NCBI GenBank assembly: GCA_947629825.1 | Contig: CANRFF010000001.1 | Span: 124,001-188,000 of the forward strand | Reading direction: 5' to 3' | DNA length: 64,000 nt | Source: an uncultured Anaeroplasmataceae bacterium | GTDB lineage: Bacteria > Bacillota_I > Bacilli_A > Acholeplasmatales > Anaeroplasmataceae | Part shown: piece after piece, positions 1-64,000 of the stretch | How positions within the stretch are numbered: the first letter of the stretch is position 1 | How the letters are laid out: every line of letters starts with the position of its first letter | Position numbers and translations under genes: made by a program | Notes under the pieces: model-generated | Databases searched by the model: none | What the model was told of the DNA's origin: nothing | The model's input: only the letters and a program-made list of their open reading frames with translations

Positions 1-903
1 AGTATAAGGCTTGTTATACATTGTTAAAATATTTATATTTAAGTAATGCGAGAATAATTTGACATATTCTTCAGCATTTGCTATGGTAGATAAATTAACA
101 CAAATATAATCTTTTTCAAACATAAATTCATTTTTTGCCCACGTTGCATTTAGTTCTATATATTTTTTCATATCTTCAGTTAAGAACGCCTGATTTTTAG
201 CACAAAAAATACCTTTAGTATCTTCTTTTAAGTTTTCAGACATTCCGCTTTCTATTGTAGAAGCACCTTTATGAAAAACAATTGAATTAGCAACGACTAG
301 AGTTTTTAATCCTTTTTCTCTAAGCCTAATACATAAATCTATATCTGAATAAGAATGAACAAGCTTTTCATCAAATCCTCCCATTTCTAAAAAAGTCTCT
401 CTTTTTATAGCAGAGCAAGCTGCACATGCACCATAAACTTCATAATTAAATGTTGTTAAACAAAAATCAACATCTCTATTTTTAAAAGGATGAGGAAAGT
501 TATAATTTGAACACGAGATCCCAAAATCTATAATTTTTTTTGTTTTTGGATTTATTAGTTTTGAACTGGTATATCCAATATTACTTGAATTAAGGAGTGG
601 CAAAATAAGTTCTTTCTGCCAGTTGTTATTAATAAAATAAGTATCTGCATCTACGAAAATTAATATTTCACCTCGAGCACTTTTGGCACCAATGTTGATA
701 GCCTTCGGATAGTAGAGGTTCTCATTAAATTTCAATATACTGCAATCAAAAAAATTATCATCTAGACTGATGAAATTAGAATTCACATTATTTGCCACTA
801 TTATTATTTCTGTATCTCTATCAATTGTCTTTTTCAAACTATAATAACAGGCTCTGAGCGCTTTTAAATTACTATGATATGGGATTATGACACTTTTTTT
901 CAT
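1..903 (-). CDS. Family 2 glycosyltransferase, 3' end cut by window edge
   Basis: The frame opens at an ATG at 903 behind a GAGGTGA ribosome site and stays open for 301 codons to the window edge, so the C-terminus is missing. The product begins MKKSVIIPYH, has a nucleotide-sugar binding DXD-type motif (VDADTYF, about residues 84-90) and the GGFDEKL...SDIDLCIRL acceptor-side signature (about 175-194). These are typical of GT-A fold GT2 enzymes, which transfer a sugar from a nucleotide donor to a growing surface glycan at the cytoplasmic face of the membrane. Its ATG overlaps the stop of the next gene upstream in transcription (ATGA), so it is the third cistron of a minus-strand operon. Donor and acceptor cannot be read from the sequence. 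Confidence 0.85.
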   Translation of the reverse strand, partial: MKKSVIIPYHSNLKALRACYYSLKKTIDRDTEIIIVANNVNSNFISLDDNFFDCSILKFNENLYYPKAINIGAKSARGEILIFVDADTYFINNNWQKELILPLLNSSNIGYTSSKLINPKTKKIIDFGISCSNYNFPHPFKNRDVDFCLTTFNYEVYGACAACSAIKRETFLEMGGFDEKLVHSYSDIDLCIRLREKGLKTLVVANSIVFHKGASTIESGMSENLKEDTKGIFCAKNQAFLTEDMKKYIELNATWAKNEFMFEKDYICVNLSTIANAEEYVKLFSHYLNINILTMYNKPYT

Positions 904-2165
904 ATATGTTTCACCTCGATATTTTTTATATCGTTTTTTATAAAAAACTCTTTTTTGTTTTCTTTAATAACGTAATTCTTTAAACTTGTATTCACTGGAA
1001 TAATAATGTTGTTAATAGCAAAAGCTTTTAATAAAGCATTTCCTTCTTTAGAAAGCATAAACTTACCAGCTTCAAAATTTGTTTTTTTAACTTTAACACT
1101 ATTAGCAACTCTTAGACATTCTTGTATTATCACCGATCCCAAAACAGGACCATAGATAAAGATGTTTTGAGATATGACGGCTTTTTTAAATGTTCTATTT
1201 TGAAAAGGGAGTGCAATTCCATATAAGAACAATTTTTCTACATTATTATTTTTTTTATAAAGAATTTTTTGAGGAAAATCAATGTAAATAGTATTACAAT
1301 CAATTGAGTTCTCGTTAAAAGTAGGGGTAACTTTATTCTTATTTAAATAAATAATTTCTTTTAAAATCGAATCAACTTGTCCAAAATTATTGAATTTTAT
1401 AGGAATTTCAAAAAAAGAATTTTTATAAATTGATAATAGTTTATAAAGATTAATTAGGTTTGTTTTTAGATTCGCTTTTTGATCTCTTTGATGTGGCAGA
1501 TGAATTCCTCGAATTTCTTCATCAAATTTAACTTTATATTTTTGCGATAATCTATAACCAAATTCAATATCTTCAGCACCCCAAGTTTTTAATGTTTCAT
1601 TAAAACCGCCCACTTGCATAAACTTATCTTTATATACTGCCAGAATACCAGAGTATAAATATAACCATTGCCATTTTGGATATGGTGCAATATTTATTTG
1701 TTTTCTAAAATCATGTAAAAACCAATCATTATGCAATTGAAATAAATCTTTTTCTGAAAAATATACATAATTCTTTCCGATTAAAGAAAGGTGTTCTTCC
1801 GTAAATTCCATCCCCTCAATACTTCCTGCAATCGCATCATAATCCAAAGAAACCATTCTTTCTTTTAAAGTGTTAATGGCATTAGGATAAATAAGTATAT
1901 CGCCATCAAGAAACAATAAAACATCATTTGAAGCCTTTTGAGCACCCAAATTTCTATTATGACTTCTACAGCCAAAAGTATCGCTGTTTATTAAGAAAAC
2001 ATTTTTTAAAATCAGAAATTCTTTTAATAAGTCAAGATATTTTTTTTCGGAATGATCATTTACTATTATTATCTCATCATTGTTTTGAATTTGCATTTGT
2101 AGCTGCATCAGTATTTTTTTGATATACTTACAATTATGAAAAAGAATTATTATACTAATATTCAT
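900..2165 (-). CDS. Family 2 glycosyltransferase with long C-terminal extension
   Basis: 421 residues. The N-terminal half is a GT2 domain: beta-strand start NISIIILFHN, a DGD metal-binding motif at residues 87-89 (FLDGDILIYP) and the GGFNETL...GAEDIEFGYRL signature near 185-205. The C-terminal half (about 230-421) has no motif I recognise and may bind the acceptor or a partner. The start follows GGGAGAACAAGATT and overlaps the end of the preceding gene by 11 bases; its stop overlaps the next ATG. This is tight translational coupling in a surface-polysaccharide operon. The region is visibly more AT-rich than the housekeeping genes to its right, as is usual for capsule and wall-glycan loci that move between strains. 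Confidence 0.85.
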   Translation of the reverse strand: MNISIIILFHNCKYIKKILMQLQMQIQNNDEIIIVNDHSEKKYLDLLKEFLILKNVFLINSDTFGCRSHNRNLGAQKASNDVLLFLDGDILIYPNAINTLKERMVSLDYDAIAGSIEGMEFTEEHLSLIGKNYVYFSEKDLFQLHNDWFLHDFRKQINIAPYPKWQWLYLYSGILAVYKDKFMQVGGFNETLKTWGAEDIEFGYRLSQKYKVKFDEEIRGIHLPHQRDQKANLKTNLINLYKLLSIYKNSFFEIPIKFNNFGQVDSILKEIIYLNKNKVTPTFNENSIDCNTIYIDFPQKILYKKNNNVEKLFLYGIALPFQNRTFKKAVISQNIFIYGPVLGSVIIQECLRVANSVKVKKTNFEAGKFMLSKEGNALLKAFAINNIIIPVNTSLKNYVIKENKKEFFIKNDIKNIEVKHI

Positions 2166-3033
2166 AATCTTGTTCTCCCATTTGATAAGAAAGTCTATAA
2201 TACTTTTTTTGAATTATGTTTTCAAACCTAATTTTTATTCTTCTTAAATCTTTTTTTGGGGAATTAACAATGTTGTTAAAACACTCTAATAAATATAAAT
2301 AATATTCATCTATCATATGGAGATTATATAATCCCCATTTATGATTTGAATTTGCAATACAATTTGCAGGGGATTTTATTAGGTGTATTTCATCACCTAA
2401 ATATTTAACGAATAAATTATTAGACTTTTTCATTATTTTATTTATTTTTTTTATATTAAAATCATTTTTAAAATTTAATAATTTGTCATTGCAAGTATAC
2501 AATTTTGCCATTTCAAAAGTATTTAATATAATTTGATGAGGCTTATAATATTGTTTTATAAGACTGGAAATATTTTTTATGCTTTTTTCTAACATATAAT
2601 CTGATATTTCCTCTGAATAAATAATTCTAGTATAAAATCCTTGTGAACTAAAAAAATCTATCAATGCGGTTTTATTTTCACATAAATCAATAGACATCGT
2701 CAAATAAAACTTTAAAGAATTTTTAACGATTTCTAATATATCAAAGGCCATATTATATGTGTCGAATATTAGAAAATCACTTTTATAATTTCTTAAAAGA
2801 TAATCGAGATTAGTGGTGCACTCTAATTCAAAACAAGAAGAATTCCACTTTGTTTTCCAAGGAATGTAATCCTTTAATTTAGTTATATCTTCCGGCAATG
2901 GTTCCTGAAATAACAAATGAAATGAGTTTTGAGATACAAATTTATTTATTTGGATGGCAGATTGATTTTGGAACTCAAGGAAGTCTCTACTCATACAACA
3001 ACCCAAAATAAGCACTGATACTTGATCAATCAT
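2155..3033 (-). CDS. DUF6270-like protein of a surface polysaccharide operon
   Basis: 292 residues. The N-terminus carries LGCCMSRDFLEF, matching the remembered (G)SCVSRD opening of DUF6270 proteins, which are often encoded beside glycosyltransferases. The C-terminal part has HKWGLYNLHMIDEYY, also in keeping with that family. The opening strand followed by a Cys/Ser-Arg-Asp turn resembles an SGNH-hydrolase-like fold, so a role in modifying a glycan is possible but unproven. It is the first gene of the minus-strand operon; the ATG follows GAGAGG at a good distance. The position equivalent to the usual Ser is followed by Cys-Met-Ser, so the catalytic residue is uncertain. Confidence 0.55.
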   Translation of the reverse strand: MIDQVSVLILGCCMSRDFLEFQNQSAIQINKFVSQNSFHLLFQEPLPEDITKLKDYIPWKTKWNSSCFELECTTNLDYLLRNYKSDFLIFDTYNMAFDILEIVKNSLKFYLTMSIDLCENKTALIDFFSSQGFYTRIIYSEEISDYMLEKSIKNISSLIKQYYKPHQIILNTFEMAKLYTCNDKLLNFKNDFNIKKINKIMKKSNNLFVKYLGDEIHLIKSPANCIANSNHKWGLYNLHMIDEYYLYLLECFNNIVNSPKKDLRRIKIRFENIIQKKYYRLSYQMGEQDYEY

Positions 3034-3348
3034 TTATATTTACCTCTCAATAATTCATAATTATTATTGGAAGATAATTGATAAAAAAAGATGTAAAACT
3101 TTTTCTGCTAAGCATAATTATTGTTGATATCAATAGGATTGAAGTTTGTCATTTTACTCTAACAAAATTAAAACTAAAAATGATTGTTAATACTTTAAAA
3201 GATCCCTCTTTATAAATAAATTCATTTATGAAACGACATAACAAAACCAGAATCAGCATCAAAAAAAGGATTGTGTCCGCTTAAATATAGACAACAATCC
3301 TCATAAAATTATAATATCAAATGAATCCGTCTGGCAGATTATGAATAA
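3034..3348. other. Intergenic region between glycan operon and ispH
   Basis: AT-rich spacer of about 315 bases. Its left part must hold the promoter of the minus-strand glycan operon, but I see no convincing -35/-10 pair. Its right part holds the ispH terminator. No open frame with a ribosome site is visible. Confidence 0.5.
3261..3301 (-). terminator. Rho-independent terminator after ispH
   Basis: On the minus strand a stem built from AGGATTGT(T)GTC and GACACAATCCT, with a loop of about 11 bases, is followed by a run of T. It lies about 50 bases past the ispH stop codon. Confidence 0.8.
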
Positions 3349-4215
3349 TTACCGGACTTTTTCTTTGATTGCTTGGATAATCGTATCTGTAATTTCTTCC
3401 GGAGTAGAAGCACCGGAAGAGATGGAAATGCTTGATAAATGAGAAAAATCAATATTTTTTAATTGATCGGCATTTTCAATCAACATACTTGGAATTCCTC
3501 TTTTTTTTGCGACTTCCACCAATTTTTTGGAATTAGAAGAAGAAGCATCACCGACAATAATGCATAAATCGACTGGTTCTTGTTCATAAACTGCTTTTTG
3601 ACGTAATGTCGTTGCATTGCAAATGCGGTTATCTATGATAGCCAGAGGGAATTTTTTTAAAAATATTTCATAAAGTTTTCGGGTATCCATCATGGAAAGA
3701 GTCGTTTGATTGGTAATGTAAATTTTGGAACTTTGAATCGTCAAATTTTCAATGTCCTCTGTTTTTTCAATCAAATGAATTCGTGAAGAAATTCCCAAAA
3801 CCCCTTCGCATTCGGGATGATATTTTGTACCGATATAACAACATTCATAGCCGTTTTGAAGAAATTGCTTCATCTTTTGATGCACGATTTTGACATTGGC
3901 GCACGTGGTATCGACAATATGTAATCCTTTTTCCCGTGCTTTTTGCCAAACTGCCGGTGAAACTCCGTGTGCCGAAAACACGACCGTTCCTTTTTCAATC
4001 CGATCCAACAATTCCAACCTGCTTTTCTGAGATTGGTCAACGATTACGGCACCATTTTTTTTCAAAGAACGCACGACCTCATGATTGTGAATAATCGAAC
4101 CCAAAAAATAAATCGGTTGCGGGTATGACGAATCCTTCAAAACGTTTTGAGCCATAGCCAAAGCGTTTTTTACTCCCTGACAATATCCTCTTGGTTCTAT
4201 TTTATTGATTTTCAT
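3349..4215 (-). CDS. ispH: 4-hydroxy-3-methylbut-2-enyl diphosphate reductase
   Basis: 288 residues from the ATG at 4215. A TTG 15 bases further upstream is open, but the family normally begins a few residues before the RGYCQGV motif, so the ATG is preferred. IspH is the last enzyme of the MEP pathway; it reduces HMBPP to IPP and DMAPP with a [4Fe-4S] cluster. The three cluster cysteines are visible at about 12 (RGYCQGV), 105 (DTTCANV) and 199 (NRICNATT), along with SAHGVSP and GDASSSNS. The gene overlaps uppS by 14 bases, so isoprenoid precursor supply and undecaprenyl carrier synthesis are co-transcribed. Upstream MEP genes are not in this window. Confidence 0.95.
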   Translation of the reverse strand: MKINKIEPRGYCQGVKNALAMAQNVLKDSSYPQPIYFLGSIIHNHEVVRSLKKNGAVIVDQSQKSRLELLDRIEKGTVVFSAHGVSPAVWQKAREKGLHIVDTTCANVKIVHQKMKQFLQNGYECCYIGTKYHPECEGVLGISSRIHLIEKTEDIENLTIQSSKIYITNQTTLSMMDTRKLYEIFLKKFPLAIIDNRICNATTLRQKAVYEQEPVDLCIIVGDASSSNSKKLVEVAKKRGIPSMLIENADQLKNIDFSHLSSISISSGASTPEEITDTIIQAIKEKVR

Positions 4216-4930
4216 TTTGAATCCCGCCAAATCTGCGATTTCGGTTTTGATAATTTTCCAAAGCTTTCATCAGTTCTTTCTCATTGAAATCCGGCCATAA
4301 CACATCGGTAAAATAAAGTTCGGCATACCCCAATTGCCATAGTAAAAAATTACTGATCCGGCATTCTCCGCTTGTTCGAATCAGCAAATCCAGCGGAGGC
4401 ATATCCTTGGTAAAAAGGTGTTGTTCGATCAAATTCGGGGTAATGTCGTCTACGGAAATTTTTTGTTCCGAAACATCTTTGGCAATTTCTTTGACCGCCG
4501 TTGTGATTTCGTCATAAGAACCATAATCAATACAAAGCGTCAGAGTCAATCCCGGATGATCTTTCGTTTTTTCTTCCAGTTCTTCCATAACCTGCCGTAA
4601 TTCTTCTGGAATCCGGTCCCTTCTTCCGATAAAACGAATCCGAACAGAAGAATTCCAAAGTTGTTCTTTATAGCGTGCATAATAGCGAATGGGTGTTTTC
4701 ATCAGATAAGAAACTTCAGAGTCCGGCCGATTCCAATTTTCCGTCGAAAAACAAAACATAGTCAAATACTCGATCCCGAGTGCATTGCATTTTGATGCGA
4801 TATCCCGGATATTAAAAGCACCTTTCCGGTGCCCCATCGTTCTCGGAAGAAATCTTTTCTTGGCCCACCGGCCATTGCCGTCCAAAATCATCGCAATATG
4901 ATGTGGCATTTTTTCGGGGATTAGGCTCAT
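4202..4930 (-). CDS. uppS: Isoprenyl transferase (undecaprenyl diphosphate synthase)
   Basis: 242 residues, normal for the cis-prenyltransferase family. It shows the N-terminal MILDGNGRWAKKR motif with the catalytic Asp at residue 17, the GHRKGA segment, and the C-terminal TSGECRISNFLLWQLGYAE block. It condenses IPP units onto farnesyl diphosphate to make the C55 lipid carrier for peptidoglycan and wall polymers. The ATG sits behind AAAGGAGGGG. It is the first gene of the uppS-ispH operon and has its own sigma-A promoter just upstream. In many Bacillota uppS is followed by cdsA and dxr; here it is followed by ispH instead. Confidence 0.95.
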   Translation of the reverse strand: MSLIPEKMPHHIAMILDGNGRWAKKRFLPRTMGHRKGAFNIRDIASKCNALGIEYLTMFCFSTENWNRPDSEVSYLMKTPIRYYARYKEQLWNSSVRIRFIGRRDRIPEELRQVMEELEEKTKDHPGLTLTLCIDYGSYDEITTAVKEIAKDVSEQKISVDDITPNLIEQHLFTKDMPPLDLLIRTSGECRISNFLLWQLGYAELYFTDVLWPDFNEKELMKALENYQNRNRRFGGIQNENQ

Positions 4931-4953
4931 TTGTACCCCTCCTTTGATTTTTT

Positions 4954-4982
4954 ATTATATCATACTTTATCCTTTCTTGCAA
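4954..4982 (-). promoter_or_regulatory. Sigma-A promoter of uppS-ispH
   Basis: Minus-strand TTGCAA and TATAAT separated by 17 bases, just upstream of the uppS ribosome site. Confidence 0.7.
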
Positions 4983-5039
4983 AAGAGACAAAAAGAATCA
5001 TTTTGTTCGGTAAAATCATATGTTAAATTGGTGATTGTT

Positions 5040-5666
5040 TTGCGCTGTTTGATCTGCATTCACGGACTACTGTCAAGTCAAAATGACTTTTCTTATTTTT
5101 ATCCGCATCTGAAACCCTACTATGATCGGATTGCCCTTTTCGATATGCCCGGTCATGGGAAAAATACTCTGTCTTTTACTACCAAAAACATTCAAAAATT
5201 CTATTTGGAAAAATATGAAATTCTTGCAAAAACTTATGATGAAATCGATTTGCTGGGCTATTCTTTGGGCGGAGTGATCGCTTGTTATCTGCAAAGCGTA
5301 TGTAAGATCCGTAAAATGATTTTATTGGCTCCTGCGTATCGGTATCTGAATTTGAAAAATTATCATTTTCATACGACTTCTTCCAATTTGCGAATTTCCA
5401 AAGCCTTTCCGAAAAAAAATTTTTTTCATCTGTTCCGTTTTCAGAAAATTGTTTATCAACTATCCAATGAATTTTCCGTTCTTTATCCGGAAACTTTGAT
5501 TTTATGGGGAGAAGACGACTATCTGGTCAAACCCAGTTCCGGGGAGGAATTGTACTCAATGATTCGCAATAAAAACAGGCAATATATCATTTTGAAAAAT
5601 CATAATCATTTCAATATCGTTTCCTCTCGGATGGTTTTGTATCATATTCAAAATTTTATAGAATAA
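5040..5666 (+). CDS. Alpha/beta hydrolase, small lipase/MenH-like
   Basis: About 208 residues from a TTG at 5040 behind GGTGAT; the frame is open to 4944, but that part overlaps the uppS promoter and encodes no hydrolase fold. Visible features are the oxyanion-hole HGLLSSQ segment near the N-terminus, the nucleophile elbow GYSLGG, an acid in LILWGEDDYLV, and the catalytic His in NHNHFNIV. The protein is at the short end for the family and has a small lid. The substrate is unknown; carboxylesters, thioesters or a MenH-type role are all possible. It is divergent from uppS and probably co-transcribed with the zinc-ribbon gene 39 bases downstream. Confidence 0.75.
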   Translation: MRCLICIHGLLSSQNDFSYFYPHLKPYYDRIALFDMPGHGKNTLSFTTKNIQKFYLEKYEILAKTYDEIDLLGYSLGGVIACYLQSVCKIRKMILLAPAYRYLNLKNYHFHTTSSNLRISKAFPKKNFFHLFRFQKIVYQLSNEFSVLYPETLILWGEDDYLVKPSSGEELYSMIRNKNRQYIILKNHNHFNIVSSRMVLYHIQNFIE

Positions 5667-5705
5667 AAAGAAAAAAGTTTGTCCATAATAAAATCAGGTG
5701 ATAAA

Positions 5706-6254
5706 ATGACAAAAATGATCTGTTTGGAGTGTGGACACGAATTCGATGCGGAAGTTTCTTCCGAATGCCCGATCTGTAAAAATCATAATCAGGAAACGCT
5801 TTTGAAAACCATTGATACCAATTCTTATAAAATGCATGATCTGGGTGTATGCAAAAGCGAAGATCTGAAAAAAGAAGTAAAGAACTTTTTAAATAATAAA
5901 ACACACAGTTCCGCCTATATTAAACTCTGCAGTCGGCAATTGGAACGAATGGGGTATATGCATTTATCTTTGGTTTTGGATCGGATTGCCATTCGGAAAA
6001 TGGAAGCGGAAACGACCTTGATGGAGGCGTTCGGCGTGAAAGAAGATGTTCGTTTAAATCTCAACAATGTTTTGATCCGGGCGCAGGAAGATATTGAATT
6101 TGCCGATAAAATCGCAAAGTTGTCGAAAAATCGGCAAGAGGAAGAAATTCATGATTTAATGCATGAAATGGCGAAAACCGAAGCGGAAAATCTATCTGCT
6201 ATTTTAGGTGTTTTGAATCGATATTTAATCGAATCTTCCGAACAAACGAAATAA
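5706..6254 (+). CDS. Zinc-ribbon protein of unknown function
   Basis: 182 residues from the ATG at 5706, preceded by CAGGTGATAAA. A longer frame upstream is open but lacks a ribosome site. The N-terminus has two knuckles, CLECG and CPICKNH, forming a rubredoxin- or rubrerythrin-like zinc ribbon. The rest is mostly alpha-helical and charged, ending in a helix around EAENLSAILGVLNRYL. It could be a small helical bundle protein, but the rubrerythrin Glu/His iron ligands are not evident. A strong terminator follows at once, so this ends the hydrolase transcript. Confidence 0.6.
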   Translation: MTKMICLECGHEFDAEVSSECPICKNHNQETLLKTIDTNSYKMHDLGVCKSEDLKKEVKNFLNNKTHSSAYIKLCSRQLERMGYMHLSLVLDRIAIRKMEAETTLMEAFGVKEDVRLNLNNVLIRAQEDIEFADKIAKLSKNRQEEEIHDLMHEMAKTEAENLSAILGVLNRYLIESSEQTK

Positions 6255-6260
6255 TCTTTT

Positions 6261-6290
6261 CACCTCTTTTGTTGAAGAGGTGTTTTTTTT
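6261..6290 (+). terminator. Terminator after zinc-ribbon gene
   Basis: CACCTCTT / AAGAGGTG stem with a 6-base loop followed by eight T. Confidence 0.9.
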
Positions 6291-6318
6291 ATGGTAAAAT
6301 AAAAAAAGGTGAGGCAAC

Positions 6319-6711
6319 GTGGCTATCAGAAATGCAAGAATTATGGCAATGAAAATATTATATTTGAATGATTTTCATTCGCAAAGTCTAAAAAGCGCCA
6401 TTGATTTTGTGATGGAAGACCAAACGGATGAGTTGGCAATTTCTTTTGTGGAAGGAACGATGAACCGTTTGGAAGAAATCGACGCTCTCATTGAAAGCAC
6501 TTTGAAAAATTATCATATGGATCGCTTGAATTTGGTAGACAAGGCGATTTTGCGTTTGGCAACGTATGAACTTTTGGAAGGACACCCACTTCAAGTGGTG
6601 ATCAACGAAGCACTGGAAATCACAAGAGAATTTTCGGATACGGGAGATCACAAAGCCATCGGATTCAATAATGGAATTTTAGATCAAATCAGTAAGAAAA
6701 TAAGCAGGTAG
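6319..6711 (+). CDS. nusB: Transcription antitermination factor NusB
   Basis: 130 residues with a GTG start behind AAAGGTGAGG. The N-terminus IRNARIMAMKILYLNDF and the C-terminal block TYELLEGHPLQVVINEALEI...DTGDHKAIGFNNGIL match NusB. The family binds boxA RNA with NusE (S10) to prevent premature termination in rRNA operons. It starts the conserved run nusB-xseA-xseB-tlyA-recN. Length is at the short end for the family. The spacing to xseA is 4 bases, so they are co-transcribed. Confidence 0.93.
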   Translation: MAIRNARIMAMKILYLNDFHSQSLKSAIDFVMEDQTDELAISFVEGTMNRLEEIDALIESTLKNYHMDRLNLVDKAILRLATYELLEGHPLQVVINEALEITREFSDTGDHKAIGFNNGILDQISKKISR

Positions 6712-6715
6712 AAAA

Positions 6716-7924
6716 GTGGAAGAACGTTATTTAACTGTCACGGCATTGACAAAATATATCAAATACAAATTTGACCATGATTATCACTTGGAAGAAGTTT
6801 TGTTGGAAGGAGAAATTTCCAATTTCAAACGGCATTCGAGAGGTCATTTTTATTTTACTTTGAAAGACGAAAACGCTGCGATTTCGGCAACGATGTTTTC
6901 TTCTTTTGCTCGTTCGGTAGCTTTTGAACCGTCCGACGGAATGAAAGTTTTTGTCAAGGGAAATGTCACGGTTTACGAAGCAACGGGAACGTATCAGATC
7001 AATATCAAAGAAATGAAAAGCGATGGTGTGGGCGACTTATTCCTGGCATATCAGAAATTGAAAGAAGAACTTTCAAAACAAGGATATTTCAATGCGGATC
7101 ATAAAAAATCATTACCGCGTTTTCCGAAAACGATCGGAGTGGTAACTTCTCCGACCGGAGCCGTCATTCGTGATATCATCAATACCACTGCCCGAAGATA
7201 TCCGTTTACGAAAATCATTTTATATCCGGCACAGGTACAAGGAGACGGTGCCAAAGAAGAAATTGTCCGGCAAATCGAAAGAGCCAACGAACAAAATCTG
7301 TGTGATGTTTTAATTGTCGGCCGTGGCGGAGGTTCCATTGAAGATTTATGGGCATTCAATGAAAAAATCGTGGCAATGGCCATTTACAACAGTAAGATTC
7401 CGATTATTTCGGCTGTGGGTCATGAAGTCGATTTTACCATTGCCGATTTTGTGGCGGATGTCCGAGCGGCTACTCCTACTGCCGCAGCGGAACTGGCGAC
7501 GCCTTCTTTGGAGTTATTGAAGGGAAATGTAGGTTATTATCTTGATATTTTACAAAAACATATGGAGGCGATTTTCTCCGGAATCCGGTTGAAATTGGCC
7601 AACTTGGATAAACGAATCGAAAGCGGAAATCCTTTGGAAACTTTGAAACACAAAAAACAATTGGTCGAAGAACGAACCAAACGACTTCATCTTTTGATTC
7701 AAAGAATTTTGGAACTGAAAAAAGGTCAATATCAGGTTTTGGTCTCCAAAGCGTCGGCATTAAATCCTTTTTCGATTATGGATAAAGGATATTCGCTGAA
7801 TCGGATCGACGGAAAAATCGTTGTCGATGTCGAGCAGGTACAAGTCGGACAGACGCTTGAAACGGTATTGAAAAACGGAAAAATAAAAAGTATCATCACG
7901 GAGGTGCAACACGATGGAAAATAA
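6716..7924 (+). CDS. xseA: Exodeoxyribonuclease VII large subunit
   Basis: 402 residues, GTG start. Order of parts: N-terminal OB-fold that binds single-stranded DNA (about 1-105, with GEISNFKRHSRGHFYFTLKD), then the catalytic core with GVVTSPTGAVIRDI and VGRGGGSIEDLWAFNE, and AVGHEVDFTIADFVADVRA. A coiled-coil segment and a short C-terminal tail follow. With XseB it degrades single-stranded DNA from both ends in repair and recombination. The 3' end overlaps xseB by 11 bases, the usual coupling. Confidence 0.95.
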   Translation: MEERYLTVTALTKYIKYKFDHDYHLEEVLLEGEISNFKRHSRGHFYFTLKDENAAISATMFSSFARSVAFEPSDGMKVFVKGNVTVYEATGTYQINIKEMKSDGVGDLFLAYQKLKEELSKQGYFNADHKKSLPRFPKTIGVVTSPTGAVIRDIINTTARRYPFTKIILYPAQVQGDGAKEEIVRQIERANEQNLCDVLIVGRGGGSIEDLWAFNEKIVAMAIYNSKIPIISAVGHEVDFTIADFVADVRAATPTAAAELATPSLELLKGNVGYYLDILQKHMEAIFSGIRLKLANLDKRIESGNPLETLKHKKQLVEERTKRLHLLIQRILELKKGQYQVLVSKASALNPFSIMDKGYSLNRIDGKIVVDVEQVQVGQTLETVLKNGKIKSIITEVQHDGK

Positions 7925-8132
7925 ATCCTTTGAAGAATATCTGCAACTTTTGGAACAAATTGTAAAAACTTTGGAAAATAAAGACACCACTTTGGAACAG
8001 GCCGTGGATGGTTATACCAAAGGGCTGGAAATTTCCAAAAAGTGTTATGACATTTTAAACTCCAAGGAACAGTTGATTGTTCAAAAAATGACGGAAAACG
8101 GACTGGTTGATTTTCAAAAGGAAGAAGAATGA
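7914..8132 (+). CDS. xseB: Exodeoxyribonuclease VII small subunit
   Basis: 72 residues, normal for XseB. The helical pair is typical: SFEEYLQLLEQIVKTLE, then LEQAVDGYTKGLEISKKCYD. Several copies coat the XseA stalk and are needed for stable nuclease. The gene begins within xseA and its TGA overlaps the tlyA ATG. Confidence 0.92.
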   Translation: MENKSFEEYLQLLEQIVKTLENKDTTLEQAVDGYTKGLEISKKCYDILNSKEQLIVQKMTENGLVDFQKEEE

Positions 8133-8875
8133 GATTAGATCTTTATTTGGTGGAAAAAGGTTTTTTCAAAACCCGCAATAAAGCGCAGGAAGCGATTCGT
8201 CATCAAGCGGTATCGGTCAATCATCGGGAAGTGTCCAAAGCGAGTATGGATATTACCGATACCGATATGGTCGAAGTGACGAAAGAAGTACATCCGTATG
8301 TTTCCCGAGGGGGATTGAAATTGGAAGCGGCGATCGAGTCGTTTCATTTGAATTTCGAAGGGAGTACGGTTTTGGATATCGGGGCTTCTACGGGTGGATT
8401 TACCGATTGTGCGTTAAAGCACGGTGCCGAAAAAGTCTATGCCTGTGATGTGGGGAGAAATCAACTGGACGAATCTTTAAGACAAAATCCGAAAGTTTGC
8501 TGTTATGAACAAACGAATATTTTGGATTTTGTTTTACCGGAACCGGTAGATCATATCGTTATGGATGTTTCTTTTGTCAGCATTGAAAAATTACTTCCGG
8601 CAATTTGTCGTTTTTTGACGGAATCGAATGATTTTGTCTGTTTGATCAAGCCTCAATTCGAACTGGGGAAAAAATATTTCAAAAACGGAATTGTCAAAGA
8701 TCGGAAACTGCATTTACAGGTTTTGAAACAGGTCAGTGCGTCTTTGGAAGAATATCATTTGAAAATGATAGAGTGTATTCCTTCTCCGATTTTGGGAGGA
8801 AGCGGAAATAAGGAATTTTTGGCCTTGGTGAAGAAAAACCGGCCGACAAAATTGGATGTAAAAATTTCGGAATAA
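8129..8875 (+). CDS. tlyA: TlyA family rRNA 2'-O-methyltransferase
   Basis: 248 residues. An N-terminal S4 RNA-binding domain (MRLDLYLVEKGFFKTRNKAQEAI, about 1-60) is followed by an FtsJ-like SAM methyltransferase with VLDIGASTGGFTDCAL, MDVSFVSIEKLLP and LIKPQFE. TlyA methylates cytidines in 16S and/or 23S rRNA; a haemolysin label is often carried over but is not justified by sequence. It sits between xseB (4-base overlap) and recN, as in Bacillus. ispA, dxs and argR, which often sit in this run, are missing here. Confidence 0.9.
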   Translation: MRLDLYLVEKGFFKTRNKAQEAIRHQAVSVNHREVSKASMDITDTDMVEVTKEVHPYVSRGGLKLEAAIESFHLNFEGSTVLDIGASTGGFTDCALKHGAEKVYACDVGRNQLDESLRQNPKVCCYEQTNILDFVLPEPVDHIVMDVSFVSIEKLLPAICRFLTESNDFVCLIKPQFELGKKYFKNGIVKDRKLHLQVLKQVSASLEEYHLKMIECIPSPILGGSGNKEFLALVKKNRPTKLDVKISE

Positions 8876-8885
8876 GGTGAAGAAA

Positions 8886-10574
8886 ATGCTTTTGAAACTG
8901 AAAGTTCAGAATTTTGCGATTATTGAAGATTTGGAAGTGGAATTTCATCCGGGATTTACGGTTTTAACGGGAGAAACCGGTGCCGGAAAATCCCTGATTA
9001 TCGATACCATTTCGCTTTTGTTGGGTCAAAGAGCCGATAGTGAGATGATTCGCTACGGAGAAGCCAAAGCCTTGATAGAAGGCGTTTTTTCGGTTCATAG
9101 CGAAAATTTAAAAGAATTACTTGAAAAATTCGGGTTACCTACCAAAGAATTGGTCATTACCAGAGAACTGTTGAATACGGGGAAAAACACCATTAAAGTC
9201 AATCAAATTCCCATCAGTCTGCAAATGCTCAGGCAAATCGCTTTATTACTTGCGGATGTCCATATTCAAAACGATACTTATCGTTTGTTGGATCCGGAAA
9301 ATGATTTGGATTTGATTACTCCCAAAAACGATTCTGTTTATGATCGGATATTCAGCGATTATTCGTTTTCTTATTCCGAGTATTTAAAAGAATTGGAAAA
9401 ATATCATCATATTCTGGAAGGACAGAAGAAAAGCAGCGATCGGTTGAATGAGTTGGAGTTTGAACAAAAAGAAATTCAGGGTATGAATTTGTCTTTGGGG
9501 CTGGATGAAGAACTGGAAAATTCAATCCGGAAATTAAAAAATTACGATAAGATATTTTCTTCTTTGAAAAGTGTTTGCGAATCTTTGGAAAATGATGTTT
9601 TTTCCATTGAAGTCCTTTATGATGCCGCCAAAGAACTTTCCAAAATCAAAGATTTCGATTCGGTGTATGAAAAAGAAAGCGAACAAATTTTGGATTGCTA
9701 TTATCTTCTGGACGACATCAAAAACCATTTGTTCAAAGAATTAAGTCAAATGGATTTTGATGAAAACGAATTGAATTCGCAAACAGAACAACTTTATGAA
9801 ATTGAAAAATTAAAGAAAAAATATCATAAAAACATTCAGGAACTTTTACAATACTTAGAAGACATTACGACGGAAATCGATATGGTTAAAAATTATGACG
9901 AACTTTTAAAAGAAACCACAGAGTCCGTTACAAGGGCTTATGAAAAGTTGGTTGAAAAAGCGGAATGTCTTTCGGATTATCGGAAAAAAATCGCAAAAGA
10001 AATCGAAAAGAATATTGTAGAGGAATGTCGGTTATTGGATTTGGAGGATACGAAGTTTGAAATTCGATTTACTTCCAAATTGCAGGAACATCAACCTTTT
10101 TATGACAATCAGTTTACGGCAAACGGTACCGATGAGGTGGATTTTTTGGTTACTTTCAATTTGGGAGAACCATTGAGATCTCTTCATAAAGTGGCTTCCG
10201 GAGGAGAACTATCCAGAATGATGTTGGCTTTGAAGAGTATTTTTTTAAGCAAAGAATCTTTGGCTTTGATGGTCTTTGACGAAATTGATACGGGTGTATC
10301 CGGAAGTACGGCGAAAAAAATCGCTCAAAAATTATTTTCCATCAGTCGCAAGACTCAGGTTTTATGTATCACACATTTGCCTCAAGTTGCGGCAATGGGA
10401 GATTTTCATTTGCATATTTATAAAACTTTCGAAAACCAAAGAACACAGACCCATCTTCAATATCTGGGTGAAGAAGAACGAGTTCGGGAAATCGCCAAGA
10501 TGTTATCGGGAGATCAACTTTCGATTTTTGCTTTGGATCATGCCCGTTCTTTATTAAAAGAAAAAAACCACTAA
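8886..10574 (+). CDS. recN: DNA repair protein RecN
   Basis: 562 residues from the ATG at 8886, placed by the AAGGTGAAG ribosome site; an in-frame GTG at 8877 lies within that site. It is an SMC-like ATPase: N-terminal strand NFAIIEDLEVEF, Walker A TGETGAGKS, long coiled-coil middle (about 150-360), ABC signature KVASGGELSRMML, Walker B LMVFDEIDTGVSG, and CITHLPQVAAM. RecN gathers DNA ends during double-strand break repair. The stop codon converges on, and slightly overlaps, the HAD gene from the other strand. Confidence 0.95.
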   Translation: MLLKLKVQNFAIIEDLEVEFHPGFTVLTGETGAGKSLIIDTISLLLGQRADSEMIRYGEAKALIEGVFSVHSENLKELLEKFGLPTKELVITRELLNTGKNTIKVNQIPISLQMLRQIALLLADVHIQNDTYRLLDPENDLDLITPKNDSVYDRIFSDYSFSYSEYLKELEKYHHILEGQKKSSDRLNELEFEQKEIQGMNLSLGLDEELENSIRKLKNYDKIFSSLKSVCESLENDVFSIEVLYDAAKELSKIKDFDSVYEKESEQILDCYYLLDDIKNHLFKELSQMDFDENELNSQTEQLYEIEKLKKKYHKNIQELLQYLEDITTEIDMVKNYDELLKETTESVTRAYEKLVEKAECLSDYRKKIAKEIEKNIVEECRLLDLEDTKFEIRFTSKLQEHQPFYDNQFTANGTDEVDFLVTFNLGEPLRSLHKVASGGELSRMMLALKSIFLSKESLALMVFDEIDTGVSGSTAKKIAQKLFSISRKTQVLCITHLPQVAAMGDFHLHIYKTFENQRTQTHLQYLGEEERVREIAKMLSGDQLSIFALDHARSLLKEKNH

Positions 10575-10581
10575 CGTGGTT
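10560..10581 (-). terminator. Terminator of the HAD gene, inside the recN 3' end
   Basis: AACCAC and GTGGTT with a 4-base loop. Read on the minus strand it is followed by a T-run. It overlaps the last codons of recN, so the two converging genes share these bases. Confidence 0.65.
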
Positions 10582-11383
10582 CGATAATAAATTTTTGTAT
10601 GGCTTTCGCAACGCCACTTTCCGTATTGGAAGCAGTCACATAATCGGCTGCTTTTTTTATTTCTTCAAAAGCATTTCCCATGGCTACACCAACTCCGGCA
10701 ACTTGAATCATTCGCAAATCATTTCCGGCATCTCCGATGGCCATGGTATCCTTTAAATCGATATGAAGATATTTTGCAAGAGCAATGAGAGCATTTCCTT
10801 TATTGGTATCTTTGTTCAAAAATTCCAAGAAAACGGAAGAACTGCGCACGACCGAATATTTTTCGTAATATTTCGGGTTCAATTCTTTCATTGCGTCGGT
10901 AATATGATCTTCCCGGTCTACCATCATACATTTGAGAAATTCGTCCTCATCGTTGATTTTTTCAAAATCAGTCAGTTGATAATCGATATGGTTGATGTTT
11001 TTTTCAATGTCCGTATAGGGATTGGCTTGGGGTGTAATCAGTTGTTCGTTTTTCCGAAACGCATGAAAAAAAGTATGCAATCGCCGGGACTCGGAGTAAA
11101 TTTCTTTGACAACCGCTCCGGAGATGGTTGAATCGTAGATGGCTTGTCCGGATAAAGTGTGGAACACCTTGGCTCCGTTATAACTGATCACATAATCATC
11201 GTTTTGAAACAAATTCAATTCCGCCAATACCGGAACGATTCCGTGAATGGGTCTTCCGGAAGCAATCACGATTTTACATCCGAGTTGCATGGCTTTGCGA
11301 ATGGCTTCTTTGTTTTCTTCGGAAATCTTTTTTTCATTGTCGAAAAGGGTTCCGTCTAAGTCGATGGTACAAAGTTTTATCAT
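10571..11383 (-). CDS. Cof-type HAD hydrolase (Cof/YidA-like sugar or nucleotide phosphatase)
   Basis: 270 residues from the ATG at 11383, which follows GCGGTGA; the frame is open further upstream, but that part crosses the promoter. Motif I is TIDLDGTLFDN with the nucleophile and acid-base Asp, motif II IASGRP, and motif IV GDAGNDLRMI. The cap is the Cof type (between motifs II and III). These are cytosolic phosphatases of broad specificity acting on sugar phosphates, FMN or nucleotides; the exact substrate cannot be read. It interrupts the usual recN-spoIVB adjacency on the opposite strand. Confidence 0.88.
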   Translation of the reverse strand: MIKLCTIDLDGTLFDNEKKISEENKEAIRKAMQLGCKIVIASGRPIHGIVPVLAELNLFQNDDYVISYNGAKVFHTLSGQAIYDSTISGAVVKEIYSESRRLHTFFHAFRKNEQLITPQANPYTDIEKNINHIDYQLTDFEKINDEDEFLKCMMVDREDHITDAMKELNPKYYEKYSVVRSSSVFLEFLNKDTNKGNALIALAKYLHIDLKDTMAIGDAGNDLRMIQVAGVGVAMGNAFEEIKKAADYVTASNTESGVAKAIQKFIIEPR

Positions 11384-11399
11384 TTCATTCACCGCACTA

Positions 11400-11427
11400 A
11401 TTATAGCATATTTGGGAAAAATTGGAA
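11400..11427 (-). promoter_or_regulatory. Extended -10 promoter of the HAD gene
   Basis: Minus strand TGCTATAAT (extended -10) about 20 bases before the ribosome site, with a poor -35 (TTCCAA) 16 bases upstream. Confidence 0.55.
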
Positions 11428-11475
11428 CTATGATTCTTGCAAAAAAACACAAAATAAGAGTAAGGAGGTGGAAGT

Positions 11476-12474
11476 ATGAAAAAATTACTTTTATTTTTGA
11501 CAATGGTCTTTGCCTTTTTCGGTTTGTTTTCGGCTTCGGCTTATGAACTGAATAAAAACAGTAAAATTTATGTAGGCGGTCAGGCCATTGGAATTCGCTT
11601 GAATAACGGAGTCAGTGTCGTCGGTTCTTTCGGAATTTATGAAAACGGAAATTTATACAAACCTTGGGAAGAAGCCGGAATTTCCGAAGGAGATCAGATT
11701 ACCAGTCTGAATCATCAGAAAATTACCGATATCAAAAGTTTGCTTACGGCGCTCCAGAGTACGAAAGGTCAAAGGGTGGAAATTACGTTTCTTCACCAGA
11801 ATGAAGCAATCACAACGGACATTACTCCGATTTTGACCGACAACAGTTACTCTTTGGGACTTTATGTAAAAGATTGTATTTTGGGAGTGGGAACGTTAAC
11901 TTATTATATTGATGAAATTCATACCTACGGAAGTTTGGGACATTCCATAACGAGCGATCCCTATTATAACGGAGAAATTTACGAAGCGAAAGTAACGGAA
12001 ATCGTCAAACCTTCAAGAGGAGAAGCAGGAGAGAAGAAAGCGACCATCGATTCCAATGCCATCGGAACCGTTGAAAAGAATACGCAAACCGGAATTCACG
12101 GGGTGACCAACAATCGTTTCGATACTTCTTCCATGACGCTTTTGAATTTCAAAACCCGAGATGAAGTTCATTTGGGTTCCGCAGAAATTTGGACTTGTAT
12201 CAATGGAAGTAAAGTTGAAAAATTCGATATCAATATTACCAAACTGGCCACTCAGGATAAGCAGGATATCAAAGGAATTACTTTTGAAGTGACAGATGAA
12301 GAGTTGATTTCCAAAACGGGAGGAATTGTTCAGGGAATGTCGGGATCTCCGATTGTTCAAGATAATCAAATTATCGGTGCGGTGACCCATGTATTACTGA
12401 ACAACAGTAAAAAAGGATATGGAATTTATCTGGAATTCATGTTGGAAGATATGGGAATTTCTATCAGTGAATAA
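11476..12474 (+). CDS. spoIVB: SpoIVB-like serine peptidase (S55) with PDZ domain
   Basis: 332 residues with an excellent TAAGGAGGTGG ribosome site. Parts in order: signal peptide or anchor (1-22), PDZ-like segment (about 60-115, EAGISEGDQITSLNHQKI), peptidase core with LGHSI (His156), an Asp at 274, and GIVQGMSGSP (Ser289). The Asp-Ser spacing of 15 matches the B. subtilis triad as I recall it. In sporulation SpoIVB is secreted from the forespore and cleaves SpoIVFA to activate pro-sigma-K processing. It follows recN as in Bacillus, but spo0A, normally next, is absent here. About 332 residues is short compared with B. subtilis (about 425). Confidence 0.85.
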   Translation: MKKLLLFLTMVFAFFGLFSASAYELNKNSKIYVGGQAIGIRLNNGVSVVGSFGIYENGNLYKPWEEAGISEGDQITSLNHQKITDIKSLLTALQSTKGQRVEITFLHQNEAITTDITPILTDNSYSLGLYVKDCILGVGTLTYYIDEIHTYGSLGHSITSDPYYNGEIYEAKVTEIVKPSRGEAGEKKATIDSNAIGTVEKNTQTGIHGVTNNRFDTSSMTLLNFKTRDEVHLGSAEIWTCINGSKVEKFDINITKLATQDKQDIKGITFEVTDEELISKTGGIVQGMSGSPIVQDNQIIGAVTHVLLNNSKKGYGIYLEFMLEDMGISISE

Positions 12475-12481
12475 GTAAAAG

Positions 12482-12515
12482 AAGTATAAGCAAATCTGTT
12501 TATACTTTTTTTGTT
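12482..12515 (+). terminator. Terminator after spoIVB
   Basis: AAGTATA / TATACTT stem with a 12-base loop, followed by a T-rich tract. Confidence 0.75.
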
Positions 12516-12579
12516 TTTCTGGACATTTTCCATATGCCTTTTTTTTCGGATTTTCATAGCATAAAAAGAGGTGTTGCGA

Positions 12580-13299
12580 ATGGAGAATTTGATTTTCGGT
12601 TTTCTCATTCCTTTGATAGGGACAACGTTAGGGGCATTTTTGATATTTTTTATCAAAGGCCAGCTCAGCGAACGAAAAATCAAACTGATTCAGGGATTTG
12701 CGGCCGGAGTGATGATGGCCGCTTCAATATGGAGTTTGATTTTGCCGGCTTTGGAACTTTCCGGAGACAATCCATATACGTGTTATATTCCGACAACCAT
12801 CGGTTTTGTGTTGGGAATGAATTTTTTAATGTTGTTCGATTGGTTTTATTCCAAACGGAAAACCATAGATATGATGAACTTGGCCGTAGTGATTCATAAT
12901 ATTCCGGAAGGATTATCGGTTGGTGTTGCGTTTGCGGCAGTGATGGTTCAAAGTCCTTTGGCACTGACTTCCGCTTATGCGCTCAGTTTCGGTATCGGAA
13001 TTCAAAACATTCCGGAGGGAAGTATCATTTCGTTGAATCTTCTTGCGAAGAAGGGAAAATGGAGATCTTTTCTGGCAGGTTTTCTTTCCGGGATTGTAGA
13101 GCCGATTGCCAGTATTCTGGCTTTTCTTCTGATTTATTATGTTCAGCCGGTAATGCCGTATTTTCTATCTTTTGCGGCAGGGGCGATGATTTATGTGGTC
13201 GTCAATGAATTGATTCCGAATTGTAAAAGCAAAATCGGTAATGTCGGTGTTTGTTTGGGCTTTTGCATCATGATGATCTTAGATGTGATGTTGGGATAA
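12580..13299 (+). CDS. ZIP family divalent metal transporter
   Basis: 239 residues from the ATG at 12580, behind AGAGGTG. About eight hydrophobic segments are visible. The two metal-binding helices carry VIHNIPEGLSVGVAF and IQNIPEGSIISLNL, the hallmark of the ZIP/ZupT family, which imports zinc and other divalent ions across the plasma membrane. Between helices 3 and 4 is a short loop (FYSKRKTID) lacking the His-rich stretch of some members. It stands alone between a terminator and the carboxypeptidase gene. Substrate preference is not decidable. Confidence 0.88.
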   Translation: MENLIFGFLIPLIGTTLGAFLIFFIKGQLSERKIKLIQGFAAGVMMAASIWSLILPALELSGDNPYTCYIPTTIGFVLGMNFLMLFDWFYSKRKTIDMMNLAVVIHNIPEGLSVGVAFAAVMVQSPLALTSAYALSFGIGIQNIPEGSIISLNLLAKKGKWRSFLAGFLSGIVEPIASILAFLLIYYVQPVMPYFLSFAAGAMIYVVVNELIPNCKSKIGNVGVCLGFCIMMILDVMLG

Positions 13300-13349
13300 T
13301 TGATTCTTCTAAATTCATGAGTTTTCGCATACGATAAAATGGTGATTTT

Positions 13350-14372
13350 ATGAAAAGAATCTTTATTCTTTTTTTATTCTGCTTGTTTTTCTCATTTTCC
13401 GCAACGGCTTACGTCAATACGTCATCGGCTTATATCGTATTGGAATCGACGACGGGAAGAATTCTGAATCAAAGAAATATTCACCAACAGTTTTTGGTGG
13501 CCTCTACCGTTAAAATCCTGACGGCAATGACCGTGATCGAAACGGAAGAGTTGGATGAAGTGGTACAAATCGATAAAAAGGACATATCGGAAGTCGGTTC
13601 CAAAGTCTATTTGAAAGAACAGGAAAAAATCACAAAAAGAGATTTGTTGTATGCTCTTTTGTTGCGGTCGGCCAATGATGCGGCCTCGGCTTTGAGTAAA
13701 AACAATGATTCCCGTTTTATTTTGAAAATGAATCAATTGGCCAAAAAAATCGGAATGAAAAACTCGGTATTCGCAAATGCTTCCGGTTTGGACGAAAGAG
13801 AATATAATCTTTCCACGGCATACGATATGGCACTGTTGAGCGCTTACGCCAATCAAAATCCGACATTCATCGAAATTGCGTCCACCCATACCTATACCGC
13901 CAAAACCGATCTTCAGACGTACACTTGGATAAACAAACATCGGCTGGTTAAAAACGACGATGATTTTGTTTGGGGCAAAACGGGATATACGAAAAAATCC
14001 AAAAGAATTCTGGTGACCAACTATCAAAAAGAAAATATGGATTTGATTGTGGTGACCATCAATGACAGCGACGATTGGAATCATCATCGTCAACTGGTAG
14101 ATCAAGTGGATTCGTATGAATTTGTTTCCGTATTGAAAAAAGGAATTTACGATACGAAATTGGATGTTTCCTATTATATTTATATTCCCAAGGATATTAC
14201 CATTCCGATTCGGAAAAACGAAAATGAAAAAATTCAATTGGAATTCAAACTATATCCGCAATCGGCCACTTTGGAAATTTATCTCAATGACGCTTTTGTC
14301 GCAAGCAAAAATATAGAAGTCTATACCAAGGAAAATTTCGATGTCGATCTCGTCATAGATTTTTTTAAATAG
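13350..14372 (+). CDS. D-alanyl-D-alanine carboxypeptidase (peptidase S11, DacF/DacB-like)
   Basis: 340 residues with a signal peptide (1-20, ending SATAYV). The penicillin-binding triad is complete: STVK at 52-55, SAN at 107-109 and KTG near 210 (VWGKTGYTKK). After about residue 245 a beta-rich C-terminal domain follows (YIYIPKDITIPI...), as in class C low-mass PBPs. It trims the terminal D-Ala of peptidoglycan stem peptides outside the membrane. Given spoIVB nearby, a role in spore cortex or vegetative wall is possible. No C-terminal amphipathic anchor is obvious. Confidence 0.9.
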   Translation: MKRIFILFLFCLFFSFSATAYVNTSSAYIVLESTTGRILNQRNIHQQFLVASTVKILTAMTVIETEELDEVVQIDKKDISEVGSKVYLKEQEKITKRDLLYALLLRSANDAASALSKNNDSRFILKMNQLAKKIGMKNSVFANASGLDEREYNLSTAYDMALLSAYANQNPTFIEIASTHTYTAKTDLQTYTWINKHRLVKNDDDFVWGKTGYTKKSKRILVTNYQKENMDLIVVTINDSDDWNHHRQLVDQVDSYEFVSVLKKGIYDTKLDVSYYIYIPKDITIPIRKNENEKIQLEFKLYPQSATLEIYLNDAFVASKNIEVYTKENFDVDLVIDFFK

Positions 14373-14439
14373 AAGACAAATTTCTGTTTATTTTTTCTTA
14401 AATGGTGCTATAATAATTAGTATGTAAGGAGGGATGAGA

Positions 14440-14736
14440 ATGGCATCGAAAAAAGGTAAAACGGGAATTGTCGGGTTTCTTGCGTTCACGGCGATTATCT
14501 TTAATGCGGTAGCGTGGATTTTACAGTATCTGGCAAATAAATTTTGGGCTCATTTATCGGAAATTTCCAATTTTTTGGTCAGTATTTCCAGTTTCTTTTT
14601 GTTGATTGTCGCAGTTTATACCTCCTATGACTTCGCCAAACGTCAAAAGCGATTTTGGAGAATTATCTGGTGGCTTCTTACCATCGTATCTTTACTGGCG
14701 GTATTCTTCGGAATCGGTGTCAATTTTTTGAAATAA
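14440..14736 (+). CDS. Small three-helix membrane protein
   Basis: 98 residues. The start is the ATG at 14440, 7 bases after AAGGAGG; another ATG at 14434 is too close. After a basic N-terminus (MASKKGKTG) come three predicted membrane helices (about 10-32, 40-60 and 72-95) and almost no loops. No family recognised. It is a single-gene transcript ending at a strong bidirectional terminator. Confidence 0.65.
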   Translation: MASKKGKTGIVGFLAFTAIIFNAVAWILQYLANKFWAHLSEISNFLVSISSFFLLIVAVYTSYDFAKRQKRFWRIIWWLLTIVSLLAVFFGIGVNFLK

Positions 14737-14775
14737 AAAGCCGTAGAAACTTTTTGTTCCTACGGCTTTTTTTTA
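14737..14775. terminator. Bidirectional terminator
   Basis: AAAGCCGTAG / CTACGGCTTT stem with T-runs on both strands. It serves the small membrane protein gene (+) and clpB (-). Confidence 0.9.
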
Positions 14776-16890
14776 TTTTATCAAGCATCGGATTTCATTG
14801 TTTAAGGCGTCCAATACATAAGGAATTCCCGGTTTGATTTCCCCTTTTAAAATTTTACTTGCGATAAAGGTCTCGATATATTTTTGAATATATCTTTTTA
14901 CCGGTCGGGCACCGTATTCCTCATTGAAACTCTGATCGAGGATATAATGTTTTAAACTGTCTGCGAATGTAATATCAATCTCTTGTGAAAGCAATCTCAT
15001 ATCCAAATCTTTCAGCATTTTGTTTACAATCCGGATCTGCACGTCTTTCGAAAGCGGATGGAAAGTAATGATTTCGTCGATTCGATTCAGAAATTCCGGT
15101 TTGAAATTCTGTTTTAAAAGAGATTGCATGAGCGCTTGCTGGTTTTCCGAGTGGGAAAGAAGAAGTTCGCTTCCCAAATTCGATGTCATGATGATGATTG
15201 TATTTTTAAAATCGACCGTTCTTCCTTGAGAATCGGAAAGACGACCGTCATCCAGAATCTGCAACAGAAGATTAAAAACATCGTGATGTGCTTTTTCGAT
15301 TTCATCAAACAGAATAATGGAGTAAGGATTTCTCCGAACCTTTTCCGTCAGTTGTCCCCCTTCATCATATCCGATGTATCCCGGAGGCGCTCCGATCAGT
15401 TTTGCGACACTGTGGGCTTCCATATATTCGGACATATCGATTCTGACGATATGGCTTTCACTGTCGAACAACGCTTCCGCCAGTGCTTTGGCCAGTTCCG
15501 TTTTTCCGACACCGGTAGGTCCCAAAAACAAGAATGAACCGATCGGACGATTTTCGTCTTTAATTCCCGCACGTTGGCGGATAATGGCATCGCTGATCAA
15601 TTCGACGGCTTCGTCTTGCCCGATGACCCGTTCTTTTAATGTTTCGGCCAGATGTAAGATTTTATCTTTTTCTCCCTGCATCAGTTTGGATATCGGGATA
15701 TTGGTCCATTTCGAAACCACTTCCGCAATGGCTTCTTCATCGACGGATTCGGAAAGAAGATGGTCTTCTTTGGACCGATTTTGGTAATCGGATATATTTT
15801 TTTCGAGAGTAGGTATGGTGGAATATTGAAGTTCGGATGCCAATTTATAATTTCCTTCGTTATATGCCCGTTCCAACTCGAATCTTTTTTGATCCAGTTG
15901 TTTTTTCATATCTTTAAAAGCGGCCAATTCCTTTTTTTCTTTTTGCCATTTCAAAGAAAGATCTTTGGCTTGACTTTCCAGATCATTCAGTTCTTTCGAA
16001 ATGTTTTCCAATCTTTTTTTGGAAGTCGGATCCGATTCCTTTTTCAAAGCCATTTGTTCGATTTTCAGTTGAGCGATTTTCCGATCGATATCATCCAAAA
16101 CCGTTGGTTTGGAATCCAATTCCATTCGACAGGAAGCACAAGCCTCGTCAATTAAATCAATGGCTTTATCCGGTAAAAACCGATCGGTGATGTATCGATT
16201 GGAAAGAGTAGAAGCAGCCACAATCGCATTATCGGTAATCGCAACTCCGTGATGAAGTTCAAAGCGTTCTTTGATTCCTCGTAAAATGGATATGGTATCC
16301 TCTACCGAAGGTTCCGAAACCAGAACCTTTTGAAAACGTCGTTCCAAAGCGCTGTCTTTTTCGATATATTCCCGATATTCTTTCAAAGTCGTCGCTCCGA
16401 TACAGTGGAGTTCCCCTCTGGCAAGCATGGGTTTCAGCATATTTGAAGCATCCAGCGCTCCATCGGATTTCCCTGCACCAACAATCAAATGAATTTCATC
16501 GATAAACATAATGATGTTTCCGTCGGAGTCTTTGATTTTATTTAAAACGGCTTTTAAACGTTCCTCGAATTCTCCCCGATATTTCGCACCGGCAACCAAT
16601 GCGCCCATATCCAATTCGAAAATTTGTTTGTCTTTCAATGAAGAAGGCACATCATTTGCGACGATTCTTCGAGCCAACCCTTCGATGATTGCTGTTTTTC
16701 CGACACCGGGTTCCCCGATGAGAACCGGATTATTTTTCGTTTTTCGAGAAAGAATTTTAATGATTCTCCGAATTTCTTCATCTCTTCCGATGACCGGATC
16801 GATTTTTCCGTTTTTTGCGAGTTCAACAACATTACGTCCATACTTTTCTAACACATTTTCTTCTTGAAAATTTTGTTGTTCCATAGTCAT
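14773..16890 (-). CDS. clpB: ClpB-type disaggregase lacking the N-terminal domain
   Basis: 705 residues against about 860 for full ClpB. AAA1 has Walker [10 protein letters not shown] (near residue 60) and FIDEIH; a coiled-coil M-domain of ClpB length lies at about 265-385; AAA2 has GPTGVGKTE and [10 protein letters not shown], followed by SNLGS and the C-terminal small domain. The product starts directly at the linker that normally follows the N-domain ([18 protein letters not shown]), so the substrate-binding N-domain is absent. With DnaK it pulls proteins out of aggregates. The presence of the M-domain argues for ClpB, not ClpC or ClpE. A sigma-A promoter with an HrcA-type operator lies upstream. 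Confidence 0.9.
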
Positions 16891-16933
16891 TTCACCCTTT
16901 CTTTTATAGTAACATTTTTCTTGTTACACTATT

Positions 16934-16961
16934 ATTATACATCAAAAATTGGCAGTGTCAA
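16934..16961 (-). promoter_or_regulatory. Sigma-A promoter of clpB
   Basis: Minus-strand TTGACA and TATAAT, 16 bases apart. The -35 lies inside the CIRCE-like operator. Confidence 0.8.
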
Positions 16962-16975
16962 TATAAGAGTGCCAA
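16949..16975. promoter_or_regulatory. CIRCE-like (HrcA) operator at clpB
   Basis: TTGGCAGTG, nine bases, GAGTGCCAA. The right half fits the CIRCE half-site and the left half differs at two positions. It overlaps the -35 box, where HrcA binding would block transcription until heat stress. No GGTCAAA heptad pair (CtsR site) is seen. Confidence 0.7.
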
Positions 16976-16999
16976 AAATAATAAAAAGATGAAATTGAT

Positions 17000-17028
17000 T
17001 TGACAATAAAAAGGGGGTTTGCTATAAT
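17000..17028 (+). promoter_or_regulatory. Promoter of tRNA-Cys
   Basis: TTGACA, 17 bases, TATAAT; it ends 18 bases before the tRNA. Confidence 0.85.
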
Positions 17029-17046
17029 ATAAATCGCTGTAAGGAT

Positions 17047-17120
17047 GGCCCTGTAGCCAAGTGGTAAGGCACGGCACTGCAACTGCCCGACCATCAGTTC
17101 GAATCTGTTCGGGGCCTCCA
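17047..17120 (+). tRNA. tRNA-Cys (GCA)
   Basis: A 74-base cloverleaf. The acceptor stem is GGCCCTG with CGGGGCC, discriminator T, and CCA is encoded. The D-arm is AGCCAAGTGGTAAGGC, the anticodon loop CTGCAAC reads GCA, and the T-loop is TTCGAAT. The T-stem has a T-T mismatch (ATCAG with CTGTT), and the outer pair of the anticodon stem is C-C. The 3' end from 17106 is duplicated at 28876 as the attachment site of an integrated element, so the present 3' end may be element-derived. Confidence 0.9.
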
Positions 17121-17122
17121 GC
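17106..17122. repeat. Attachment core at the tRNA-Cys 3' end (left)
   Basis: TGTTCGGGGCCTCCAGC, covering the end of the T-arm, the acceptor 3' strand and CCA. It begins a direct repeat with 28876 that continues through the 3' part of the integrase gene (to about 17652 / 29426). Confidence 0.85.
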
Positions 17123-17270
17123 ATTATTTATCATTTAGAAGTGAGTAATTTCTAAATTGAAAATATGGAAAAAGGTTGAATTTTCAAACTAAAGTAAGTT
17201 TTGAATCTTCAGCCTTTTTTCTTTGGAAAAACCGGATTTCAATAATGGAGTATTCCTGTCCAGCATTGAT

Positions 17271-18218
17271 TTATTCGAAGTTCTTCAGTGGATTGTATTT
17301 GAAATTGTTTCTTTTGATCTCTTCGTTGGTCAAATCTAAGTAACGTTGAGTATTTTCTAACTTTTGATGCCCTAATAGTTCTTTGACGGTATAAATGTCA
17401 GCACCATTTCTCAATAATTGTGTTGCATAAAGATGCCTGAATTTATGAGCGCTTAGAATATCGATTTTTAAATCTTTTTTAAGTTTATACAGCATAGAAG
17501 ATACAGTCATTTTATCGATATGGCTATTATGAAATTGTAATAAATATGGATTGTTTGAATCGTTTTTAGAAATCAGTTTCAAAAGAAGAGTTCCCAATTT
17601 ATTCTCGAAATAGCAAAATCTGGGTTTACCGCTTTTTGTATAGTCCAAATAGATCGATTGATTTTTAAAATTGATGTTTTGCATTTTGATGTGAACAATC
17701 TCATTTCTACGTATACCAGTTGACAGAAGAAGATAGATGATCACTTGATGTTCCAGTTTCATAGTATCGATTTGATTTAAAATTTTTTTAATGGATTCAT
17801 CGGTGATGACCTCTATTTTAGCCGGGCTTTCTTTCAATTTTTGAAAAGTATATTTTGGCATGGTAATAAATCCGGCTTTTGCGGTTCTTGTTAACATTGC
17901 CGAAAGAATTCCGATTCGCTTGTTAATAGTAATATTCTTATTCTTTTTGAAAATGCTGTATCTTACAAACTTATCAATGATTTCTTGATTGATATGTTTT
18001 GTTTCGTACACTCCGTGTGACTGAAAGAATTGAATCATTTCTTGTAAGTGATTCTGATACATCACAAGAGTATCCGGACGCACTTTGGATTCCTGCATCT
18101 GAATATAAAGTCTCAGCAAAGCATTCAGTTCCATAGATTTAATTTCTTGTGTTTTATTGGAAAATAATGTAAAAATATCTTCAAGTGAAATTGTCGTTTT
18201 AAAATTATTTGATTGCAT
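17271..18218 (-). CDS. Tyrosine recombinase (integrase) of the tRNA-Cys element
   Basis: 315 residues with an AGAGGT ribosome site. A SAM-like N-terminal core-binding domain (about 20-125, MYQNHLQEMIQFFQSHGV...) precedes the catalytic domain with STGIRRNEI (first Arg), HKFRHLYATQLL (His-x-x-Arg), GHQKL (His) and NTQRYLD (Tyr nucleophile). It should catalyse integration at, and excision from, the tRNA-Cys 3' end. It points toward the tRNA and its stop is about 150 bases from it, the usual place for such enzymes. A truncated copy lies at 29041. Confidence 0.92.
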   Translation of the reverse strand: MQSNNFKTTISLEDIFTLFSNKTQEIKSMELNALLRLYIQMQESKVRPDTLVMYQNHLQEMIQFFQSHGVYETKHINQEIIDKFVRYSIFKKNKNITINKRIGILSAMLTRTAKAGFITMPKYTFQKLKESPAKIEVITDESIKKILNQIDTMKLEHQVIIYLLLSTGIRRNEIVHIKMQNINFKNQSIYLDYTKSGKPRFCYFENKLGTLLLKLISKNDSNNPYLLQFHNSHIDKMTVSSMLYKLKKDLKIDILSAHKFRHLYATQLLRNGADIYTVKELLGHQKLENTQRYLDLTNEEIKRNNFKYNPLKNFE

Positions 18219-18334
18219 AGTATATACCTCTTTCTTGTTTTAAATTGAAGTATACTCCTGCTCAATATATAATTTTTAAACATGATACTAATTTATGAAC
18301 AACGTCGAATTTTAATATTAAAGATAAAGGGAAA

Positions 18335-18826
18335 TTATTGTAATAGACGGATGCTATCGATAATTTCTTGGACCTGCTCTTTGGTCAATTTACAATGGAT
18401 TGAATAGTGTAGTTCATTATTTTTATTATAAAAGGCCAATTGATGAGAAGAGTTTTTCGAAGATCCTTTAATAAAAAAACTTAAAATTACGATAATTACT
18501 CCCAGTCCGATCGCAACTCCAATCCCATAAAGCGGAGAATTTGTTTCACTGGAACTGGTCAACGGACCGATTAAAATACAAGCAACAATGATAATAAATA
18601 ATCCTATGATGAATAATACGGGATTAACGAATCCTTTGTGTAAATTACTGGATAGATCATATTTAACCGTCGAAATTTCTTTTAAAGGAATACTGATTTC
18701 AGAATATGTTTCATTCAAATCATGTGTATTCCCACTAAAAGAGGTCTTTATAATAGATAGATCTTTCTCTTTAATGACCATTTTTGTAGTATCGGTTTTG
18801 GTGTTTTCTAATAACAACTCTTTCAT
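18335..18826 (-). CDS. Two-helix membrane protein of the element
   Basis: 163 residues, family not recognised. A soluble N-terminal region of mostly beta character (1-60) is followed by two membrane helices (about 65-88 and 99-120, VLFIIGLFIIIVACILIG and IGVAIGLGVIIVILSFFI), then a C-terminal segment with LTKEQVQEIIDSIRLLQ. The layout resembles PH-domain-like membrane proteins. Its ATG overlaps the stop of the XRE gene (ATGA), so repressor and membrane protein are translated together. A broken copy lies in the remnant element. Confidence 0.6.
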   Translation of the reverse strand: MKELLLENTKTDTTKMVIKEKDLSIIKTSFSGNTHDLNETYSEISIPLKEISTVKYDLSSNLHKGFVNPVLFIIGLFIIIVACILIGPLTSSSETNSPLYGIGVAIGLGVIIVILSFFIKGSSKNSSHQLAFYNKNNELHYSIHCKLTKEQVQEIIDSIRLLQ

Positions 18827-19044
18827 AAACTGTCCTCGCTTTCTTTAGATAGATCTTTCTTAAGCATATCATCTATTGTAATTTTGTAAATTGAACAAAT
18901 ATCAATTAATCTCTGATAATTAGGTTCTTGCCCTTTTAGATATTTTGTTATTTGTTGTCTATTAATATGTAGTTTAAGAGCTAGTTGGTTCTGATTAATA
19001 TCGGTAGTTTTTGTTAAGTAAAGAAGATTACTTGAAAAGTACAA
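18823..19044 (-). CDS. Small XRE-family repressor of the element
   Basis: About 73 residues from a TTG start at 19044, eight bases after GGAGG; the frame is open to 19059, but that would put the start inside the ribosome site. The helix-turn-helix is INQNQLALKLHINRQQITKYLKG (about 16-38). The tail ends DLSKESEDSL, a tag shared with three of the XRE genes of the remnant element. Palindromic operators TGTAATC-A6-GATTACA lie beyond its 5' end. It probably represses the element's rightward promoters and itself. Confidence 0.75.
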   Translation of the reverse strand: MYFSSNLLYLTKTTDINQNQLALKLHINRQQITKYLKGQEPNYQRLIDICSIYKITIDDMLKKDLSKESEDSL

Positions 19045-19067
19045 TTTTAAAACCTCCAAACATAAAA

Positions 19068-19135
19068 TGTAATCAAAAATGTTGACATTTAGAAATTAGC
19101 ATGGTATTATTTCGTTGTAATCAAAAAAGATTACA
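19068..19135 (+). promoter_or_regulatory. Rightward promoter with XRE-type operator, copy 1
   Basis: TTGACA (19082) and TATTAT (19105), 17 bases apart. The palindrome TGTAATC-AAAAAA-GATTACA sits at 19116-19135, just after the -10, and a half-site TGTAATC lies at 19068. A repressor bound here would block transcription. Confidence 0.65.
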
Positions 19136-19195
19136 CAAGCCAACAAAAAAACAAAAAACGGCAGTTTTCCTATAAAAAAATATGAAAATTAAAAT
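19068..19195. repeat. Direct repeat, copy 1 (promoter-operator block)
   Basis: About 125 bases repeated almost exactly at 19388-19507: promoter, operator palindrome, GCCAACAAAAAA and CGGCAGTTTTCCTATAAA. The two copies differ mainly by a 4-base change next to the -10. Confidence 0.85.
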
Positions 19196-19387
19196 TCGAC
19201 ACTTTGATTATATCACATTTTTTAAGGATTATAAGCCCCGTTTTAAGATTTTTGTTGAAAAAAGGAACCAGAAAGAACCATTCATTCTCAGTTCCAGAGT
19301 CGGTTGCCCGGAAGAACTCGATTCTTCCGGGAACGAACTTTAAAAGAAAGAGGATAAAACTATGAAATCAAAACTCCAAAAATCAAA
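19196..19387 (+). ncRNA. Candidate regulatory RNA segment with hairpins
   Basis: Untranslated DNA between the two promoter copies. It holds the hairpin GGAAC...GTTCC (about 19264-19295), whose loop displays CCATTCATTCTCAG, and a strong hairpin CCCGGAAGAA-ctcga-TTCTTCCGGG (about 19307-19331). The sequence CCATTCATTCTCAGTT is an exact 16-base complement of the start of two leader RNAs at 22694 and 25170. Only a 16-codon frame with a ribosome site lies at its end. A related segment exists at about 31010-31170. Calling it a trans-acting RNA is inference. Confidence 0.4.
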
Positions 19388-19452
19388 TGTAATCAAAAAT
19401 GTTGACATTTAGAAATTAGCATGGTATTATTTTGTAATCAAAAAAGATTACA
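19388..19452 (+). promoter_or_regulatory. Rightward promoter with XRE-type operator, copy 2
   Basis: TTGACA (19402), 17 bases, TATTAT (19425); operator TGTAATC-AAAAAA-GATTACA at 19433-19452 and half-site at 19388. It drives the gene at 19549. Confidence 0.65.
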
Positions 19453-19507
19453 CAAGCCAACAAAAAAACAAAAAACGGCAGTTTTCCTATAAAAAAATAT
19501 GAAAATT
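19388..19507. repeat. Direct repeat, copy 2 (promoter-operator block)
   Basis: Second copy of the 19068-19195 block. Confidence 0.85.
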
Positions 19508-19548
19508 TATCGAGAATCAAGAAAGGTTTATGAAAAATACGGAGACTT

Positions 19549-20040
19549 ATGAAAAAGAAAAATTATTCGAATTATCAAAATCCCAAATCAAAAGAATTAA
19601 ATAAAAAACCGGTAAAAAAAGGATCTGTAATCGTTGGGAAACTATCCGACTATGAAAAATTACCTAAAACGGAGGTGGATCATAAAAGAGAATCCATTGT
19701 TGTTTTAAAGAGTCCGGAAAAAGAACTGGGGGTCGTTTATATTCACGGTCTCAAAGGAAAGGACGGAAAATCCCGGAGTAAAAAAGTAGATGCCGGATTG
19801 TGGACAGAAATTGAAAAAAAAGGTCAAAAAGTATATGTTGATATTGATATCAGAGTAAAAGATGTTCATGGAAATCCGATCAAACAAGGTCCGAAGTTTC
19901 AGAACACCGGAGTGATGATTTCCGAATCTGAAATGAAGAAAGTGGAAGAACACATCTTTAAAAAAAAGGGTCGTAAGAAACATAGTATTAGAAATATCAT
20001 ATCAGAAAACAAGAAAAAAACAGAAACAAAAAAAGGCTAA
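19549..20040 (+). CDS. Basic, Lys-rich protein of the element, unknown
   Basis: 163 residues and very Lys-rich. Disordered basic ends (NYSNYQNPKSKELNKKPVKK and KKKGRKKHSIRN) flank a beta-rich core with VVYIHGLKGKDGKSRSKKVDAG and VYVDIDIRVKDVHGNPIKQG. I do not recognise the family; a nucleic-acid-binding role would suit the charge. It is the first gene rightward of the repressor, where such elements often place excision, replication or mobilisation functions. A frameshifted copy lies at 31183-31572. The segment NTGVMI is shared, also at DNA level, with the protein at 20855. Confidence 0.6.
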   Translation: MKKKNYSNYQNPKSKELNKKPVKKGSVIVGKLSDYEKLPKTEVDHKRESIVVLKSPEKELGVVYIHGLKGKDGKSRSKKVDAGLWTEIEKKGQKVYVDIDIRVKDVHGNPIKQGPKFQNTGVMISESEMKKVEEHIFKKKGRKKHSIRNIISENKKKTETKKG

Positions 20041-20064
20041 CAAAGTAGCCTTAATGGGTTTTTT
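20033..20064 (+). terminator. Terminator after the Lys-rich gene
   Basis: AAGGCTA / TAGCCTT stem overlapping the stop codon, with a T6 run 6 bases later. It is conserved in the remnant element at about 31565-31596. Confidence 0.65.
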
Positions 20065-20199
20065 CAGCACCTTTCCTCGGCATCCGGTATTTCTTCCTAC
20101 ACCCTAACGTGCTTTTATTCTAACACTGGAAGAATTAAAAGTCAACTGAAAAAATCAAATTTATTAGAAAATTAGAAAAAGGAAAGAGGTAAAAAAGAA

Positions 20200-20379
20200 A
20201 TGTTAGATTTTAAACTAAGAGAAAAACTGGAAGAAGTCATCAAAAATTCCGGATTATTGGAGTGTAGTATTATTGTTTCGGTCAATCGAAGTGAGGTCGA
20301 TATTGAAGAATTATCATCGTTTCTAACCGCAGAGGACATCGAAGAACTGTTACTTTATAAAGGGGCGGTTGAAGAATGA
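20200..20379 (+). CDS. Small acidic protein of the element
   Basis: 59 residues starting MLDFKLREKLEEVIKNSG, with a GGAAAGAGG ribosome site about 9 bases upstream. It is acidic, one alpha-helix plus a short beta segment (ECSIIVSVNRSEVDIEEL). Its TGA overlaps the ATG of the next gene, which supports it as a real coupled gene. Function unknown. Confidence 0.6.
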   Translation: MLDFKLREKLEEVIKNSGLLECSIIVSVNRSEVDIEELSSFLTAEDIEELLLYKGAVEE

Positions 20380-20687
20380 AAGTGATTGTAAAGGAAGCAT
20401 TCCGCCCGGCACAGATCCAACACATCGAAAATGAATTGGATAACATACAAAAGATTATCGGTGGATATATCGACTGTATCACTATTTTTGGCGGGAATAT
20501 CTGTATTATTGTCGATGATGAGGCGGTTTTAAAAATGAGACATCCCAATGTTTATTGTCCGGAGATCGGACAGGGCATTCGAGGAACCGTTATTTTTTGC
20601 GGAGTGGAAGAAGATGATTTTCGAAGTTTAACCGACAAAGAAGTTGCTGTTATTTCGAATTACATCAATCTTTTTTCAATTACTTAG
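20376..20687 (+). CDS. DUF3846-like protein
   Basis: 103 residues. MKVIVKEAFRPAQIQHIENEL followed by DNIQKIIGGYIDCITIF and a central IVDDEAVLKMRHPN match the layout of DUF3846, a small family found on phages, plasmids and integrative elements; the C-terminal GTVIFCGVEEDDFRSLTD also fits. The function is not known. It is coupled to the small acidic gene and ends before a structured untranslated region. Confidence 0.6.
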   Translation: MKVIVKEAFRPAQIQHIENELDNIQKIIGGYIDCITIFGGNICIIVDDEAVLKMRHPNVYCPEIGQGIRGTVIFCGVEEDDFRSLTDKEVAVISNYINLFSIT

Positions 20688-20698
20688 TCTTCGATTTT

Positions 20699-20830
20699 GA
20701 AGACCGCATTTTGCCCTCTTGGCCTCTCCCAACAACTATCCAGAGAGGGCAAAGTGGGGTCTTTCAAATAGATTCAACCCCATACCTCATCCTTTTTGTG
20801 GGAACCGGCCATGCATCGCATGGCCATTCC
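20699..20830 (+). promoter_or_regulatory. Structured leader with competing hairpins
   Basis: A long stem pairs GAAGACC...TTTTGCCCTCT with AGAGGGCAAA...GGGTCTTTC (20699-20765). An alternative stem TGGGGT (20755) with ACCCCA (about 20777) uses part of the same bases, so the two exclude each other. A perfect hairpin GGCCATGC-ATC-GCATGGCC, extended by flanking GGAA/TTCC, lies at 20801-20830. The ribosome site AAGGAGG of the next gene follows. It could be an attenuator, a protein-binding RNA or an origin-like site. Confidence 0.45.
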
Positions 20831-20854
20831 TAAAGGAGAATAAGGAGGCTTATT

Positions 20855-21415
20855 ATGGTAAAAAAAGTATATAAAAACACCGGAGTGATGATTTATGAAG
20901 AAAATAACCGTGTTTTTATCGATATTGATGATTTAAAAAAACTATTGGTGGATCTCTGCTTGTCCAAAACGAGGCTGGATATTCATTCCATCAGAGTGAT
21001 TTCTTATCTTTTGGAATCCCTTAAAAGAACCCATGAAGTTTATTCGATTTCACAGGAAAAAGACGTCAACGAAGAATCGTATCAATTACCCCTATTGAAA
21101 TCAAGAATCAAGAAATTGATCCAGACATCCTATTCATTTTCTAAAAAAGAAAAACCGATGGATAGTGGTCTGGATGAACTTGAGGTCTCTTTGGCACCGG
21201 AACCGGAACAGATGAATCTGAATCAAGATCAGATTGACCATCTGTTTCATAGTATCGATCTGATTCTTTCCGGAATCGATAATCTGATCAAAACAACGTC
21301 TCAATCTCAGGTTCGAACCGCAAGTAATGAAAAAACAAAAGAAAAGAAAAAAGAAGAAAAAAAGAAAGTTGAATCAACTGATTCCGATGATATCGATCAG
21401 TTGATCGGCGTCTAA
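20855..21415 (+). CDS. Unknown acidic/Lys-rich protein of the element
   Basis: 186 residues, ATG behind AAGGAGG. The N-terminal domain (about 1-65) starts with VYKNTGVMIYEENNRVFIDIDDLKKLL and is alpha/beta. A helical middle (about 120-145, NLNQDQIDHLFHSIDLILSGID) and a Lys/Glu-rich low-complexity tail (EKTKEKKKEEKKK) follow. No family recognised. It shares NTGVMI and about 19 bases of DNA with the gene at 19549, so one may have donated a segment to the other. Confidence 0.55.
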   Translation: MVKKVYKNTGVMIYEENNRVFIDIDDLKKLLVDLCLSKTRLDIHSIRVISYLLESLKRTHEVYSISQEKDVNEESYQLPLLKSRIKKLIQTSYSFSKKEKPMDSGLDELEVSLAPEPEQMNLNQDQIDHLFHSIDLILSGIDNLIKTTSQSQVRTASNEKTKEKKKEEKKKVESTDSDDIDQLIGV

Positions 21416-21490
21416 GACGCATCGAGAAGTCATTAGATAGATTATTGTACATTCGATTCGTCTATTTGAAACAGAAAGGAGTGGTATATT

Positions 21491-22243
21491 ATGAAAGATA
21501 TGGAATACAGTGCGCATGGAATTTCGTTTTCCGAGTATCTTCGCTTAGATACCATTCCTGTATGGATAAAGGTCCTTTTTTATTTGATTGAATGGTATAT
21601 TCATCCAAAGCATAAAGGATCTGTTTTCTTTCAAAAATATTCCACCATCGAAAGATGGTTCCGAAGATGTGGTGTGTCCGGCTACCGGAATCTGGAACGG
21701 GACATCCGGGATGCATTTTATATCTTGGAAGATTTGGAACTGATTAAAAAAGTCTATGCCTCCGGGAAGAAGAGCGAATCGGAAAATCCGAACGCATACA
21801 TCTATCGAAAAGTATACCTTAACTGGAATCGAATCCACAAATATCTTTCGATTTTCACAACGGAAGGTGCGTTTAAAAATTTAAAGGCCAAAAGCCGGCT
21901 GAAAAAACTGGTACAATGCCGTTTTTTGTCTTACACGAAGAAATTACAGGTTGCCTTTGAAAAGGCGATGAAAGAGGCCGTTTTGGAAAAATATGAAACG
22001 GCCAAGAAGATGTTTTATGGGTTTCTATATAAGATCTCGTCGAAGTACTATAACGTCAAACGTTTGATTTATAACTTTATTCCGGAACACGAACGAAATC
22101 TGCAGAAAGAACAGGATGAGGAAGAATGGATCCGCTTGGCCGATTCTTCCGGCATTTTCTACAAACTCGATGTGGGATCATCTTCTGAATCCACTCGAAA
22201 AACTCCACCAAAAGCCCTTTTGGATTTCTTTAATCGCATTTAA
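21491..22243 (+). CDS. Winged-helix-like protein, possible replication initiator
   Basis: 250 residues, ribosome site AAAGGAGTGG. The N-terminal half resembles the wHTH layout of plasmid and phage replication or regulator proteins: SVFFQKYSTIERWFRRCGVSGYRNLERDIRDAFYILEDLELI (about 45-85), then YIYRKVYLNWNRIHKYL. The rest is helical and basic. I cannot name a family; initiator or transcription factor are both possible. Two terminators follow, so it ends the first rightward transcript. Confidence 0.5.
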   Translation: MKDMEYSAHGISFSEYLRLDTIPVWIKVLFYLIEWYIHPKHKGSVFFQKYSTIERWFRRCGVSGYRNLERDIRDAFYILEDLELIKKVYASGKKSESENPNAYIYRKVYLNWNRIHKYLSIFTTEGAFKNLKAKSRLKKLVQCRFLSYTKKLQVAFEKAMKEAVLEKYETAKKMFYGFLYKISSKYYNVKRLIYNFIPEHERNLQKEQDEEEWIRLADSSGIFYKLDVGSSSESTRKTPPKALLDFFNRI

Positions 22244-22283
22244 TTAAAATCGTTCGTGTCTACAAATTGAATCTAAAAAAAAT

Positions 22284-22339
22284 GAGGTATGATATACCTC
22301 TTTTCGTGTTTACAGAAACCTTCTTCGGAAGGTTTTTTT
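22284..22339 (+). terminator. Tandem terminators
   Basis: GAGGTAT-GAT-ATACCTC followed by T4 (22284-22304), then AACCTTC-ttcg-GAAGGTT followed by a T-run (22317-22339). Confidence 0.8.
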
Positions 22340-22659
22340 ATTCGAATCCGGACGAATAATCATGTTCGATTTGTCAAAAATGCCGTCCGATTTTTGAAAA
22401 AGTATGTAGACAAAATCAGAAACTATGACACATAGAAAGGATTTTAAAGGTAAATTTCTAATAATATTAGAAAATCTAAATAATCTGTCGAAACCACCAT
22501 ATCGCCAAAATTAGGACGTTCAAGGCCCCCTATTACTCACAGGGGGCCATATTTTGTTGCCGGCTACGCCATTATGACATACATCAATATTGATACTTTT
22601 TTCTTTACGATAAATCCCCCCCTTACCGTGAAAATGATTGGAACTGAGGCTTTTTCAAT
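22340..22659. other. Non-coding stretch with a GC-rich hairpin
   Basis: About 320 bases without a supported gene. It contains GGCCCCC and GGGGGCC separated by 11 bases (22524-22548), a stable hairpin without a good T-run. This is a candidate protein-binding or origin/transfer site, not a standard terminator. The rest shows no repeat or gene. Confidence 0.5.
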
Positions 22660-22688
22660 TTGACTGTATGCAGGATTTGGGGTATAAT
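22660..22688 (+). promoter_or_regulatory. Promoter of leader 1
   Basis: TTGACT, 17 bases, TATAAT. Transcription would start at about 22694, at the first base of the conserved leader. Confidence 0.8.
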
Positions 22689-22693
22689 GAAAT

Positions 22694-22775
22694 CAACTGA
22701 GAATGAATGGGAACGAACTGGATCAACATCTGGTTTTTTTCATCATTCTCTTTTTCTTTTTTGTTGGCCGAAAAA
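22694..22775 (+). promoter_or_regulatory. Attenuator-like leader RNA, copy 1
   Basis: Begins AACTGAGAATGAATGG. GAGAATGA (22699) pairs with TCATTCTC (22743), followed by a T-rich tract, so it looks like an intrinsic terminator in the leader. A second small hairpin, CTTTTTT-gttggcc-AAAAAAG-like, abuts the ribosome site AGGAGG. Nearly identical to 25170-25250. Confidence 0.6.
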
Positions 22776-22791
22776 AGGAGGAAAACAAAAA

Positions 22792-23166
22792 ATGACAGAA
22801 GCATATCGAATTGCCTTAAAAGGACTGGAGTCATTCAAAAATCTTACACCTCGCTTGGCCGATTTTTTCATCGACTATTTCGAACTCTTCAACGTTCCCG
22901 GCGGATGTAAAGAATCGAATCAGTATTTTGCCACCCGTGAGGGAGTCGGTCTTTCGACAATCGAAGTTCGTTTTAAAAAACTCCGGGATGCTAAAATCAT
23001 CCAGACGGAGATCAATTATTTTTATCAACCAGATGCATGTAATAATCCGTCCGGATACATCACATCCAGAGTCATTACAATCGACCCGGTTTTTAAGGCC
23101 AAATTGGAAGATCTGGCACGCCGGGTACAAGACCGGTTAAATGAATTAAAAGGGGGAAAAAGATGA
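22792..23166 (+). CDS. Winged-helix-like regulator or replication protein
   Basis: 124 residues from the ATG at 22792, behind AAAGGAGG; an upstream open frame covers only the leader. The centre has a helix-turn-helix-like stretch (NQYFATREGVGLSTIEVRFKKL) with a following wing (AKIIQTEINYFYQP...GYITSRVITID). It ends Lys/Gly-rich. Family not recognised. It is immediately followed by the large membrane protein gene (1 base between), so the two form an operon under the attenuator leader. Confidence 0.55.
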   Translation: MTEAYRIALKGLESFKNLTPRLADFFIDYFELFNVPGGCKESNQYFATREGVGLSTIEVRFKKLRDAKIIQTEINYFYQPDACNNPSGYITSRVITIDPVFKAKLEDLARRVQDRLNELKGGKR

Positions 23167-23167
23167 A

Positions 23168-25126
23168 ATGGAACCGATGATTTTATATCGATCCGGATTT
23201 TTTTGGATAGAAAAAATCAAAACGGCTGGCCGATTTTTAAAAAATCTTTTGATTTTGCCACTAAAACCGATTGCCCGGACATTTTCCCAAGTAAGAACCG
23301 GTCTTCTGGAACGATTCCATCATTTTTATTATGAGGTTTTTCCGAGAATCGATTTTGTCAAAAAGAAATTTCGAAAGAAGATCTATCTTTTTATTATTTT
23401 TACCGGCTTTGGCCTGCTGATTTTTTGGATCACTTCGATGTTTTTAAAAAATGAGGTCTTAGAAATCATTTTAAAAAATATGTTTTTGACTGTTTGCGTT
23501 ATTGCCGGCACTCTGATTCTCAGTTATCTAGTATTCATTGCTTTCTTGTATCTTTATCAATATTATGCCGGGGAAGAAACGATCCAGGAACAGGCCCGGG
23601 CAGCAAGTCAGGAATATGTTTCTGAATTTTTGCCTAAAATCGCCAAAATTTATGGAAAAACCGGGAAAGGCAAGGATGAAACAATGGCCGGTCTTTCGAC
23701 TTTTTTGGTCGAGGGGTTCAAAAAAAAGATCCGGACACGCATGGAAGAGATCCAGGAGATCTGTTCTACTATGTTCGATTTCGATACACTGGATCAAATG
23801 ATTCTTGAACATGCGGATCTCTTTTATTCATCGTCGGAAAAAATCACAAAGTCCAATTTTTTTGATTTTGCCTCCCGGAATCATTTTTTCATCCGAAAAA
23901 ATTATCAGAACCGAATCTCGATTCACGATTTTATCGAAAGCGCCCGGATGCACCGTGAAAATATTATTCTCAAGTCTGACTATCTGGTTGACGCTGGCGG
24001 AACCAATAAGAAGCACTACATCGAATTATTGTATGAATATACCATGCTTCGAATCCGGCTTTTGGAAGGACATTTTATATTTTCAAATCAACCAATGTTC
24101 GAAGATCTCGAGTCCGGAACCGGTGCGGCCATTTTTTCTATATATTATCTGATTTCGAAAAATCAAAAGCCGGTTCGAAAAATGGAAGAAAACGATCACG
24201 GCCAAAAAGAACAGAAAGAGTATGTCGAAAAAGTAATGTTCCCTTTCAAAAACTTTATCGGAATCTGTGAAACCGAAGCCGGAGTCCATTATCTGAATTT
24301 AGATCGTCGGGTCAACCGGATTCTACAAGATTTCGGAATCCGGGATACAAAGGCTTTTAACCGGCATTTTTTCCCGGATTTTTTCTGGTACCAGACTGAT
24401 CAGGCTCCGGAAAGGACGAGTAAACTTTTTCGAGAACTGGATCATGCATTCATCTATCCAGACTCACGCCGGATAATCGTTGGTGGAAAACGAATGAATC
24501 GGATTTATCTGAAAAAAATCGAACTTTTGGACGAAAAAATCCGGAAAGTTCAAAAAAAGATGGAAAAAAGGAAGATCCATATCGATGTGGACAAAGAGAC
24601 GAGATATCTTATTTCTTCCGGAAAAAACAAATACTATAATCTTTTATTGAAATTCAAACATTTTTTTGAAGATTCCTCCAAAAATCGATTGAAGATTTTA
24701 AAACTGGAAGAAGAAAAAAGGAAATTGCTATATTTGAAGAATCAGAACGCATACCGGCATTCCTACATCGAAAAAATACTGACGATTTCAGAAACCACTC
24801 CACAATGCAATTCCGGAAAAACAATTTATCGCCCGGGCGATATCATCAATCATCCGGACATCATCATCAATGCTTATTCAGTCAAATTAACTTTTCGATT
24901 GTCTGATTGTTGGCGCTATGATACACACTACATGAAATCACTGAGGAATAACCGGGCGGACCAAAGCGAACTCAATCTGATTGATGTCCCGGAATGGGAT
25001 CCGTCGATGACTTTAAAAAAAGAAGATATACTTACAATGGGATATTACCAAGAAGCAGATCTCTTTGGCATTTCATCCGATGAAATGGATTTGATTCACT
25101 TTAAAAAAAATCAGAAAAAAAATTAG
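23168..25126 (+). CDS. Large membrane-anchored protein of unknown function
   Basis: 652 residues. Two membrane helices lie close together near the N-terminus (about 70-90 and 100-125, IYLFIIFTGFGLLIFWI and TVCVIAGTLILSYLVFIAFLYLY), with basic flanks. A long, charged, mostly helical cytoplasmic part follows, with a probable coiled coil around 455-540 (EKIRKVQKKMEKRKIHID, KILKLEEEKRKLLYLKNQ). No Walker A, relaxase or nuclease motif is visible. It is rich in Phe, Ile, Arg and Lys. It lies in an operon with the winged-helix protein, and the two together could form an uncharacterised maintenance, transfer or defence module. Confidence 0.55.
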   Translation: MEPMILYRSGFFWIEKIKTAGRFLKNLLILPLKPIARTFSQVRTGLLERFHHFYYEVFPRIDFVKKKFRKKIYLFIIFTGFGLLIFWITSMFLKNEVLEIILKNMFLTVCVIAGTLILSYLVFIAFLYLYQYYAGEETIQEQARAASQEYVSEFLPKIAKIYGKTGKGKDETMAGLSTFLVEGFKKKIRTRMEEIQEICSTMFDFDTLDQMILEHADLFYSSSEKITKSNFFDFASRNHFFIRKNYQNRISIHDFIESARMHRENIILKSDYLVDAGGTNKKHYIELLYEYTMLRIRLLEGHFIFSNQPMFEDLESGTGAAIFSIYYLISKNQKPVRKMEENDHGQKEQKEYVEKVMFPFKNFIGICETEAGVHYLNLDRRVNRILQDFGIRDTKAFNRHFFPDFFWYQTDQAPERTSKLFRELDHAFIYPDSRRIIVGGKRMNRIYLKKIELLDEKIRKVQKKMEKRKIHIDVDKETRYLISSGKNKYYNLLLKFKHFFEDSSKNRLKILKLEEEKRKLLYLKNQNAYRHSYIEKILTISETTPQCNSGKTIYRPGDIINHPDIIINAYSVKLTFRLSDCWRYDTHYMKSLRNNRADQSELNLIDVPEWDPSMTLKKEDILTMGYYQEADLFGISSDEMDLIHFKKNQKKN

Positions 25127-25133
25127 GGGTCGC

Positions 25134-25162
25134 TTGACTTTCATTTTTAAAAGTGATATTAA
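25134..25162 (+). promoter_or_regulatory. Promoter of leader 2
   Basis: TTGACT, 17 bases, TATTAA, with the same start-site spacing to AACTGAGAATGAATGG as in copy 1. Confidence 0.65.
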
Positions 25163-25169
25163 GATAAGT

Positions 25170-25250
25170 AACTGAGAATGAATGGGAATTGACTAGATCA
25201 ACATCTGGTTTTTTTCATCATTCTCTTTTTTGTTGGCCAAAAAAGAAAAA
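25170..25250 (+). promoter_or_regulatory. Attenuator-like leader RNA, copy 2
   Basis: Near-identical to 22694-22775: AACTGAGAATGAATGGGA, then ATCAACATCTGG, TCATCATTCTC plus T-run, and TTTTTTGTTGGCC followed by AAAAAAG. It precedes the ribosome site of the surface protein gene. Confidence 0.6.
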
Positions 25251-25263
25251 AGGAGAAAAGAAA

Positions 25264-26943
25264 ATGAAAAAACTGTTTTTATTTGCGGTAACGATGTTAG
25301 TTACTATGTTTGCGTTTTTTCCGGCCAACAATGTTTTTGCGGCTGGGACAACGAAAGACTTGGGCGGAAAGGTTTTCAAATTCGGCCAAGAATATGATTA
25401 TAACGAATTCTGGGAAACGCCGGACGGAACGTCTTATGACGATCGGAATGATTCTGAATATCCATATTACGGAAACACCAAACAATTCCCGGAGGGCTAT
25501 TATGCTTTTACCAGCGGTTTAGGCTCCCCGGTGGATCCGGATGGAGAGTGCTATGTAAAAATGGACGATTTTTATTCTCAAGTTGACCGGATAACCAATT
25601 TGATTATTATCGATGAGAGTGGGAAAGACATCACAAAATCTTGGGAAGACGTTGTTTTTTATCTTAGCCCAAATCAAAGTCTTTCAATCAGTCTATCCGA
25701 TGAAAGAGAAGAGGATCATTTAGGATTGATCAAATTGGAAGAAACGGATTATCAGGCACCGATCGTTAATGGATCTACGTATTATTTAATTGATGTCGAT
25801 AATATGATTTCAAAAGAATACATCGTCTCTCAGACGACTGCGATTGACGATACAGATGGATATGTTCAAGTAACTATAGAGGGCGGTAATTATGACCCGG
25901 CGAATCGGACGATCGGACGCTACAATCTGATTTTGGCAGCGACGGATTCTGCCGGGAACAAAACCACTTTGGAAGTGACTTGCGTAGTGGCCGATGTAAC
26001 GGCTCCATCGATTCTCGGTGTTCAAGATTATACTTTTTCATATAATGATGCCGATTCCGCAGAAGAGATCCTTTCCAGAATCTCTGTAAGCGATAATTAT
26101 GATCAGGAGATCACTTATCAGATCACGAACGATACCTATTCAAGCGCACCAAAAAGAAATGGGTATGTAGAGGTGGGCGATTATGAAATCGTATTTCAAG
26201 CGACAGATTCCTCCAAAAATTCGACAAAAGAGATCACTTCTCATATCAAAGTTGAGGACAAAGTGGCTCCGGTCCTAATTTATCCGGCGGAACTCGAAGT
26301 ATCGAACCAGACACTTCTTTCCAAAGAAGAACTTTTGAAAAAAATTACATCAAATGATGAGTATTGTGGCTCGTGCAAAGTAACAATCAAAGACATCGAT
26401 TTTGAAAAATATGTGTCCGGCTACACTTCGGCCGGTTCCAGATTTACTATCGAATTGTCTACCGAAGATGAATTCCATAACATAAAAACGGCGTCTATGA
26501 CGATTGTCGTTGTCGACAAAACAGATCCGACGATCGTTTTAAAAGATGTTTTCTTATGCCTGGATGAGGGTCAGGATTTAACAGAAGATCTTCTGAAAGA
26601 GTATCTTGCAATTTATTTGAACATCGATGTTTCCGAAATCGTGGCCGTGTCCGGATCTTTTGATGTTAAAAAAATCGGCACGTATGCGATGAACTTGACT
26701 TTGAAAGATGGTTCGGTTCAACCGTTTATTATTCAAGTAGGCAGAGATTCATTTAATTCGACGTTTACAACGGTTATAGATGTTACTGATTGGAATTACT
26801 GGAAATCATGTGCATCCACTTATGTTTCCGGGTTCTTTACATCGGATTGGAGTTGGAATGCTCTTTATTGGATCACAGGAGGAGTTGTAGGTTTAGCAGT
26901 ATTATTTGTCGTAATGTGGTTTTTCAGAAAAAATAAAAAGTAA
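25264..26943 (+). CDS. Secreted, membrane-anchored protein with Ig-like domains
   Basis: 559 residues from the ATG at 25264. It has a signal peptide (MKKLFLFAVTMLVTMFAFFP, cleaved near AFA-type VFAA), an extracellular part with repeated beta modules of the DUF5011/Ig-like type (DVTAPSILGVQDYTFSYND, KVAPVLIYPAELEV, TDPTIVLKDVFLCL), and a C-terminal membrane helix with basic tail (GGVVGLAVLFVVMWFFRKNKK). There is no LPXTG. The modules usually act as spacers or adhesins on the cell surface. It has its own leader copy and a terminator, so it is a separately regulated cargo gene of the element. Confidence 0.75.
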   Translation: MKKLFLFAVTMLVTMFAFFPANNVFAAGTTKDLGGKVFKFGQEYDYNEFWETPDGTSYDDRNDSEYPYYGNTKQFPEGYYAFTSGLGSPVDPDGECYVKMDDFYSQVDRITNLIIIDESGKDITKSWEDVVFYLSPNQSLSISLSDEREEDHLGLIKLEETDYQAPIVNGSTYYLIDVDNMISKEYIVSQTTAIDDTDGYVQVTIEGGNYDPANRTIGRYNLILAATDSAGNKTTLEVTCVVADVTAPSILGVQDYTFSYNDADSAEEILSRISVSDNYDQEITYQITNDTYSSAPKRNGYVEVGDYEIVFQATDSSKNSTKEITSHIKVEDKVAPVLIYPAELEVSNQTLLSKEELLKKITSNDEYCGSCKVTIKDIDFEKYVSGYTSAGSRFTIELSTEDEFHNIKTASMTIVVVDKTDPTIVLKDVFLCLDEGQDLTEDLLKEYLAIYLNIDVSEIVAVSGSFDVKKIGTYAMNLTLKDGSVQPFIIQVGRDSFNSTFTTVIDVTDWNYWKSCASTYVSGFFTSDWSWNALYWITGGVVGLAVLFVVMWFFRKNKK

Positions 26944-26956
26944 AAATTAAAGTTTA

Positions 26957-26996
26957 GGGGCTGTTAAAAATAAATAATTCTTCAACAGCCCCTTTT
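26957..26996 (+). terminator. Terminator after the Ig-like surface protein
   Basis: GGGGCTGTT / AACAGCCCC stem, loop of about 18 bases, then T4. Confidence 0.75.
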
Positions 26997-27012
26997 AAAA
27001 AGGAGATTTATT

Positions 27013-28389
27013 ATGAAAAAAATATATATTTTGTTAATGGCTCTGTTCTTTTTTTCTACAATATCTGTTTCTGCAAAAACTCAAGAATATAAAAATGTGA
27101 TAGACGATTCGACTACGATTGAAAATGATATAACTACAATAGGATTATCCTATGAGGATTATCATATTCATCATATTGACTTCTTCGATTTTTCCACCAA
27201 CGATCAGTATAATAAAACTGTTGAAAATTGGGATAAATTTTTTATTGTCGGAATGTCGGAAAGATTGTTGGAAAACAAACAGATACAAACCTATTTTTAT
27301 GTTTTTAATCCCATTTATCATTCATTGGATAATCAGGATGAACATTATTTAAGAAATATCGAATTTAATTACTCCATCAATCAAAATCCCTCCTACAAAA
27401 CGGATTCTTTTGAATTTTTAATGCAAGATAATGGAATTTTTAAATTCAAAGGATTTATTTATGATTATTCAGATTCAGCAACTATTTCGATTCGGTCGAT
27501 ACATAGTTACTGTAATTTTTGTAAAGATAAAACTTTCAACACAGATTTTGTGGCCGAAGTAAAACACGAGTATAATGATGGTAATTTATCTATCGCTTTA
27601 AAATACGATTCAGACTTAATCATTGAAGAATATAAGGTCGTTGAAGAACAGGTTGGACCGGATAATAATTTAATAAATAACTGGAATGAGTTTTGGGAAA
27701 GAAAACAAACTAACATGTTAGTTTATTTTTATAATTTTAATTTTCCGAAGCATTTATTACCGGATTCGATTGAGTATGCAAAATTTGAATATAATCTTTT
27801 AAAGTATCATGAAGTTAATTATATTTCGGGATTTAAAGGAGGGTTCGGAACATACGAAAATGAAGGAAAAACATTGATTAAAAATGAAAAAATTATTAGT
27901 GAATATAATAATGAATCAAGAAAATTACAGGTTAATGGACATTCGCAAGTATTAAATTTTCCTACTTTTTATATTGGTGGAAATAGATATGAGGATGGTC
28001 AATTTGGCGATTTAAAATTGACAAATAAAGAAGACTTCGATTACGATATATCCATTCTTTTAGATTCTACCTTTGAACAAACACAATCTATTAGTGGACA
28101 ACTTTTAGGAACCTCTGCGACAGTTGGGACAGTTAAAGATTATACTATAATGGACAATGTCAATTTTATCGAATTACACTGGACAAAAGATGGTGTTTCT
28201 TACCATAGTAGAATCATTACTCCAGAAGTTGGGAATGATGAATTCGATCACGGAGTGGCTTCAGATCCAACATTTTCAGTGATGACATCTTCCAAAGCAA
28301 ATCAAAAATTTATAATTGTCGTCATTATTATTTTGATTGTTTTAGTTCTTCTGATTTTATACTATAAGAAAAAAATTCAAAAGAAATAG
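27013..28389 (+). CDS. Secreted, membrane-anchored protein, unknown
   Basis: 458 residues. Signal peptide 1-21 (MKKIYILLMALFFFSTISVSA), a large Asn/Tyr/Asp-rich extracellular region of beta character, and one C-terminal helix (FIIVVIIILIVLVLLILYYKK) with a basic tail. A CNFC pair lies near residue 160. Family not recognised. Base composition is more AT-rich than its neighbour, suggesting a different origin. It follows the terminator of the first surface gene with an AAAAAGGAG ribosome site; no strong promoter is seen in the short gap, so read-through is likely. Confidence 0.65.
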   Translation: MKKIYILLMALFFFSTISVSAKTQEYKNVIDDSTTIENDITTIGLSYEDYHIHHIDFFDFSTNDQYNKTVENWDKFFIVGMSERLLENKQIQTYFYVFNPIYHSLDNQDEHYLRNIEFNYSINQNPSYKTDSFEFLMQDNGIFKFKGFIYDYSDSATISIRSIHSYCNFCKDKTFNTDFVAEVKHEYNDGNLSIALKYDSDLIIEEYKVVEEQVGPDNNLINNWNEFWERKQTNMLVYFYNFNFPKHLLPDSIEYAKFEYNLLKYHEVNYISGFKGGFGTYENEGKTLIKNEKIISEYNNESRKLQVNGHSQVLNFPTFYIGGNRYEDGQFGDLKLTNKEDFDYDISILLDSTFEQTQSISGQLLGTSATVGTVKDYTIMDNVNFIELHWTKDGVSYHSRIITPEVGNDEFDHGVASDPTFSVMTSSKANQKFIIVVIIILIVLVLLILYYKKKIQKK

Positions 28390-28439
28390 TTATGCTATAA
28401 TCTTGATGAGATGAGATCTTTCGAATGAGAGGTATAAAA

Positions 28440-28692
28440 ATGGGTAAAAAAAACAAAATTTACAAAAACAATATCATGTCTTTTTATTTATCATTACTTG
28501 TTGACAGAGGGGAAAATATCAAGATACGATATAGAAAATTATCTGGACCTGGACAATAGGATAACAATATATAACTATATTTTGGAATTGAAAATTTTTT
28601 TGTCAGAACTATCTCAGATATCCAATGATACATTTGAAATCGAATATGATTTTGAAACAAAAGAATATTTTTTAGAAAAGGATATGGAATAA
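28440..28692 (+). pseudogene. Frameshifted HTH regulator (WYL/DeoR-like N-terminus)
   Basis: A frame with a good ribosome site (GAGAGGTATAAAA) begins MGKKNKIYKNNIMSFYLSLL and stops after about 39 codons. The other frame, from about 28498, continues LLTEGKISRYDIENYLDLDN and runs to 28692. A one-base change near 28500 would join them into one protein of about 83 residues that resembles the winged-helix start of WYL-type regulators; the C-terminal domain is missing. Part of the element's right end. Confidence 0.5.
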
Positions 28693-28699
28693 TAAAAAA

Positions 28700-28732
28700 A
28701 TGAGAAAAGGAAGATCCCATCTCATTTTTTTT
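28700..28732 (+). terminator. Terminator near the right end of the element
   Basis: ATGAGA / TCTCAT stem with flanking A and T runs. Confidence 0.65.
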
Positions 28733-28875
28733 ATTTTTTTATTATTATGTTCATAAAATATGCACATGTATATATTTTATAATTAGCGAGGGAGTATAAT
28801 GATACTGAATATGAAAATCATATTCGTGTTCTTTGAAAATTCAATAGGGTAATAGGAAAACTTTAATTTGAAAAA

Positions 28876-28892
28876 TGTTCGGGGCCTCCAGC
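28876..28892. repeat. Attachment core (right copy)
   Basis: TGTTCGGGGCCTCCAGC, identical to 17106-17122 and followed by the same downstream sequence. It marks the junction between the complete element and the remnant. Confidence 0.85.
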
Positions 28893-29040
28893 ATTATTTA
28901 TCATTTAGAAGTGAGTAATTTCTAAATTGAAAATATGGAAAAAGGTTGAATTTTCAAACTAAAGTAAGTTTTGAATCTTCAGCCTTTTTTCTTTGGAAAA
29001 ACCGGATTTCAATAATGGAGTATTCCTGTCCAGCATTGAT

Positions 29041-29427
29041 TTATTCGAAGTTCTTCAGTGGATTGTATTTGAAATTGTTTCTTTTGATCTCTTCGTTGGT
29101 CAAATCTAAGTAACGTTGAGTATTTTCTAACTTTTGATGCCCTAATAGTTCTTTGACGGTATAAATGTCAGCACCATTTCTCAATAATTGTGTTGCATAA
29201 AGATGCCTGAATTTATGAGCGCTTAGAATATCGATTTTTAAATCTTTTTTAAGTTTATACAGCATAGAAGATACAGTCATTTTATCGATATGGCTATTAT
29301 GAAATTGTAATAAATATGGATTGTTTGAATCGTTTTTAGAAATCAGTTTCAAAAGAAGAGTTCCCAATTTATTTTCGAAAAAGCAAAATCTGGGTTTACC
29401 GCTTTTTGTATAGTCCAAATAGATCGA
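29041..29427 (-). pseudogene. Truncated integrase, C-terminal fragment
   Basis: Near-identical to the last 127 or so residues of the integrase at 17271 (HKFRHLYATQLLRNGAD, GHQKL, QRYLD). It has the catalytic His-x-x-Arg and Tyr but lacks the N-terminal domain and the first Arg, because of a deletion that fuses it at about 29427 to the membrane gene. No start signal remains. Confidence 0.9.
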
Positions 29428-29902
29428 CGGATGCTATCGATAATTTCTTGGACCTGCTCTTTGGTCAATTTACAATGGATTGAATAGTGTAGTTCATTAT
29501 TTTTATTATAAAAGGCCAATTGATGAGAAGAGTTTTTCGAAGATCCTTTAATAAAAAAACTTAAAATTACGATAATTACTCCCAGTCCGATCGCAACTCC
29601 AATCCCATAAAGCGGAGAATTTGTTTCACTGGAACTGGTCAACGGACCGATTAAAATACAAGCAACAATGATAATAAATAATCCTATGATGAATAATACG
29701 GGATTAACGAATCCTTTGTGTAAATTACTGGATAGATCATATTTAACCGTCGAAATTTCTTTTAAAGGAATACTGATTTCAGAATATGTTTCATTCAAAT
29801 CATGTGTATTCCCACTAAAAGAGGTCTTTATAATAGATAGATCTTTCTAATGACCATTTTTGTAGTATCGGTTTTGGTGTTTTCTAATAACAACTCTTTC
29901 AT
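29427..29902 (-). pseudogene. Broken copy of the two-helix membrane protein
   Basis: Copy of 18335-18826. A 4-base deletion near 29849 shifts the frame about 18 codons after the start, and the C-terminus is lost in the deletion junction with the integrase fragment. The ATG still overlaps the stop of the XRE gene upstream. Confidence 0.85.
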
Positions 29903-30132
29903 AAATTGTTCTCGCTTTCTTTAGATAGATCTTTGTAAATTAAATCATCGATGGAAAAACCTGTAATTTCTTTTAGCCGGATTAAGGTATCTAGGGAAGG
30001 CTTTTGTCCCTTGATATATTTTCCTATCATACCATTGGATAGATGTAATTCTTTTTGCAATGATGGATGATGATTGTTATACATTTTTTTTAGAATATAT
30101 GAGACATTTTTCCCGAAAATAGTGTAATTCAT
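29899..30132 (-). CDS. XRE-family regulator A
   Basis: 77 residues. Helix-turn-helix HHPSLQKELHLSNGMIGKYIKG followed by KPSLDTLIRLKEITG and the tail SIDDLIYKDLSKESENNL. The ATG overlaps the stop of regulator B, and its own stop overlaps the next ATG. The tail tag is shared with regulators B and C; the recognition helix is different, so it should bind a different operator. Confidence 0.75.
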   Translation of the reverse strand: MNYTIFGKNVSYILKKMYNNHHPSLQKELHLSNGMIGKYIKGQKPSLDTLIRLKEITGFSIDDLIYKDLSKESENNL

Positions 30133-30347
30133 AGGTTCTCGCTTTCTTTGGATAGATCTTTCTTAAGCATATCATCTATTGTAATTTTGTAAATTGAACA
30201 AATATCAATTAATCTCTGATAATTAGGTTCTTGCCCTTTTAGATATTTTGTTATTTGTTGTCTATTAATATGTAGTTTAAGAGCTAGTTGGTTCTGATTA
30301 ATATCGGTAGTTTTTGTTAAGTAAAGAAGATTACTTGAAAAGTACAA
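30129..30347 (-). CDS. XRE-family regulator B, copy of the element repressor
   Basis: About 72 residues from a TTG at 30347 (GGAGG upstream). It is nearly identical to the repressor at 18823, ending DLSKESENL. It is intact, so the remnant may still repress the complete element or the other way round. Confidence 0.8.
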   Translation of the reverse strand: MYFSSNLLYLTKTTDINQNQLALKLHINRQQITKYLKGQEPNYQRLIDICSIYKITIDDMLKKDLSKESENL

Positions 30348-30378
30348 TTTAAAACCTCCAAACATAAAATGTAATCAA

Positions 30379-30449
30379 AGATGGATGATGATTGTTATAT
30401 ATTTTTTTAGGATAGATGAGACATTTTTCCCGAAAATAGTGTAATTCAT
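30379..30449 (-). pseudogene. 5' fragment of a regulator A duplicate
   Basis: Copy of the first codons of regulator A (MNYTIFGKNVS...), then broken by base changes and cut off where the TGTAATCAAA-containing leader of B begins. It sits between regulators C and B, showing tandem duplication or recombination in the array. Confidence 0.7.
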
Positions 30450-30673
30450 AGGCCCTCGCTTTCTTTAGATAGATCTTTGTAAATTAAATCATCGATAGAA
30501 ATACCAAATATTTGATGAAGTTTATCTAAAACCTTTAAAGATGTATTAACAGAACCACCTTCAAAATTGGATAAAGACATTTTGCTTATATTAAGCTTTT
30601 TTGATAATTCTAATTGTGTTATATTATTACGTTTTCTTAAATATTTAACATTATTGTTTAAATTGTAAAACAT
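30446..30673 (-). CDS. XRE-family regulator C
   Basis: 75 residues, ribosome site AGGAATG. Helix-turn-helix NITQLELSKKLNISKMSLSNFEGG, then LKVLDKLHQIFG and the same tail SIDDLIYKDLSKESEGL. Its TGA overlaps the ATG of the regulator A fragment. Confidence 0.78.
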   Translation of the reverse strand: MFYNLNNNVKYLRKRNNITQLELSKKLNISKMSLSNFEGGSVNTSLKVLDKLHQIFGISIDDLIYKDLSKESEGL

Positions 30674-30708
30674 TCAATCACATTCCTTTCTGAAAAAAAC
30701 ATTGACAT

Positions 30709-30900
30709 TCATTTTAGAAGATCATCATAAGAACAATCAAGAATAGTCGTTAGAATCTCTAATGTTTCAAAACTAGTTTGAGTTTTTCCTTGTTCCCAAT
30801 TAGTTATTGTTTGGGTTGGAAGATTCATCTTTTCTGCTAGAGATTTTTGAGTAAATCCCTTACTTTTCCTTAATTGTTTAAGGTTTTCTTTAAAATTCAT
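30709..30900 (-). CDS. XRE-family regulator D
   Basis: 63 residues from the ATG at 30900 (upstream AGGAGGAAT). Helix-turn-helix GFTQKSLAEKMNLPTQTITNWEQGKTQ, then SFETLEILTTILDCSYDDLLK. It lacks the DLSKESE tail, so it is the outer, different member of the array. Confidence 0.8.
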   Translation of the reverse strand: MNFKENLKQLRKSKGFTQKSLAEKMNLPTQTITNWEQGKTQTSFETLEILTTILDCSYDDLLK

Positions 30901-31182
30901 GTTATTCCTCCTATCAAAAATAATTTTAATGTTGACAAGTGGCCAAAAACAGACTAGTATTTGCCAAAAAAAACAAGAAAACGGCAGTTTTCCTATAAAA
31001 AAAATATGAAAATTAAAATTCGACACTTTGATTATATCACATTTTTTAGAATTATAAGCCTTATTTTGAGATTTTTGTTGAGAAAAGGAACCAAAAAACC
31101 ATTCATTCTCAGTTCCAGTCGATTGTCCGGGAGAACTCGATTCTTCCGTACACGAACCATTTAAAAGAAAGGAGGATAAGAC

Positions 31183-31572
31183 TATGAAAAATTACCTAAA
31201 ACGGAAGTGGATCATAAAAGAGAATTCATTGTTGTTTTAAAGAGTCTGGAAAAAGAACTGGAGGTCGTTTATATTCACGGTCTCAAAGGAAAGGACGGAA
31301 AATCCCAGAGTAAAAAAAAGTAGATGCCGGATTGTGGACAGAAATTGAAAAAAAGGTCAAAAAGTATATGTTGATATTGATATCAGAGTAAAAGATGTTC
31401 ATGGAAATCCGATCAAACAAGGTCCGAAGTTTCAGAACACCGGAGTGATGATTTCCGAATCTGAAATGAAGAAAGTGGAAGAACACATCTTTAAAAAAAA
31501 GGGTCGTAAGAAACATAGTATTAGAAATATCATATCAGAAAACAAGAAAAAAACAGAAACAAAAAAAGGCTA
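31183..31572 (+). pseudogene. Frameshifted copy of the Lys-rich gene
   Basis: About 80 percent of the gene at 19549 without its first 35 or so codons; it begins at MKNYLKRKW, out of the original frame. Indels in A-runs near 31315 and 31350 break the frame. The terminator after it is retained (about 31565-31596). Confidence 0.85.
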
Positions 31573-31810
31573 ACAAAGTAGCCTTAATGGGTTTTTTCAG
31601 CACCATTCCTCGGCATCCGGTATTTCTTCCTACACCCTAACGTGCTTATATTCTAATAAAGAATAGAAGAAATGTCAATCGAAAAAAATAATTTAAGAAA
31701 ATAAATGAAAAAAAATACGATTATCTTAAAGCCAAAAGAAGATATTTTTTCTGTGATATGGGCACGATATATATCCAATCCGACAGTTTTTGCTTCTGAA
31801 GTTTTCAAAA

Positions 31811-31846
31811 AAAAGACCGGCATCATCGGATGTCGGCCTTAGGATA
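31811..31846 (-). terminator. Terminator of the phosphofructokinase gene
   Basis: Minus strand GGCCGACATCC and GATGCCGGTC stem followed by a T8 run, 7 bases after the stop codon. Confidence 0.85.
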
Positions 31847-31852
31847 GAAGAA

Positions 31853-33106
31853 TTATAATTTTTTGACCAATACTTTTTTCAATCTCGCAAAACGAGGAAG
31901 ACCATCTTCCAACGGAGCCTTTTCATCGCCTTGAATCAAAGGCAATGCATAATGTACATAATCTTCCGTCAAGCCGGTTCCTTCGGGAGTAATCCATTCG
32001 GCAGGAACTTTCTTTTCGGCATTGGCAACGTCTGCCAAAGGAATTTTTACATATTCGCATTCATAATGACCGTTTTCCATATGACGTTTGAATCCGATCA
32101 TATAGTCTGTAATTCCGTTGACTGCGGCCTTTACTGCTTCAGCACCGGCATTGAAAGCTTCTTCGACATCAATTCGTGAAGCCAGATGCTGAGCACAGCG
32201 TTGTAATAAAGAAAATTCAATCGGACGAACTTTTACACCCAACTCGTCTTTTAAAACATTTGCCAAAACGTTGGCGGTTCCTCCCAATTGAGAATGACCG
32301 AAAGAATCTTTGGCAAGATTTTTGGCTCCCAACTCGGCAACATAGGTTCCGTCTTTCGTTTTAACGCCTTCCGATACGGCAATCAGGACTTTTCCGTGAT
32401 TTCTTTCATAGACGGCTTTGGCGTCTTTGATGAATTTTTCCATATCAAACGGAACTTCCGGTAAATAAATCAGATCCGGGCCGGCTCCTTTGTATGATGC
32501 CAAAGCAGAAGCAGCGGTTAACCAACCGGCATTTCTTCCCATGACTTCCACTACCGCCACCATCGGAGTATCATATACGGTTGCGTCATAGTATAATTCC
32601 ATAAAAGAAGTGGCAACATATTTTGCGGCGGAAGCATATCCCGGGCAGTGATCGGTTGCCCACAAATCGTTGTCGATGGTTTTCGGAACGCCCATACAAT
32701 AACATTCATAACCGGAATCTTTAAAGAATTTGGAAACTTTATTGCAGGTATCCATAGAATCGTTTCCGCCGTTATAGAAGAAATAACGGATATTGTACTT
32801 TTTGAATACTTCCAATAATTTTCTGTATTCGGAGTCATCGACTTCCAACGGTTTCAATTTGTATCTGACGGATCCGATCATCGAAGACGGTGTGGTTTTT
32901 AACAATTCCAATTCTTTTTCGTCTTCCAGATTGATATCATAGAATTCTTCGTTTAAGATTCCCCGAATTCCATGGGCAGCCCCATATACTCTGGTGATAT
33001 TCGGCTGATGAAGTGCTTCCAGAAACACTCCGGCAGCAGAGGCGTTGATTACGGATGTCGGTCCTCCCGATTGCCCTAAAATGGCAGCACCTTTTAATTT
33101 GTTCAT
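31853..33106 (-). CDS. 6-phosphofructokinase, PPi-dependent type
   Basis: About 417 residues from the ATG at 33106 (GGAGGAGAAAG upstream; an open extension of 14 codons precedes it). Motifs: GQSGGPTSVINAS, YNGGNDSMDTCNK with Asp where ATP-enzymes have Gly, MGVPKTIDNDL (PKTIDND is the PPi-type signature), and VEVMGRNAGWLTAAS. It phosphorylates fructose 6-phosphate using pyrophosphate and is reversible, saving ATP in glycolysis. Length (about 415) suits the PPi clade, against about 320 for bacterial ATP-PFK. It is a monocistronic gene divergent from pyk. Confidence 0.9.
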   Translation of the reverse strand: MNKLKGAAILGQSGGPTSVINASAAGVFLEALHQPNITRVYGAAHGIRGILNEEFYDINLEDEKELELLKTTPSSMIGSVRYKLKPLEVDDSEYRKLLEVFKKYNIRYFFYNGGNDSMDTCNKVSKFFKDSGYECYCMGVPKTIDNDLWATDHCPGYASAAKYVATSFMELYYDATVYDTPMVAVVEVMGRNAGWLTAASALASYKGAGPDLIYLPEVPFDMEKFIKDAKAVYERNHGKVLIAVSEGVKTKDGTYVAELGAKNLAKDSFGHSQLGGTANVLANVLKDELGVKVRPIEFSLLQRCAQHLASRIDVEEAFNAGAEAVKAAVNGITDYMIGFKRHMENGHYECEYVKIPLADVANAEKKVPAEWITPEGTGLTEDYVHYALPLIQGDEKAPLEDGLPRFARLKKVLVKKL

Positions 33107-33147
33107 ATTTACTTTCTCCTCCATATTTGCATTTAATCTATAATTCA

Positions 33148-33176
33148 ATTCTATTTTAAATTATATGGGTTGTCAA
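33148..33176 (-). promoter_or_regulatory. Promoter of the phosphofructokinase gene
   Basis: Minus strand TTGACA, 17 bases, TAGAAT. Confidence 0.8.
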
Positions 33177-33242
33177 GATAAAAGCACAAAAATATGAAAC
33201 CGTTTTACATAAAATCAGGGCAGTTGTATCATGATAAAAATG

Positions 33243-33270
33243 TTGAAGATGTCAAAAAATATGATATAAT
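33243..33270 (+). promoter_or_regulatory. Promoter of pyk
   Basis: TTGAAG, 16 bases, TATAAT; the 5' UTR would be about 75 bases. Confidence 0.65.
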
Positions 33271-33353
33271 GTTACTTAGAATGTAATATTCTAAAGTTTT
33301 TGATAAAATACGAAGAGATTTCGTAAAGTAATCAATGTTTAAGGAGAGAAAAA

Positions 33354-34736
33354 ATGAAAAAGACAAAAGTTGTTTGTACCATTGGCCCGGCCAGTGAACA
33401 AAAAGCAACCCTTGAAAAACTGATTAAAGTTGCGGGCATGAATGTGATGCGGATGAATTTTTCTCATGGTGATTATGAGGAACAGGGATTCCGAATCAAA
33501 AATGTCAAAGAACTGAATGCCGAAAATGGCTGGAATGTCGGTATGATGTTGGATACCAAAGGACCGGAAATCCGTACCGGATATTTGGAAAACGATGAGC
33601 CGGTAATGCTTCATACCGGAGATATTATTCGGATTACAATGGACTATTCGTTTTTGGGAAATGCCAAAAAGGTGGCCATTTCTTATCCGGGGTTATATCA
33701 TGATATTTCCGTCGGCGGAAAGATTTTGATTGAAGATGGAAATCTGACGTTAAAAGTCATCGAAAAAGACGAATCTTGTCAGGAATTGGTTTGTGAAGTT
33801 CAAAATGACCGTAAATTGAAAAACAAGAGAAACTGCAATGTTCCGGGAGTTATTTTGAATATGCCTTATATTTCTCCGAAGGACAAGGCGGATATGGAAT
33901 TCGCTTGCGATCAGGATTTGGATTTTATTGCCGCATCTTTTGTTCGTCGTCCGGATGATATTCGGCAGATTCGCGAGATTTTGAAAGCCAAAGGAAACAC
34001 GCATATCAAAATTATTTCCAAAATAGAAAATCAAGAGGGCGTTTCCAATATGGAAAAAATCATCGAACTTTCGGATGGAGTTATGGTTGCCAGAGGAGAT
34101 TTGGGTGTCGATGTCGATGCTTGGGATTTACCTGCCATTCAAAAAGAGATGATTTATCTTGCGCAATCTCAGGGAAAAATCGTTGTTTGTGCGACGCAAA
34201 TGCTGGATTCCATGCAACAAAATCCGAGACCGACTCGAGCCGAAGTTTCCGATTGCCACAATGCCGTTTTGGATGGTACGGGCGCAACGATGCTTTCGGG
34301 CGAATCCGCTCAGGGAGATTATCCGTTTGAAGCGGTTTCTTATATGTCTAAAATCGATGAACGGGCCGAAGATGATCTGGATCATGAACTGATGATTCAA
34401 AATGTCGTTTACGGAAAAGAAAACAAAGATGAAAATGATGCCATCGGTTTGGCAGCGGCAACGTTATCGGCTACGTCTGAAATTCCTGCGATTGTAGCGG
34501 AAGGAAGCGTTGATTTGGCTTTGGCCATTTCCGAATATCGTCCGGCTTCCGATATTTTCTTCGCCGTTGAAACGAAAGAAGAAGCACGAACTCTGGCGAT
34601 TGTTTGGGGAATTCAGGCAGTAGTCGGAACTTATGCCGACGCTTATTCCAAAGCGGTTCAGTCCTTGAAGTTGGAACAAGGCGAAAAAGTGGTTAAAGTT
34701 ACCGATAACCATTTGGAACTGGTAACGGTAGAATAA
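33354..34736 (+). CDS. pyk: Pyruvate kinase
   Basis: 460 residues, start behind TAAGGAGAG. It shows TKVVCTIGPAS, MRMNFSHGDYEE, the K/E active site region (KIISKIENQEGV), MVARGDLGVDV and CATQMLDSMQQNPRPTRAEVSD, GTGATMLSGESAQGDYP. It transfers phosphate from PEP to ADP, the last step of glycolysis. The C-terminal allosteric domain is present, but the extra PEP-utiliser domain of Bacillus and Geobacillus enzymes is not. It is divergent from the phosphofructokinase gene, giving a small glycolytic pair. Confidence 0.96.
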   Translation: MKKTKVVCTIGPASEQKATLEKLIKVAGMNVMRMNFSHGDYEEQGFRIKNVKELNAENGWNVGMMLDTKGPEIRTGYLENDEPVMLHTGDIIRITMDYSFLGNAKKVAISYPGLYHDISVGGKILIEDGNLTLKVIEKDESCQELVCEVQNDRKLKNKRNCNVPGVILNMPYISPKDKADMEFACDQDLDFIAASFVRRPDDIRQIREILKAKGNTHIKIISKIENQEGVSNMEKIIELSDGVMVARGDLGVDVDAWDLPAIQKEMIYLAQSQGKIVVCATQMLDSMQQNPRPTRAEVSDCHNAVLDGTGATMLSGESAQGDYPFEAVSYMSKIDERAEDDLDHELMIQNVVYGKENKDENDAIGLAAATLSATSEIPAIVAEGSVDLALAISEYRPASDIFFAVETKEEARTLAIVWGIQAVVGTYADAYSKAVQSLKLEQGEKVVKVTDNHLELVTVE

Positions 34737-34737
34737 A

Positions 34738-34764
34738 AAAAGTGACCCAAAGGTCGCTTTTTTG
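34738..34764 (+). terminator. Terminator after pyk
   Basis: AGTGACC / GGTCGCT with loop CAAA, then T6. Confidence 0.85.
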
Positions 34765-34782
34765 TTGATTGGAGGAGATCAG

Positions 34783-35220
34783 ATGAAAAGCAATGAATCT
34801 TATGTCGAAGTGATCGAAATTTTAAAAGGAATTTCTCAGTACATCAATGACACACGGGCAATGTTGTGTGGCCCTTACGGTTTGAGTGCCATTCAGTCGA
34901 TTTTGATTCTGGATATTTATCATCACAAAAAACAGACCAAAATCACCGATATTTGCAGAAGGTTAAATAAGACGACAAATACGATTTCTCCTTTAATCAA
35001 CAGATTGATTGAAAAAGGGTATCTGGTCAAAAAACAGAATACGAAAGATAATCGGGTATATGAAATATTTTTGACGTCCAAATCCGAAAGAATGTTGGAA
35101 AAAATCAATGAATCGGTCTTGGAATATGCGCTTCCGATCTTCGAAAAATTGTCGGAGGAAGAATTCGATCGTCTTTTTTCCTCATTGAAAATGGTTCAGA
35201 AGGTGTGTGAAATTTCGTGA
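34783..35220 (+). CDS. MarR-family transcriptional regulator
   Basis: 145 residues from the ATG at 34783 after GGAGGAG. The winged helix has ITDICRRLNKTTNTISPLINRLIEKGYLVKKQNTKDNRVYEIFLT, the classical MarR DNA-binding block with the DxR-type wing, and helical dimerisation ends. MarR proteins repress nearby genes and release on ligand or redox change. The stop overlaps the GTG of the phosphodiesterase gene, the likely co-regulated partner. Confidence 0.85.
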   Translation: MKSNESYVEVIEILKGISQYINDTRAMLCGPYGLSAIQSILILDIYHHKKQTKITDICRRLNKTTNTISPLINRLIEKGYLVKKQNTKDNRVYEIFLTSKSERMLEKINESVLEYALPIFEKLSEEEFDRLFSSLKMVQKVCEIS

Positions 35221-35744
35221 GAGTTCTCATTTGTTCCGATTTACACGGCGCTTCCGATTCGGCCGAATTTCTCCTTTCGCAATTTCAAAATCGCAAATGT
35301 GACCTTTTGATTTGTCTGGGAGATGTTTTATATCATGGTCCCAGAAACGACTTGCCCTCCGGTTATGAACCGAAAAAAGTGATCAAGATCCTGAATTCGA
35401 TTGCCGATAAAATTTTATGTATTCGGGGAAACTGTGATGCCGAAGTGGATCAGATGGTCTTGGAATTTACGCTATATCCTTCTTATGATATGGTTATCAA
35501 CGATTTGCACTGCCACTTGGAACACGGACATCATTTGACTTTGGAAAACATTCAAGCCGATGTGATTTTTTACGGACATACCCATGTGTCTTGTTTTGAG
35601 AAAAAAGATCATCGGTGGCTCATCAATCCCGGAAGTATTACCATGCCCAAAGAACATACACAAAGAAGTTATATTTTTTGGGAAGATCATTCCATCAGTT
35701 TATATAATTTTGAAAATGAACGGATTCAAACACTCCGGTACTGA
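35217..35744 (+). CDS. YfcE/MJ0936-family metallophosphodiesterase
   Basis: 175 residues, GTG start overlapping the marR stop (GTGA). The calcineurin-like metal motifs are complete: CSDLHG, LGDVLYHG, RGNCDAEV, HGHHLTL, and YGHTHVS. These small enzymes hydrolyse phosphodiesters, with the physiological substrate mostly unknown. The C-terminus lacks extra domains. Confidence 0.88.
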   Translation: MRVLICSDLHGASDSAEFLLSQFQNRKCDLLICLGDVLYHGPRNDLPSGYEPKKVIKILNSIADKILCIRGNCDAEVDQMVLEFTLYPSYDMVINDLHCHLEHGHHLTLENIQADVIFYGHTHVSCFEKKDHRWLINPGSITMPKEHTQRSYIFWEDHSISLYNFENERIQTLRY

Positions 35745-35747
35745 AAG

Positions 35748-35777
35748 AATAAGACGGAAATCGTCTTATTTTTTTTA
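35748..35777 (+). terminator. Terminator after the phosphodiesterase gene
   Basis: AATAAGACG / CGTCTTATT followed by a long T-run. Confidence 0.85.
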
Positions 35778-35820
35778 TTTTTTCACGGTGAAGTGCTATT
35801 GATATAGATGAGGTGAAAAA

Positions 35821-36330
35821 ATGTATCGCAAAAAAGAATGGCTATGGATTCTGGGATTGATTTTCGTGTTGGTTCTCTTTTTAGCTTGGCCGTTTTCTTC
35901 CGAACAAACAAACGAAGTGACAAATCCCCGTCGGAAAATCGAAGTCACGGTGGAAGGAGCGATTTTTGAAGAGAAGACATTCGTTTATTACGAACCGCTT
36001 ACCTATCGGACTTTTTTTGAAAATATCGCCCTTTTGTTGAAAAGTCAATCGGATTTATCGGGTTTTGATTTATCAGAGATGATTACTTCCAGTCAAACCA
36101 TTTATATCCCCTATCAAACGGATGCGGAAATATCTTCGGAAAAAATTCACATCAATACCGCAGAAAAAGAAGAACTGATGAATCTCTACCAGATCAAAGA
36201 AAAACGAGCCGATAAAATCATTGCTTATCGTAAGAACTACGGAACCATCGAAACGTGGGAAGAATTTCAAAAAATTGTAGGAATTTCCGATGCGGATTTG
36301 GGAAAAATTAAAGAACAAGCCGTTCTGTAA
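35821..36330 (+). CDS. comEA: Competence protein ComEA
   Basis: 169 residues. An N-terminal membrane anchor (about 6-24), a SLBB-like region with RKIEVTVEGAIFEEKTF (about 38-105), and the C-terminal helix-hairpin-helix pair KIHINTAEKEELMNLYQIKEKRADKIIAYR...EEFQKIVGI. It binds incoming double-stranded DNA outside the membrane and hands it to ComEC. The 3' end overlaps comEC by 41 bases. comEB is absent between them. Confidence 0.92.
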   Translation: MYRKKEWLWILGLIFVLVLFLAWPFSSEQTNEVTNPRRKIEVTVEGAIFEEKTFVYYEPLTYRTFFENIALLLKSQSDLSGFDLSEMITSSQTIYIPYQTDAEISSEKIHINTAEKEELMNLYQIKEKRADKIIAYRKNYGTIETWEEFQKIVGISDADLGKIKEQAVL

Positions 36331-38404
36331 CGAATTTCATTTTTTGTGGGTGTTCTTTGTCTTGGTCTTGCTTTCCGTTCGTCATCACTGGATGTTGATT
36401 TGTTTGGGAATTTATCTCATTTTTATCATTCGCAAAACGTCCTTATGGATTCCGTGTCTCATTTTGGGAATGCTTTTCGGTGTTTCTTATTTTTTAAATC
36501 GAAATTCGAATCCGGTTGCGGAAGGTCGTTATGAAGGGACGTTTTTGGTGGTCGAACGAAATGTCAAACAAACCGTATTCAAAGAAAAATTTCAGATAAT
36601 TGTCTTTCAAACGGAAGAAGCATTCGAAGTCGGAGATGAAGTGAAAGCGACGTTGGAACTGTCTTTGTTTGAGACGGCCTCTTTTGCGGGGGATTTCGAT
36701 TCCCAAGCATACTATGAAAGTAAAGGAATTTCTTGTCAGGGAAGAATCATAGACTATCGGATTGTGAAACATCATCGGACGTTATCGGCTTTAAAAGGAA
36801 AAATCCTTGAATTTTATGCCGAACATATCGGTCCGACGTCCTTTTTGTATCTGAAATCTTTTCTTTTCGCAGAATCGGATTTTCCGACGGATTTGAAAGA
36901 AACGTTTTCGGTGTTATCGATTTTACACTTGTTTGCGATCAGCGGATTTCACTTTTATTTTTTCTTTCGGTTGTTTCTTTGGATTTTTCGAAGAATTTTT
37001 CGGATAGAAGGAAGTGCGATCAGTTTATTTTTATTGGGAGTGTATCTGGCATTTTTATCTTTTCCGCTTTCTGCTTGTCGGGCGTATTTGTTTTTGGTGC
37101 TTCGGTTTTTCAATCAAAAGGGAACCGTTCGCTATACCCGTCTGGATTTATATTCGATTTGTTTTATTTTGATGGGATTATCTTGTCCGCTTCAGTGTTA
37201 TCAAAACGGTTTTATTCTCAGTTTCGGTTGTAGTTTTTTAATGATTTATGCGGATGAATTTTTTTCGACTGCCGGAAAATTCAAATCGATCGGACTTTCG
37301 TTTTTGTGTATCTTGTTTTCCGTTCCTTTTGTTTCCAATCAAAATCATAAAATTTATTGGGTGGGAATCCTTTTTTCTTGTTTGTTCGGTTCTTTTTTCG
37401 GTATTTTGATTTTGGTGGCCGTTCTTTTTCAATTATGGATTCCGCTTCCGTTTTTTGAAGTCTTTTTTTCGGGACTCAATCAGTTCTTTTATCAACTTGC
37501 CCATCTTCAACCGACGTGGAATATTTCTTATTTTTCGTTTGAAAAAATCGTGATATACGAAATTTGTTTCGTCTTTTTGTTGATTTGTCTTGCAAGAAAG
37601 AAAAAAATATTTTTGGGATTTGGAATCTTATTGGGAATCGTGGCGGCATTTGAAAGTATTCCTTATCTCGACGACACTGCCAAAGTAACTTTTTTGGATG
37701 TCGGTCAGGGAGATTCCACACTGATTGAACTGAAAAAGAGAAAAGCGGTCATTTTGATTGATACGTATGGCGACAGCGTAAATTATCTGAAAAGTATCGG
37801 TATCCGTAAAATCGATGGGTTGATTTTGACTCACTTTGACCGGGATCATATCGGAAATGTCGAGGAACTTTTAAAAAGTTTCTCAATTACGAAGATTTAC
37901 TATTCCGCATATGAAGATTTATCAAGGCTTCCGCCGTCTGTTCCTTTAAACGATTTGATTCCGCTTTCTGCCAATCAAACGATTGAAATCGGATCGGTGT
38001 TTTTTTCGGTTTTAAGTCCAATCGAAAAAGCCGACGATCCCAATGACTGTTCCGTTGTGGTTCGGTTTCAAATTCAAAATACTAAGTTTTTGATGATGGG
38101 AGATGCTTCAACAAGCATTGAAGAAGCCCTGGTTCGAAAATATTCCACCTTACTGAAAAGCGATATTCTGAAAGTAGGTCATCATGGTTCCGATACTTCC
38201 AGCAGCGAGGCTTTTTTGAATGTTGTCCGTCCGAAATATTCGATGATTTCCGTAGGGAAAAAGAATTCTTATCACTTGCCTTCAAATGAGGTGGTTTGGC
38301 GACTTCAAAGATATTCAGAAATATATATGACCAAAGACTGCGGAAATATTACGGTTTTGTGCAAAGACAATCAAATGGCAATTTCGCCTTATCGCCATGG
38401 CTGA
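36290..38404 (+). CDS. comEC: ComEC/Rec2 DNA uptake channel
   Basis: 704 residues. N-terminal membrane helices and an OB-like extracellular part are followed by the competence domain (LSILHLFAISGFHFYFFF onward) and the C-terminal metallo-beta-lactamase domain: FLDVGQGDSTLIEL, LTHFDRDHIGNVEELL, LMMGDAS, ILKVGHHGSDTSSSEAFL. It forms the channel for single-stranded DNA and its nuclease domain may degrade the other strand. The start inside comEA is in a different frame; no clear ribosome site, so coupling is likely. With comEA this suggests genetic competence, though comG is outside the window. Confidence 0.94.
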   Translation: MRIWEKLKNKPFCNEFHFLWVFFVLVLLSVRHHWMLICLGIYLIFIIRKTSLWIPCLILGMLFGVSYFLNRNSNPVAEGRYEGTFLVVERNVKQTVFKEKFQIIVFQTEEAFEVGDEVKATLELSLFETASFAGDFDSQAYYESKGISCQGRIIDYRIVKHHRTLSALKGKILEFYAEHIGPTSFLYLKSFLFAESDFPTDLKETFSVLSILHLFAISGFHFYFFFRLFLWIFRRIFRIEGSAISLFLLGVYLAFLSFPLSACRAYLFLVLRFFNQKGTVRYTRLDLYSICFILMGLSCPLQCYQNGFILSFGCSFLMIYADEFFSTAGKFKSIGLSFLCILFSVPFVSNQNHKIYWVGILFSCLFGSFFGILILVAVLFQLWIPLPFFEVFFSGLNQFFYQLAHLQPTWNISYFSFEKIVIYEICFVFLLICLARKKKIFLGFGILLGIVAAFESIPYLDDTAKVTFLDVGQGDSTLIELKKRKAVILIDTYGDSVNYLKSIGIRKIDGLILTHFDRDHIGNVEELLKSFSITKIYYSAYEDLSRLPPSVPLNDLIPLSANQTIEIGSVFFSVLSPIEKADDPNDCSVVVRFQIQNTKFLMMGDASTSIEEALVRKYSTLLKSDILKVGHHGSDTSSSEAFLNVVRPKYSMISVGKKNSYHLPSNEVVWRLQRYSEIYMTKDCGNITVLCKDNQMAISPYRHG

Positions 38405-38487
38405 AATTGATTTTCAAAACGAATGGGAAGAGGATATGCGTGGATTTTTTCAACGAAAGATGTTATAATAAAATCAGAGGTGATCTT

Positions 38488-39705
38488 ATGAAACCGGCGG
38501 AATATCAACTGGAATACGGAAAAGAATCTTCGGATGGTTTTTTTCTTTGCGATGCGGATTTCGGATTTTATTTTTTCTTTCGGTTAAAGAAGAAAGGGTC
38601 GGATTTTCAAGAATCGCCAAAAATTACCGGTTTTGGTGAAACGATGGATTTGAAAATCAAAGATTATCGGTTGGTGAAAATTCAAAGAAACGATGATTGG
38701 ATTTGTGCTTTGGTCATCGAAGATTCGTGGTCGCATCCTGCGTCTTTACGGACCGTGACTTTGAAGGAGTATTCGGAATGGGAACCGAAGAAGATCTCCT
38801 GTGAAGAGATTTATGCGGTTTTATCCGAGATTTGTTATTTGCCTACGGGTAATTATATGGTTTCCAATGTACAGGATTATATTTCGGTCATCGAAAAAAC
38901 GATTCGGAAAAATCCGGAAAAAGAATATTTTTTCCGAGGTCATTATAATTACAAATACTTATTGGTTCCTTCACTTTACCGCAAAAAAGTCTATTACGAA
39001 AACGAAAATTTGATGTATATGGATTTTAAAACGCAGTTTTACAATGAATTGTCGCACAAAAAATACATTGAAATTCTGACGACGATGCAACATTATAAAA
39101 TGCCGACGAGATTGTTGGATACGACTTCGAATCCTTTGGTTGCGCTTTTTATGGCTTGCGATGGTCCGACTTCATACAAGCCAAAAGGACCGCAAATCAG
39201 TGAAGTGGTGACGATGAAAGAAAGTCGTAAAAATGTTAGGTATTCCGATAGTACCACCGTGACGTTCCTTTCTTGTCTTTCGGTCTTGGAAACGGATTTC
39301 AAACAGGAATTATATGAAAAAATCGTGGAAAGTATTCAAAAAAACGATCCGTCGATTTATCAAAATTGTTTGGCATTTCAACGGTTTGTCGCAGAAGTAA
39401 AAACAGAACTTCCTACGTTTGATTTGGCGATTTTTTCTCCGGAAGTGTTATTGAAACCGAAACATGTTCGGGTCGGAATGATTAACGAACGGATGATTGC
39501 CCAATCCGGAAATTTCATCTTATTCGGGTTGTGCGATTACAAAACCGGGACTTATGTGGAATTGGATACGGTGATAAAGGAACGGATTTTCGTGGTCAAT
39601 CAGGAAGAAATTGCCAAACAACTTTCGATGTTGAATATCAATACCGGAACGATGTATCCGGATAAGGATCATATGTCATCAACGATTACCAAACAGTATG
39701 ATTGA
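38488..39705 (+). CDS. FRG-domain protein
   Basis: 405 residues from the ATG at 38488 after AGAGGTGATCTT; a longer upstream frame lies in the comEC tail. The N-terminal third is a beta-rich region of unknown type. The FRG domain (about 150-225) has EYFFRGHYNYKYLLVPSLYR and MQHYKMPTRLLDTTSNPLVALFMAC. FRG domains contain the F-R-G motif and are related to ADP-ribosyltransferase folds; they are often found on phage-defence or toxin islands, but the chemistry is not established. It is a lone gene with a weak TGGATT-N17-TATAAT promoter (38441-38469) and its own terminator. Confidence 0.8.
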   Translation: MKPAEYQLEYGKESSDGFFLCDADFGFYFFFRLKKKGSDFQESPKITGFGETMDLKIKDYRLVKIQRNDDWICALVIEDSWSHPASLRTVTLKEYSEWEPKKISCEEIYAVLSEICYLPTGNYMVSNVQDYISVIEKTIRKNPEKEYFFRGHYNYKYLLVPSLYRKKVYYENENLMYMDFKTQFYNELSHKKYIEILTTMQHYKMPTRLLDTTSNPLVALFMACDGPTSYKPKGPQISEVVTMKESRKNVRYSDSTTVTFLSCLSVLETDFKQELYEKIVESIQKNDPSIYQNCLAFQRFVAEVKTELPTFDLAIFSPEVLLKPKHVRVGMINERMIAQSGNFILFGLCDYKTGTYVELDTVIKERIFVVNQEEIAKQLSMLNINTGTMYPDKDHMSSTITKQYD

Positions 39706-39730
39706 GGGAAGCGACTTCCCTTTTTCTTTT
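39705..39730 (+). terminator. Terminator after the FRG gene
   Basis: AGGGAAG-cga-CTTCCCT followed by a T-rich tract; it begins at the stop codon. Confidence 0.85.
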
Positions 39731-39780
39731 GGTGTCAAACGGAATCTTTTTGTCATAGGCTAATATGGGAAGTGATGAAA

Positions 39781-40887
39781 TTGTGTGGCATTTGTTATAA
39801 AAGTAATTTTTATACCGAAACCAATGAAGAAGATTTTATTTTTGCCACGAATTTATTGAATCATCGAGGCCCCGATGATTATGGTTTTTTATTTACGAAA
39901 GAACATTCGTTCGGTCATAAAAGACTGGCCATCCGTGAAGTAGCGAATGCGAAACAGCCGATGAGCATTTTAAATGATCATCTGATCTATAATGGGGAGT
40001 TGTACAACGTCGAAGAACTGAAGAAAAAATTGGAAGAACGAAAAATTTCTTTGGAATTCGAAAGCGATACGTTATTGTTGTTGAAAATGTTAATCCATTA
40101 CAAAGAAGAAACGCTTCCGCTTTTAAACGGGATTTTCGGATTTGTTTATACTTCTAAAGATCAGGTGATGATTGTCAGAGATATGTTCGGTGTCAAGCCG
40201 TTGTTTTATAGTTTTATCGGTAAAGACATCATGGTTGCTTCCGAAATCAAATCGATTCTGGCGTATCGGAAAAAAGCAGTTGTCGATCGGGAAGGATTAT
40301 GCGAACTTTTGGGAATGGGTCCGTCTCACAGCGAAGGCAAGACGATTTACAAAGGTATCTATGAGGTAAAACCGGGACACTATCTGACTTTTAACCGGGA
40401 AGAAGGGGTAAAAGATCATATCTATTATCAACTTCAGGCAGAGGAGCATCATTTGAATTATAAGCAAACCGTTTTGAAAGTCAGGGAATTATTGGATCGT
40501 TCGATTCATCGGCAAATTGTTTCGGATGTGGGGATTTCGTGTTTTCTTTCCGGAGGATTGGATTCAAGTATCATCTCCACGATTGTCGCCAGAAAAATTC
40601 CGAATGTGGATACGTATAGTATCGATTATCAGGACAACAAAGAAGAGTTTCTTCCGAATCAATTCGAAATTTCTTCCGACCGTGACTTTACCAAACTCGT
40701 CAGTCAGAATATCGGCTCTCACCAGCATGATGTGGTCATTGACAATGTTACTTTGGTACAAGGTCTGAGCCAAGTCGTCAAGTGGAAAGACGCTCCCGGA
40801 ATGACGGATATTGACTCTTCAATGTACTTTTTGGCTCGGCAGATTGCCAAAAAACATAAAGTGGGACTATCGGGGAAAGGTGAGTAG
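39781..40887 (+). pseudogene. asnB: Asparagine synthetase, 5' part, interrupted
   Basis: Starts at the TTG of 39781: this gives Met-Cys-Gly-Ile, placing the catalytic Cys at position 2 as the Ntn-type glutaminase needs; the ATGs at 39772 and 39775 would bury it. It has the glutaminase domain (NHRGPDDYGFLF, YNGELYNVEELK, DMFGVKPLFY; about 1-190) and then the synthetase with the PP-loop SCFLSGGLDSSII. The native frame ends at LSG (about 40872) where the 5-kb element begins, then runs into GKGE and a stop. AsnB makes asparagine from aspartate, ATP and glutamine. While interrupted, the glutaminase half alone might be made. Confidence 0.9.
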
Positions 40888-40902
40888 AAATGGGGTGTTT
40901 TA
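40888..40902. repeat. Terminal inverted repeat, left
   Basis: AAATGGGGTGTTTTA, 14 bases inside the left junction; an inverted match to 45846-45862 with one mismatch in the core. Confidence 0.65.
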
Positions 40903-41078
40903 AGGAAAAACTTTCTTTGACCGACGGCTTAAAATTCCAGATTTTTATTTCAAATATCTTGCTGATTTAATTTGTTTAATGTCTTGTATAGATTTTTCGT
41001 AAAAAAATCCGCACATTTTTTTCCTGTACAACCCCATACAAATTATTTACTCGATAAAAAAATCGTAATTTAGTAAAT

Positions 41079-41198
41079 TTATTTCTCAAGAGGAATGACA
41101 GATGGAGATATACGACTTTTATCTCTGTATTTAGTAAATATATTTTCAATACCATGATATTTATTTGCAAATATCTCCTTATAGGGTATTAAATTCAT
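41079..41198 (-). CDS. Small peptide gene of the asnB element
   Basis: 39 residues (MNLIPYKEIFANKYHGIENI...). It has a perfect ribosome site GGAGG 6 bases before the ATG. It is divergent from the rest of the cargo and next to the left junction. Family not recognised; an excision regulator or a signalling peptide are possible. Confidence 0.45.
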   Translation of the reverse strand: MNLIPYKEIFANKYHGIENIFTKYRDKSRISPSVIPLEK

Positions 41199-41325
41199 TT
41201 TTTCCTCCAAAATTTGATTTTTGATTGTGAATTATAACGTTTTATTGTATAATTTACTTAAAATAACTAATATTCCAAAGCCAAAAAAATATTCATTTTA
41301 GTGAAAAAGTGAGGGAGGTAAAAAT

Positions 41326-41515
41326 ATGAAGCATTTAAAATGAATGTTATGTTCCATAGTAACAGCAATATTATTATGACCTATACTATCAAAGTGATTT
41401 CCACTTGAATTATGAATTGAAAAAGAAAATCATATTTGAATCTGATTCGGCAGTTTTAAAGAATTTGAGTTGAAATGAAGAAGAAAACGATGAATATGAA
41501 GTTGCAGGAATAATA
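41326..41515 (+). pseudogene. Decayed small gene, frameshifted
   Basis: Starts with GAGGGAGGTAAAAAT-ATG and a hydrophobic stretch (MLCSIVTAILL after an in-frame TGA), then shifts frame to read YYYDLYYQSDFHLNYELKKK and SDSAVLKNLS(stop)NEEENDEYEVAGII. It looks like a short membrane or secreted protein with at least one frameshift and two stops. It lies just before the lipoprotein gene. Confidence 0.5.
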
Positions 41516-41632
41516 TAATGATAGAACTTTCATCAGATTTTGATCAAATATGCTTATATTAATATGGTTCAACAGTTAATCCAACAGACCATATGGCACT
41601 TGCATGGTCTATCACATAAAGGAGAGGATTTT

Positions 41633-42058
41633 ATGAAAAAGATATTACTTATATTGCCATTGCTTTTATTGACATTAGTGGGATGTAGTAAAGTTGAAGT
41701 AAATGCTGATATGTATGAAATAAAAGATGGGGTATATGAACAAGAAGTTAAGGATTATGAATATGAAATATTAAGTACCTATGAGGATTATCAAAAAAAT
41801 CAAAATTATGATTCTTTACATACTTATGAAAAGGATTATTTTAATAATCATGCAATTTTAATTTTATATATTCGTGATTCGACGACCGGAAACAGATATG
41901 GTTTAAAGGAAGTAAGTAAAACTAATAGCAAGCTAACAATCTTTATTGAATATATAGAGTATGGTATGGATCAAGCATTTTCCACAACAGTATATTGTGT
42001 TGAAGTAGAAGCAAAAGGAATCAAAAAAGTTGAAGTAAAAAGAATAACAAAAGAATAA
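41633..42058 (+). CDS. Small lipoprotein of the asnB element
   Basis: 141 residues from the ATG at 41633 (AAGGAGAGG upstream). Signal peptide MKKILLILPLLLLTLVGC with lipobox LVGC and Cys18 as the lipid attachment site. The mature part is acidic, Tyr-rich and of mixed alpha/beta type (EVKDYEYEILSTYEDYQKN). No family recognised. Its presence as the only envelope cargo suggests a role for the host or element, for example surface exclusion or sensing. A strong terminator lies about 155 bases downstream. Confidence 0.7.
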   Translation: MKKILLILPLLLLTLVGCSKVEVNADMYEIKDGVYEQEVKDYEYEILSTYEDYQKNQNYDSLHTYEKDYFNNHAILILYIRDSTTGNRYGLKEVSKTNSKLTIFIEYIEYGMDQAFSTTVYCVEVEAKGIKKVEVKRITKE

Positions 42059-42212
42059 AGGAAGGGGAGATAATAAAAATGAAAGAAATAGAAAAGAAAT
42101 AATCTTTATTTATATGGATATTAAAGAACCAATCAACATTTGCTTATTATCTTGACGACTATCAAGTTTATAAATAATAGCTTTTTAATCAGTAATCTGT
42201 TTTAAAAGTATG

Positions 42213-42257
42213 ACCCTTAATACATTACTTTAAGTAATTTGTTAAGGGCTTTTTTTC
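42213..42257 (+). terminator. Terminator after the lipoprotein gene
   Basis: CCCTTAA-tac-ATTACTT / AGTAAT-ttg-TTAAGGG long stem followed by T7. Confidence 0.85.
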
Positions 42258-42632
42258 AGCACTCAATTGAAAAAAGATTTTCGCCAATCTCTTTTATCCA
42301 AATATTATATTGAATGTTCAATTCTCAACAGTTCTTCTCAGAACTGATTTTGAGGAAATCAATTCATTTTAAAGGAAAAAGAAATCATCAAAGTAGAGTG
42401 AATCTATCCCGGTGATACCGGATGAAAACAAAAGCAAAACAAGTAACCTCTTCGACATTAAAAAGATACTGAGTTATTTAAAGAATAAAGTCGTATTTTT
42501 TATATGTAATCATGGTTTTATAGATTATCCTTTAAGAATGGAGGAATTATTATAGTCATTGAAAAAGGACAAAGTATAGATAGTATGATAAAAAATTGTC
42601 TTTCATATACTTTATGGGAGGCCAAAAAATAA
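42258..42632. other. Non-coding stretch before the recombinase operon
   Basis: About 375 bases. No gene with a start and ribosome site is evident. A frame from about 42555 (VIEKGQSIDSMIKNCLSYTLW) follows AATGGAGGAATT but lacks a standard start codon; it could be a small coupled gene starting at ATT or a decayed one. Confidence 0.4.
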
Positions 42633-42788
42633 GTGGAAACTTATCGAATTGACGATTTGGAAATAAAGGTAGAACGAACCTTTAATGAAGAAGGCAAAAG
42701 TATCGCCGAGGCATTAGTAGATATATTCATCGAATATACGAAAGCCAATGATATTAAGATTATAAGTGACCAATTGGAAAAAGGTTGA
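42633..42788 (+). CDS. Small protein coupled to the serine recombinases
   Basis: 51 residues, GTG start behind GGGAGG. METYRIDDLEIKVERTFNEE, then GKSIAEALVDIFIEYTKAND. It is acidic and ends 4 bases before the first recombinase ATG. Short proteins in this place are common before serine recombinases on integrative elements; a recombination directionality factor is a testable possibility. Confidence 0.6.
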   Translation: METYRIDDLEIKVERTFNEEGKSIAEALVDIFIEYTKANDIKIISDQLEKG

Positions 42789-42792
42789 TCAT

Positions 42793-44415
42793 ATGCAAAC
42801 CAGTTTAAATACTGCACTTTATTGCAGACTATCTAGAGAAGATGATAATACGAAAGACATATCAAGTTCCATTTCATCTCAAAAGCAACTATTAACCTCT
42901 TTTGCTATGAAAAATAATTTTGGTATCTATAAGACATATATAGATGATGGTTACAGTGGAACAAATTTTAATCGGCCTGGATTTCAGGAAATGTTGCGTG
43001 ACGTTGAAGATAATCATATCAAGATTATCATTGTCAAGGACTTATCCCGTTTTGGAAGAAATTATCTCCAAACAGGTAGATATTTAGAGGAGTATTTTCC
43101 CATCAAAAGAGTCAGAGTTATTGCTTTGAACGATAATTATGATAGTCAAGAAAACAATAATGATTTTACTCCTTTTAAAAATATCATCAATGAATGGTAT
43201 GCCAAAGATATTTCTAAAAAAGTAACCTCATCTTTACAACTCAAACAAAGAAAAGGGGAAGTTCCTTCCGGAAAGCAATGCTTATATGGATATATGTATG
43301 ATGAAAAAAGAAATCGAATTCCGAACCCGGAAACCGCTCCTATTGTTCGATATATTATTGAATCGACAATAAAAGGAATTACTAAAGCGGAAATAGTAAG
43401 TACTTTGAGAAAAAATAAAGTTTATATCCCTGCTTATTACAATTTTATAAGATTTCATATTAATCCGCGCAGATATATGAACTATCCTGAGGAAAAAAAA
43501 TATCTTTGGCAATCTGCCCAGATAGAACGAATTATTTATTCGAGGGAATATGTTGGAGATTTAGTAGTATCTAAAACCAAAAAGTATAATTTTAAGATGA
43601 GTAACCGATATAAAAATCAAGATGCGATCATTATTAAAAACCGATTCGAACCAATTATTTCAAAAGAAATGGCAGATAGATTATATCATCTTAGAAAAAC
43701 TCGTTCAGTAACGAGGTTACCCTTAGAAATAGATACATTTAAGGGTCTGATTTATTGTAAAAAATGCGGCAAAAAAATGTCGATAAAACAGTATCAAAGA
43801 AAAAATGGTTTTGTATTGGGCTATTATTGCCACAACGATTCTTGTGGATATAAGGGCTTATTTAAAATGGACACTCTTAAAACAATTATTCAAAATGAAT
43901 TATTGAACTTAAAAAAGATTGTAGAAGACTCCGAAGAAGAAATCTTATTTAGAGCAAAATCCTATTATGATAGTCTTGATAAGGAAGAGAATAAACCGCA
44001 ATTTTCGACCATGGAAAATCAACGAAAGAAATTGGGAAAAAGATTGGAAAAACTTAAACTTCTTATTAGATGTTTGTTTGAAGAGAATATTTTAGGAAAT
44101 ATTCCCCCGATTGCTTATGAAAGCATGATGCAAGAATATAATAGCGAACTTAAAGAAATTGAAACTGCATTGAATAAGCTTAATCAAACTGCCGAATCCC
44201 CCAAAGAAGAAAGTAAGGATAAATCCATTCATTTGAAGAATATGTTAAGTATTTTGGAAAATGAAAAAATTGATACTTTGTTGAATAGAAATTATATGAT
44301 GAATATCTTCGAGAAAGTATGTGTTTTTTCTAATCGTAAGCATATAGAAGTTGTATTTAATTATGGAATAATAAATGATTTTATAAAAAGTATTCAAATA
44401 AAAGTTGAGGAATAA
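42793..44415 (+). CDS. Large serine recombinase 1
   Basis: 540 residues from the ATG at 42793 (an in-frame GTG at 42766 lies in the previous gene). The resolvase-type catalytic domain is at 1-150: ALYCRLSREDD with the nucleophile Ser, YIDDGYSGTNFNRPGFQ, IVKDLSRFGRNYLQTG. Then come the recombinase domain (about 165-270, SGKQCLYGYMYDEKR...), a zinc ribbon (YCKKCGKKM...YYCHNDSCGYKG), and a coiled-coil C-terminus (about 390-470). It is expected to recombine the TCGGG-centred sites in asnB, alone or with its neighbour. Confidence 0.93.
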   Translation: MQTSLNTALYCRLSREDDNTKDISSSISSQKQLLTSFAMKNNFGIYKTYIDDGYSGTNFNRPGFQEMLRDVEDNHIKIIIVKDLSRFGRNYLQTGRYLEEYFPIKRVRVIALNDNYDSQENNNDFTPFKNIINEWYAKDISKKVTSSLQLKQRKGEVPSGKQCLYGYMYDEKRNRIPNPETAPIVRYIIESTIKGITKAEIVSTLRKNKVYIPAYYNFIRFHINPRRYMNYPEEKKYLWQSAQIERIIYSREYVGDLVVSKTKKYNFKMSNRYKNQDAIIIKNRFEPIISKEMADRLYHLRKTRSVTRLPLEIDTFKGLIYCKKCGKKMSIKQYQRKNGFVLGYYCHNDSCGYKGLFKMDTLKTIIQNELLNLKKIVEDSEEEILFRAKSYYDSLDKEENKPQFSTMENQRKKLGKRLEKLKLLIRCLFEENILGNIPPIAYESMMQEYNSELKEIETALNKLNQTAESPKEESKDKSIHLKNMLSILENEKIDTLLNRNYMMNIFEKVCVFSNRKHIEVVFNYGIINDFIKSIQIKVEE

Positions 44416-44418
44416 GTG

Positions 44419-45846
44419 ATGTCAATGGTAGGATTATATGCCAGATTATCTGTAGATAGTAAAAACTCCTTAAGTTGTCAAAATCAAATTGAACAGCTCA
44501 GAAAGTTTTGTTTCTTGAAGAATTTCAAACAAATAAAAGAATATATAGATGATGGTTATAGTGGTAAAAATATGGAAAGACCGGCTTTTAAAAGTTTAAT
44601 TGCAGATATTGAAAATGGCACGATTAATACATTATTGGTAAAAGACCTATCTCGTTTTTCAAGAAATCTTTTAGATGCCATGTATTTGATAGAAGAATTC
44701 TTGAAGAAATATAAAACACGATTTATCAGTGTGAATGATCATTATGATAGTTTTTTAGAAAATGATGAATATGAAGTTGTAATCCGGTGCTTCATCAACG
44801 AATATTATATCAAAGATTGTTCAAAAAAAATGAAATCTGTTATAGCAAATAAAGCAAACCGACAATCTTTATCAACAGGATTCTATGGCTATGTTTTAGA
44901 TGAAAATAAGAAATTGGTTGTTCATCCAAAGCGAGCGGAAGTTGTAAGATACATTTATAGTGAGTACATAGCCGGAAAAAGCATAGATAGTATTGTGAGG
45001 ACTTTGAATGAAAAAAAGATTCCTAGCCCACGAGCAATTAGATTTCATAAAGAAGTCCAATGGACGAAGCAAAGTATTCATTCAATTGTTGCAAATGAAG
45101 AATATACAGGAGTAGCAATCAATTATAAAAATGTCAGTATCCATTTCAAAGAATTAAAAAATAAGGATACTGTATGTATTGAAAATGACCACGAACCTAT
45201 CATATCTAAAGAGGTTTTTACTCTTGCTGAAGCCAGAAGGAATAAAAACATATCCGCAAGACAAAAAAAATATGATATAGAAAAACTGAGCGGTCGAGTA
45301 TATTGCTTGAACTGTAATCGGTCTATGATTTTTTCTTATGAAAAAAAGGGGGATCATTTTCTTTATCAAACTTATACATGCCCCATCTGCAAAAATAAAA
45401 TTAAAGCAAAAGATCTTTATTCGATTCTTGAAGAAGATATTAAAAAGGTAATTAAAAGAATTAAAGAGAATTCCGGTGACAAATTACTAAAGAAGAAATT
45501 GAAATCGATATTCAAAAACAAATTAGTTATAGACAAAGAGATGAAAGATATTCGGTTTTCCTATAAATTTATTTTTGAAAGTTACATGTTTGGAAAAATA
45601 ACAAAGGAATCCTATTTATCCCAAATCGAAAGTATCAAACAAAAAGAAATAGATTTAAATGAAGCCATTTCAAAGAACCTTCAAAATCAAAAATCAGAAG
45701 AACAGATTCTTTCGGAGTATAAAGTATTTTTAAAAAACATGAAAGAATTTACAAGTCTTACCCAAGTGGGATATATAAAGCAATTTATAGAGAAAGTACA
45801 GATAAAGGGTAATTATTTAAATATTTCTTACAAATATCATTTTTGA
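44419..45846 (+). CDS. Large serine recombinase 2
   Basis: 475 residues; ATG at 44419, three bases after the stop of recombinase 1. Catalytic domain GLYARLSVDSK (Ser), YIDDGYSGKNMERPAF, LVKDLSRFSRNLLDA; recombinase domain with GFYGYVLDENKK; zinc ribbon YCLNCNRSM...TCPICKN; then a shorter coiled coil. It is clearly different from recombinase 1. Adjacent pairs occur in staphylococcal SCC elements (CcrA/CcrB), where both act together; the same may hold here. It ends 26 bases from the right TCGGG. Confidence 0.93.
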   Translation: MSMVGLYARLSVDSKNSLSCQNQIEQLRKFCFLKNFKQIKEYIDDGYSGKNMERPAFKSLIADIENGTINTLLVKDLSRFSRNLLDAMYLIEEFLKKYKTRFISVNDHYDSFLENDEYEVVIRCFINEYYIKDCSKKMKSVIANKANRQSLSTGFYGYVLDENKKLVVHPKRAEVVRYIYSEYIAGKSIDSIVRTLNEKKIPSPRAIRFHKEVQWTKQSIHSIVANEEYTGVAINYKNVSIHFKELKNKDTVCIENDHEPIISKEVFTLAEARRNKNISARQKKYDIEKLSGRVYCLNCNRSMIFSYEKKGDHFLYQTYTCPICKNKIKAKDLYSILEEDIKKVIKRIKENSGDKLLKKKLKSIFKNKLVIDKEMKDIRFSYKFIFESYMFGKITKESYLSQIESIKQKEIDLNEAISKNLQNQKSEEQILSEYKVFLKNMKEFTSLTQVGYIKQFIEKVQIKGNYLNISYKYHF

Positions 45847-45862
45847 AAAAACGCCCCATTTT
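45846..45862. repeat. Terminal inverted repeat, right
   Basis: AAAAACGCCCCATTTTT, an inverted match to 40888-40902; probable recombinase binding arm. Confidence 0.65.
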
Positions 45863-45871
45863 TCCACACAT

Positions 45872-46588
45872 TCGGGAGAATGTGCAGATGAAATTTTCGG
45901 TGGGTATCCTTGGTTTTACCGCAAAGAAAAAAGTTTGAATACGTTCCCTTGGATTCGGAATCTGGATGAACGGGAACATCTTTTGAATCCTCAGTGGCGG
46001 GAAAAACTTCATTTGAAAGAATATGTCGAAGAAGAATATCAAAAAGCCCTTCGGGAAACGCCGGTTTTAAAAACGGATACCAAGACGATGATCCGCCAAA
46101 GGCAATTGTCTTATATCAATATGAAATATTTTATGACCAATTTATTGGATCGGAAAGATCGGATGACAATGGGGGCTTCTTTGGAAGTGAGGGTTCCGTT
46201 TTGCGATAAGGAACTGGTGAATTTTTTGTATAATGTACCGTTTCAATTCAAATATCATTCCAAAGTCGAAAAGAAGTTATTGAGAGACGCTTATAAAAAA
46301 ACCGTTATTGACGAAGTGGTCGAACGGAAAAAAAGTCCTTATCCGAAAAGCAATTCCAAAAAATATCATCAAATGGTCGTTTCCGTTTTGGAAGATTGTC
46401 TGAAAAATCCGGATAGTATTCTTTATGAGTTGTTCGATATGAACAAGATCAAAGATCTGATGTATTCCGATAAGGAATTGGAAGTGCCATGGTATGGGCA
46501 GTTGATGAGAAAAACAGCCTTTTTGGCCTATTTGTATCAAATTGATTATTGGTTTCGCACCTATCACATTGAAATTGGGGGAGAATAG
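45872..46588 (+). pseudogene. asnB: Asparagine synthetase, 3' part, interrupted
   Basis: The frame from TCG GGA GAA TGT reads SGECADEIFGGYPWFYRKE, the conserved block that follows LSG in AsnB, and continues through DRMTMGASLEVRVPF and MVVSVLEDCL to the C-terminus (237 residues after the junction). Joined to the 5' part it gives about 601 residues, a usual AsnB length. No obvious start signal exists for this half alone, so it is silent unless the element excises. The stop overlaps the GTG of the next gene. Confidence 0.92.
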
Positions 46589-46920
46589 TGGAAAGTTTGG
46601 ATTTTATTTCGAAAATATTGGATGGGAAAGTGGTTTTGGGAACGAAAGAGGAAATTACGGAAAATTTATTTTTGATTCCGGTATATCGGGTTAAAATCTC
46701 TTTTCTGAATTTAAAAACCGATATCAAAAGTACCAACGGAGACGGGATCAGCGGAAGTATCAACGTGACGCCGATTTGCTTATTGAAAATCTCCGGTCCT
46801 ACGGTTGAGGTTTTGAATTTGGAAGAGAATACCGAAAAAGACTCTTTGGTCGATTTCATTCCCAATATGTTATCCAATATCGATGTAAATAATTTATTGA
46901 AAAATTTCAAATTGAATTGA
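46588..46920 (+). CDS. GerW/YtfJ-like protein
   Basis: 110 residues, GTG start overlapping the asnB TAG. LDGKVVLGTKEEITENLFLIPVYRVKISF followed by GISGSINVTPICLLKIS and a C-terminal LVDFIPNMLSNID have the layout of YtfJ/GerW, a sporulation protein needed for normal germination in B. subtilis; the Gly-rich middle is reduced here to NGDGISGS. Its function in the cell is inferred only. Because it follows asnB directly, the element in asnB may also affect its expression. Confidence 0.6.
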   Translation: MESLDFISKILDGKVVLGTKEEITENLFLIPVYRVKISFLNLKTDIKSTNGDGISGSINVTPICLLKISGPTVEVLNLEENTEKDSLVDFIPNMLSNIDVNNLLKNFKLN

Positions 46921-46950
46921 AAAGCATTTCCGGCAGAAATGCTTTTTTTT
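46920..46950 (+). terminator. Terminator after the GerW-like gene
   Basis: AAAGCATTTC / GAAATGCTTT with loop CGGCA, then T-run. Confidence 0.88.
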
Positions 46951-46962
46951 ATTTTAAAATGA

Positions 46963-46991
46963 TGGACAATTCCTTCAAAAATATTTATAAT
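46963..46991 (+). promoter_or_regulatory. Promoter of the small-protein/DUF3267 operon
   Basis: TGGACA, 17 bases, TATAAT. Confidence 0.65.
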
Positions 46992-47014
46992 GAAAGAAAA
47001 CGGAGGAACCGACA

Positions 47015-47233
47015 ATGGAAGAAACGAAAAGAGAAAAATTTACGAGACTGGCCGAAGCGAGAATGAACAATGCGTTGAAACAGATCGAGTTGCTTGGGAA
47101 TCTGGCGAATACCAGCGCTTATGAATACAGCGAAGAAGATGTCAGTAAGATGTTAAAAACGCTTCGGAAAGCGGTGAGCGATTTGGGAGATGCTTTCGAA
47201 AAGACGTCGAAGAAGAGGAAATTCAGTTTGTAA
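47015..47233 (+). CDS. Small conserved helical protein
   Basis: 72 residues, ribosome site GGAGG. EKFTRLAEARMNNALKQIELLGNLANTSAYEYSEEDVSKMLKTL resembles a small hypothetical protein widespread in clostridia and bacilli; function unknown. It is helical, with a Lys-rich end. It shares one base with the DUF3267 gene start, so the two are coupled. Confidence 0.65.
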   Translation: MEETKREKFTRLAEARMNNALKQIELLGNLANTSAYEYSEEDVSKMLKTLRKAVSDLGDAFEKTSKKRKFSL

Positions 47234-47811
47234 TGAATTATTTTAAAGAGTTGCCGAGCGGATATACGGAAGATTTCAGAATCGATGCGAAAGATCAAAA
47301 AACGGGGTTGATCTTGAATCTGCTTTCTTTATTGATCATGATCGGTTTGTTTTTGGTTTGCTTTTTTACCAAGGTAAAACAGTTTCCGACGGAAGAATAT
47401 TCTTGGAAGTATCTTCTTTATCTGGCGTTATTGCTGGTGGGAATGACGATTGTGCATGAATTGACGCACGGCATATTTTATAAAATTTTCACCGGACAAA
47501 AACTTCATTTCGGATTCAGTTGGAGTTGTGCTTACTGTGGCGTTTTGGATGTTTATGTCTGCAAAATTCCGTCTTTGATAACGACTTTGGCTCCTTTTGT
47601 CCTTCATAGTATCTGGATGATTGTTTTGCTTTGTGTTTTACAAAATCAGATCTGGGTGACGATCATTTCCATTTTATTTGCGGTACATACCGGCGGATGT
47701 TTGGGGGATTGGTATGTTTCTTTATTGTTGCTGAAATATCCCAAAGAGGTGTTGGTTCGGGATATGGGAGCCGAACAGACGTTTTATCTGAAAAAAGAAA
47801 AAGCCATTTGA
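47233..47811 (+). CDS. DUF3267 putative zincin metallopeptidase
   Basis: 192 residues with about four membrane helices. The second helix carries IVHELTHGIFY, an HExxH zinc site inside the membrane, and a downstream TGGCLGDWYVSLLLLK holds a conserved Asp that may be the third ligand. The layout is that of site-2-protease-like or DUF3267 proteins. The substrate is unknown. A terminator follows. Confidence 0.8.
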   Translation: MNYFKELPSGYTEDFRIDAKDQKTGLILNLLSLLIMIGLFLVCFFTKVKQFPTEEYSWKYLLYLALLLVGMTIVHELTHGIFYKIFTGQKLHFGFSWSCAYCGVLDVYVCKIPSLITTLAPFVLHSIWMIVLLCVLQNQIWVTIISILFAVHTGGCLGDWYVSLLLLKYPKEVLVRDMGAEQTFYLKKEKAI

Positions 47812-47824
47812 AATGGCTTTTTTG
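47800..47824 (+). terminator. Terminator after the DUF3267 gene
   Basis: AAAGCCATTT / AAATGGCTTT stem and T6; it overlaps the last codons. Confidence 0.85.
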
Positions 47825-47906
47825 TCTGAATGTCGGAATTTGTCGAACGATTCTCATTTCCAAAAACGATTTTCCTTGTTAGAATAAGAGTGAGATAAAA
47901 TTTATT

Positions 47907-48830
47907 TCAGAAGTCCGATAACTTATTTCTGAAATTATATTTGGAAAGCACTTGTTTTTTGTGAGTGTTGGAAACTTCTAAATAAATTTCCGTTGTCGAA
48001 ATACTGGAATGACCCAATATTTCCTGAACGGAGCGGATATCGGCACCATTGGTCAATAGATTTGTGGCGAATGTATGACGTAGATAATGGGGTGTGGAAG
48101 ACCGGTTGATATTCGCTTTATCTCGATATTTTTTAAAGAGATCTTCCATACTGTGAATCGATAGCGGATCGCCGTATTTATTCAAAAATAAATTCCGGCA
48201 GTCCGGTTTTTTTTCGTTTCGGACGGAAACCCAATCCAAAAGATGTTTCCAGGTTTCTTTGCAGGAAATATAAATCAGACGCTGTTTTCTTCCTTTCCCG
48301 TGAATCAGAATCACCCGTTCGGAAAAAATGATGTCCGAAAGTTCGATTTTGGCGGCTTCTCCGATTCGGATTCCGGTGGATATCAGCAAATCGACCAGTG
48401 CCAGATCCCTTTGAAATCGAAAATGTTCGAACTCGGTTTTGGATTCCATAGAAGCGTTCTTGACAACGTTCAATAGTCGGTGTACTTCCCGGACGGTAAG
48501 GATTCTGGGAAGTTTTTTTTCCTGTTTGAATTTGAATTTCAATTTGGTACAGGGATTGGCAAAATGATAATTTTCTTCCAAAAAGCGAAAATACATTTTC
48601 AAGGTAATGATTTTTCTTTGGATACTGGTATCTTTCAAATGAAGATCATTTTGAAGATGGTGGATATAGTCGATGATGCTTTCGGTTGTGATGTGATAAA
48701 TTTTATGTTGTTTCAACACATTGAAAAATTGATTCAGATCATAAGAATAGGCAATCACCGATTTTTCCGACAAATTTTTGGTTGTTTGAATTTGATGAAT
48801 AAATTCATCCGAATATTTTGAAATGTTCAT
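47907..48830 (-). CDS. Tyrosine recombinase, XerC/XerD-like
   Basis: 307 residues, start after AAAGGGGAAAAAT. Core-binding domain 1-95 and catalytic domain with LISTGIRIGEAAKI (Arg), GKGRKQRLIYI (Lys), HYLRHTFATNLL (His-x-x-Arg), GHSSISTTEIYLEV (His, Tyr). The length and lack of arm-binding domain are those of Xer proteins that resolve chromosome dimers at dif; an element integrase is possible but no repeats flank it. It is alone between a terminator and yidD. Confidence 0.85.
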   Translation of the reverse strand: MNISKYSDEFIHQIQTTKNLSEKSVIAYSYDLNQFFNVLKQHKIYHITTESIIDYIHHLQNDLHLKDTSIQRKIITLKMYFRFLEENYHFANPCTKLKFKFKQEKKLPRILTVREVHRLLNVVKNASMESKTEFEHFRFQRDLALVDLLISTGIRIGEAAKIELSDIIFSERVILIHGKGRKQRLIYISCKETWKHLLDWVSVRNEKKPDCRNLFLNKYGDPLSIHSMEDLFKKYRDKANINRSSTPHYLRHTFATNLLTNGADIRSVQEILGHSSISTTEIYLEVSNTHKKQVLSKYNFRNKLSDF

Positions 48831-48877
48831 ATTTTTCCCCTTTCTTTTTCATTATACCAAAAACAAAAAAAGAAGAA

Positions 48878-49132
48878 TCATTGAGATTCTTCCCGAAGTT
48901 CTTTTTTTTCCTGTTTGGTGAGCGGAACGGGATCGTAGCCGCCTTTGAAAAGAGGATTGCATTTCAACAGTCTTTTGGTGGTCAGATAAGATGCTTTGGC
49001 GAAATTGAATTTTCGATAACATTCTTTGGCATATTCGCTACACGTGGGCGTAAATCTGCATCTGGGCGGAGAAGACGGGGAAATTCCTTTTTGATACCAT
49101 TCGATCAGTCGGATGGGAAATTTATTTTTCAT
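48878..49132 (-). CDS. yidD: Membrane insertion efficiency factor YidD
   Basis: 84 residues from the ATG at 49132 inside the 3' end of the DJ-1 gene; the longer frame to 49177 would run further into it. It has LIEWYQKGISPSSPPRCRFTPTCSEYAKECYRKF and KCNPLFKGGYDPVP, the YidD signature with three cysteines. YidD is a small peripheral membrane protein that aids YidC/Sec insertion. No ribosome site is obvious, so translation probably depends on coupling. Confidence 0.92.
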   Translation of the reverse strand: MKNKFPIRLIEWYQKGISPSSPPRCRFTPTCSEYAKECYRKFNFAKASYLTTKRLLKCNPLFKGGYDPVPLTKQEKKELREESQ

Positions 49133-49658
49133 AATAAATTTGTTCTTGAACTTTCCGTAAAGTGTCGGTTCCCGCAATCTTTTCGATTAAGGTATAAGCA
49201 AATTCGATACTGGCTGCCGCCGAAATGGCGGTAATCAGATTTCCGTCTGTAACGACGTATTTTTTCTGAAAGTTTCCGCCGAAATCCCGATTCATCGAAG
49301 CAAAACAAGTATAATTCCGATTTTTCAAAAATCCCAGTTGTCCGAGGATCGTCGGTGCGGCGCAAATGGCTCCGACGATTTTGTTTTCGTTCATAAAATG
49401 GGATATGATCTGGTGGATATAAGGTTCTTTTTGCAAGAACAGATAGTGGCTTCCGCCGGGGAGGATCAAAGCGTCGAAATCCTGATATTTCACCTGTTTC
49501 AATAAAGTAATGTCCGTATAATGAAGTTGATGACTTCCGCAGACATCGGTTCTTGTCGAAGCAATGGTCAAATCGATTCCCGCCCGTCGCAGTAAAGCAA
49601 AAGGAGCGGTGGCCTCCAACTCTTCAAAACCATCGAAAATCAATGCAAGTACTTTCAT
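49122..49658 (-). CDS. DJ-1/PfpI family protein
   Basis: 178 residues, ribosome site GGGTGATG. VLALIFDGFEELEATAPFALLRRAG, LILPGGSHYL, and the nucleophile elbow GAICAAPTIL with the reactive Cys after Ala-Ile. YajL/DJ-1 proteins act in oxidative stress or glyoxal detoxification; precise activity cannot be read. It overlaps yidD by 11 bases. Confidence 0.9.
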   Translation of the reverse strand: MKVLALIFDGFEELEATAPFALLRRAGIDLTIASTRTDVCGSHQLHYTDITLLKQVKYQDFDALILPGGSHYLFLQKEPYIHQIISHFMNENKIVGAICAAPTILGQLGFLKNRNYTCFASMNRDFGGNFQKKYVVTDGNLITAISAAASIEFAYTLIEKIAGTDTLRKVQEQIYYEK

Positions 49659-49783
49659 ATTTTCATCACCCGATATGAATTATAACATATTTTTTTGACT
49701 TTCGAAAGAAAAACAAAATGCGAACGGAATACTATCACTTAAATTTCTGTTTTTTCATATATTATAACAGGGAGGTATGTATA

Positions 49784-50299
49784 ATGAATGAAGTCCGTGA
49801 AATAGTTACGAAAGCAGTTGTCGCAAAAGGCAAAAAAGCAATGCACATAACGCATAGTATCCAAACCACAGCCCATCCCTACTCAGTGTTAGGTTGCTGG
49901 GTGATCAATCATGAGTTTGAAGCGACTCGTAACGATCAAATGGTCGATATCGAAGGAGAATTCGAAGTCAATATCTGGTATTCTACGGAAGAAAACAGCA
50001 GAACCGATGTATTAAGAGAAAAAGTCGCCTATCATAAAGACATCAAAGTAAAGAAAATCGTGAATGAATATATGAAAAACAGCGATGATGTTCTGGCACG
50101 CATTTTAAAACATCCGACGGTTACCAATGCGAAAATCATCGATGATCAAATTCAACTGGATATCGATATGGAGATTTTGGCGGAAGTCATCGGTGAAACC
50201 AAAATGCAAGTGACTGTTTTTTCGCCCGTGGTATCAGACGAAGATGATATTGACGATTTAGATATCGAAGTCAATGAAGATTTTTTGAAAGACAAATAG
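49784..50299 (+). CDS. cotE: CotE-like outer spore coat morphogenetic protein
   Basis: 171 residues from the ATG at 49784 (GGGAGG upstream; the frame is open to 49718 without a ribosome site). MNEVREIVTKAVVAKGKKA, VLGCWVINHEFEA, VDIEGEFEVNIWYS, and LAEVIGETKMQVTVFS parallel B. subtilis CotE closely, and the C-terminus is acidic (DEDDIDDLDIEVNEDFL) as in CotE. CotE builds the outer spore coat in the mother cell. A CATATATT sequence at about 49756 is close to a sigma-E -10, but no fitting -35 is seen. This is strong evidence that the organism forms, or descends from, spore-formers. Confidence 0.88.
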   Translation: MNEVREIVTKAVVAKGKKAMHITHSIQTTAHPYSVLGCWVINHEFEATRNDQMVDIEGEFEVNIWYSTEENSRTDVLREKVAYHKDIKVKKIVNEYMKNSDDVLARILKHPTVTNAKIIDDQIQLDIDMEILAEVIGETKMQVTVFSPVVSDEDDIDDLDIEVNEDFLKDK

Positions 50300-50308
50300 C
50301 AGATACGG

Positions 50309-50336
50309 AAGAGTTCGGACAGAACTCTTTTTATTT
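50309..50336 (+). terminator. Terminator after cotE
   Basis: AGAGTTC-ggac-AGAACTCT stem with T-rich tail. Confidence 0.8.
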
Positions 50337-50339
50337 TGA

Positions 50340-50368
50340 TTGAAATGTCCGAAAAATCGGTATATAAT
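50340..50368 (+). promoter_or_regulatory. Promoter of the THF riboswitch transcript
   Basis: TTGAAA, 17 bases, TATAAT; start site about 50375, at the riboswitch P1. Confidence 0.8.
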
Positions 50369-50376
50369 GGTTTTCG

Positions 50377-50460
50377 ACAGAACAGCAAAATTGCGTTCAG
50401 TGCTTTCCTGTGGAAATATTGACGAACACGGAAGTGGCGGGAATTTTGGGTATCCGCTGT
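50377..50460 (+). ncRNA. THF riboswitch (tetrahydrofolate sensor)
   Basis: P1 is ACAG...CTGT. The conserved parts GCGTTCAGTG, GACGAA and GGCGGGAATTTTGGGTATCCGC match the remembered THF riboswitch consensus (GCGUUaAGUG, AACGAA, GCGGUGAAUcauuGCAUCCGC). It binds reduced folates and here would control the FolT-like transporter gene. There is no clear terminator, and P1 ends about 25 bases before the GGGAGG ribosome site, so control of translation is likely. Confidence 0.85.
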
Positions 50461-50500
50461 ATGATTTTATGGTGGATCTCTGATATCGGGAGGTCTTTTT

Positions 50501-51715
50501 ATGTGGTCTGAACTGGGAATGTTATGCAAGAAAAATGCGTTGGGATTTGGCATTATTTTAGTGATTTTTTTTCTGTTGGGATATTTTGTTTGCGATTACG
50601 GTTGGAACCGAAGTCAAGCGGAGTATTCTTATTTTTTCGAAACGGAAACCGAAGAAGTATCTTATCTGAAAGACCCGAAGTTTTTTAAAGACGTTTTTGC
50701 GCAGATCGATGAATACAATACGAAAATTTCTTCCGGGATCATCGAAGGGAAAAAAATCAGTTATGCCAAAATAGATTATGAAAAAATGTTGGAAACGACT
50801 CAGATTGTTTCTTTGGAAGAAGAATATTGTTATCGTGTCAAAACGAAATATTTTCCTTCGCTGGTAAGAACCGGCGACGGTACCGTCCGTTCCGGAATTC
50901 TTCGCTGTCAGAATTATTTGGATTTGGTTTTCAGTTATTCCGCATCCCCGATATATTTTCAGAAAATGGAATTGAATTTTTACCAGAATCCTTGGCTGGT
51001 GGGGACATACAGCGCTTTGGGATGTGCTTGTATTTTGATGATTGCTCTTTTGATTTTCGTTTGGAAAAAAGAGCCGTCTTCAGAAAATATTTTCGATAAT
51101 CAAACGGTTTTTGCGACTCCTTTTCATAAAAAATATTGGAAAGATTCTTTGAAATGTTTTCAAAACGTCCGCCAACTTTGTTTTATCAGTATGCTTTTTT
51201 CGATGATGATGGTCTGTAAAATGATCCCGATTCCTTCCGGATTCGGAAGTTTGGGAATCGGGCTTACTTATTTGATTTTTTCGATTGTTGCGATGCTTTA
51301 CGGACCCGTTTGCGGGATAGTCATCGGCTTTTTTTCGGATATTCTGGGCTTTTTCTTTTTTCAGACCGGTTCTGTTTTTTTCTTCGGATATACGCTTGAT
51401 GCGATGCTTGCGGGGTTGATATACGGGCTTTGTTTTTTTCAAACGAAGATCACTTTTACCAAGTGTTTATTGGCAAGATTGATCGTCAATTTGGGAGTCA
51501 ACGTGCTTTTGGGTTCTTTTTGGTGGAAGATTGTTTATCAACTGAATACGGAAGGATTTCAGACGTACTTATTGACGATTTCTCTGCCGAAAAACATCGT
51601 ATATTTACTTCCGCAGAGTATTTTGTTGTACCTCGTATTCAAAGCCGTTTGTCCCGTATTTGTTTCGTTTGGTTTGATTTCGGAAAAAGTCAGACAAAAT
51701 ATTTCTTTATTTTAA
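50501..51715 (+). CDS. folT: FolT-like folate ECF transporter S component with N-terminal extension
   Basis: 404 residues, about twice the usual S component. N-terminal part: membrane helix (about 12-32), an extracellular domain of about 130 residues (from SQAEYSYFFETETEEV), and a second helix near 170-190. The C-terminal ECF-S domain (about 215-400) has six helices with GFGSLGIGLTYLIFSIVAMLYGPVCGIVIGF... and FSDILGFFFF. The THF riboswitch upstream supports folate as substrate. It needs the shared EcfAA'T energising unit, not in this window. The extension is unusual and of unknown role. Confidence 0.82.
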   Translation: MWSELGMLCKKNALGFGIILVIFFLLGYFVCDYGWNRSQAEYSYFFETETEEVSYLKDPKFFKDVFAQIDEYNTKISSGIIEGKKISYAKIDYEKMLETTQIVSLEEEYCYRVKTKYFPSLVRTGDGTVRSGILRCQNYLDLVFSYSASPIYFQKMELNFYQNPWLVGTYSALGCACILMIALLIFVWKKEPSSENIFDNQTVFATPFHKKYWKDSLKCFQNVRQLCFISMLFSMMMVCKMIPIPSGFGSLGIGLTYLIFSIVAMLYGPVCGIVIGFFSDILGFFFFQTGSVFFFGYTLDAMLAGLIYGLCFFQTKITFTKCLLARLIVNLGVNVLLGSFWWKIVYQLNTEGFQTYLLTISLPKNIVYLLPQSILLYLVFKAVCPVFVSFGLISEKVRQNISLF

Positions 51716-51724
51716 TCGTTGTTC

Positions 51725-51753
51725 TTGTCAACAGAGATAAAAAAATGTATAAT
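51725..51753 (+). promoter_or_regulatory. Promoter of the SAM riboswitch operon
   Basis: TTGTCA, 17 bases, TATAAT. Confidence 0.75.
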
Positions 51754-51761
51754 AAAATCGT

Positions 51762-51846
51762 CCATTTAGAGAAGGTGAGAGACAAGCTCTGTGACCCTTC
51801 AGCAACCTTTTGAGTAAGGTGCTAATGCTTGGCTGATGGTAAATAA
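51762..51846 (+). ncRNA. SAM-I (S-box) riboswitch
   Basis: AGAGAAGGTGAGAGAC, GTGACCCTTCAGCAACC, AAGGTGCTAATGC and CTTGGCTGATGG are the S-box landmarks, closed by P1 ATTTA / TAAAT. The 3' side GATGGT can pair with AACCAT of the terminator to form an antiterminator. When SAM is plentiful the terminator forms and the operon is off. The operon ends in metK, which makes SAM, so the loop closes on itself. Confidence 0.92.
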
Positions 51847-51854
51847 AAATATAA

Positions 51855-51880
51855 AACCATCTAATGAGATGGTTTTTTTT
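51855..51880 (+). terminator. Riboswitch expression-platform terminator
   Basis: AACCATCT-aatg-AGATGGTT then T8, between the S-box and priA. Confidence 0.9.
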
Positions 51881-51894
51881 GAGGAGGAACGGGT

Positions 51895-54222
51895 ATGATT
51901 GCCGAAATTGTCGTCGATATCGAATCCAAACAAGTGAATCGCAGTTTCGATTATATCGTTCCTTCGCATTTGGAAGGAATTGTGCGGATCGGTTCCCGAG
52001 TCAAAGTTCTTTTCGGAAATCGGGTCGTGGTTGGGTTTGTCATGAATTTGAAAACGTCGACGACGTATCGCAAAAAAATGAAAGAAATCGGTGAATTGAT
52101 CGACATTGAACCGATTTTGAACGAAGAATTGATTTCTCTTGCGAAATTTATCGCAGAACATAATTTTTCTTTTTATGCAAGTGCTTTGCAGACGATGATT
52201 CCCGCAGCTTTGAAGATGAAATATCAAAAGATTGCGGTGGTTACGGACGATGAACATCTGGATTTGAATGTCCGCCGTCTGTTTTCCAAAAAAAAGGAAA
52301 TTTCATTGTCCGGAAAAACGAAAGAAGAACTGATTTTAATTTATCGCGAAGTTCAAAAAAATCATTTGAAATTGGATACCAAAATTCTTCCTCACCGGAA
52401 AGAAAAATATGAAACTTGGGTCTATTTGGCCGATGAAACCAAAGTCCCTCTCGGTGCCAAAGGAAAAGCATTGATCCGGTATCTTTCCGAATTGGGTGAA
52501 CCGGTGGAACTCAAGATGCTTTTGGAAGACAGCGGTTTTTCCAAAAGCGTCATCCGGAATTTGATCGATCAAAAGATTTGCGGGACGTACCGCAAAGAAA
52601 TCTTATATGAAGAACCGCTTTCGCCGGAGCCTGTGAAACAAGTCCTTCTGACAGAGGAACAATCTCGGGTTTTATCCGGGATTTCCTGGAACGAAAGTCA
52701 AACGTATCTTTTACACGGAATTACCGGAAGCGGAAAAACGGAATTGTATATTCGCTGGATTCAAACTGCTCTTTCGATGGGAAAAACGGCCTTGATGTTG
52801 GTTCCCGAGATTGCGCTGACTCCGCAGATCACCCAACTGTTTCAATCGCATTTTCAAAATGATGTGGTTGTGATGCATTCCCGATTGTCCGTCTTCGAAA
52901 GATACAGCGCTTGGAAAAAAGTCGTCGATGAACAGGTGCGTATCGTGGTGGGAGCCCGAAGTGCCGTTTTTGCACCGTTGAAAAATATCGGGGTGGTGAT
53001 CATCGATGAGGAGCATGAAAAAAGTTATCGTCAACTGAATTCCCCTCGTTATGATGCCAAAGAGATTGCGATTTTGCGAAGCAGGTATCATCACTGTCCG
53101 TTGGTTTTGGGAAGTGCCACTCCGGATGTGGCGGATTACTATCAAGCGCAACAAGGAAAATATCGTCTTTTGACGTTATCTCATCGTCCCAACGACCTTC
53201 CGCTTCCTTCTTGTCAGGTCATCGATATGACTGCGGAATTGAAAAAAGGCAATCGTTCCGTTTTTTCCGAAGCGTTGAAAAAAGAAATTTTAAGTACGTA
53301 TCAAAAGCATGAACAGACGATTTTGTTTTTGAACCGCCGAGGATATGCTTCTTTTGTGATGTGTCGTTCCTGCGGAGAAGTCGTGATGTGTCCTCATTGT
53401 AATTTGGCTTTGACGTATCATGCGGTTTCCAACCGGTTGAAATGTCATACCTGCGGATATGAACAAAAAAATGTGGAAACTTGTCCGAATTGCCACAGCG
53501 ATAAAATTCGTTATGTGGGTAGCGGTACGCAAAAAGTCATGGAAGAACTGACAAGACTGCTTCCGGAAGCCCGGATTCTTCGGGTGGATCTGGATACGAC
53601 CAAGAAAAAGGAAGACTATGAATCGGCCTTTCTGACCTTTCGTCGCCACGAAGCCGATATTCTGGTGGGAACGCAAATGATTGCGAAAGGATTGGATTTC
53701 GGCGGGGTTACGCTGGTGGGAATCGTCAATGCCGATTTGGCACTCCACTATCCGAATTATGATGCGTCGATGACGGCGTTCAATTTGTTGGAACAGGTTT
53801 CCGGTCGGGCCGGAAGAGGAGAAATTCCGGGAAAAGTTCTGATTCAGACCTACCAGCCGAACCATTATGTGATCGATACGGTCAAAAATCATCAATACGA
53901 ACGATTCTATCAAAAAGAAATCGAAAAAAGGAGAGTTTCCAATATGCCTCCGTTCAGTGAGGCGATTGAAGTGATGATTTCTTCCGAAGATGCTTCCGTT
54001 GCGTTTGAAGAAGCCAAAAAAATGGTTCTTCATTTTCAAAAAACGGCCAAAGAGTCGGAGATTTTGGGGCCGGCAGAAGCGCTTCCGTTTAAAGTTTCCG
54101 ATTTGTTTCGGTTTACGATTCAGCTGAAGATTGTTGGCGAGGATCTTTTAAAAGAAATTCAGGAAAGTTATCCGATGTATCAGAGTATTAAAAATGTGGA
54201 TATTAAAATAACAAGGATGTGA
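51895..54222 (+). CDS. priA: Primosomal helicase PriA
   Basis: 775 residues, start after GAGGAGGAACGGGT. N-terminal 3'-end-binding domain (IVVDIESKQVNRSFDYIVP, 1-105), a winged-helix segment, Walker A LLHGITGSGKTELY, IIDEEHEKSYR (DEEH box), then eight zinc cysteines (CRSCGEVVMCPHC, LKCHTCG, CPNCHSDK) and the motif V-VI region QVSGRAGRGEIPG. It restarts stalled replication forks by loading DnaB. It is the first gene under the SAM riboswitch, an unusual control for a replication protein. Confidence 0.95.
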   Translation: MIAEIVVDIESKQVNRSFDYIVPSHLEGIVRIGSRVKVLFGNRVVVGFVMNLKTSTTYRKKMKEIGELIDIEPILNEELISLAKFIAEHNFSFYASALQTMIPAALKMKYQKIAVVTDDEHLDLNVRRLFSKKKEISLSGKTKEELILIYREVQKNHLKLDTKILPHRKEKYETWVYLADETKVPLGAKGKALIRYLSELGEPVELKMLLEDSGFSKSVIRNLIDQKICGTYRKEILYEEPLSPEPVKQVLLTEEQSRVLSGISWNESQTYLLHGITGSGKTELYIRWIQTALSMGKTALMLVPEIALTPQITQLFQSHFQNDVVVMHSRLSVFERYSAWKKVVDEQVRIVVGARSAVFAPLKNIGVVIIDEEHEKSYRQLNSPRYDAKEIAILRSRYHHCPLVLGSATPDVADYYQAQQGKYRLLTLSHRPNDLPLPSCQVIDMTAELKKGNRSVFSEALKKEILSTYQKHEQTILFLNRRGYASFVMCRSCGEVVMCPHCNLALTYHAVSNRLKCHTCGYEQKNVETCPNCHSDKIRYVGSGTQKVMEELTRLLPEARILRVDLDTTKKKEDYESAFLTFRRHEADILVGTQMIAKGLDFGGVTLVGIVNADLALHYPNYDASMTAFNLLEQVSGRAGRGEIPGKVLIQTYQPNHYVIDTVKNHQYERFYQKEIEKRRVSNMPPFSEAIEVMISSEDASVAFEEAKKMVLHFQKTAKESEILGPAEALPFKVSDLFRFTIQLKIVGEDLLKEIQESYPMYQSIKNVDIKITRM

Positions 54223-54226
54223 TTCG

Positions 54227-55141
54227 ATGAAAATTGTATTTTTGGGGACTCCGCAGTTTTCGGTGCCGATTTTAACGGCTTTGAGCCGAAAATATGAAGT
54301 GGTTTTGGTTGTCAGTCAACCGAATCGGGAACGGAAAAAAGGAAAACTGTTGGATACACCGGTAAAAAAATGTGCCGATGATTTGGGCTTGACTGTGGTT
54401 CAACCGGAAAAAATCATCACGATTTTACCGCTAGTCGAACGTCTGAAACCCGACGTTTTGGTCAGCGCGGCGTACGGACAGTATGTTCCGTCCAAAATTT
54501 TGAATTTGTTTTCCAAAACGCTGAATGTTCATGGCTCTTTGCTTCCGAAATATCGGGGTGGGGCTCCGATTCAAAGAGCGGTGATGAACGGAGAATCCGA
54601 AACGGGAATTACCATTATCGAAATGGCCAAAAAAATGGATGCCGGAAGAATGTATGCCCAGAGAAGTTGTCCGATTTCCGATAAGGATACCGCCGACGTT
54701 CTGTTTGAAAGACTTTCCGAACTCGGACGGGATTTGCTTTTGGAGACGATCGACGATGTCTTTTCGGAAGTGAATGTTGGAGTGGCGCAAAACGAAGAAG
54801 AGGCGACTTATGCCAATAATTTGGATTCTTCGGAAGAGAAGCTGGATTTTCATCAGGATGCTTTTACCGTTGTTCGAAAAATTCATGGACTTTCTTCCCA
54901 TCCGGGGGCTTATTTTGAGGTGGCCGGGATCAAAGTCAAAGTTTTTCGTGCCGAAGTGGTTTCGGATGATTCCGATGATCCTGCCGGGACGGTATTGTCT
55001 TTAAAGAAACGGGTTTTGATCAAAACGGGCAAAGATGCGATTTCTTTGTTGGAGTTGCAGATTCCCGGGAAAAAGGTCCTTACGGATGTGGATTTTGTCA
55101 ATGGGCAGAAGATTTTAAAAGAAAATGATGTCATTTCATAG
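54227..55141 (+). CDS. fmt: Methionyl-tRNA formyltransferase
   Basis: 304 residues. KIVFLGTPQFSVPILTAL, the folate-site NVHGSLLPKYRGGAPIQRAVMNGE with the catalytic Asn-His and SLLP loop, and a C-terminal OB-type domain (from about 205) that binds the tRNA acceptor. It formylates Met-tRNA for initiation. It lies 4 bases after priA. A methionine-linked function under a SAM riboswitch makes sense. def is not between priA and fmt. Confidence 0.95.
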   Translation: MKIVFLGTPQFSVPILTALSRKYEVVLVVSQPNRERKKGKLLDTPVKKCADDLGLTVVQPEKIITILPLVERLKPDVLVSAAYGQYVPSKILNLFSKTLNVHGSLLPKYRGGAPIQRAVMNGESETGITIIEMAKKMDAGRMYAQRSCPISDKDTADVLFERLSELGRDLLLETIDDVFSEVNVGVAQNEEEATYANNLDSSEEKLDFHQDAFTVVRKIHGLSSHPGAYFEVAGIKVKVFRAEVVSDDSDDPAGTVLSLKKRVLIKTGKDAISLLELQIPGKKVLTDVDFVNGQKILKENDVIS

Positions 55142-55192
55142 GATATTGATGCGGTTTATGTTATAATATTTAAGATATGGGAGGTGGTATGG

Positions 55193-56476
55193 TTGTCTTT
55201 CAAAAGCAGACTCAAACAGAATAAAATTTTCGAAAATGCCTTTGGTTTTGAAAACGGCATCGATATCACCAACGACAATCAGGTTCTGTACCGGAAAAAT
55301 GTGGTGATCAAAAACATCATCTTTGTTTCCAACCTCATTTTTACGCTCATTTTTATGATTGTCTCTTTCGGAGAAAAATCGAATTGGTTATTGACTGCGT
55401 TGATGTTTCCGGTCACTTTTTTGGTCAATCACGGTTTGGGAAAGACCATCAACAAGAAAAAAGAAGATGAAGCCACGCAAACCATTGCGATGTATATCGC
55501 TTCGTTTTATATCTTCTTATCTTCGACCATTATGTATTTTCGTTTGAAAAGCGGAGATCAGGTTTTCTTGCAGGAGTGCGGATATATCTTACTTTACTAT
55601 TCTTTGGCGGTTTGTGCCTTTTATCAGAATAAACAGATGTTGAAAGTGGTTTTCGAATGGGTGTTGGTTTTGGTGACGATTCTTCATTTTACCGTCACTT
55701 ACAATGTTTTGTTTTCGGAAGGAGCCAAAGATATTCGGCTGTTTTTCTCGACTTTTTTCCAAAGCGATGAATTTAAAGATATTCTGATTCGAACCATTTT
55801 GTTGTGTGTGTTTATGTTGGTTCTTTATGCCAGTGTGGCGATGAGCGGATATATGCAGGAACAGCGGAAGCAGGAATTGATGAAGCGTCGTCAGGTTCAG
55901 GAAGATTTTACGGAAGTGGTCACTAAAATTTTCGATGTCACTTTGGATAGTTCTTCCAGAAGCGATGCGGAAATTCAAAATATCCGGATCGTTTCGCAGA
56001 TGGCTCAGAAATTGGCTTCGTTGTTGGGACTATCTATGGAACAAAGCGATGAAATCAAAGAATATGCGCAGATTCATATCGATAAAAAAGTGGAATTTGT
56101 CCCCGACGGTGTCCAGACCGAAGACGAAAAATTCGAAGTTCTGAAAGAACAGACGAAATTGGGAAGTCAGATCGTTTCCCGACTTCAACTCGAACGGAAA
56201 TGTACGGAAATCGTCCGGGTGACTTTGGAATCGGCCAATACGCAGGAATTTATTACCCGGATGAATCAGATTCAAAATGATATTCCTTCCCAGATCATTT
56301 TGATTTGCGAACTGTATGTAACGATGAGAAGTGTACAGACTTATAAAAAAGCGTACAATCATAAAATCACCGTTCAATATATTACGGATCATTTCAGGCT
56401 TTATTTCGATGCGACGGTTTTCGATCGTTTTTTACGATTCCAGGATGAATTTGAAAAATTATATGATGAAAATTAG
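55193..56476 (+). CDS. Membrane protein with degenerate HD-GYP-like domain
   Basis: About 427 residues from a TTG at 55193, eight bases after GGGAGG (an in-frame GTG at 55184 overlaps the ribosome site). Six membrane helices (about 45-210) precede a cytoplasmic helical domain that follows the HD-GYP layout: LASLLGLSMEQSDEIKEYAQIHID, LKEQTKLGSQIVSRL, QIILICELYVTMRS. The metal residues are missing, with AQIHID where HDIGK is expected and no HHE or GYP. It may sense or scaffold rather than hydrolyse a cyclic dinucleotide. It sits between fmt and metK in the SAM riboswitch operon. Confidence 0.6.
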   Translation: MSFKSRLKQNKIFENAFGFENGIDITNDNQVLYRKNVVIKNIIFVSNLIFTLIFMIVSFGEKSNWLLTALMFPVTFLVNHGLGKTINKKKEDEATQTIAMYIASFYIFLSSTIMYFRLKSGDQVFLQECGYILLYYSLAVCAFYQNKQMLKVVFEWVLVLVTILHFTVTYNVLFSEGAKDIRLFFSTFFQSDEFKDILIRTILLCVFMLVLYASVAMSGYMQEQRKQELMKRRQVQEDFTEVVTKIFDVTLDSSSRSDAEIQNIRIVSQMAQKLASLLGLSMEQSDEIKEYAQIHIDKKVEFVPDGVQTEDEKFEVLKEQTKLGSQIVSRLQLERKCTEIVRVTLESANTQEFITRMNQIQNDIPSQIILICELYVTMRSVQTYKKAYNHKITVQYITDHFRLYFDATVFDRFLRFQDEFEKLYDEN

Positions 56477-56485
56477 GAGGAAAAT

Positions 56486-56731
56486 ATGGAATACAAATAT
56501 ACAACACAGGGCGTTTGTTCGAGAAGCATACAATTTGAAATCGATGAAGAGGGGAATTTACATCACGTTACGTTTGTCGGCGGATGTAATGGGAATTTAA
56601 AGGCCATCGGTCGTCTGGTCGAGGGAAAAAACGCCAAGGAAATTGCTGAAACCTTATCCGGAAATACTTGCGGAATGAGGCCGACTTCCTGTGCGGATCA
56701 ATTGGCAAAAGCAATTAAGGAGGTTTTATAA
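56486..56731 (+). CDS. TSCPD-domain protein (TIGR03905-like)
   Basis: 81 residues, after [43 protein letters not shown] and [18 protein letters not shown] match the small TSCPD family, related to the C-terminus of class II ribonucleotide reductase; conserved cysteines suggest metal binding. Function unknown. Its last base overlaps the metK ATG. Confidence 0.85.
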
Positions 56732-57888
56732 TGCATTCGTTTTTCACATCGGAATCCGTTACGGAAGGACATCCGGACAAAGTTGCGGATCAGATTGCCG
56801 ATACGATACTGGATGATATTTTAAAAAACGATCCTTCGGCCAGAGTGGCTTGCGAAGTCATTTGTACGACGGGAATGGTTCTGGTTTTCGGCGAAATCAC
56901 GACGACTCATTATGTCGATTTACAGCGCATTGTACGCAAAAAGGTCGAAGAAATCGGTTATACCCGCGGAAAATATGGGTTTGATGCGGAAAATCTGGCG
57001 GTTTTGTCGGCAATCGACTCCCAATCGAAAGATATTGCGATGGGCGTAGACGAGAAAGAAAATCACGAACAGGGCGCCGGAGATCAGGGAATGATGTTCG
57101 GATATGCCTGCGATGAGACCGAAGAATATATGCCTCTTTCGATCACGCTTGCGCATCAACTGGCCAAACGCCTTGCGGAAGTAAGAAAAAAAGGAATTTT
57201 GGAATATTTACGGCCGGATGGCAAAACTCAGGTGACGGTGGAATATGATGAGAATGGTAAGGTCTGCCGGATCGATACGATTTTGATTTCTTCTCAGCAT
57301 GCGCCGGATGTTGATTTCCAAAAGATGAAAGAAGATATCAAAAAAGAAGTCGTGGATGTGGTCGTTCCGAAAAACTTAATCGATGAAAATACGAAATTTT
57401 TATTCAATCCGACCGGACGGTTCGTGATCGGCGGTCCCGCTGCCGATTCGGGATTGACGGGAAGAAAAATCATTGTGGATACCTATGGGGGTGCTGCTTG
57501 TCACGGAGGAGGGTCTTTTTCGGGAAAAGATCCGTCGAAAGTGGACCGAAGCGCTTGTTATATGGCCAGATATATTGCCAAAAATATCGTGGCGGCCGGA
57601 CTTTGTTCCAAGTGTCAGATTCAACTTTCTTATGCGATCGGAGTAAAAGATCCGATTTCGGTCTTGGTGGATACGTATCATACCGCTAGAGTCGAAGAAG
57701 AAAAAATCGAAAGGGTTGTTCGTAAGATTTTTCCGCTCACGCCGAAAGGAATCATCGAATATTTTGATTTGAAAAGACCGATTTATGCGCAGACGGCCGC
57801 TTATGGTCATTTCGGTCGAAATGACTTGGATCTTCCATGGGAAAAATTGGACAAAGCGGAAGAATTACGTCGGTTATTGAAAGAATAA
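56731..57888 (+). CDS. metK: S-adenosylmethionine synthetase
   Basis: 385 residues. [21 protein letters not shown] (ATP and Mg site), [34 protein letters not shown], and [17 protein letters not shown] are complete. It makes SAM from ATP and methionine. As the last gene of the priA operon it is under the SAM-I riboswitch, giving classical feedback. The ribosome site is AAGGAGG inside the previous gene. Confidence 0.97.
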
Positions 57889-57890
57889 TA

Positions 57891-57919
57891 TTGTTTTTTT
57901 TCAGTAAAAATTGTATACT
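57891..57919 (+). promoter_or_regulatory. Promoter of lemA
   Basis: TTGTTT, 17 bases, TATACT. Confidence 0.6.
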
Positions 57920-57950
57920 TAATACTAAGAGTTATTCAGGAGGTATAAAA

Positions 57951-58547
57951 ATGAAGACTGTAAATTCGGTATTCTATGCGAATGTGGTAGTCATTGCCGT
58001 TTTGGCGGTTCTCGCCGTTATCATTTTGTTGGTTGTTGCCGGAGTGGCATGGTATCTGAGTACCAGAAATAAATTTATTCGATTGGATCAGAAAGTTCAA
58101 AGTGCCGAATCGAGAATCGATGTGTATTTGACCAAAAGATACGATTTGTTGACGAAGATGGTCAGTACGATCAAAGGGTATATGAAACATGAAAAAGAAA
58201 CGTTTGCGGAGATTGTCAAACTGAGAAATCCCGGAGTGAATGCTTCTTTGAAAGAAAAAGCCGAATTCGATCATCAGATGAACGAAGTGGCAAACCAGCT
58301 GAATCTGGTTGCGGAAAGATATCCGGAATTAAAGGCGGATAAAGTATTTCTCGAACTTTTGGAAGCCGAACGGGAAGTGGAAGAAAATCTTCAGGCAGCC
58401 CGGAGCAATTTCAATTCGAATATCAATGTCTTCAATGAGGCCGTGCTTCAGTTCCCTTCGTCGATTGTAGCGGGTTCCCGTTGGAAAGAAAAAGAATACT
58501 TCAAAGCGGAAGAAACGAAAAAACAAGACGTTGTCATCGATTTATAG
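57951..58547 (+). CDS. lemA: LemA family protein
   Basis: 198 residues from the ATG at 57951 after CAGGAGG. One N-terminal membrane helix (about 10-35), then a helical bundle with RLDQKVQSAESRIDVYLTKRYDLLTKMVSTIKGYMKHE and a conserved ERYPELKADK-like segment, ending in NEAVLQFPSSIVAG. LemA proteins are membrane-bound and of unclear function. It is co-transcribed with a DUF3137 gene, a common pairing. Confidence 0.92.
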   Translation: MKTVNSVFYANVVVIAVLAVLAVIILLVVAGVAWYLSTRNKFIRLDQKVQSAESRIDVYLTKRYDLLTKMVSTIKGYMKHEKETFAEIVKLRNPGVNASLKEKAEFDHQMNEVANQLNLVAERYPELKADKVFLELLEAEREVEENLQAARSNFNSNINVFNEAVLQFPSSIVAGSRWKEKEYFKAEETKKQDVVIDL

Positions 58548-58591
58548 TTTCAAAAGAGAGTCTTTCTTTTTTGTAAAAGGGGTATGGTGGA

Positions 58592-59515
58592 ATGGAAAAC
58601 GATAAAATTGTCGGCTTGGAAGAGTTGGAAGTCGAACGCCAATCCGTGAAAAAGAAATCTGCGACGTTGAAAACCGTCGGCGGAATTTTGGTTTTGGTCT
58701 TTGTGCTGGTTTTTGTTTTTTTGAGAAGTCCCGTGGGAATGATTTTGGGATTTATGGGTTCCGTTGTGGCTTTTTATCTGCTTTTTATGGGCTCGTCGAT
58801 CAAATCCAACTTCGCCAAGAAATTCAAATCGCAGGTGCTTACGAAACTGATTGTTTCGGAATTGGGTCCGGATGCGATCTATGAGGCAAACGGGGGTATT
58901 TCCATCGAAGAAATCAACGCTCTTCATGCTTTTCAGCGACCGGATCGGTTTCGTCAGGAAGATTTTATTTCCCATATCTATAACGGAGTTCCTTACGAAC
59001 TTTGCGACACGGTTTTGGAAGAAAAAGTGGTAACGACGGATGGTCGGGGAAATACGCATGTTTCGTATCATCCGTATTTCAGAGGAAGAATGGTCAAAAT
59101 CGATTATCGGAAGAATCTGAATATCGACCTGACGATTGTCAAGACTCCTTTGGCGGGCTTCCGGCCGGGCGAACTGACGAAATTTCAGACGGAATTGATC
59201 GAATTCAACGAAACGTTTCAATGTTATGCGAAAAATGCCGAAGAAGGTTTTTATATTCTGACGCCTTCTTTTTTAAATAAATTATTGGAATTCGAAAAAT
59301 ATTATCGGGGAAGTTTATATTTTATTTTCAAATACAATTGCTTGTATATTTTAATTAACGACAATCGTGATTCGTTGGAGCTCAATGTCGATCATCCGAT
59401 TGACGAATCGCAACTTCAGAGGTTGAAATCGGATCTTTTCTTGCCGAGTGCGATTATCAATGAACTTCATTTGGATTCCAAAAAATTCAATAAAACGGAA
59501 GAAACCCTTTCCTAG
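58592..59515 (+). CDS. DUF3137 membrane protein
   Basis: 307 residues, ATG behind AAAAGGGGTATGGTGG. Two N-terminal membrane helices (about 27-45 and 48-68), then a cytoplasmic domain with YNGVPYELCDTVLEEKVVT, FRGRMVKIDYRKN, and LTPSFLNKLLEFEKYY...YILINDNRDSLE, matching DUF3137. Genes of this type often follow lemA. Role unknown; perhaps a membrane stress complex. Confidence 0.8.
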   Translation: MENDKIVGLEELEVERQSVKKKSATLKTVGGILVLVFVLVFVFLRSPVGMILGFMGSVVAFYLLFMGSSIKSNFAKKFKSQVLTKLIVSELGPDAIYEANGGISIEEINALHAFQRPDRFRQEDFISHIYNGVPYELCDTVLEEKVVTTDGRGNTHVSYHPYFRGRMVKIDYRKNLNIDLTIVKTPLAGFRPGELTKFQTELIEFNETFQCYAKNAEEGFYILTPSFLNKLLEFEKYYRGSLYFIFKYNCLYILINDNRDSLELNVDHPIDESQLQRLKSDLFLPSAIINELHLDSKKFNKTEETLS

Positions 59516-59532
59516 CGGAAGGGTTTTTCTTT
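59502..59532 (+). terminator. Terminator after the DUF3137 gene
   Basis: AACCCTTTCC-tagc-GGAAGGGTT then T-run, overlapping the stop codon. Confidence 0.82.
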
Positions 59533-59554
59533 TTCGAAAAAGGAGAAGAGAATA

Positions 59555-59929
59555 TTGTACTGTGTCAATTGTCATGAAAAATTTTATCCGCTACGGAGGT
59601 TTTTGGATTTCTTTCAGACGAAGAAATCCTATCTTTGTTTTCGGTGCCGAAGCCGTTTTCCCCTCCGACCCGAACTTCACCGGATTTCTCTTCTGGAAGA
59701 CGATTTGTTGATCGTTTCGCTTTTTGAAAAACCTTACCGGATGAATACCGACGGATATCTTTCGGAATTGTCGAAAATTATGGCATTTTTCTTTAAAAAA
59801 AGCGACGAATTTTTGATTTTTTTCTCGGAACGATGGACACTTACGGATCTTTGGCTGGAGATTTTTCAGTGGCTGTGGGAAACGGAACGAAAAAGGATTC
59901 TCATTATCACTTTTTATTTAAGAAAATAG
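59555..59929 (+). CDS. ComFC-like N-terminal fragment, zinc ribbon protein
   Basis: 124 residues, TTG start eight bases after AAGGAG. The N-terminus has CVNCHEKF and CFRCRSRF zinc knuckles as in ComFC, followed by helical and beta parts but not the phosphoribosyltransferase domain (no VDDI-type loop). In Bacillus, comF genes lie upstream of hpf and secA, as here. It is either a reduced ComFC or a different short zinc protein. Confidence 0.5.
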   Translation: MYCVNCHEKFYPLRRFLDFFQTKKSYLCFRCRSRFPLRPELHRISLLEDDLLIVSLFEKPYRMNTDGYLSELSKIMAFFFKKSDEFLIFFSERWTLTDLWLEIFQWLWETERKRILIITFYLRK

Positions 59930-59953
59930 TCGATATTTTACGTATGATTTTTG

Positions 59954-59983
59954 TTGAATTTTTTTCTTTGAAGGGAGTATGAT
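59954..59983 (+). promoter_or_regulatory. Promoter of csp
   Basis: TTGAAT, 18 bases, TATGAT. Confidence 0.55.
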
Positions 59984-60009
59984 AGAAACGATTAAAGGAG
60001 GAAAAAAAG

Positions 60010-60210
60010 ATGTTAGTTGGAAAAGTCAAGTGGTTCAATAATGAGAAAGGCTATGGATTTATCGTCAAGGAGAATTACGATGATATTTTTGTTCATTACA
60101 GTTCGATTTTGGATGATGGTTTCAAGACTTTGAATGAGGGTCAGTTGGTGGAATTCGACCTTGTTGTCGGTGAAAAAGGTCTTCAGGCGCAAAACGTTTA
60201 TAAACTCTGA
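60010..60210 (+). CDS. Cold shock protein
   Basis: 66 residues, start after [27 protein letters not shown] holds RNP1 and [12 protein letters not shown]2; the rest completes a five-strand OB-fold. It binds single-stranded RNA and DNA and unwinds RNA structure. Length and motifs are those of CspA/CspB; the family has multiple copies per genome, so no letter is assigned. Confidence 0.95.
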
Positions 60211-60219
60211 AAAGATTTA

Positions 60220-60248
60220 TTGAAAACGCTTTTATTCTGTGTTATAAT
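60220..60248 (+). promoter_or_regulatory. Promoter of hpf
   Basis: TTGAAA, 17 bases, TATAAT. Confidence 0.75.
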
Positions 60249-60272
60249 GAAAATAGAAAAGAGGCGATTCAA

Positions 60273-60797
60273 ATGAAAGTAGAAGTTTTGGGAAAAAACG
60301 GTTTTCTTCCTTCTCCGACCAATAAGGAATATGCTCAGAAAAAATTGGCAAAATTGGAAAATCTTTTGCCGGATCAGGAACACGTTACCGCAAGAGTCGT
60401 ATGTAAGGTGTATAAAACGTTCCATAAGGTCGAAGTAACGATTCCCACCAAAAATATCATTCTTCGGGCCGAAGTTCAGGAAGCGGATATTTATGCGGCG
60501 ATCGACGGGGCGATTGACAAATTGACCACTCAGATTCGTCGGTATAACGATCGTATCAAAAGTAAATTGGGAAGAAAAGGAATTCGTTCTTACCAAGAGG
60601 GAAGTTTGAAAGACGAAAGAATTGTGCGGGATAAAAATCTGGATCTCGAACCGATGACTTCGGAAGAAGCCATTGATCAGATGGAATCTTTGGGACATGA
60701 TTTCTTTATTTACCTGGATAAAGAGACGAAAAAGACGAATGTTGTTTATTTGCGAGATGACGGAAATTACGCCGTGATTGAGACGACAACCAAATAA
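60273..60797 (+). CDS. hpf: Ribosome hibernation promoting factor, long form
   Basis: 174 residues, so the long type. The N-terminal S30AE domain (about 1-100, YAQKKLAKLENLL, KVEVTIPTKNIILRAEVQEADIYAAIDGAIDKL) blocks the decoding site; a linker precedes the C-terminal dimerisation domain (about 115-174, IVRDKNLDLEPMTSEEAIDQMESLGHDFFIY). It pairs 70S ribosomes into 100S dimers in stationary phase. It lies just before secA as in Bacillus. Confidence 0.94.
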   Translation: MKVEVLGKNGFLPSPTNKEYAQKKLAKLENLLPDQEHVTARVVCKVYKTFHKVEVTIPTKNIILRAEVQEADIYAAIDGAIDKLTTQIRRYNDRIKSKLGRKGIRSYQEGSLKDERIVRDKNLDLEPMTSEEAIDQMESLGHDFFIYLDKETKKTNVVYLRDDGNYAVIETTTK

Positions 60798-60801
60798 AAA
60801 G

Positions 60802-60833
60802 CGATGAGGCAGATTGCCTCATTTCTTTTTTTA
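60802..60833 (+). terminator. Terminator after hpf
   Basis: ATGAGGCA-gat-TGCCTCAT followed by TTCT7. Confidence 0.85.
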
Positions 60834-60844
60834 AGGAGTTCTTC

Positions 60845-60873
60845 TTGAAAAGAAGAGGTTTTTATTGTATGAT
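60845..60873 (+). promoter_or_regulatory. Promoter of secA
   Basis: TTGAAA, 17 bases, TATGAT. Confidence 0.6.
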
Positions 60874-60923
60874 TAAAAGAGTAGATTATTTTTATAGTCA
60901 AATACTTTTCATCGGGTGATAAA

Positions 60924-63500
60924 ATGGGATTAAAAAAGATATTGTTTGATTCGGGATATAAAGAAATGAAACGCTGTGAAAAAATTGCGTATAAAATCGA
61001 AGCGTTGGAGCCGGAAATCGAACAGTTATCGGATGAACAATTAAGAGAAAAAACGAACTATTTCAAAGAACAGTTGGCCTCCGGCAAGACTTTGGATGAT
61101 ATTTTGGTCGAGGCTTATGCGGTAGCTCGGGAAGCGTCTTATCGGGTTACGAAAATGAAACCGTATCATGTTCAGTTGATCGGAGCGGTGGCGATTCACG
61201 GCGGAAATATTGCCGAAATGAAAACCGGAGAAGGAAAAACACTGACGGCGGTGATGCCGGCTTATTTGAATGCGCTGTCCGGAAACGGCGTTCATATCGT
61301 AACGGTCAACGAATATCTGGCCAGCCGTGAAACCGAAGGGGAAATCGGAGAGATTTATCGGTTTTTGGGACTGACGGTCGGATTGAATCTTCGGGAATAT
61401 TCGACGGAACAAAAAATTGCGGCGTATTCCTGCGATATTCTTTATTCGACAAACAGTGAATTGGGCTTTGACTATCTGCGGGACAATATGGTTCACGATG
61501 CTGCCCGGATTACGCAGTGCAAGGGGTTGAATTATGCGATTATCGATGAGGTCGATTCGATTTTAATCGATGAGGCAAGAACGCCGTTGATTATTTCCGG
61601 CGCTCCGAAGAATAACTCGTCTCTTTACTTGCGGGCGGATACTTTTGCGAAACGTTTGGACGAAAACGACTATGAAATCGATATCGAATCCAGACATGTG
61701 CAGTTGACTCCTGCCGGAATGGAAAAAGCGGAAAAAGTATTCAATGTGCCAAATATCTATGATATTCAGTATGTGGAGATTGTTCATGCGATCAACAATG
61801 CGTTGAAAGCCAATTATATTTTTTCCAACGGAAAAGAATATGTCGTTCAAAACGGTGAAGTGTTGATTGTGGATTCTTTTACGGGTCGTATTTTGAAAGG
61901 CCGTCAATATTCCGAAGGACTTCATCAAGCCATCGAAGCCAAAGAGAATGTGGAAATCAAAAAAGAAACTCAGACAATCGCAACGATTACTTATCAGAAT
62001 TTTTTCCGGATGTATCGGAAGTTATCGGGGATGACCGGTACGGCCAAAACCGAAGAAGAGGAATTCAGAAACATTTACAATATGTATGTTGTGGAAGTCC
62101 CGACCAATAAACCGGTGATTCGGAAAGATGTTCCCGATTTGATTTTTTTGACCAAAGATGCGAAATTCAAAGCGTTGGTGGAAGAGATTAAAAATCTTTA
62201 TGAAAAAGGACAACCGGTGCTTGTCGGTACGGCCAATGTGGAAACTTCGGAATATGTTTCTTCGATGTTGAATAAAATTCATATTCCGCATGAGGTTTTA
62301 AATGCCAAGAATAATGAACGGGAAGCGGAAATCATTGCGAATGCCGGGCAAAAATATGCCGTAACGATTTCGACCAATATGGCGGGTCGTGGAACGGATA
62401 TCAAACTCGGCGAAGGCGTCAAAGAGTTGGGCGGACTGGTGGTGCTGGGAACGGAGCGGCATGAGTCCAGAAGAATCGACAATCAGTTGCGCGGTCGTTC
62501 CGGAAGACAAGGAGATCCGGGATTTTCGCAGTTTTATATTTCCACGGAAGATGATCTGATCGAACGCTTCGGCGGAGATACGTTTAAAAACCGTTTGGCG
62601 ATGATTGTCAACCTGATCAATAAAAGCAATGGTCAAACCGATGCGCCGATTACCAACAAGATGGTATCCAGAGCGGTCACTTCGGCTCAGACCAGAGTGG
62701 AAGGAAATAATTTCGATTCCAGAAAGAACGTATTGAAATACGACGATGTCATTCGCAGACAAAGAGAAGTGTTCTATGCCGAAAGAATGCAAGTGGTCAA
62801 GGTGGAACGTTTGGAAGAATTGGTGCGGAATATGATGAGAAAGGCCGTTACGGAAGTGGCTTATTCGCATATGCGTCAGGTGTCTTCCAAAAAATTCGAA
62901 ATCGATGACAATGCGATTGCTCAGGCGTTCAACGGAAAATTATTGATGCCGAATACGATTGACGTTTCCGTTTTGCAGACGCTGGATGACGAGGGAATTA
63001 TCGAATATATTTGTCAAAAAGCGTATGAAAGTATCGACAGAAACAAAAATGTGGCGGTAGAGGCCAAAGAAAAATACGGGTTGGATTTGCCGGATAATCT
63101 GTTCGATATGTATTTGAAAGATGTTTTGTTGCGGATTCTGGATCAATACTGGATGAAGCATATCGATGATATGCAGGGACTAAGACAAGGGGTTGTTTTG
63201 CAGTCTTATGCCCAAGCCAATCCTCTGGAGATTTACCAACAGGAAGGATATGCCCGTTTTGAGCAGTTGAACCGAAATATCAATGAAGAGGTTTTGCGAT
63301 ATATCGCTCATTCCCAACTGCAGATTCGTCCGAAAACCGAAGAGGCGGATCCGCTCAAAGGAACGACCACCAACGATGCGCAGGAGCCTTTGAAGAAAAA
63401 GCCGGATCAGAAAAAAAGTCATGTTGGCCCCAACGATCCGTGTCCTTGCGGAAGCGGCAAGAAATATAAGTTCTGTCACGGTGCCAAAACCTCAAAATGA
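60924..63500 (+). CDS. secA: Preprotein translocase ATPase SecA
   Basis: 858 residues. Walker A EMKTGEGKTLTAV, DYLRDNMV, IDEVDSILIDEARTPLIISG (DEAD-type Walker B), the crosslinking domain, then TNMAGRGTDIKL, RGRSGRQGDPG, the helical scaffold and wing, and a C-terminal zinc finger CPCGSGKKYKFCHG that binds SecB or lipids. It drives secretion through SecYEG. Length is ordinary. Monocistronic, with its own promoter and terminator. Confidence 0.97.
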   Translation: MGLKKILFDSGYKEMKRCEKIAYKIEALEPEIEQLSDEQLREKTNYFKEQLASGKTLDDILVEAYAVAREASYRVTKMKPYHVQLIGAVAIHGGNIAEMKTGEGKTLTAVMPAYLNALSGNGVHIVTVNEYLASRETEGEIGEIYRFLGLTVGLNLREYSTEQKIAAYSCDILYSTNSELGFDYLRDNMVHDAARITQCKGLNYAIIDEVDSILIDEARTPLIISGAPKNNSSLYLRADTFAKRLDENDYEIDIESRHVQLTPAGMEKAEKVFNVPNIYDIQYVEIVHAINNALKANYIFSNGKEYVVQNGEVLIVDSFTGRILKGRQYSEGLHQAIEAKENVEIKKETQTIATITYQNFFRMYRKLSGMTGTAKTEEEEFRNIYNMYVVEVPTNKPVIRKDVPDLIFLTKDAKFKALVEEIKNLYEKGQPVLVGTANVETSEYVSSMLNKIHIPHEVLNAKNNEREAEIIANAGQKYAVTISTNMAGRGTDIKLGEGVKELGGLVVLGTERHESRRIDNQLRGRSGRQGDPGFSQFYISTEDDLIERFGGDTFKNRLAMIVNLINKSNGQTDAPITNKMVSRAVTSAQTRVEGNNFDSRKNVLKYDDVIRRQREVFYAERMQVVKVERLEELVRNMMRKAVTEVAYSHMRQVSSKKFEIDDNAIAQAFNGKLLMPNTIDVSVLQTLDDEGIIEYICQKAYESIDRNKNVAVEAKEKYGLDLPDNLFDMYLKDVLLRILDQYWMKHIDDMQGLRQGVVLQSYAQANPLEIYQQEGYARFEQLNRNINEEVLRYIAHSQLQIRPKTEEADPLKGTTTNDAQEPLKKKPDQKKSHVGPNDPCPCGSGKKYKFCHGAKTSK

Positions 63501-63512
63501 AAATAAGAAGAA

Positions 63513-63556
63513 AGGTTTCGAAACGTTTTCTCGTTTTTGAAATCTTTTTTTTTTGT
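63513..63556 (+). terminator. Terminator after secA
   Basis: AGGTTTCGAAACG and CGTTTTTGAAATCT, a slightly bulged stem followed by T9. Confidence 0.75.
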
Positions 63557-63584
63557 TTAAAATCAGGAATGTAAGGGTTTTCCG

Positions 63585-63613
63585 TTGACAAAAAATCCTT
63601 TTCATTTTATAAT
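63585..63613 (+). promoter_or_regulatory. Strong promoter of the KDPG aldolase gene
   Basis: TTGACA, 17 bases, TATAAT. Confidence 0.9.
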
Positions 63614-63616
63614 TAA

Positions 63617-63633
63617 AAATGAACATTTCATTT
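63617..63633. promoter_or_regulatory. Operator-like palindrome at the aldolase promoter
   Basis: AAATGAA-CAT-TTCATTT, a perfect inverted repeat beginning a few bases after the -10, over the likely start site. A repressor of sugar-acid use is plausible. Confidence 0.55.
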
Positions 63634-63665
63634 GAAAAATATGAAAAGAAAGAGGTATTAAAAAA

Positions 63666-64000
63666 ATGAAAAAATTTGATGTTTTAAATCGTATCGCAGC
63701 CGTCGGCGTTGTTGCGGTTGTTCGTGCGGAAAACGAAGAAAAAGCGACAAAAATCGCAGAGGCATGCATTAACGGCGGAGTTCCTGCGATTGAAATGACG
63801 TTTACCGTTCCGGGATGCGCCGATGTAATCAAGTCGTTGAAAGCAACGTTTCCTGCCGACAAACTGATCGTGGGTGCGGGAACCGTACTGGATTCCGAAA
63901 CGGCACGTGCCGCTATTTTGGCAGGCGCCGAATATATTGTTTCTCCGGGATTTGATGCGGAAACCGCCAGATTGTGCAACCGATATCAGGTTCCTTATAT
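63666..64000 (+). CDS. eda: KHG/KDPG aldolase, 3' end cut by window edge
   Basis: 111 codons are present, starting MKKFDVLNRIAAVGVVAVVRAENE after AAAGAGG. VRAENEEKA, VPAIEMTFTVPG (Glu of the active site), LIVGAGTVLDSETA and YIVSPGFD are typical of bifunctional 2-keto-4-hydroxyglutarate / 2-keto-3-deoxy-6-phosphogluconate aldolase; the Schiff-base Lys is beyond the edge or at the cut. It cleaves KDPG to pyruvate and glyceraldehyde 3-phosphate in Entner-Doudoroff or uronate catabolism. Confidence 0.9.
   Translation, partial: MKKFDVLNRIAAVGVVAVVRAENEEKATKIAEACINGGVPAIEMTFTVPGCADVIKSLKATFPADKLIVGAGTVLDSETARAAILAGAEYIVSPGFDAETARLCNRYQVPY

Follow-up and report, generated by a model that had tools for sequence, protein, structure and literature searches.

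A cassette with paired large serine recombinases splits asnB at conserved codons in an uncultured Anaeroplasmataceae bacterium and is predicted to restore the gene on excision

The split asnB locus

The window analysed here, a stretch of 64,000 nucleotides from an uncultured gut bacterium, contains an asparagine synthetase gene, asnB, in two parts separated by a 5,002-bp element inserted at the Gly/Glu codon boundary of the LSGECADE motif. The features of the locus, in window coordinates, are as follows.

39754..39762, + strand: CATAGGCTA, a sigma-K/E-like -10 motif (CATANNNTA), 27 bp 5' of the asnB start
39781..40874, + strand: asnB 5' part (glutaminase domain and first part of the synthetase domain, through LSG); the deposited frame ends at 40887
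40870..40874, + strand: TCGGG core, left end (attL); inferred crossover dinucleotide GG at 40873-40874
40875..45876, + strand: intervening element, 5,002 bp
40888..40900, + strand: right arm of the attP inverted repeat (AAATGGGGTGTTT)
41326..41343, + strand: pseudogene start (MKHLK, then a stop) of a cargo gene that, by nucleotide comparison, reads on in the cassette of the congener G004 (contig C1)
41633..42058, + strand: small lipoprotein-like cargo gene, without a family match
42633..42788, + strand: 51-aa ORF directly 5' of rec1, a candidate directionality factor, without a convincing family match
42793..44415, + strand: rec1, large serine recombinase (LSR), 540 aa, with Resolvase and Recombinase domains
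44416..45846, + strand: rec2, LSR, 476 aa, with Resolvase and Recombinase domains
45849..45861, + strand: left arm of the attP inverted repeat (AAACGCCCCATTT)
45872..45876, + strand: TCGGG core, right end (attR); GG at 45875-45876
45872..46588, + strand: asnB 3' part (SGECADE...)
46588..46920, + strand: YtfJ/GerW-type spore gene (Spore_YtfJ match), overlapping the asnB stop

The left part of asnB, about 364 codons long, ends GGACTATCGGG/GAAAGG, and the right part picks up at 45872 with CACATTCGGG/AGAATGTGC. The two TCGGG copies (40870-40874 and 45872-45876) are spaced 5,002 bp apart, and deletion of one 5,002-bp unit in silico yields a single open frame of 601 codons without stops, running from TTG 39781 to 46588 and reading VGLSGECADEIFGG across the junction. 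TTG is the likely start, giving a protein that begins MCGI. The original prediction of a precise interruption at LSGECADE, with a joinable TCGGG and a left half of about 364 residues, was thus borne out, both parts joining in frame.

The restored AsnB scores 416.6 bits against TIGR01536 (cut-off 267.1) and retains MCGI, the P-loop SGGLDSS and SGECADE, while its two halves match positions 1-127 and 124-353 of Asn_synthase (PF00733). These halves are the sole Asn_synthase matches in the 1.42-Mb, 96%-complete source genome (G000), so the second complete asnB that would have spoken against the original prediction was not found there. As deposited, the left frame terminates as LSGKGE and a stop at 40887, and the first listed start of the right half, 45935, falls 3' of the ECADE codons, because of which neither half is predicted to be active alone. 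The halves had been described as free of decay, and indeed none of the 126 invariant AsnB columns is violated in the split AsnBs. Intact halves are also compatible with a recent insertion.

The element encodes its own site-specific recombinases, and its att sites share a core, in agreement with the claim that a recombinase element lies in conserved codons; the two LSRs are directly adjacent. The inferred circle junction (attP), CCACACATTCGGGGAAAGG, is a palindrome centred on GG, with 20 and 21 of 28 positions symmetric, a symmetry reached by none of 5,000 shuffles. Small ORFs occupy the equivalent place in other LSR-pair operons, as the 51-aa ORF does before rec1. No empty site or circle of the element was found in the assembly, with attP patterns in congeners or with attP and attB patterns in IMG/VR.

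A larger counterpart in a congener

G004, whose AsnB is 70% identical, carries at the same asnB codon a cassette version of more than 16 kb with defence-like cargo, comprising ShosTA-like, PDC-S31-like and Abi-like genes together with TnpV, and its site independently puts the crossover at GG. Because asnB of this second species is interrupted at the identical codon, by an element whose ends are nearly the same, and because the attP symmetry was never matched by shuffling, the split of asnB by the 5,002-bp element is confirmed, beyond chance. In the comparison with related genomes that the original prediction had proposed, asnB was uninterrupted in 7 other congeners, and among 395 class members no split at the LSG/E codon was found besides those in G000 and G004. 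The compared genomes are all uncultured assemblies according to their records, and the G004 cassette is spread across two contigs, as might be expected if an assembly or binning artefact had produced the split; nevertheless, the element is internal to a 263-kb contig and an independent assembly of another species shows the same junctions, making such an artefact extremely improbable.

The recombinase module is 87% identical between G000 and G004, whereas asnB is 67% identical in DNA; dS is 0.30-0.33 for the recombinases and saturated for asnB. The recombinases have diverged much less than the host genes, from which we conclude that the element moves horizontally. Among named genomes, the search for rec2 relatives yielded the copy in the G004 assembly (JAIDZC010000016, Anaeroplasmataceae) and, outside asnB, two LSRs that are distant; none was found in IMG/VR, and those among phage records are all below 60% identity. 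A literature search found no report of asnB as an LSR insertion site.

The G000 element is much shorter than that of G004 and its cargo is partly pseudogenised, with both recombinases and the att sites kept; it represents a reduced copy of the larger defence-like cassette. The same shortening could mark a dead remnant, decayed and incompetent for excision, with asnB a two-piece pseudogene. This is improbable, as rec1 and rec2 are full length, with 94% and 87% amino acid identity to their G004 copies and dN/dS values of 0.10 and 0.19, respectively; the attP symmetry is likewise intact and all invariant AsnB residues are retained.

Sporulation setting

The sporulation setting supposed by the original prediction is supported by genes for SpoIVA and for SigE-, SigG- and SigK-type sigma factors; of the 19 genomes of the order that have AsnB, 15 encode SpoIVA. 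The source organism is probably spore-forming; sporulation is not known from cultured Anaeroplasmataceae, for which the literature says only that some may form spores (PMC10868615).

The sigma-K-like motif CATANNNTA occurs at -24 to -29 in 17 of 18 asnB orthologues, within flanking intergenic DNA that is unalignable, against a background of 39 occurrences in 128 kb (both strands). It is also found 5' of cotE and of a dac gene within the window. The YtfJ/GerW-type gene that follows asnB has a positional equivalent in G004, an ORF (L018 12771-13100) 3' of the asnB 3' half.

Because asnA was found in all 11 congeners, asparagine supply is not an obvious purpose of AsnB; reactivation of asnB for that supply is weakened as an explanation, and the suggested trigger of asparagine limitation is unsupported. 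One congener, G001, has kept SpoIVA and lacks asnB, and AsnB is therefore not required for sporulation across the whole genus. We consider AsnB probably a mother-cell sporulation enzyme, like AsnO of B. subtilis, rather than an asparagine supplier, its mother-cell expression being a prediction. A paper on Listeria AsnB reports that asparagine synthetase and mDAP amidotransferase activities both occur in the AsnB family.

Related cassettes in other genes

Two further LSR-pair cassettes were found, one in G021, splitting a spoVD-like gene at SxN, and the other in G001, splitting a D-Ala-D-Ala carboxypeptidase gene (dac) at KTG. All three split genes found (asnB, spoVD-like and dac) are spore-type, each hit at an active-site codon. 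For spoVD, an initial joining of the halves as NECN was replaced after a crossover scan by the AA option, which restores NSCN as in relatives; since another candidate, centred elsewhere, was marginally more symmetric, this crossover is less certain than that of asnB. At other LSR-pair islands (in G010 and on C88 of G001) no split gene was seen.

In each of the three cassettes that split a gene, CATACANT/CATATACT motifs lie 5' of the small ORF. A sigma-E promoter for the recombinase operon was considered and the CATA-type motif discounted, because LSR operons of genomes that lack SpoIVA have it too and because it overlaps look-alike short reading frames. No sporulation promoter was assignable to the recombinase operon.

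Proposed mechanism

We propose, with a probability of about 0.57, that the element is a skin/gin-like gene-intervening LSR-pair cassette whose excision restores mother-cell asnB. The in silico basis comprises the integration geometry, exact restoration, mobility, and intact recombinases and asnB halves. The cassette would integrate site-specifically into asnB, with the crossover at the GG of the Gly codon (LSG/E), and while in place it would leave an inactive AsnB without its ECADE motif. The recombinases, perhaps with a small directionality factor, would cut the cassette out in circular form and so restore asnB exactly. The germ line would retain the cassette; the terminal mother cell would excise it, a change that is not inherited, and so regain the gene when needed. 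We infer both excision in vivo and its timing during sporulation.

The main rival is an integrative cassette of the ordinary kind, SCC- or IME-like and bearing defence genes, for which a conserved part of asnB serves as attB. Such a cassette would simply inactivate a dispensable gene, its excision being rare, undirected and linked to transfer rather than development. The defence-like genes and TnpV of G004 fit such a cassette, as do the capacity of AsnA to make asparagine, the life of G001 without asnB, the islands without an obvious split gene and a CATA-type motif that is not specific to spore-formers. We nonetheless regard it as doubtful, though a serious contender: three of three split genes are spore-type, the restored motifs are exact and the asnB halves undecayed, and G000 has lost most cargo yet kept both recombinases and att sites.

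Returning to developmental excision, the related cassettes in relatives suggest a group of removable switches for which excision is predicted. At somewhat less than even odds, we extend this to a group of LSR-pair cassettes in Anaeroplasmataceae, which may target active-site codons of mother-cell genes (asnB at LSG/E, spoVD at SxN and the carboxypeptidase at KTG) and serve as germ-line defence carriers and developmentally excised DNA introns, the enzymes being restored only in the terminal mother cell.

Elements that interrupt genes and are excised in sporulation have been described in sigK, spsM, spoVFB, gerE and yabG of Bacillus and Clostridium. To our knowledge, sporulation has never been seen in Anaeroplasmataceae, a family related to the wall-less mollicutes. 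Here, asnB, a spoVD-like gene and a D-Ala-D-Ala carboxypeptidase gene appear as targets, via SCC-like, defence-carrying LSR-pair cassettes. A simple rule may apply: recombinases choose sequences kept constant by protein function, namely invariant active-site codons, and cassettes persist where gene loss costs the germ line nothing. Excision, if confirmed, would be direct evidence of spore formation in these uncultured bacteria.

Comparison with known systems

Like skin in sigK (B. subtilis and C. difficile; PMC5025042) and SPbeta in spsM (PMC4191935), the asnB element carries serine recombinases and sits within a gene of the mother cell, putatively so for asnB. The C. difficile skin has a small directionality factor, the 72-aa CD1234 (PMC5025042). 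Those elements differ in being prophages or prophage-like, with proven excision and sporulation control, and in target and recombinase arrangement (PMC5025042, PMC4191935). The yin element in yabG of Clostridium botulinum shares the location in a sporulation gene, a putative one in the case of asnB, the conserved attB and a small putative directionality factor, but is prophage-like and its excised circle has been detected (PMC10747680). As in the fdxN element of heterocystous cyanobacteria (XisF), an LSR element would occupy a gene required solely by a cell in terminal differentiation; both rec1 and rec2 show a distant resemblance to XisF, far below its cut-off, and lineage, target and cargo differ.

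With SCC (CcrA/CcrB) the element shares an adjacent LSR pair moving a defence-type cargo cassette to one chromosomal site, although the target is asnB rather than rlmH; rec1 scores 66.4 bits against CcrB, and rec2 81.8 against CcrB and 60.2 against CcrA, far below the cut-offs of 900 and 700. The Tn4451-like clostridial mobilizable elements (TnpX, TnpV) are also LSR-based, and the G004 cassette contains a TnpV gene; the asnB cassettes differ in having two LSRs and one specific coding target, and a Pfam scan of ten G004 cargo proteins revealed no mobilisation gene.

The gin element, 28.6 kb, lies in gerE of Bacillus cereus ATCC10987, and its excision by GirC, a third recombinase, with GirX was shown experimentally during sporulation; girA and girB form an operon likened to ccrAB, and gin carries restriction-modification genes (PMC5595907). 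The asnB element differs in its 5 kb, two adjacent recombinases, target and an excision that is predicted. Like gin, it is an island of non-phage type that encodes more than one serine recombinase and lies within a coding sequence, here that of a putative sporulation gene, and it has a symmetric attachment site with a central dinucleotide (PMC5595907). The skin/gin analogy of the original prediction accordingly holds for an in-gene element with its own recombinases and exact frame restoration, for which gin is the precedent (PMC5595907).

Interruption and exact restoration of asnB

The window occupies positions 124001-188000 of contig C1 in the G000 assembly (1.42 Mb, 12 contigs), and its asnB gene is interrupted directly after the LSG codons. 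The original prediction held that asnB is split within its LSGECADE codons and that a common TCGGG allows precise in-frame joining. This was borne out: TCGGG occurs at both ends, at 40870 and 45872, and in silico deletion of one 5,002-bp unit yields a single 601-codon frame, running from TTG 39781 to 46588 and containing LSGECADEIFGG. The TTG start (TTGTGTGG, MCGI) is kept in most orthologues examined. Activity is ruled out for either half by itself, as the Glu and Asp of SGEGADE belong to the active site in E. coli AsnB. No Asn_synthase match other than these two halves occurs in the genome. The halves had also been described as free of decay, and restored AsnB from G000 and from its congener G004 indeed violates none of the 126 columns invariant in other sequences, a state attributable to function or to recency.

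From left to right, the element carries the start of a pseudogene, a small lipoprotein-like gene, a 51-aa ORF and two large serine recombinases (LSRs):
rec1, 540 aa, Resolvase and Recombinase domains
rec2, 476 aa, Resolvase and Recombinase domains, stop 26 bp ahead of attR

Neither reaches the curated cut-offs for CcrA/CcrB, and by this measure the recombinases are not CcrA/CcrB.

The circle junction attP, built by joining the element ends, is an inverted repeat with GG at its centre. Its arms are symmetric at 20 of 28 positions in G000 and 21 of 28 in G004, which 0 of 5,000 shuffles reach in either case, and the symmetry is absent from the empty site, attB. In G004, TTATCA is read in the left chromosomal arm and CACATTCG in the element's left arm, such that only a GG exchange is compatible with both ends. 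These two independent lines map the putative crossover to positions 1 and 2 of the invariant Gly codon.

Mobility of the element

Intact asnB was found in seven of ten congeners (69-71% identity); G002 retains only a fragment at a contig end, and the gene is absent from G001. G004 (metagenome-assembled genome Anaeroplasmataceae bacterium SC0377_S7_4), in which asnB is split at the same codon, is the element's closest other carrier. Its cassette exceeds 16 kb, encodes ShosTA-like, PDC-S31-like and Abi-like proteins, TnpV and a tyrosine recombinase, and shares both recombinases (94% amino acid identity for rec1, 87% for rec2). Between G000 and G004, dS is 0.30-0.33 for the recombinases, whereas asnB is saturated, indicating that the element is mobile and crossed between the two lineages after their split. 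Pairwise dN/dS values of 0.10 and 0.19 show that selection has acted on both recombinases, which may reflect their past as mobile genes. The G000 element retains short stretches, some of them pseudogenised, that match parts dispersed over the G004 cargo, marking the G000 cassette as a shrunken form.

Further features of the window are as follows:
17047-17117, tRNA, then genes for a tyrosine recombinase and a small membrane-type protein (17271-18826)
29041-29798, recurrence of this gene pair, partly truncated, after ~10 kb of unusual genes; 17047-30000 resembles a further integrated element whose ends are duplicated
47907-48830, minus strand, XerC/XerD-like tyrosine recombinase, downstream of asnB by 1.3 kb; genes that resemble it are part of the G004 asnB cassette (L016, 12593-13501) and of the spoVD cassette in G021
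51759-51842, SAM riboswitch directly before priA (51895), ~5 kb upstream of metK (56731)

Related cassettes in other genes

Of 160 genomes in the order, 18 encode relatives of rec1, and two of the cassettes that carry them likewise interrupt a gene with precision. An LSR-pair cassette of ~11 kb in G021 (C25; L048, L052) splits a SpoVD-like PBP at SxN, where an AA exchange restores GIQ-N-SCN; SpoVD is the best-scoring family for the intact orthologue (647.5 bits, just below the 688 cut-off). In G001 (C38; L054, L047, L055), a ~13.4-kb LSR-pair cassette interrupts the D-Ala-D-Ala carboxypeptidase gene orthologous to the one in the window. The break falls precisely in KTG, between KT and GF, and exchange at GG restores WGKTGFTRKS. 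The other LSR-pair islands examined showed no obvious split gene.

Besides an intact copy of the SpoVD-like PBP, G032 has a further match that covers residues 327-532 (C66:1602-2219) and could be another duplication or interruption. At four loci of order family f2 (L035, L036, L037, L040), a short CATATACT-bearing sequence recurs before a small ORF upstream of rec1-like recombinases, apparently inside small reading frames of similar sequence; this LSR group may use it as a leader peptide or for regulation.

Sporulation setting and proposed mechanism

All eleven congeners encode AsnA, which gives them a route to asparagine other than AsnB. CATANNNTA lies 24-29 bp upstream of the asnB start in 17 of 18 orthologues from four genera; across both strands of the window (128 kb), the motif occurs 39 times. 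A probability calculated from these counts as if the related sequences were independent should not be read as a significance. A CAC or similar triplet usually occurs ~16 bp farther upstream, and the motif's shape fits a sigma-K -10 element. The motif also stands just ahead of the window's carboxypeptidase gene (13328, ATG 13350), cotE (49756, ATG 49781; gene entry 49718-50299) and one transporter gene. The SigK-type gene is intact in G000, and the SigE- and SigG-type genes are grouped as in relatives. Within the order, 15 of the 19 genomes with AsnB encode SpoIVA, as do two more in which it scores above cut-off. On our reading, asnB is probably a mother-cell gene. Alternatively, it may serve in diaminopimelate amidation, a known role of other AsnB proteins (PMC8554201). 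A 2024 survey considered spore formation possible for some Anaeroplasmataceae (PMC10868615); cotE (outer spore coat), with its CATATATTATAA motif ahead of the start, supports spore-forming members.

In the mechanism we propose, integration, which is well supported, would proceed by LSR-mediated attP x attB recombination at a codon pair held constant by protein function. The promoter footprint and the three spore-type targets suggest that growing cells would tolerate the insertion, provided that the gene's function is confined to the mother cell. By analogy with skin and gin, the cassette would then be excised in the mother cell, whose DNA is not passed on, and the gene restored. Counting against this mechanism, pattern searches found no excised junction (attP in congeners; attP and attB in IMG/VR), and no specific sporulation promoter was found for the recombinases. 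The main rival is a plain mobile cassette sitting in a dispensable gene, an explanation that could hold alongside the proposed mechanism.

The nearest known case is the gin island in gerE, which is not a phage and encodes several serine recombinases, among them an operon pair likened to ccrAB; it also has restriction genes and a symmetric site and is excised during sporulation (PMC5595907). The case described here differs from gin in its lineage, its target genes and its adjacent LSR pair.
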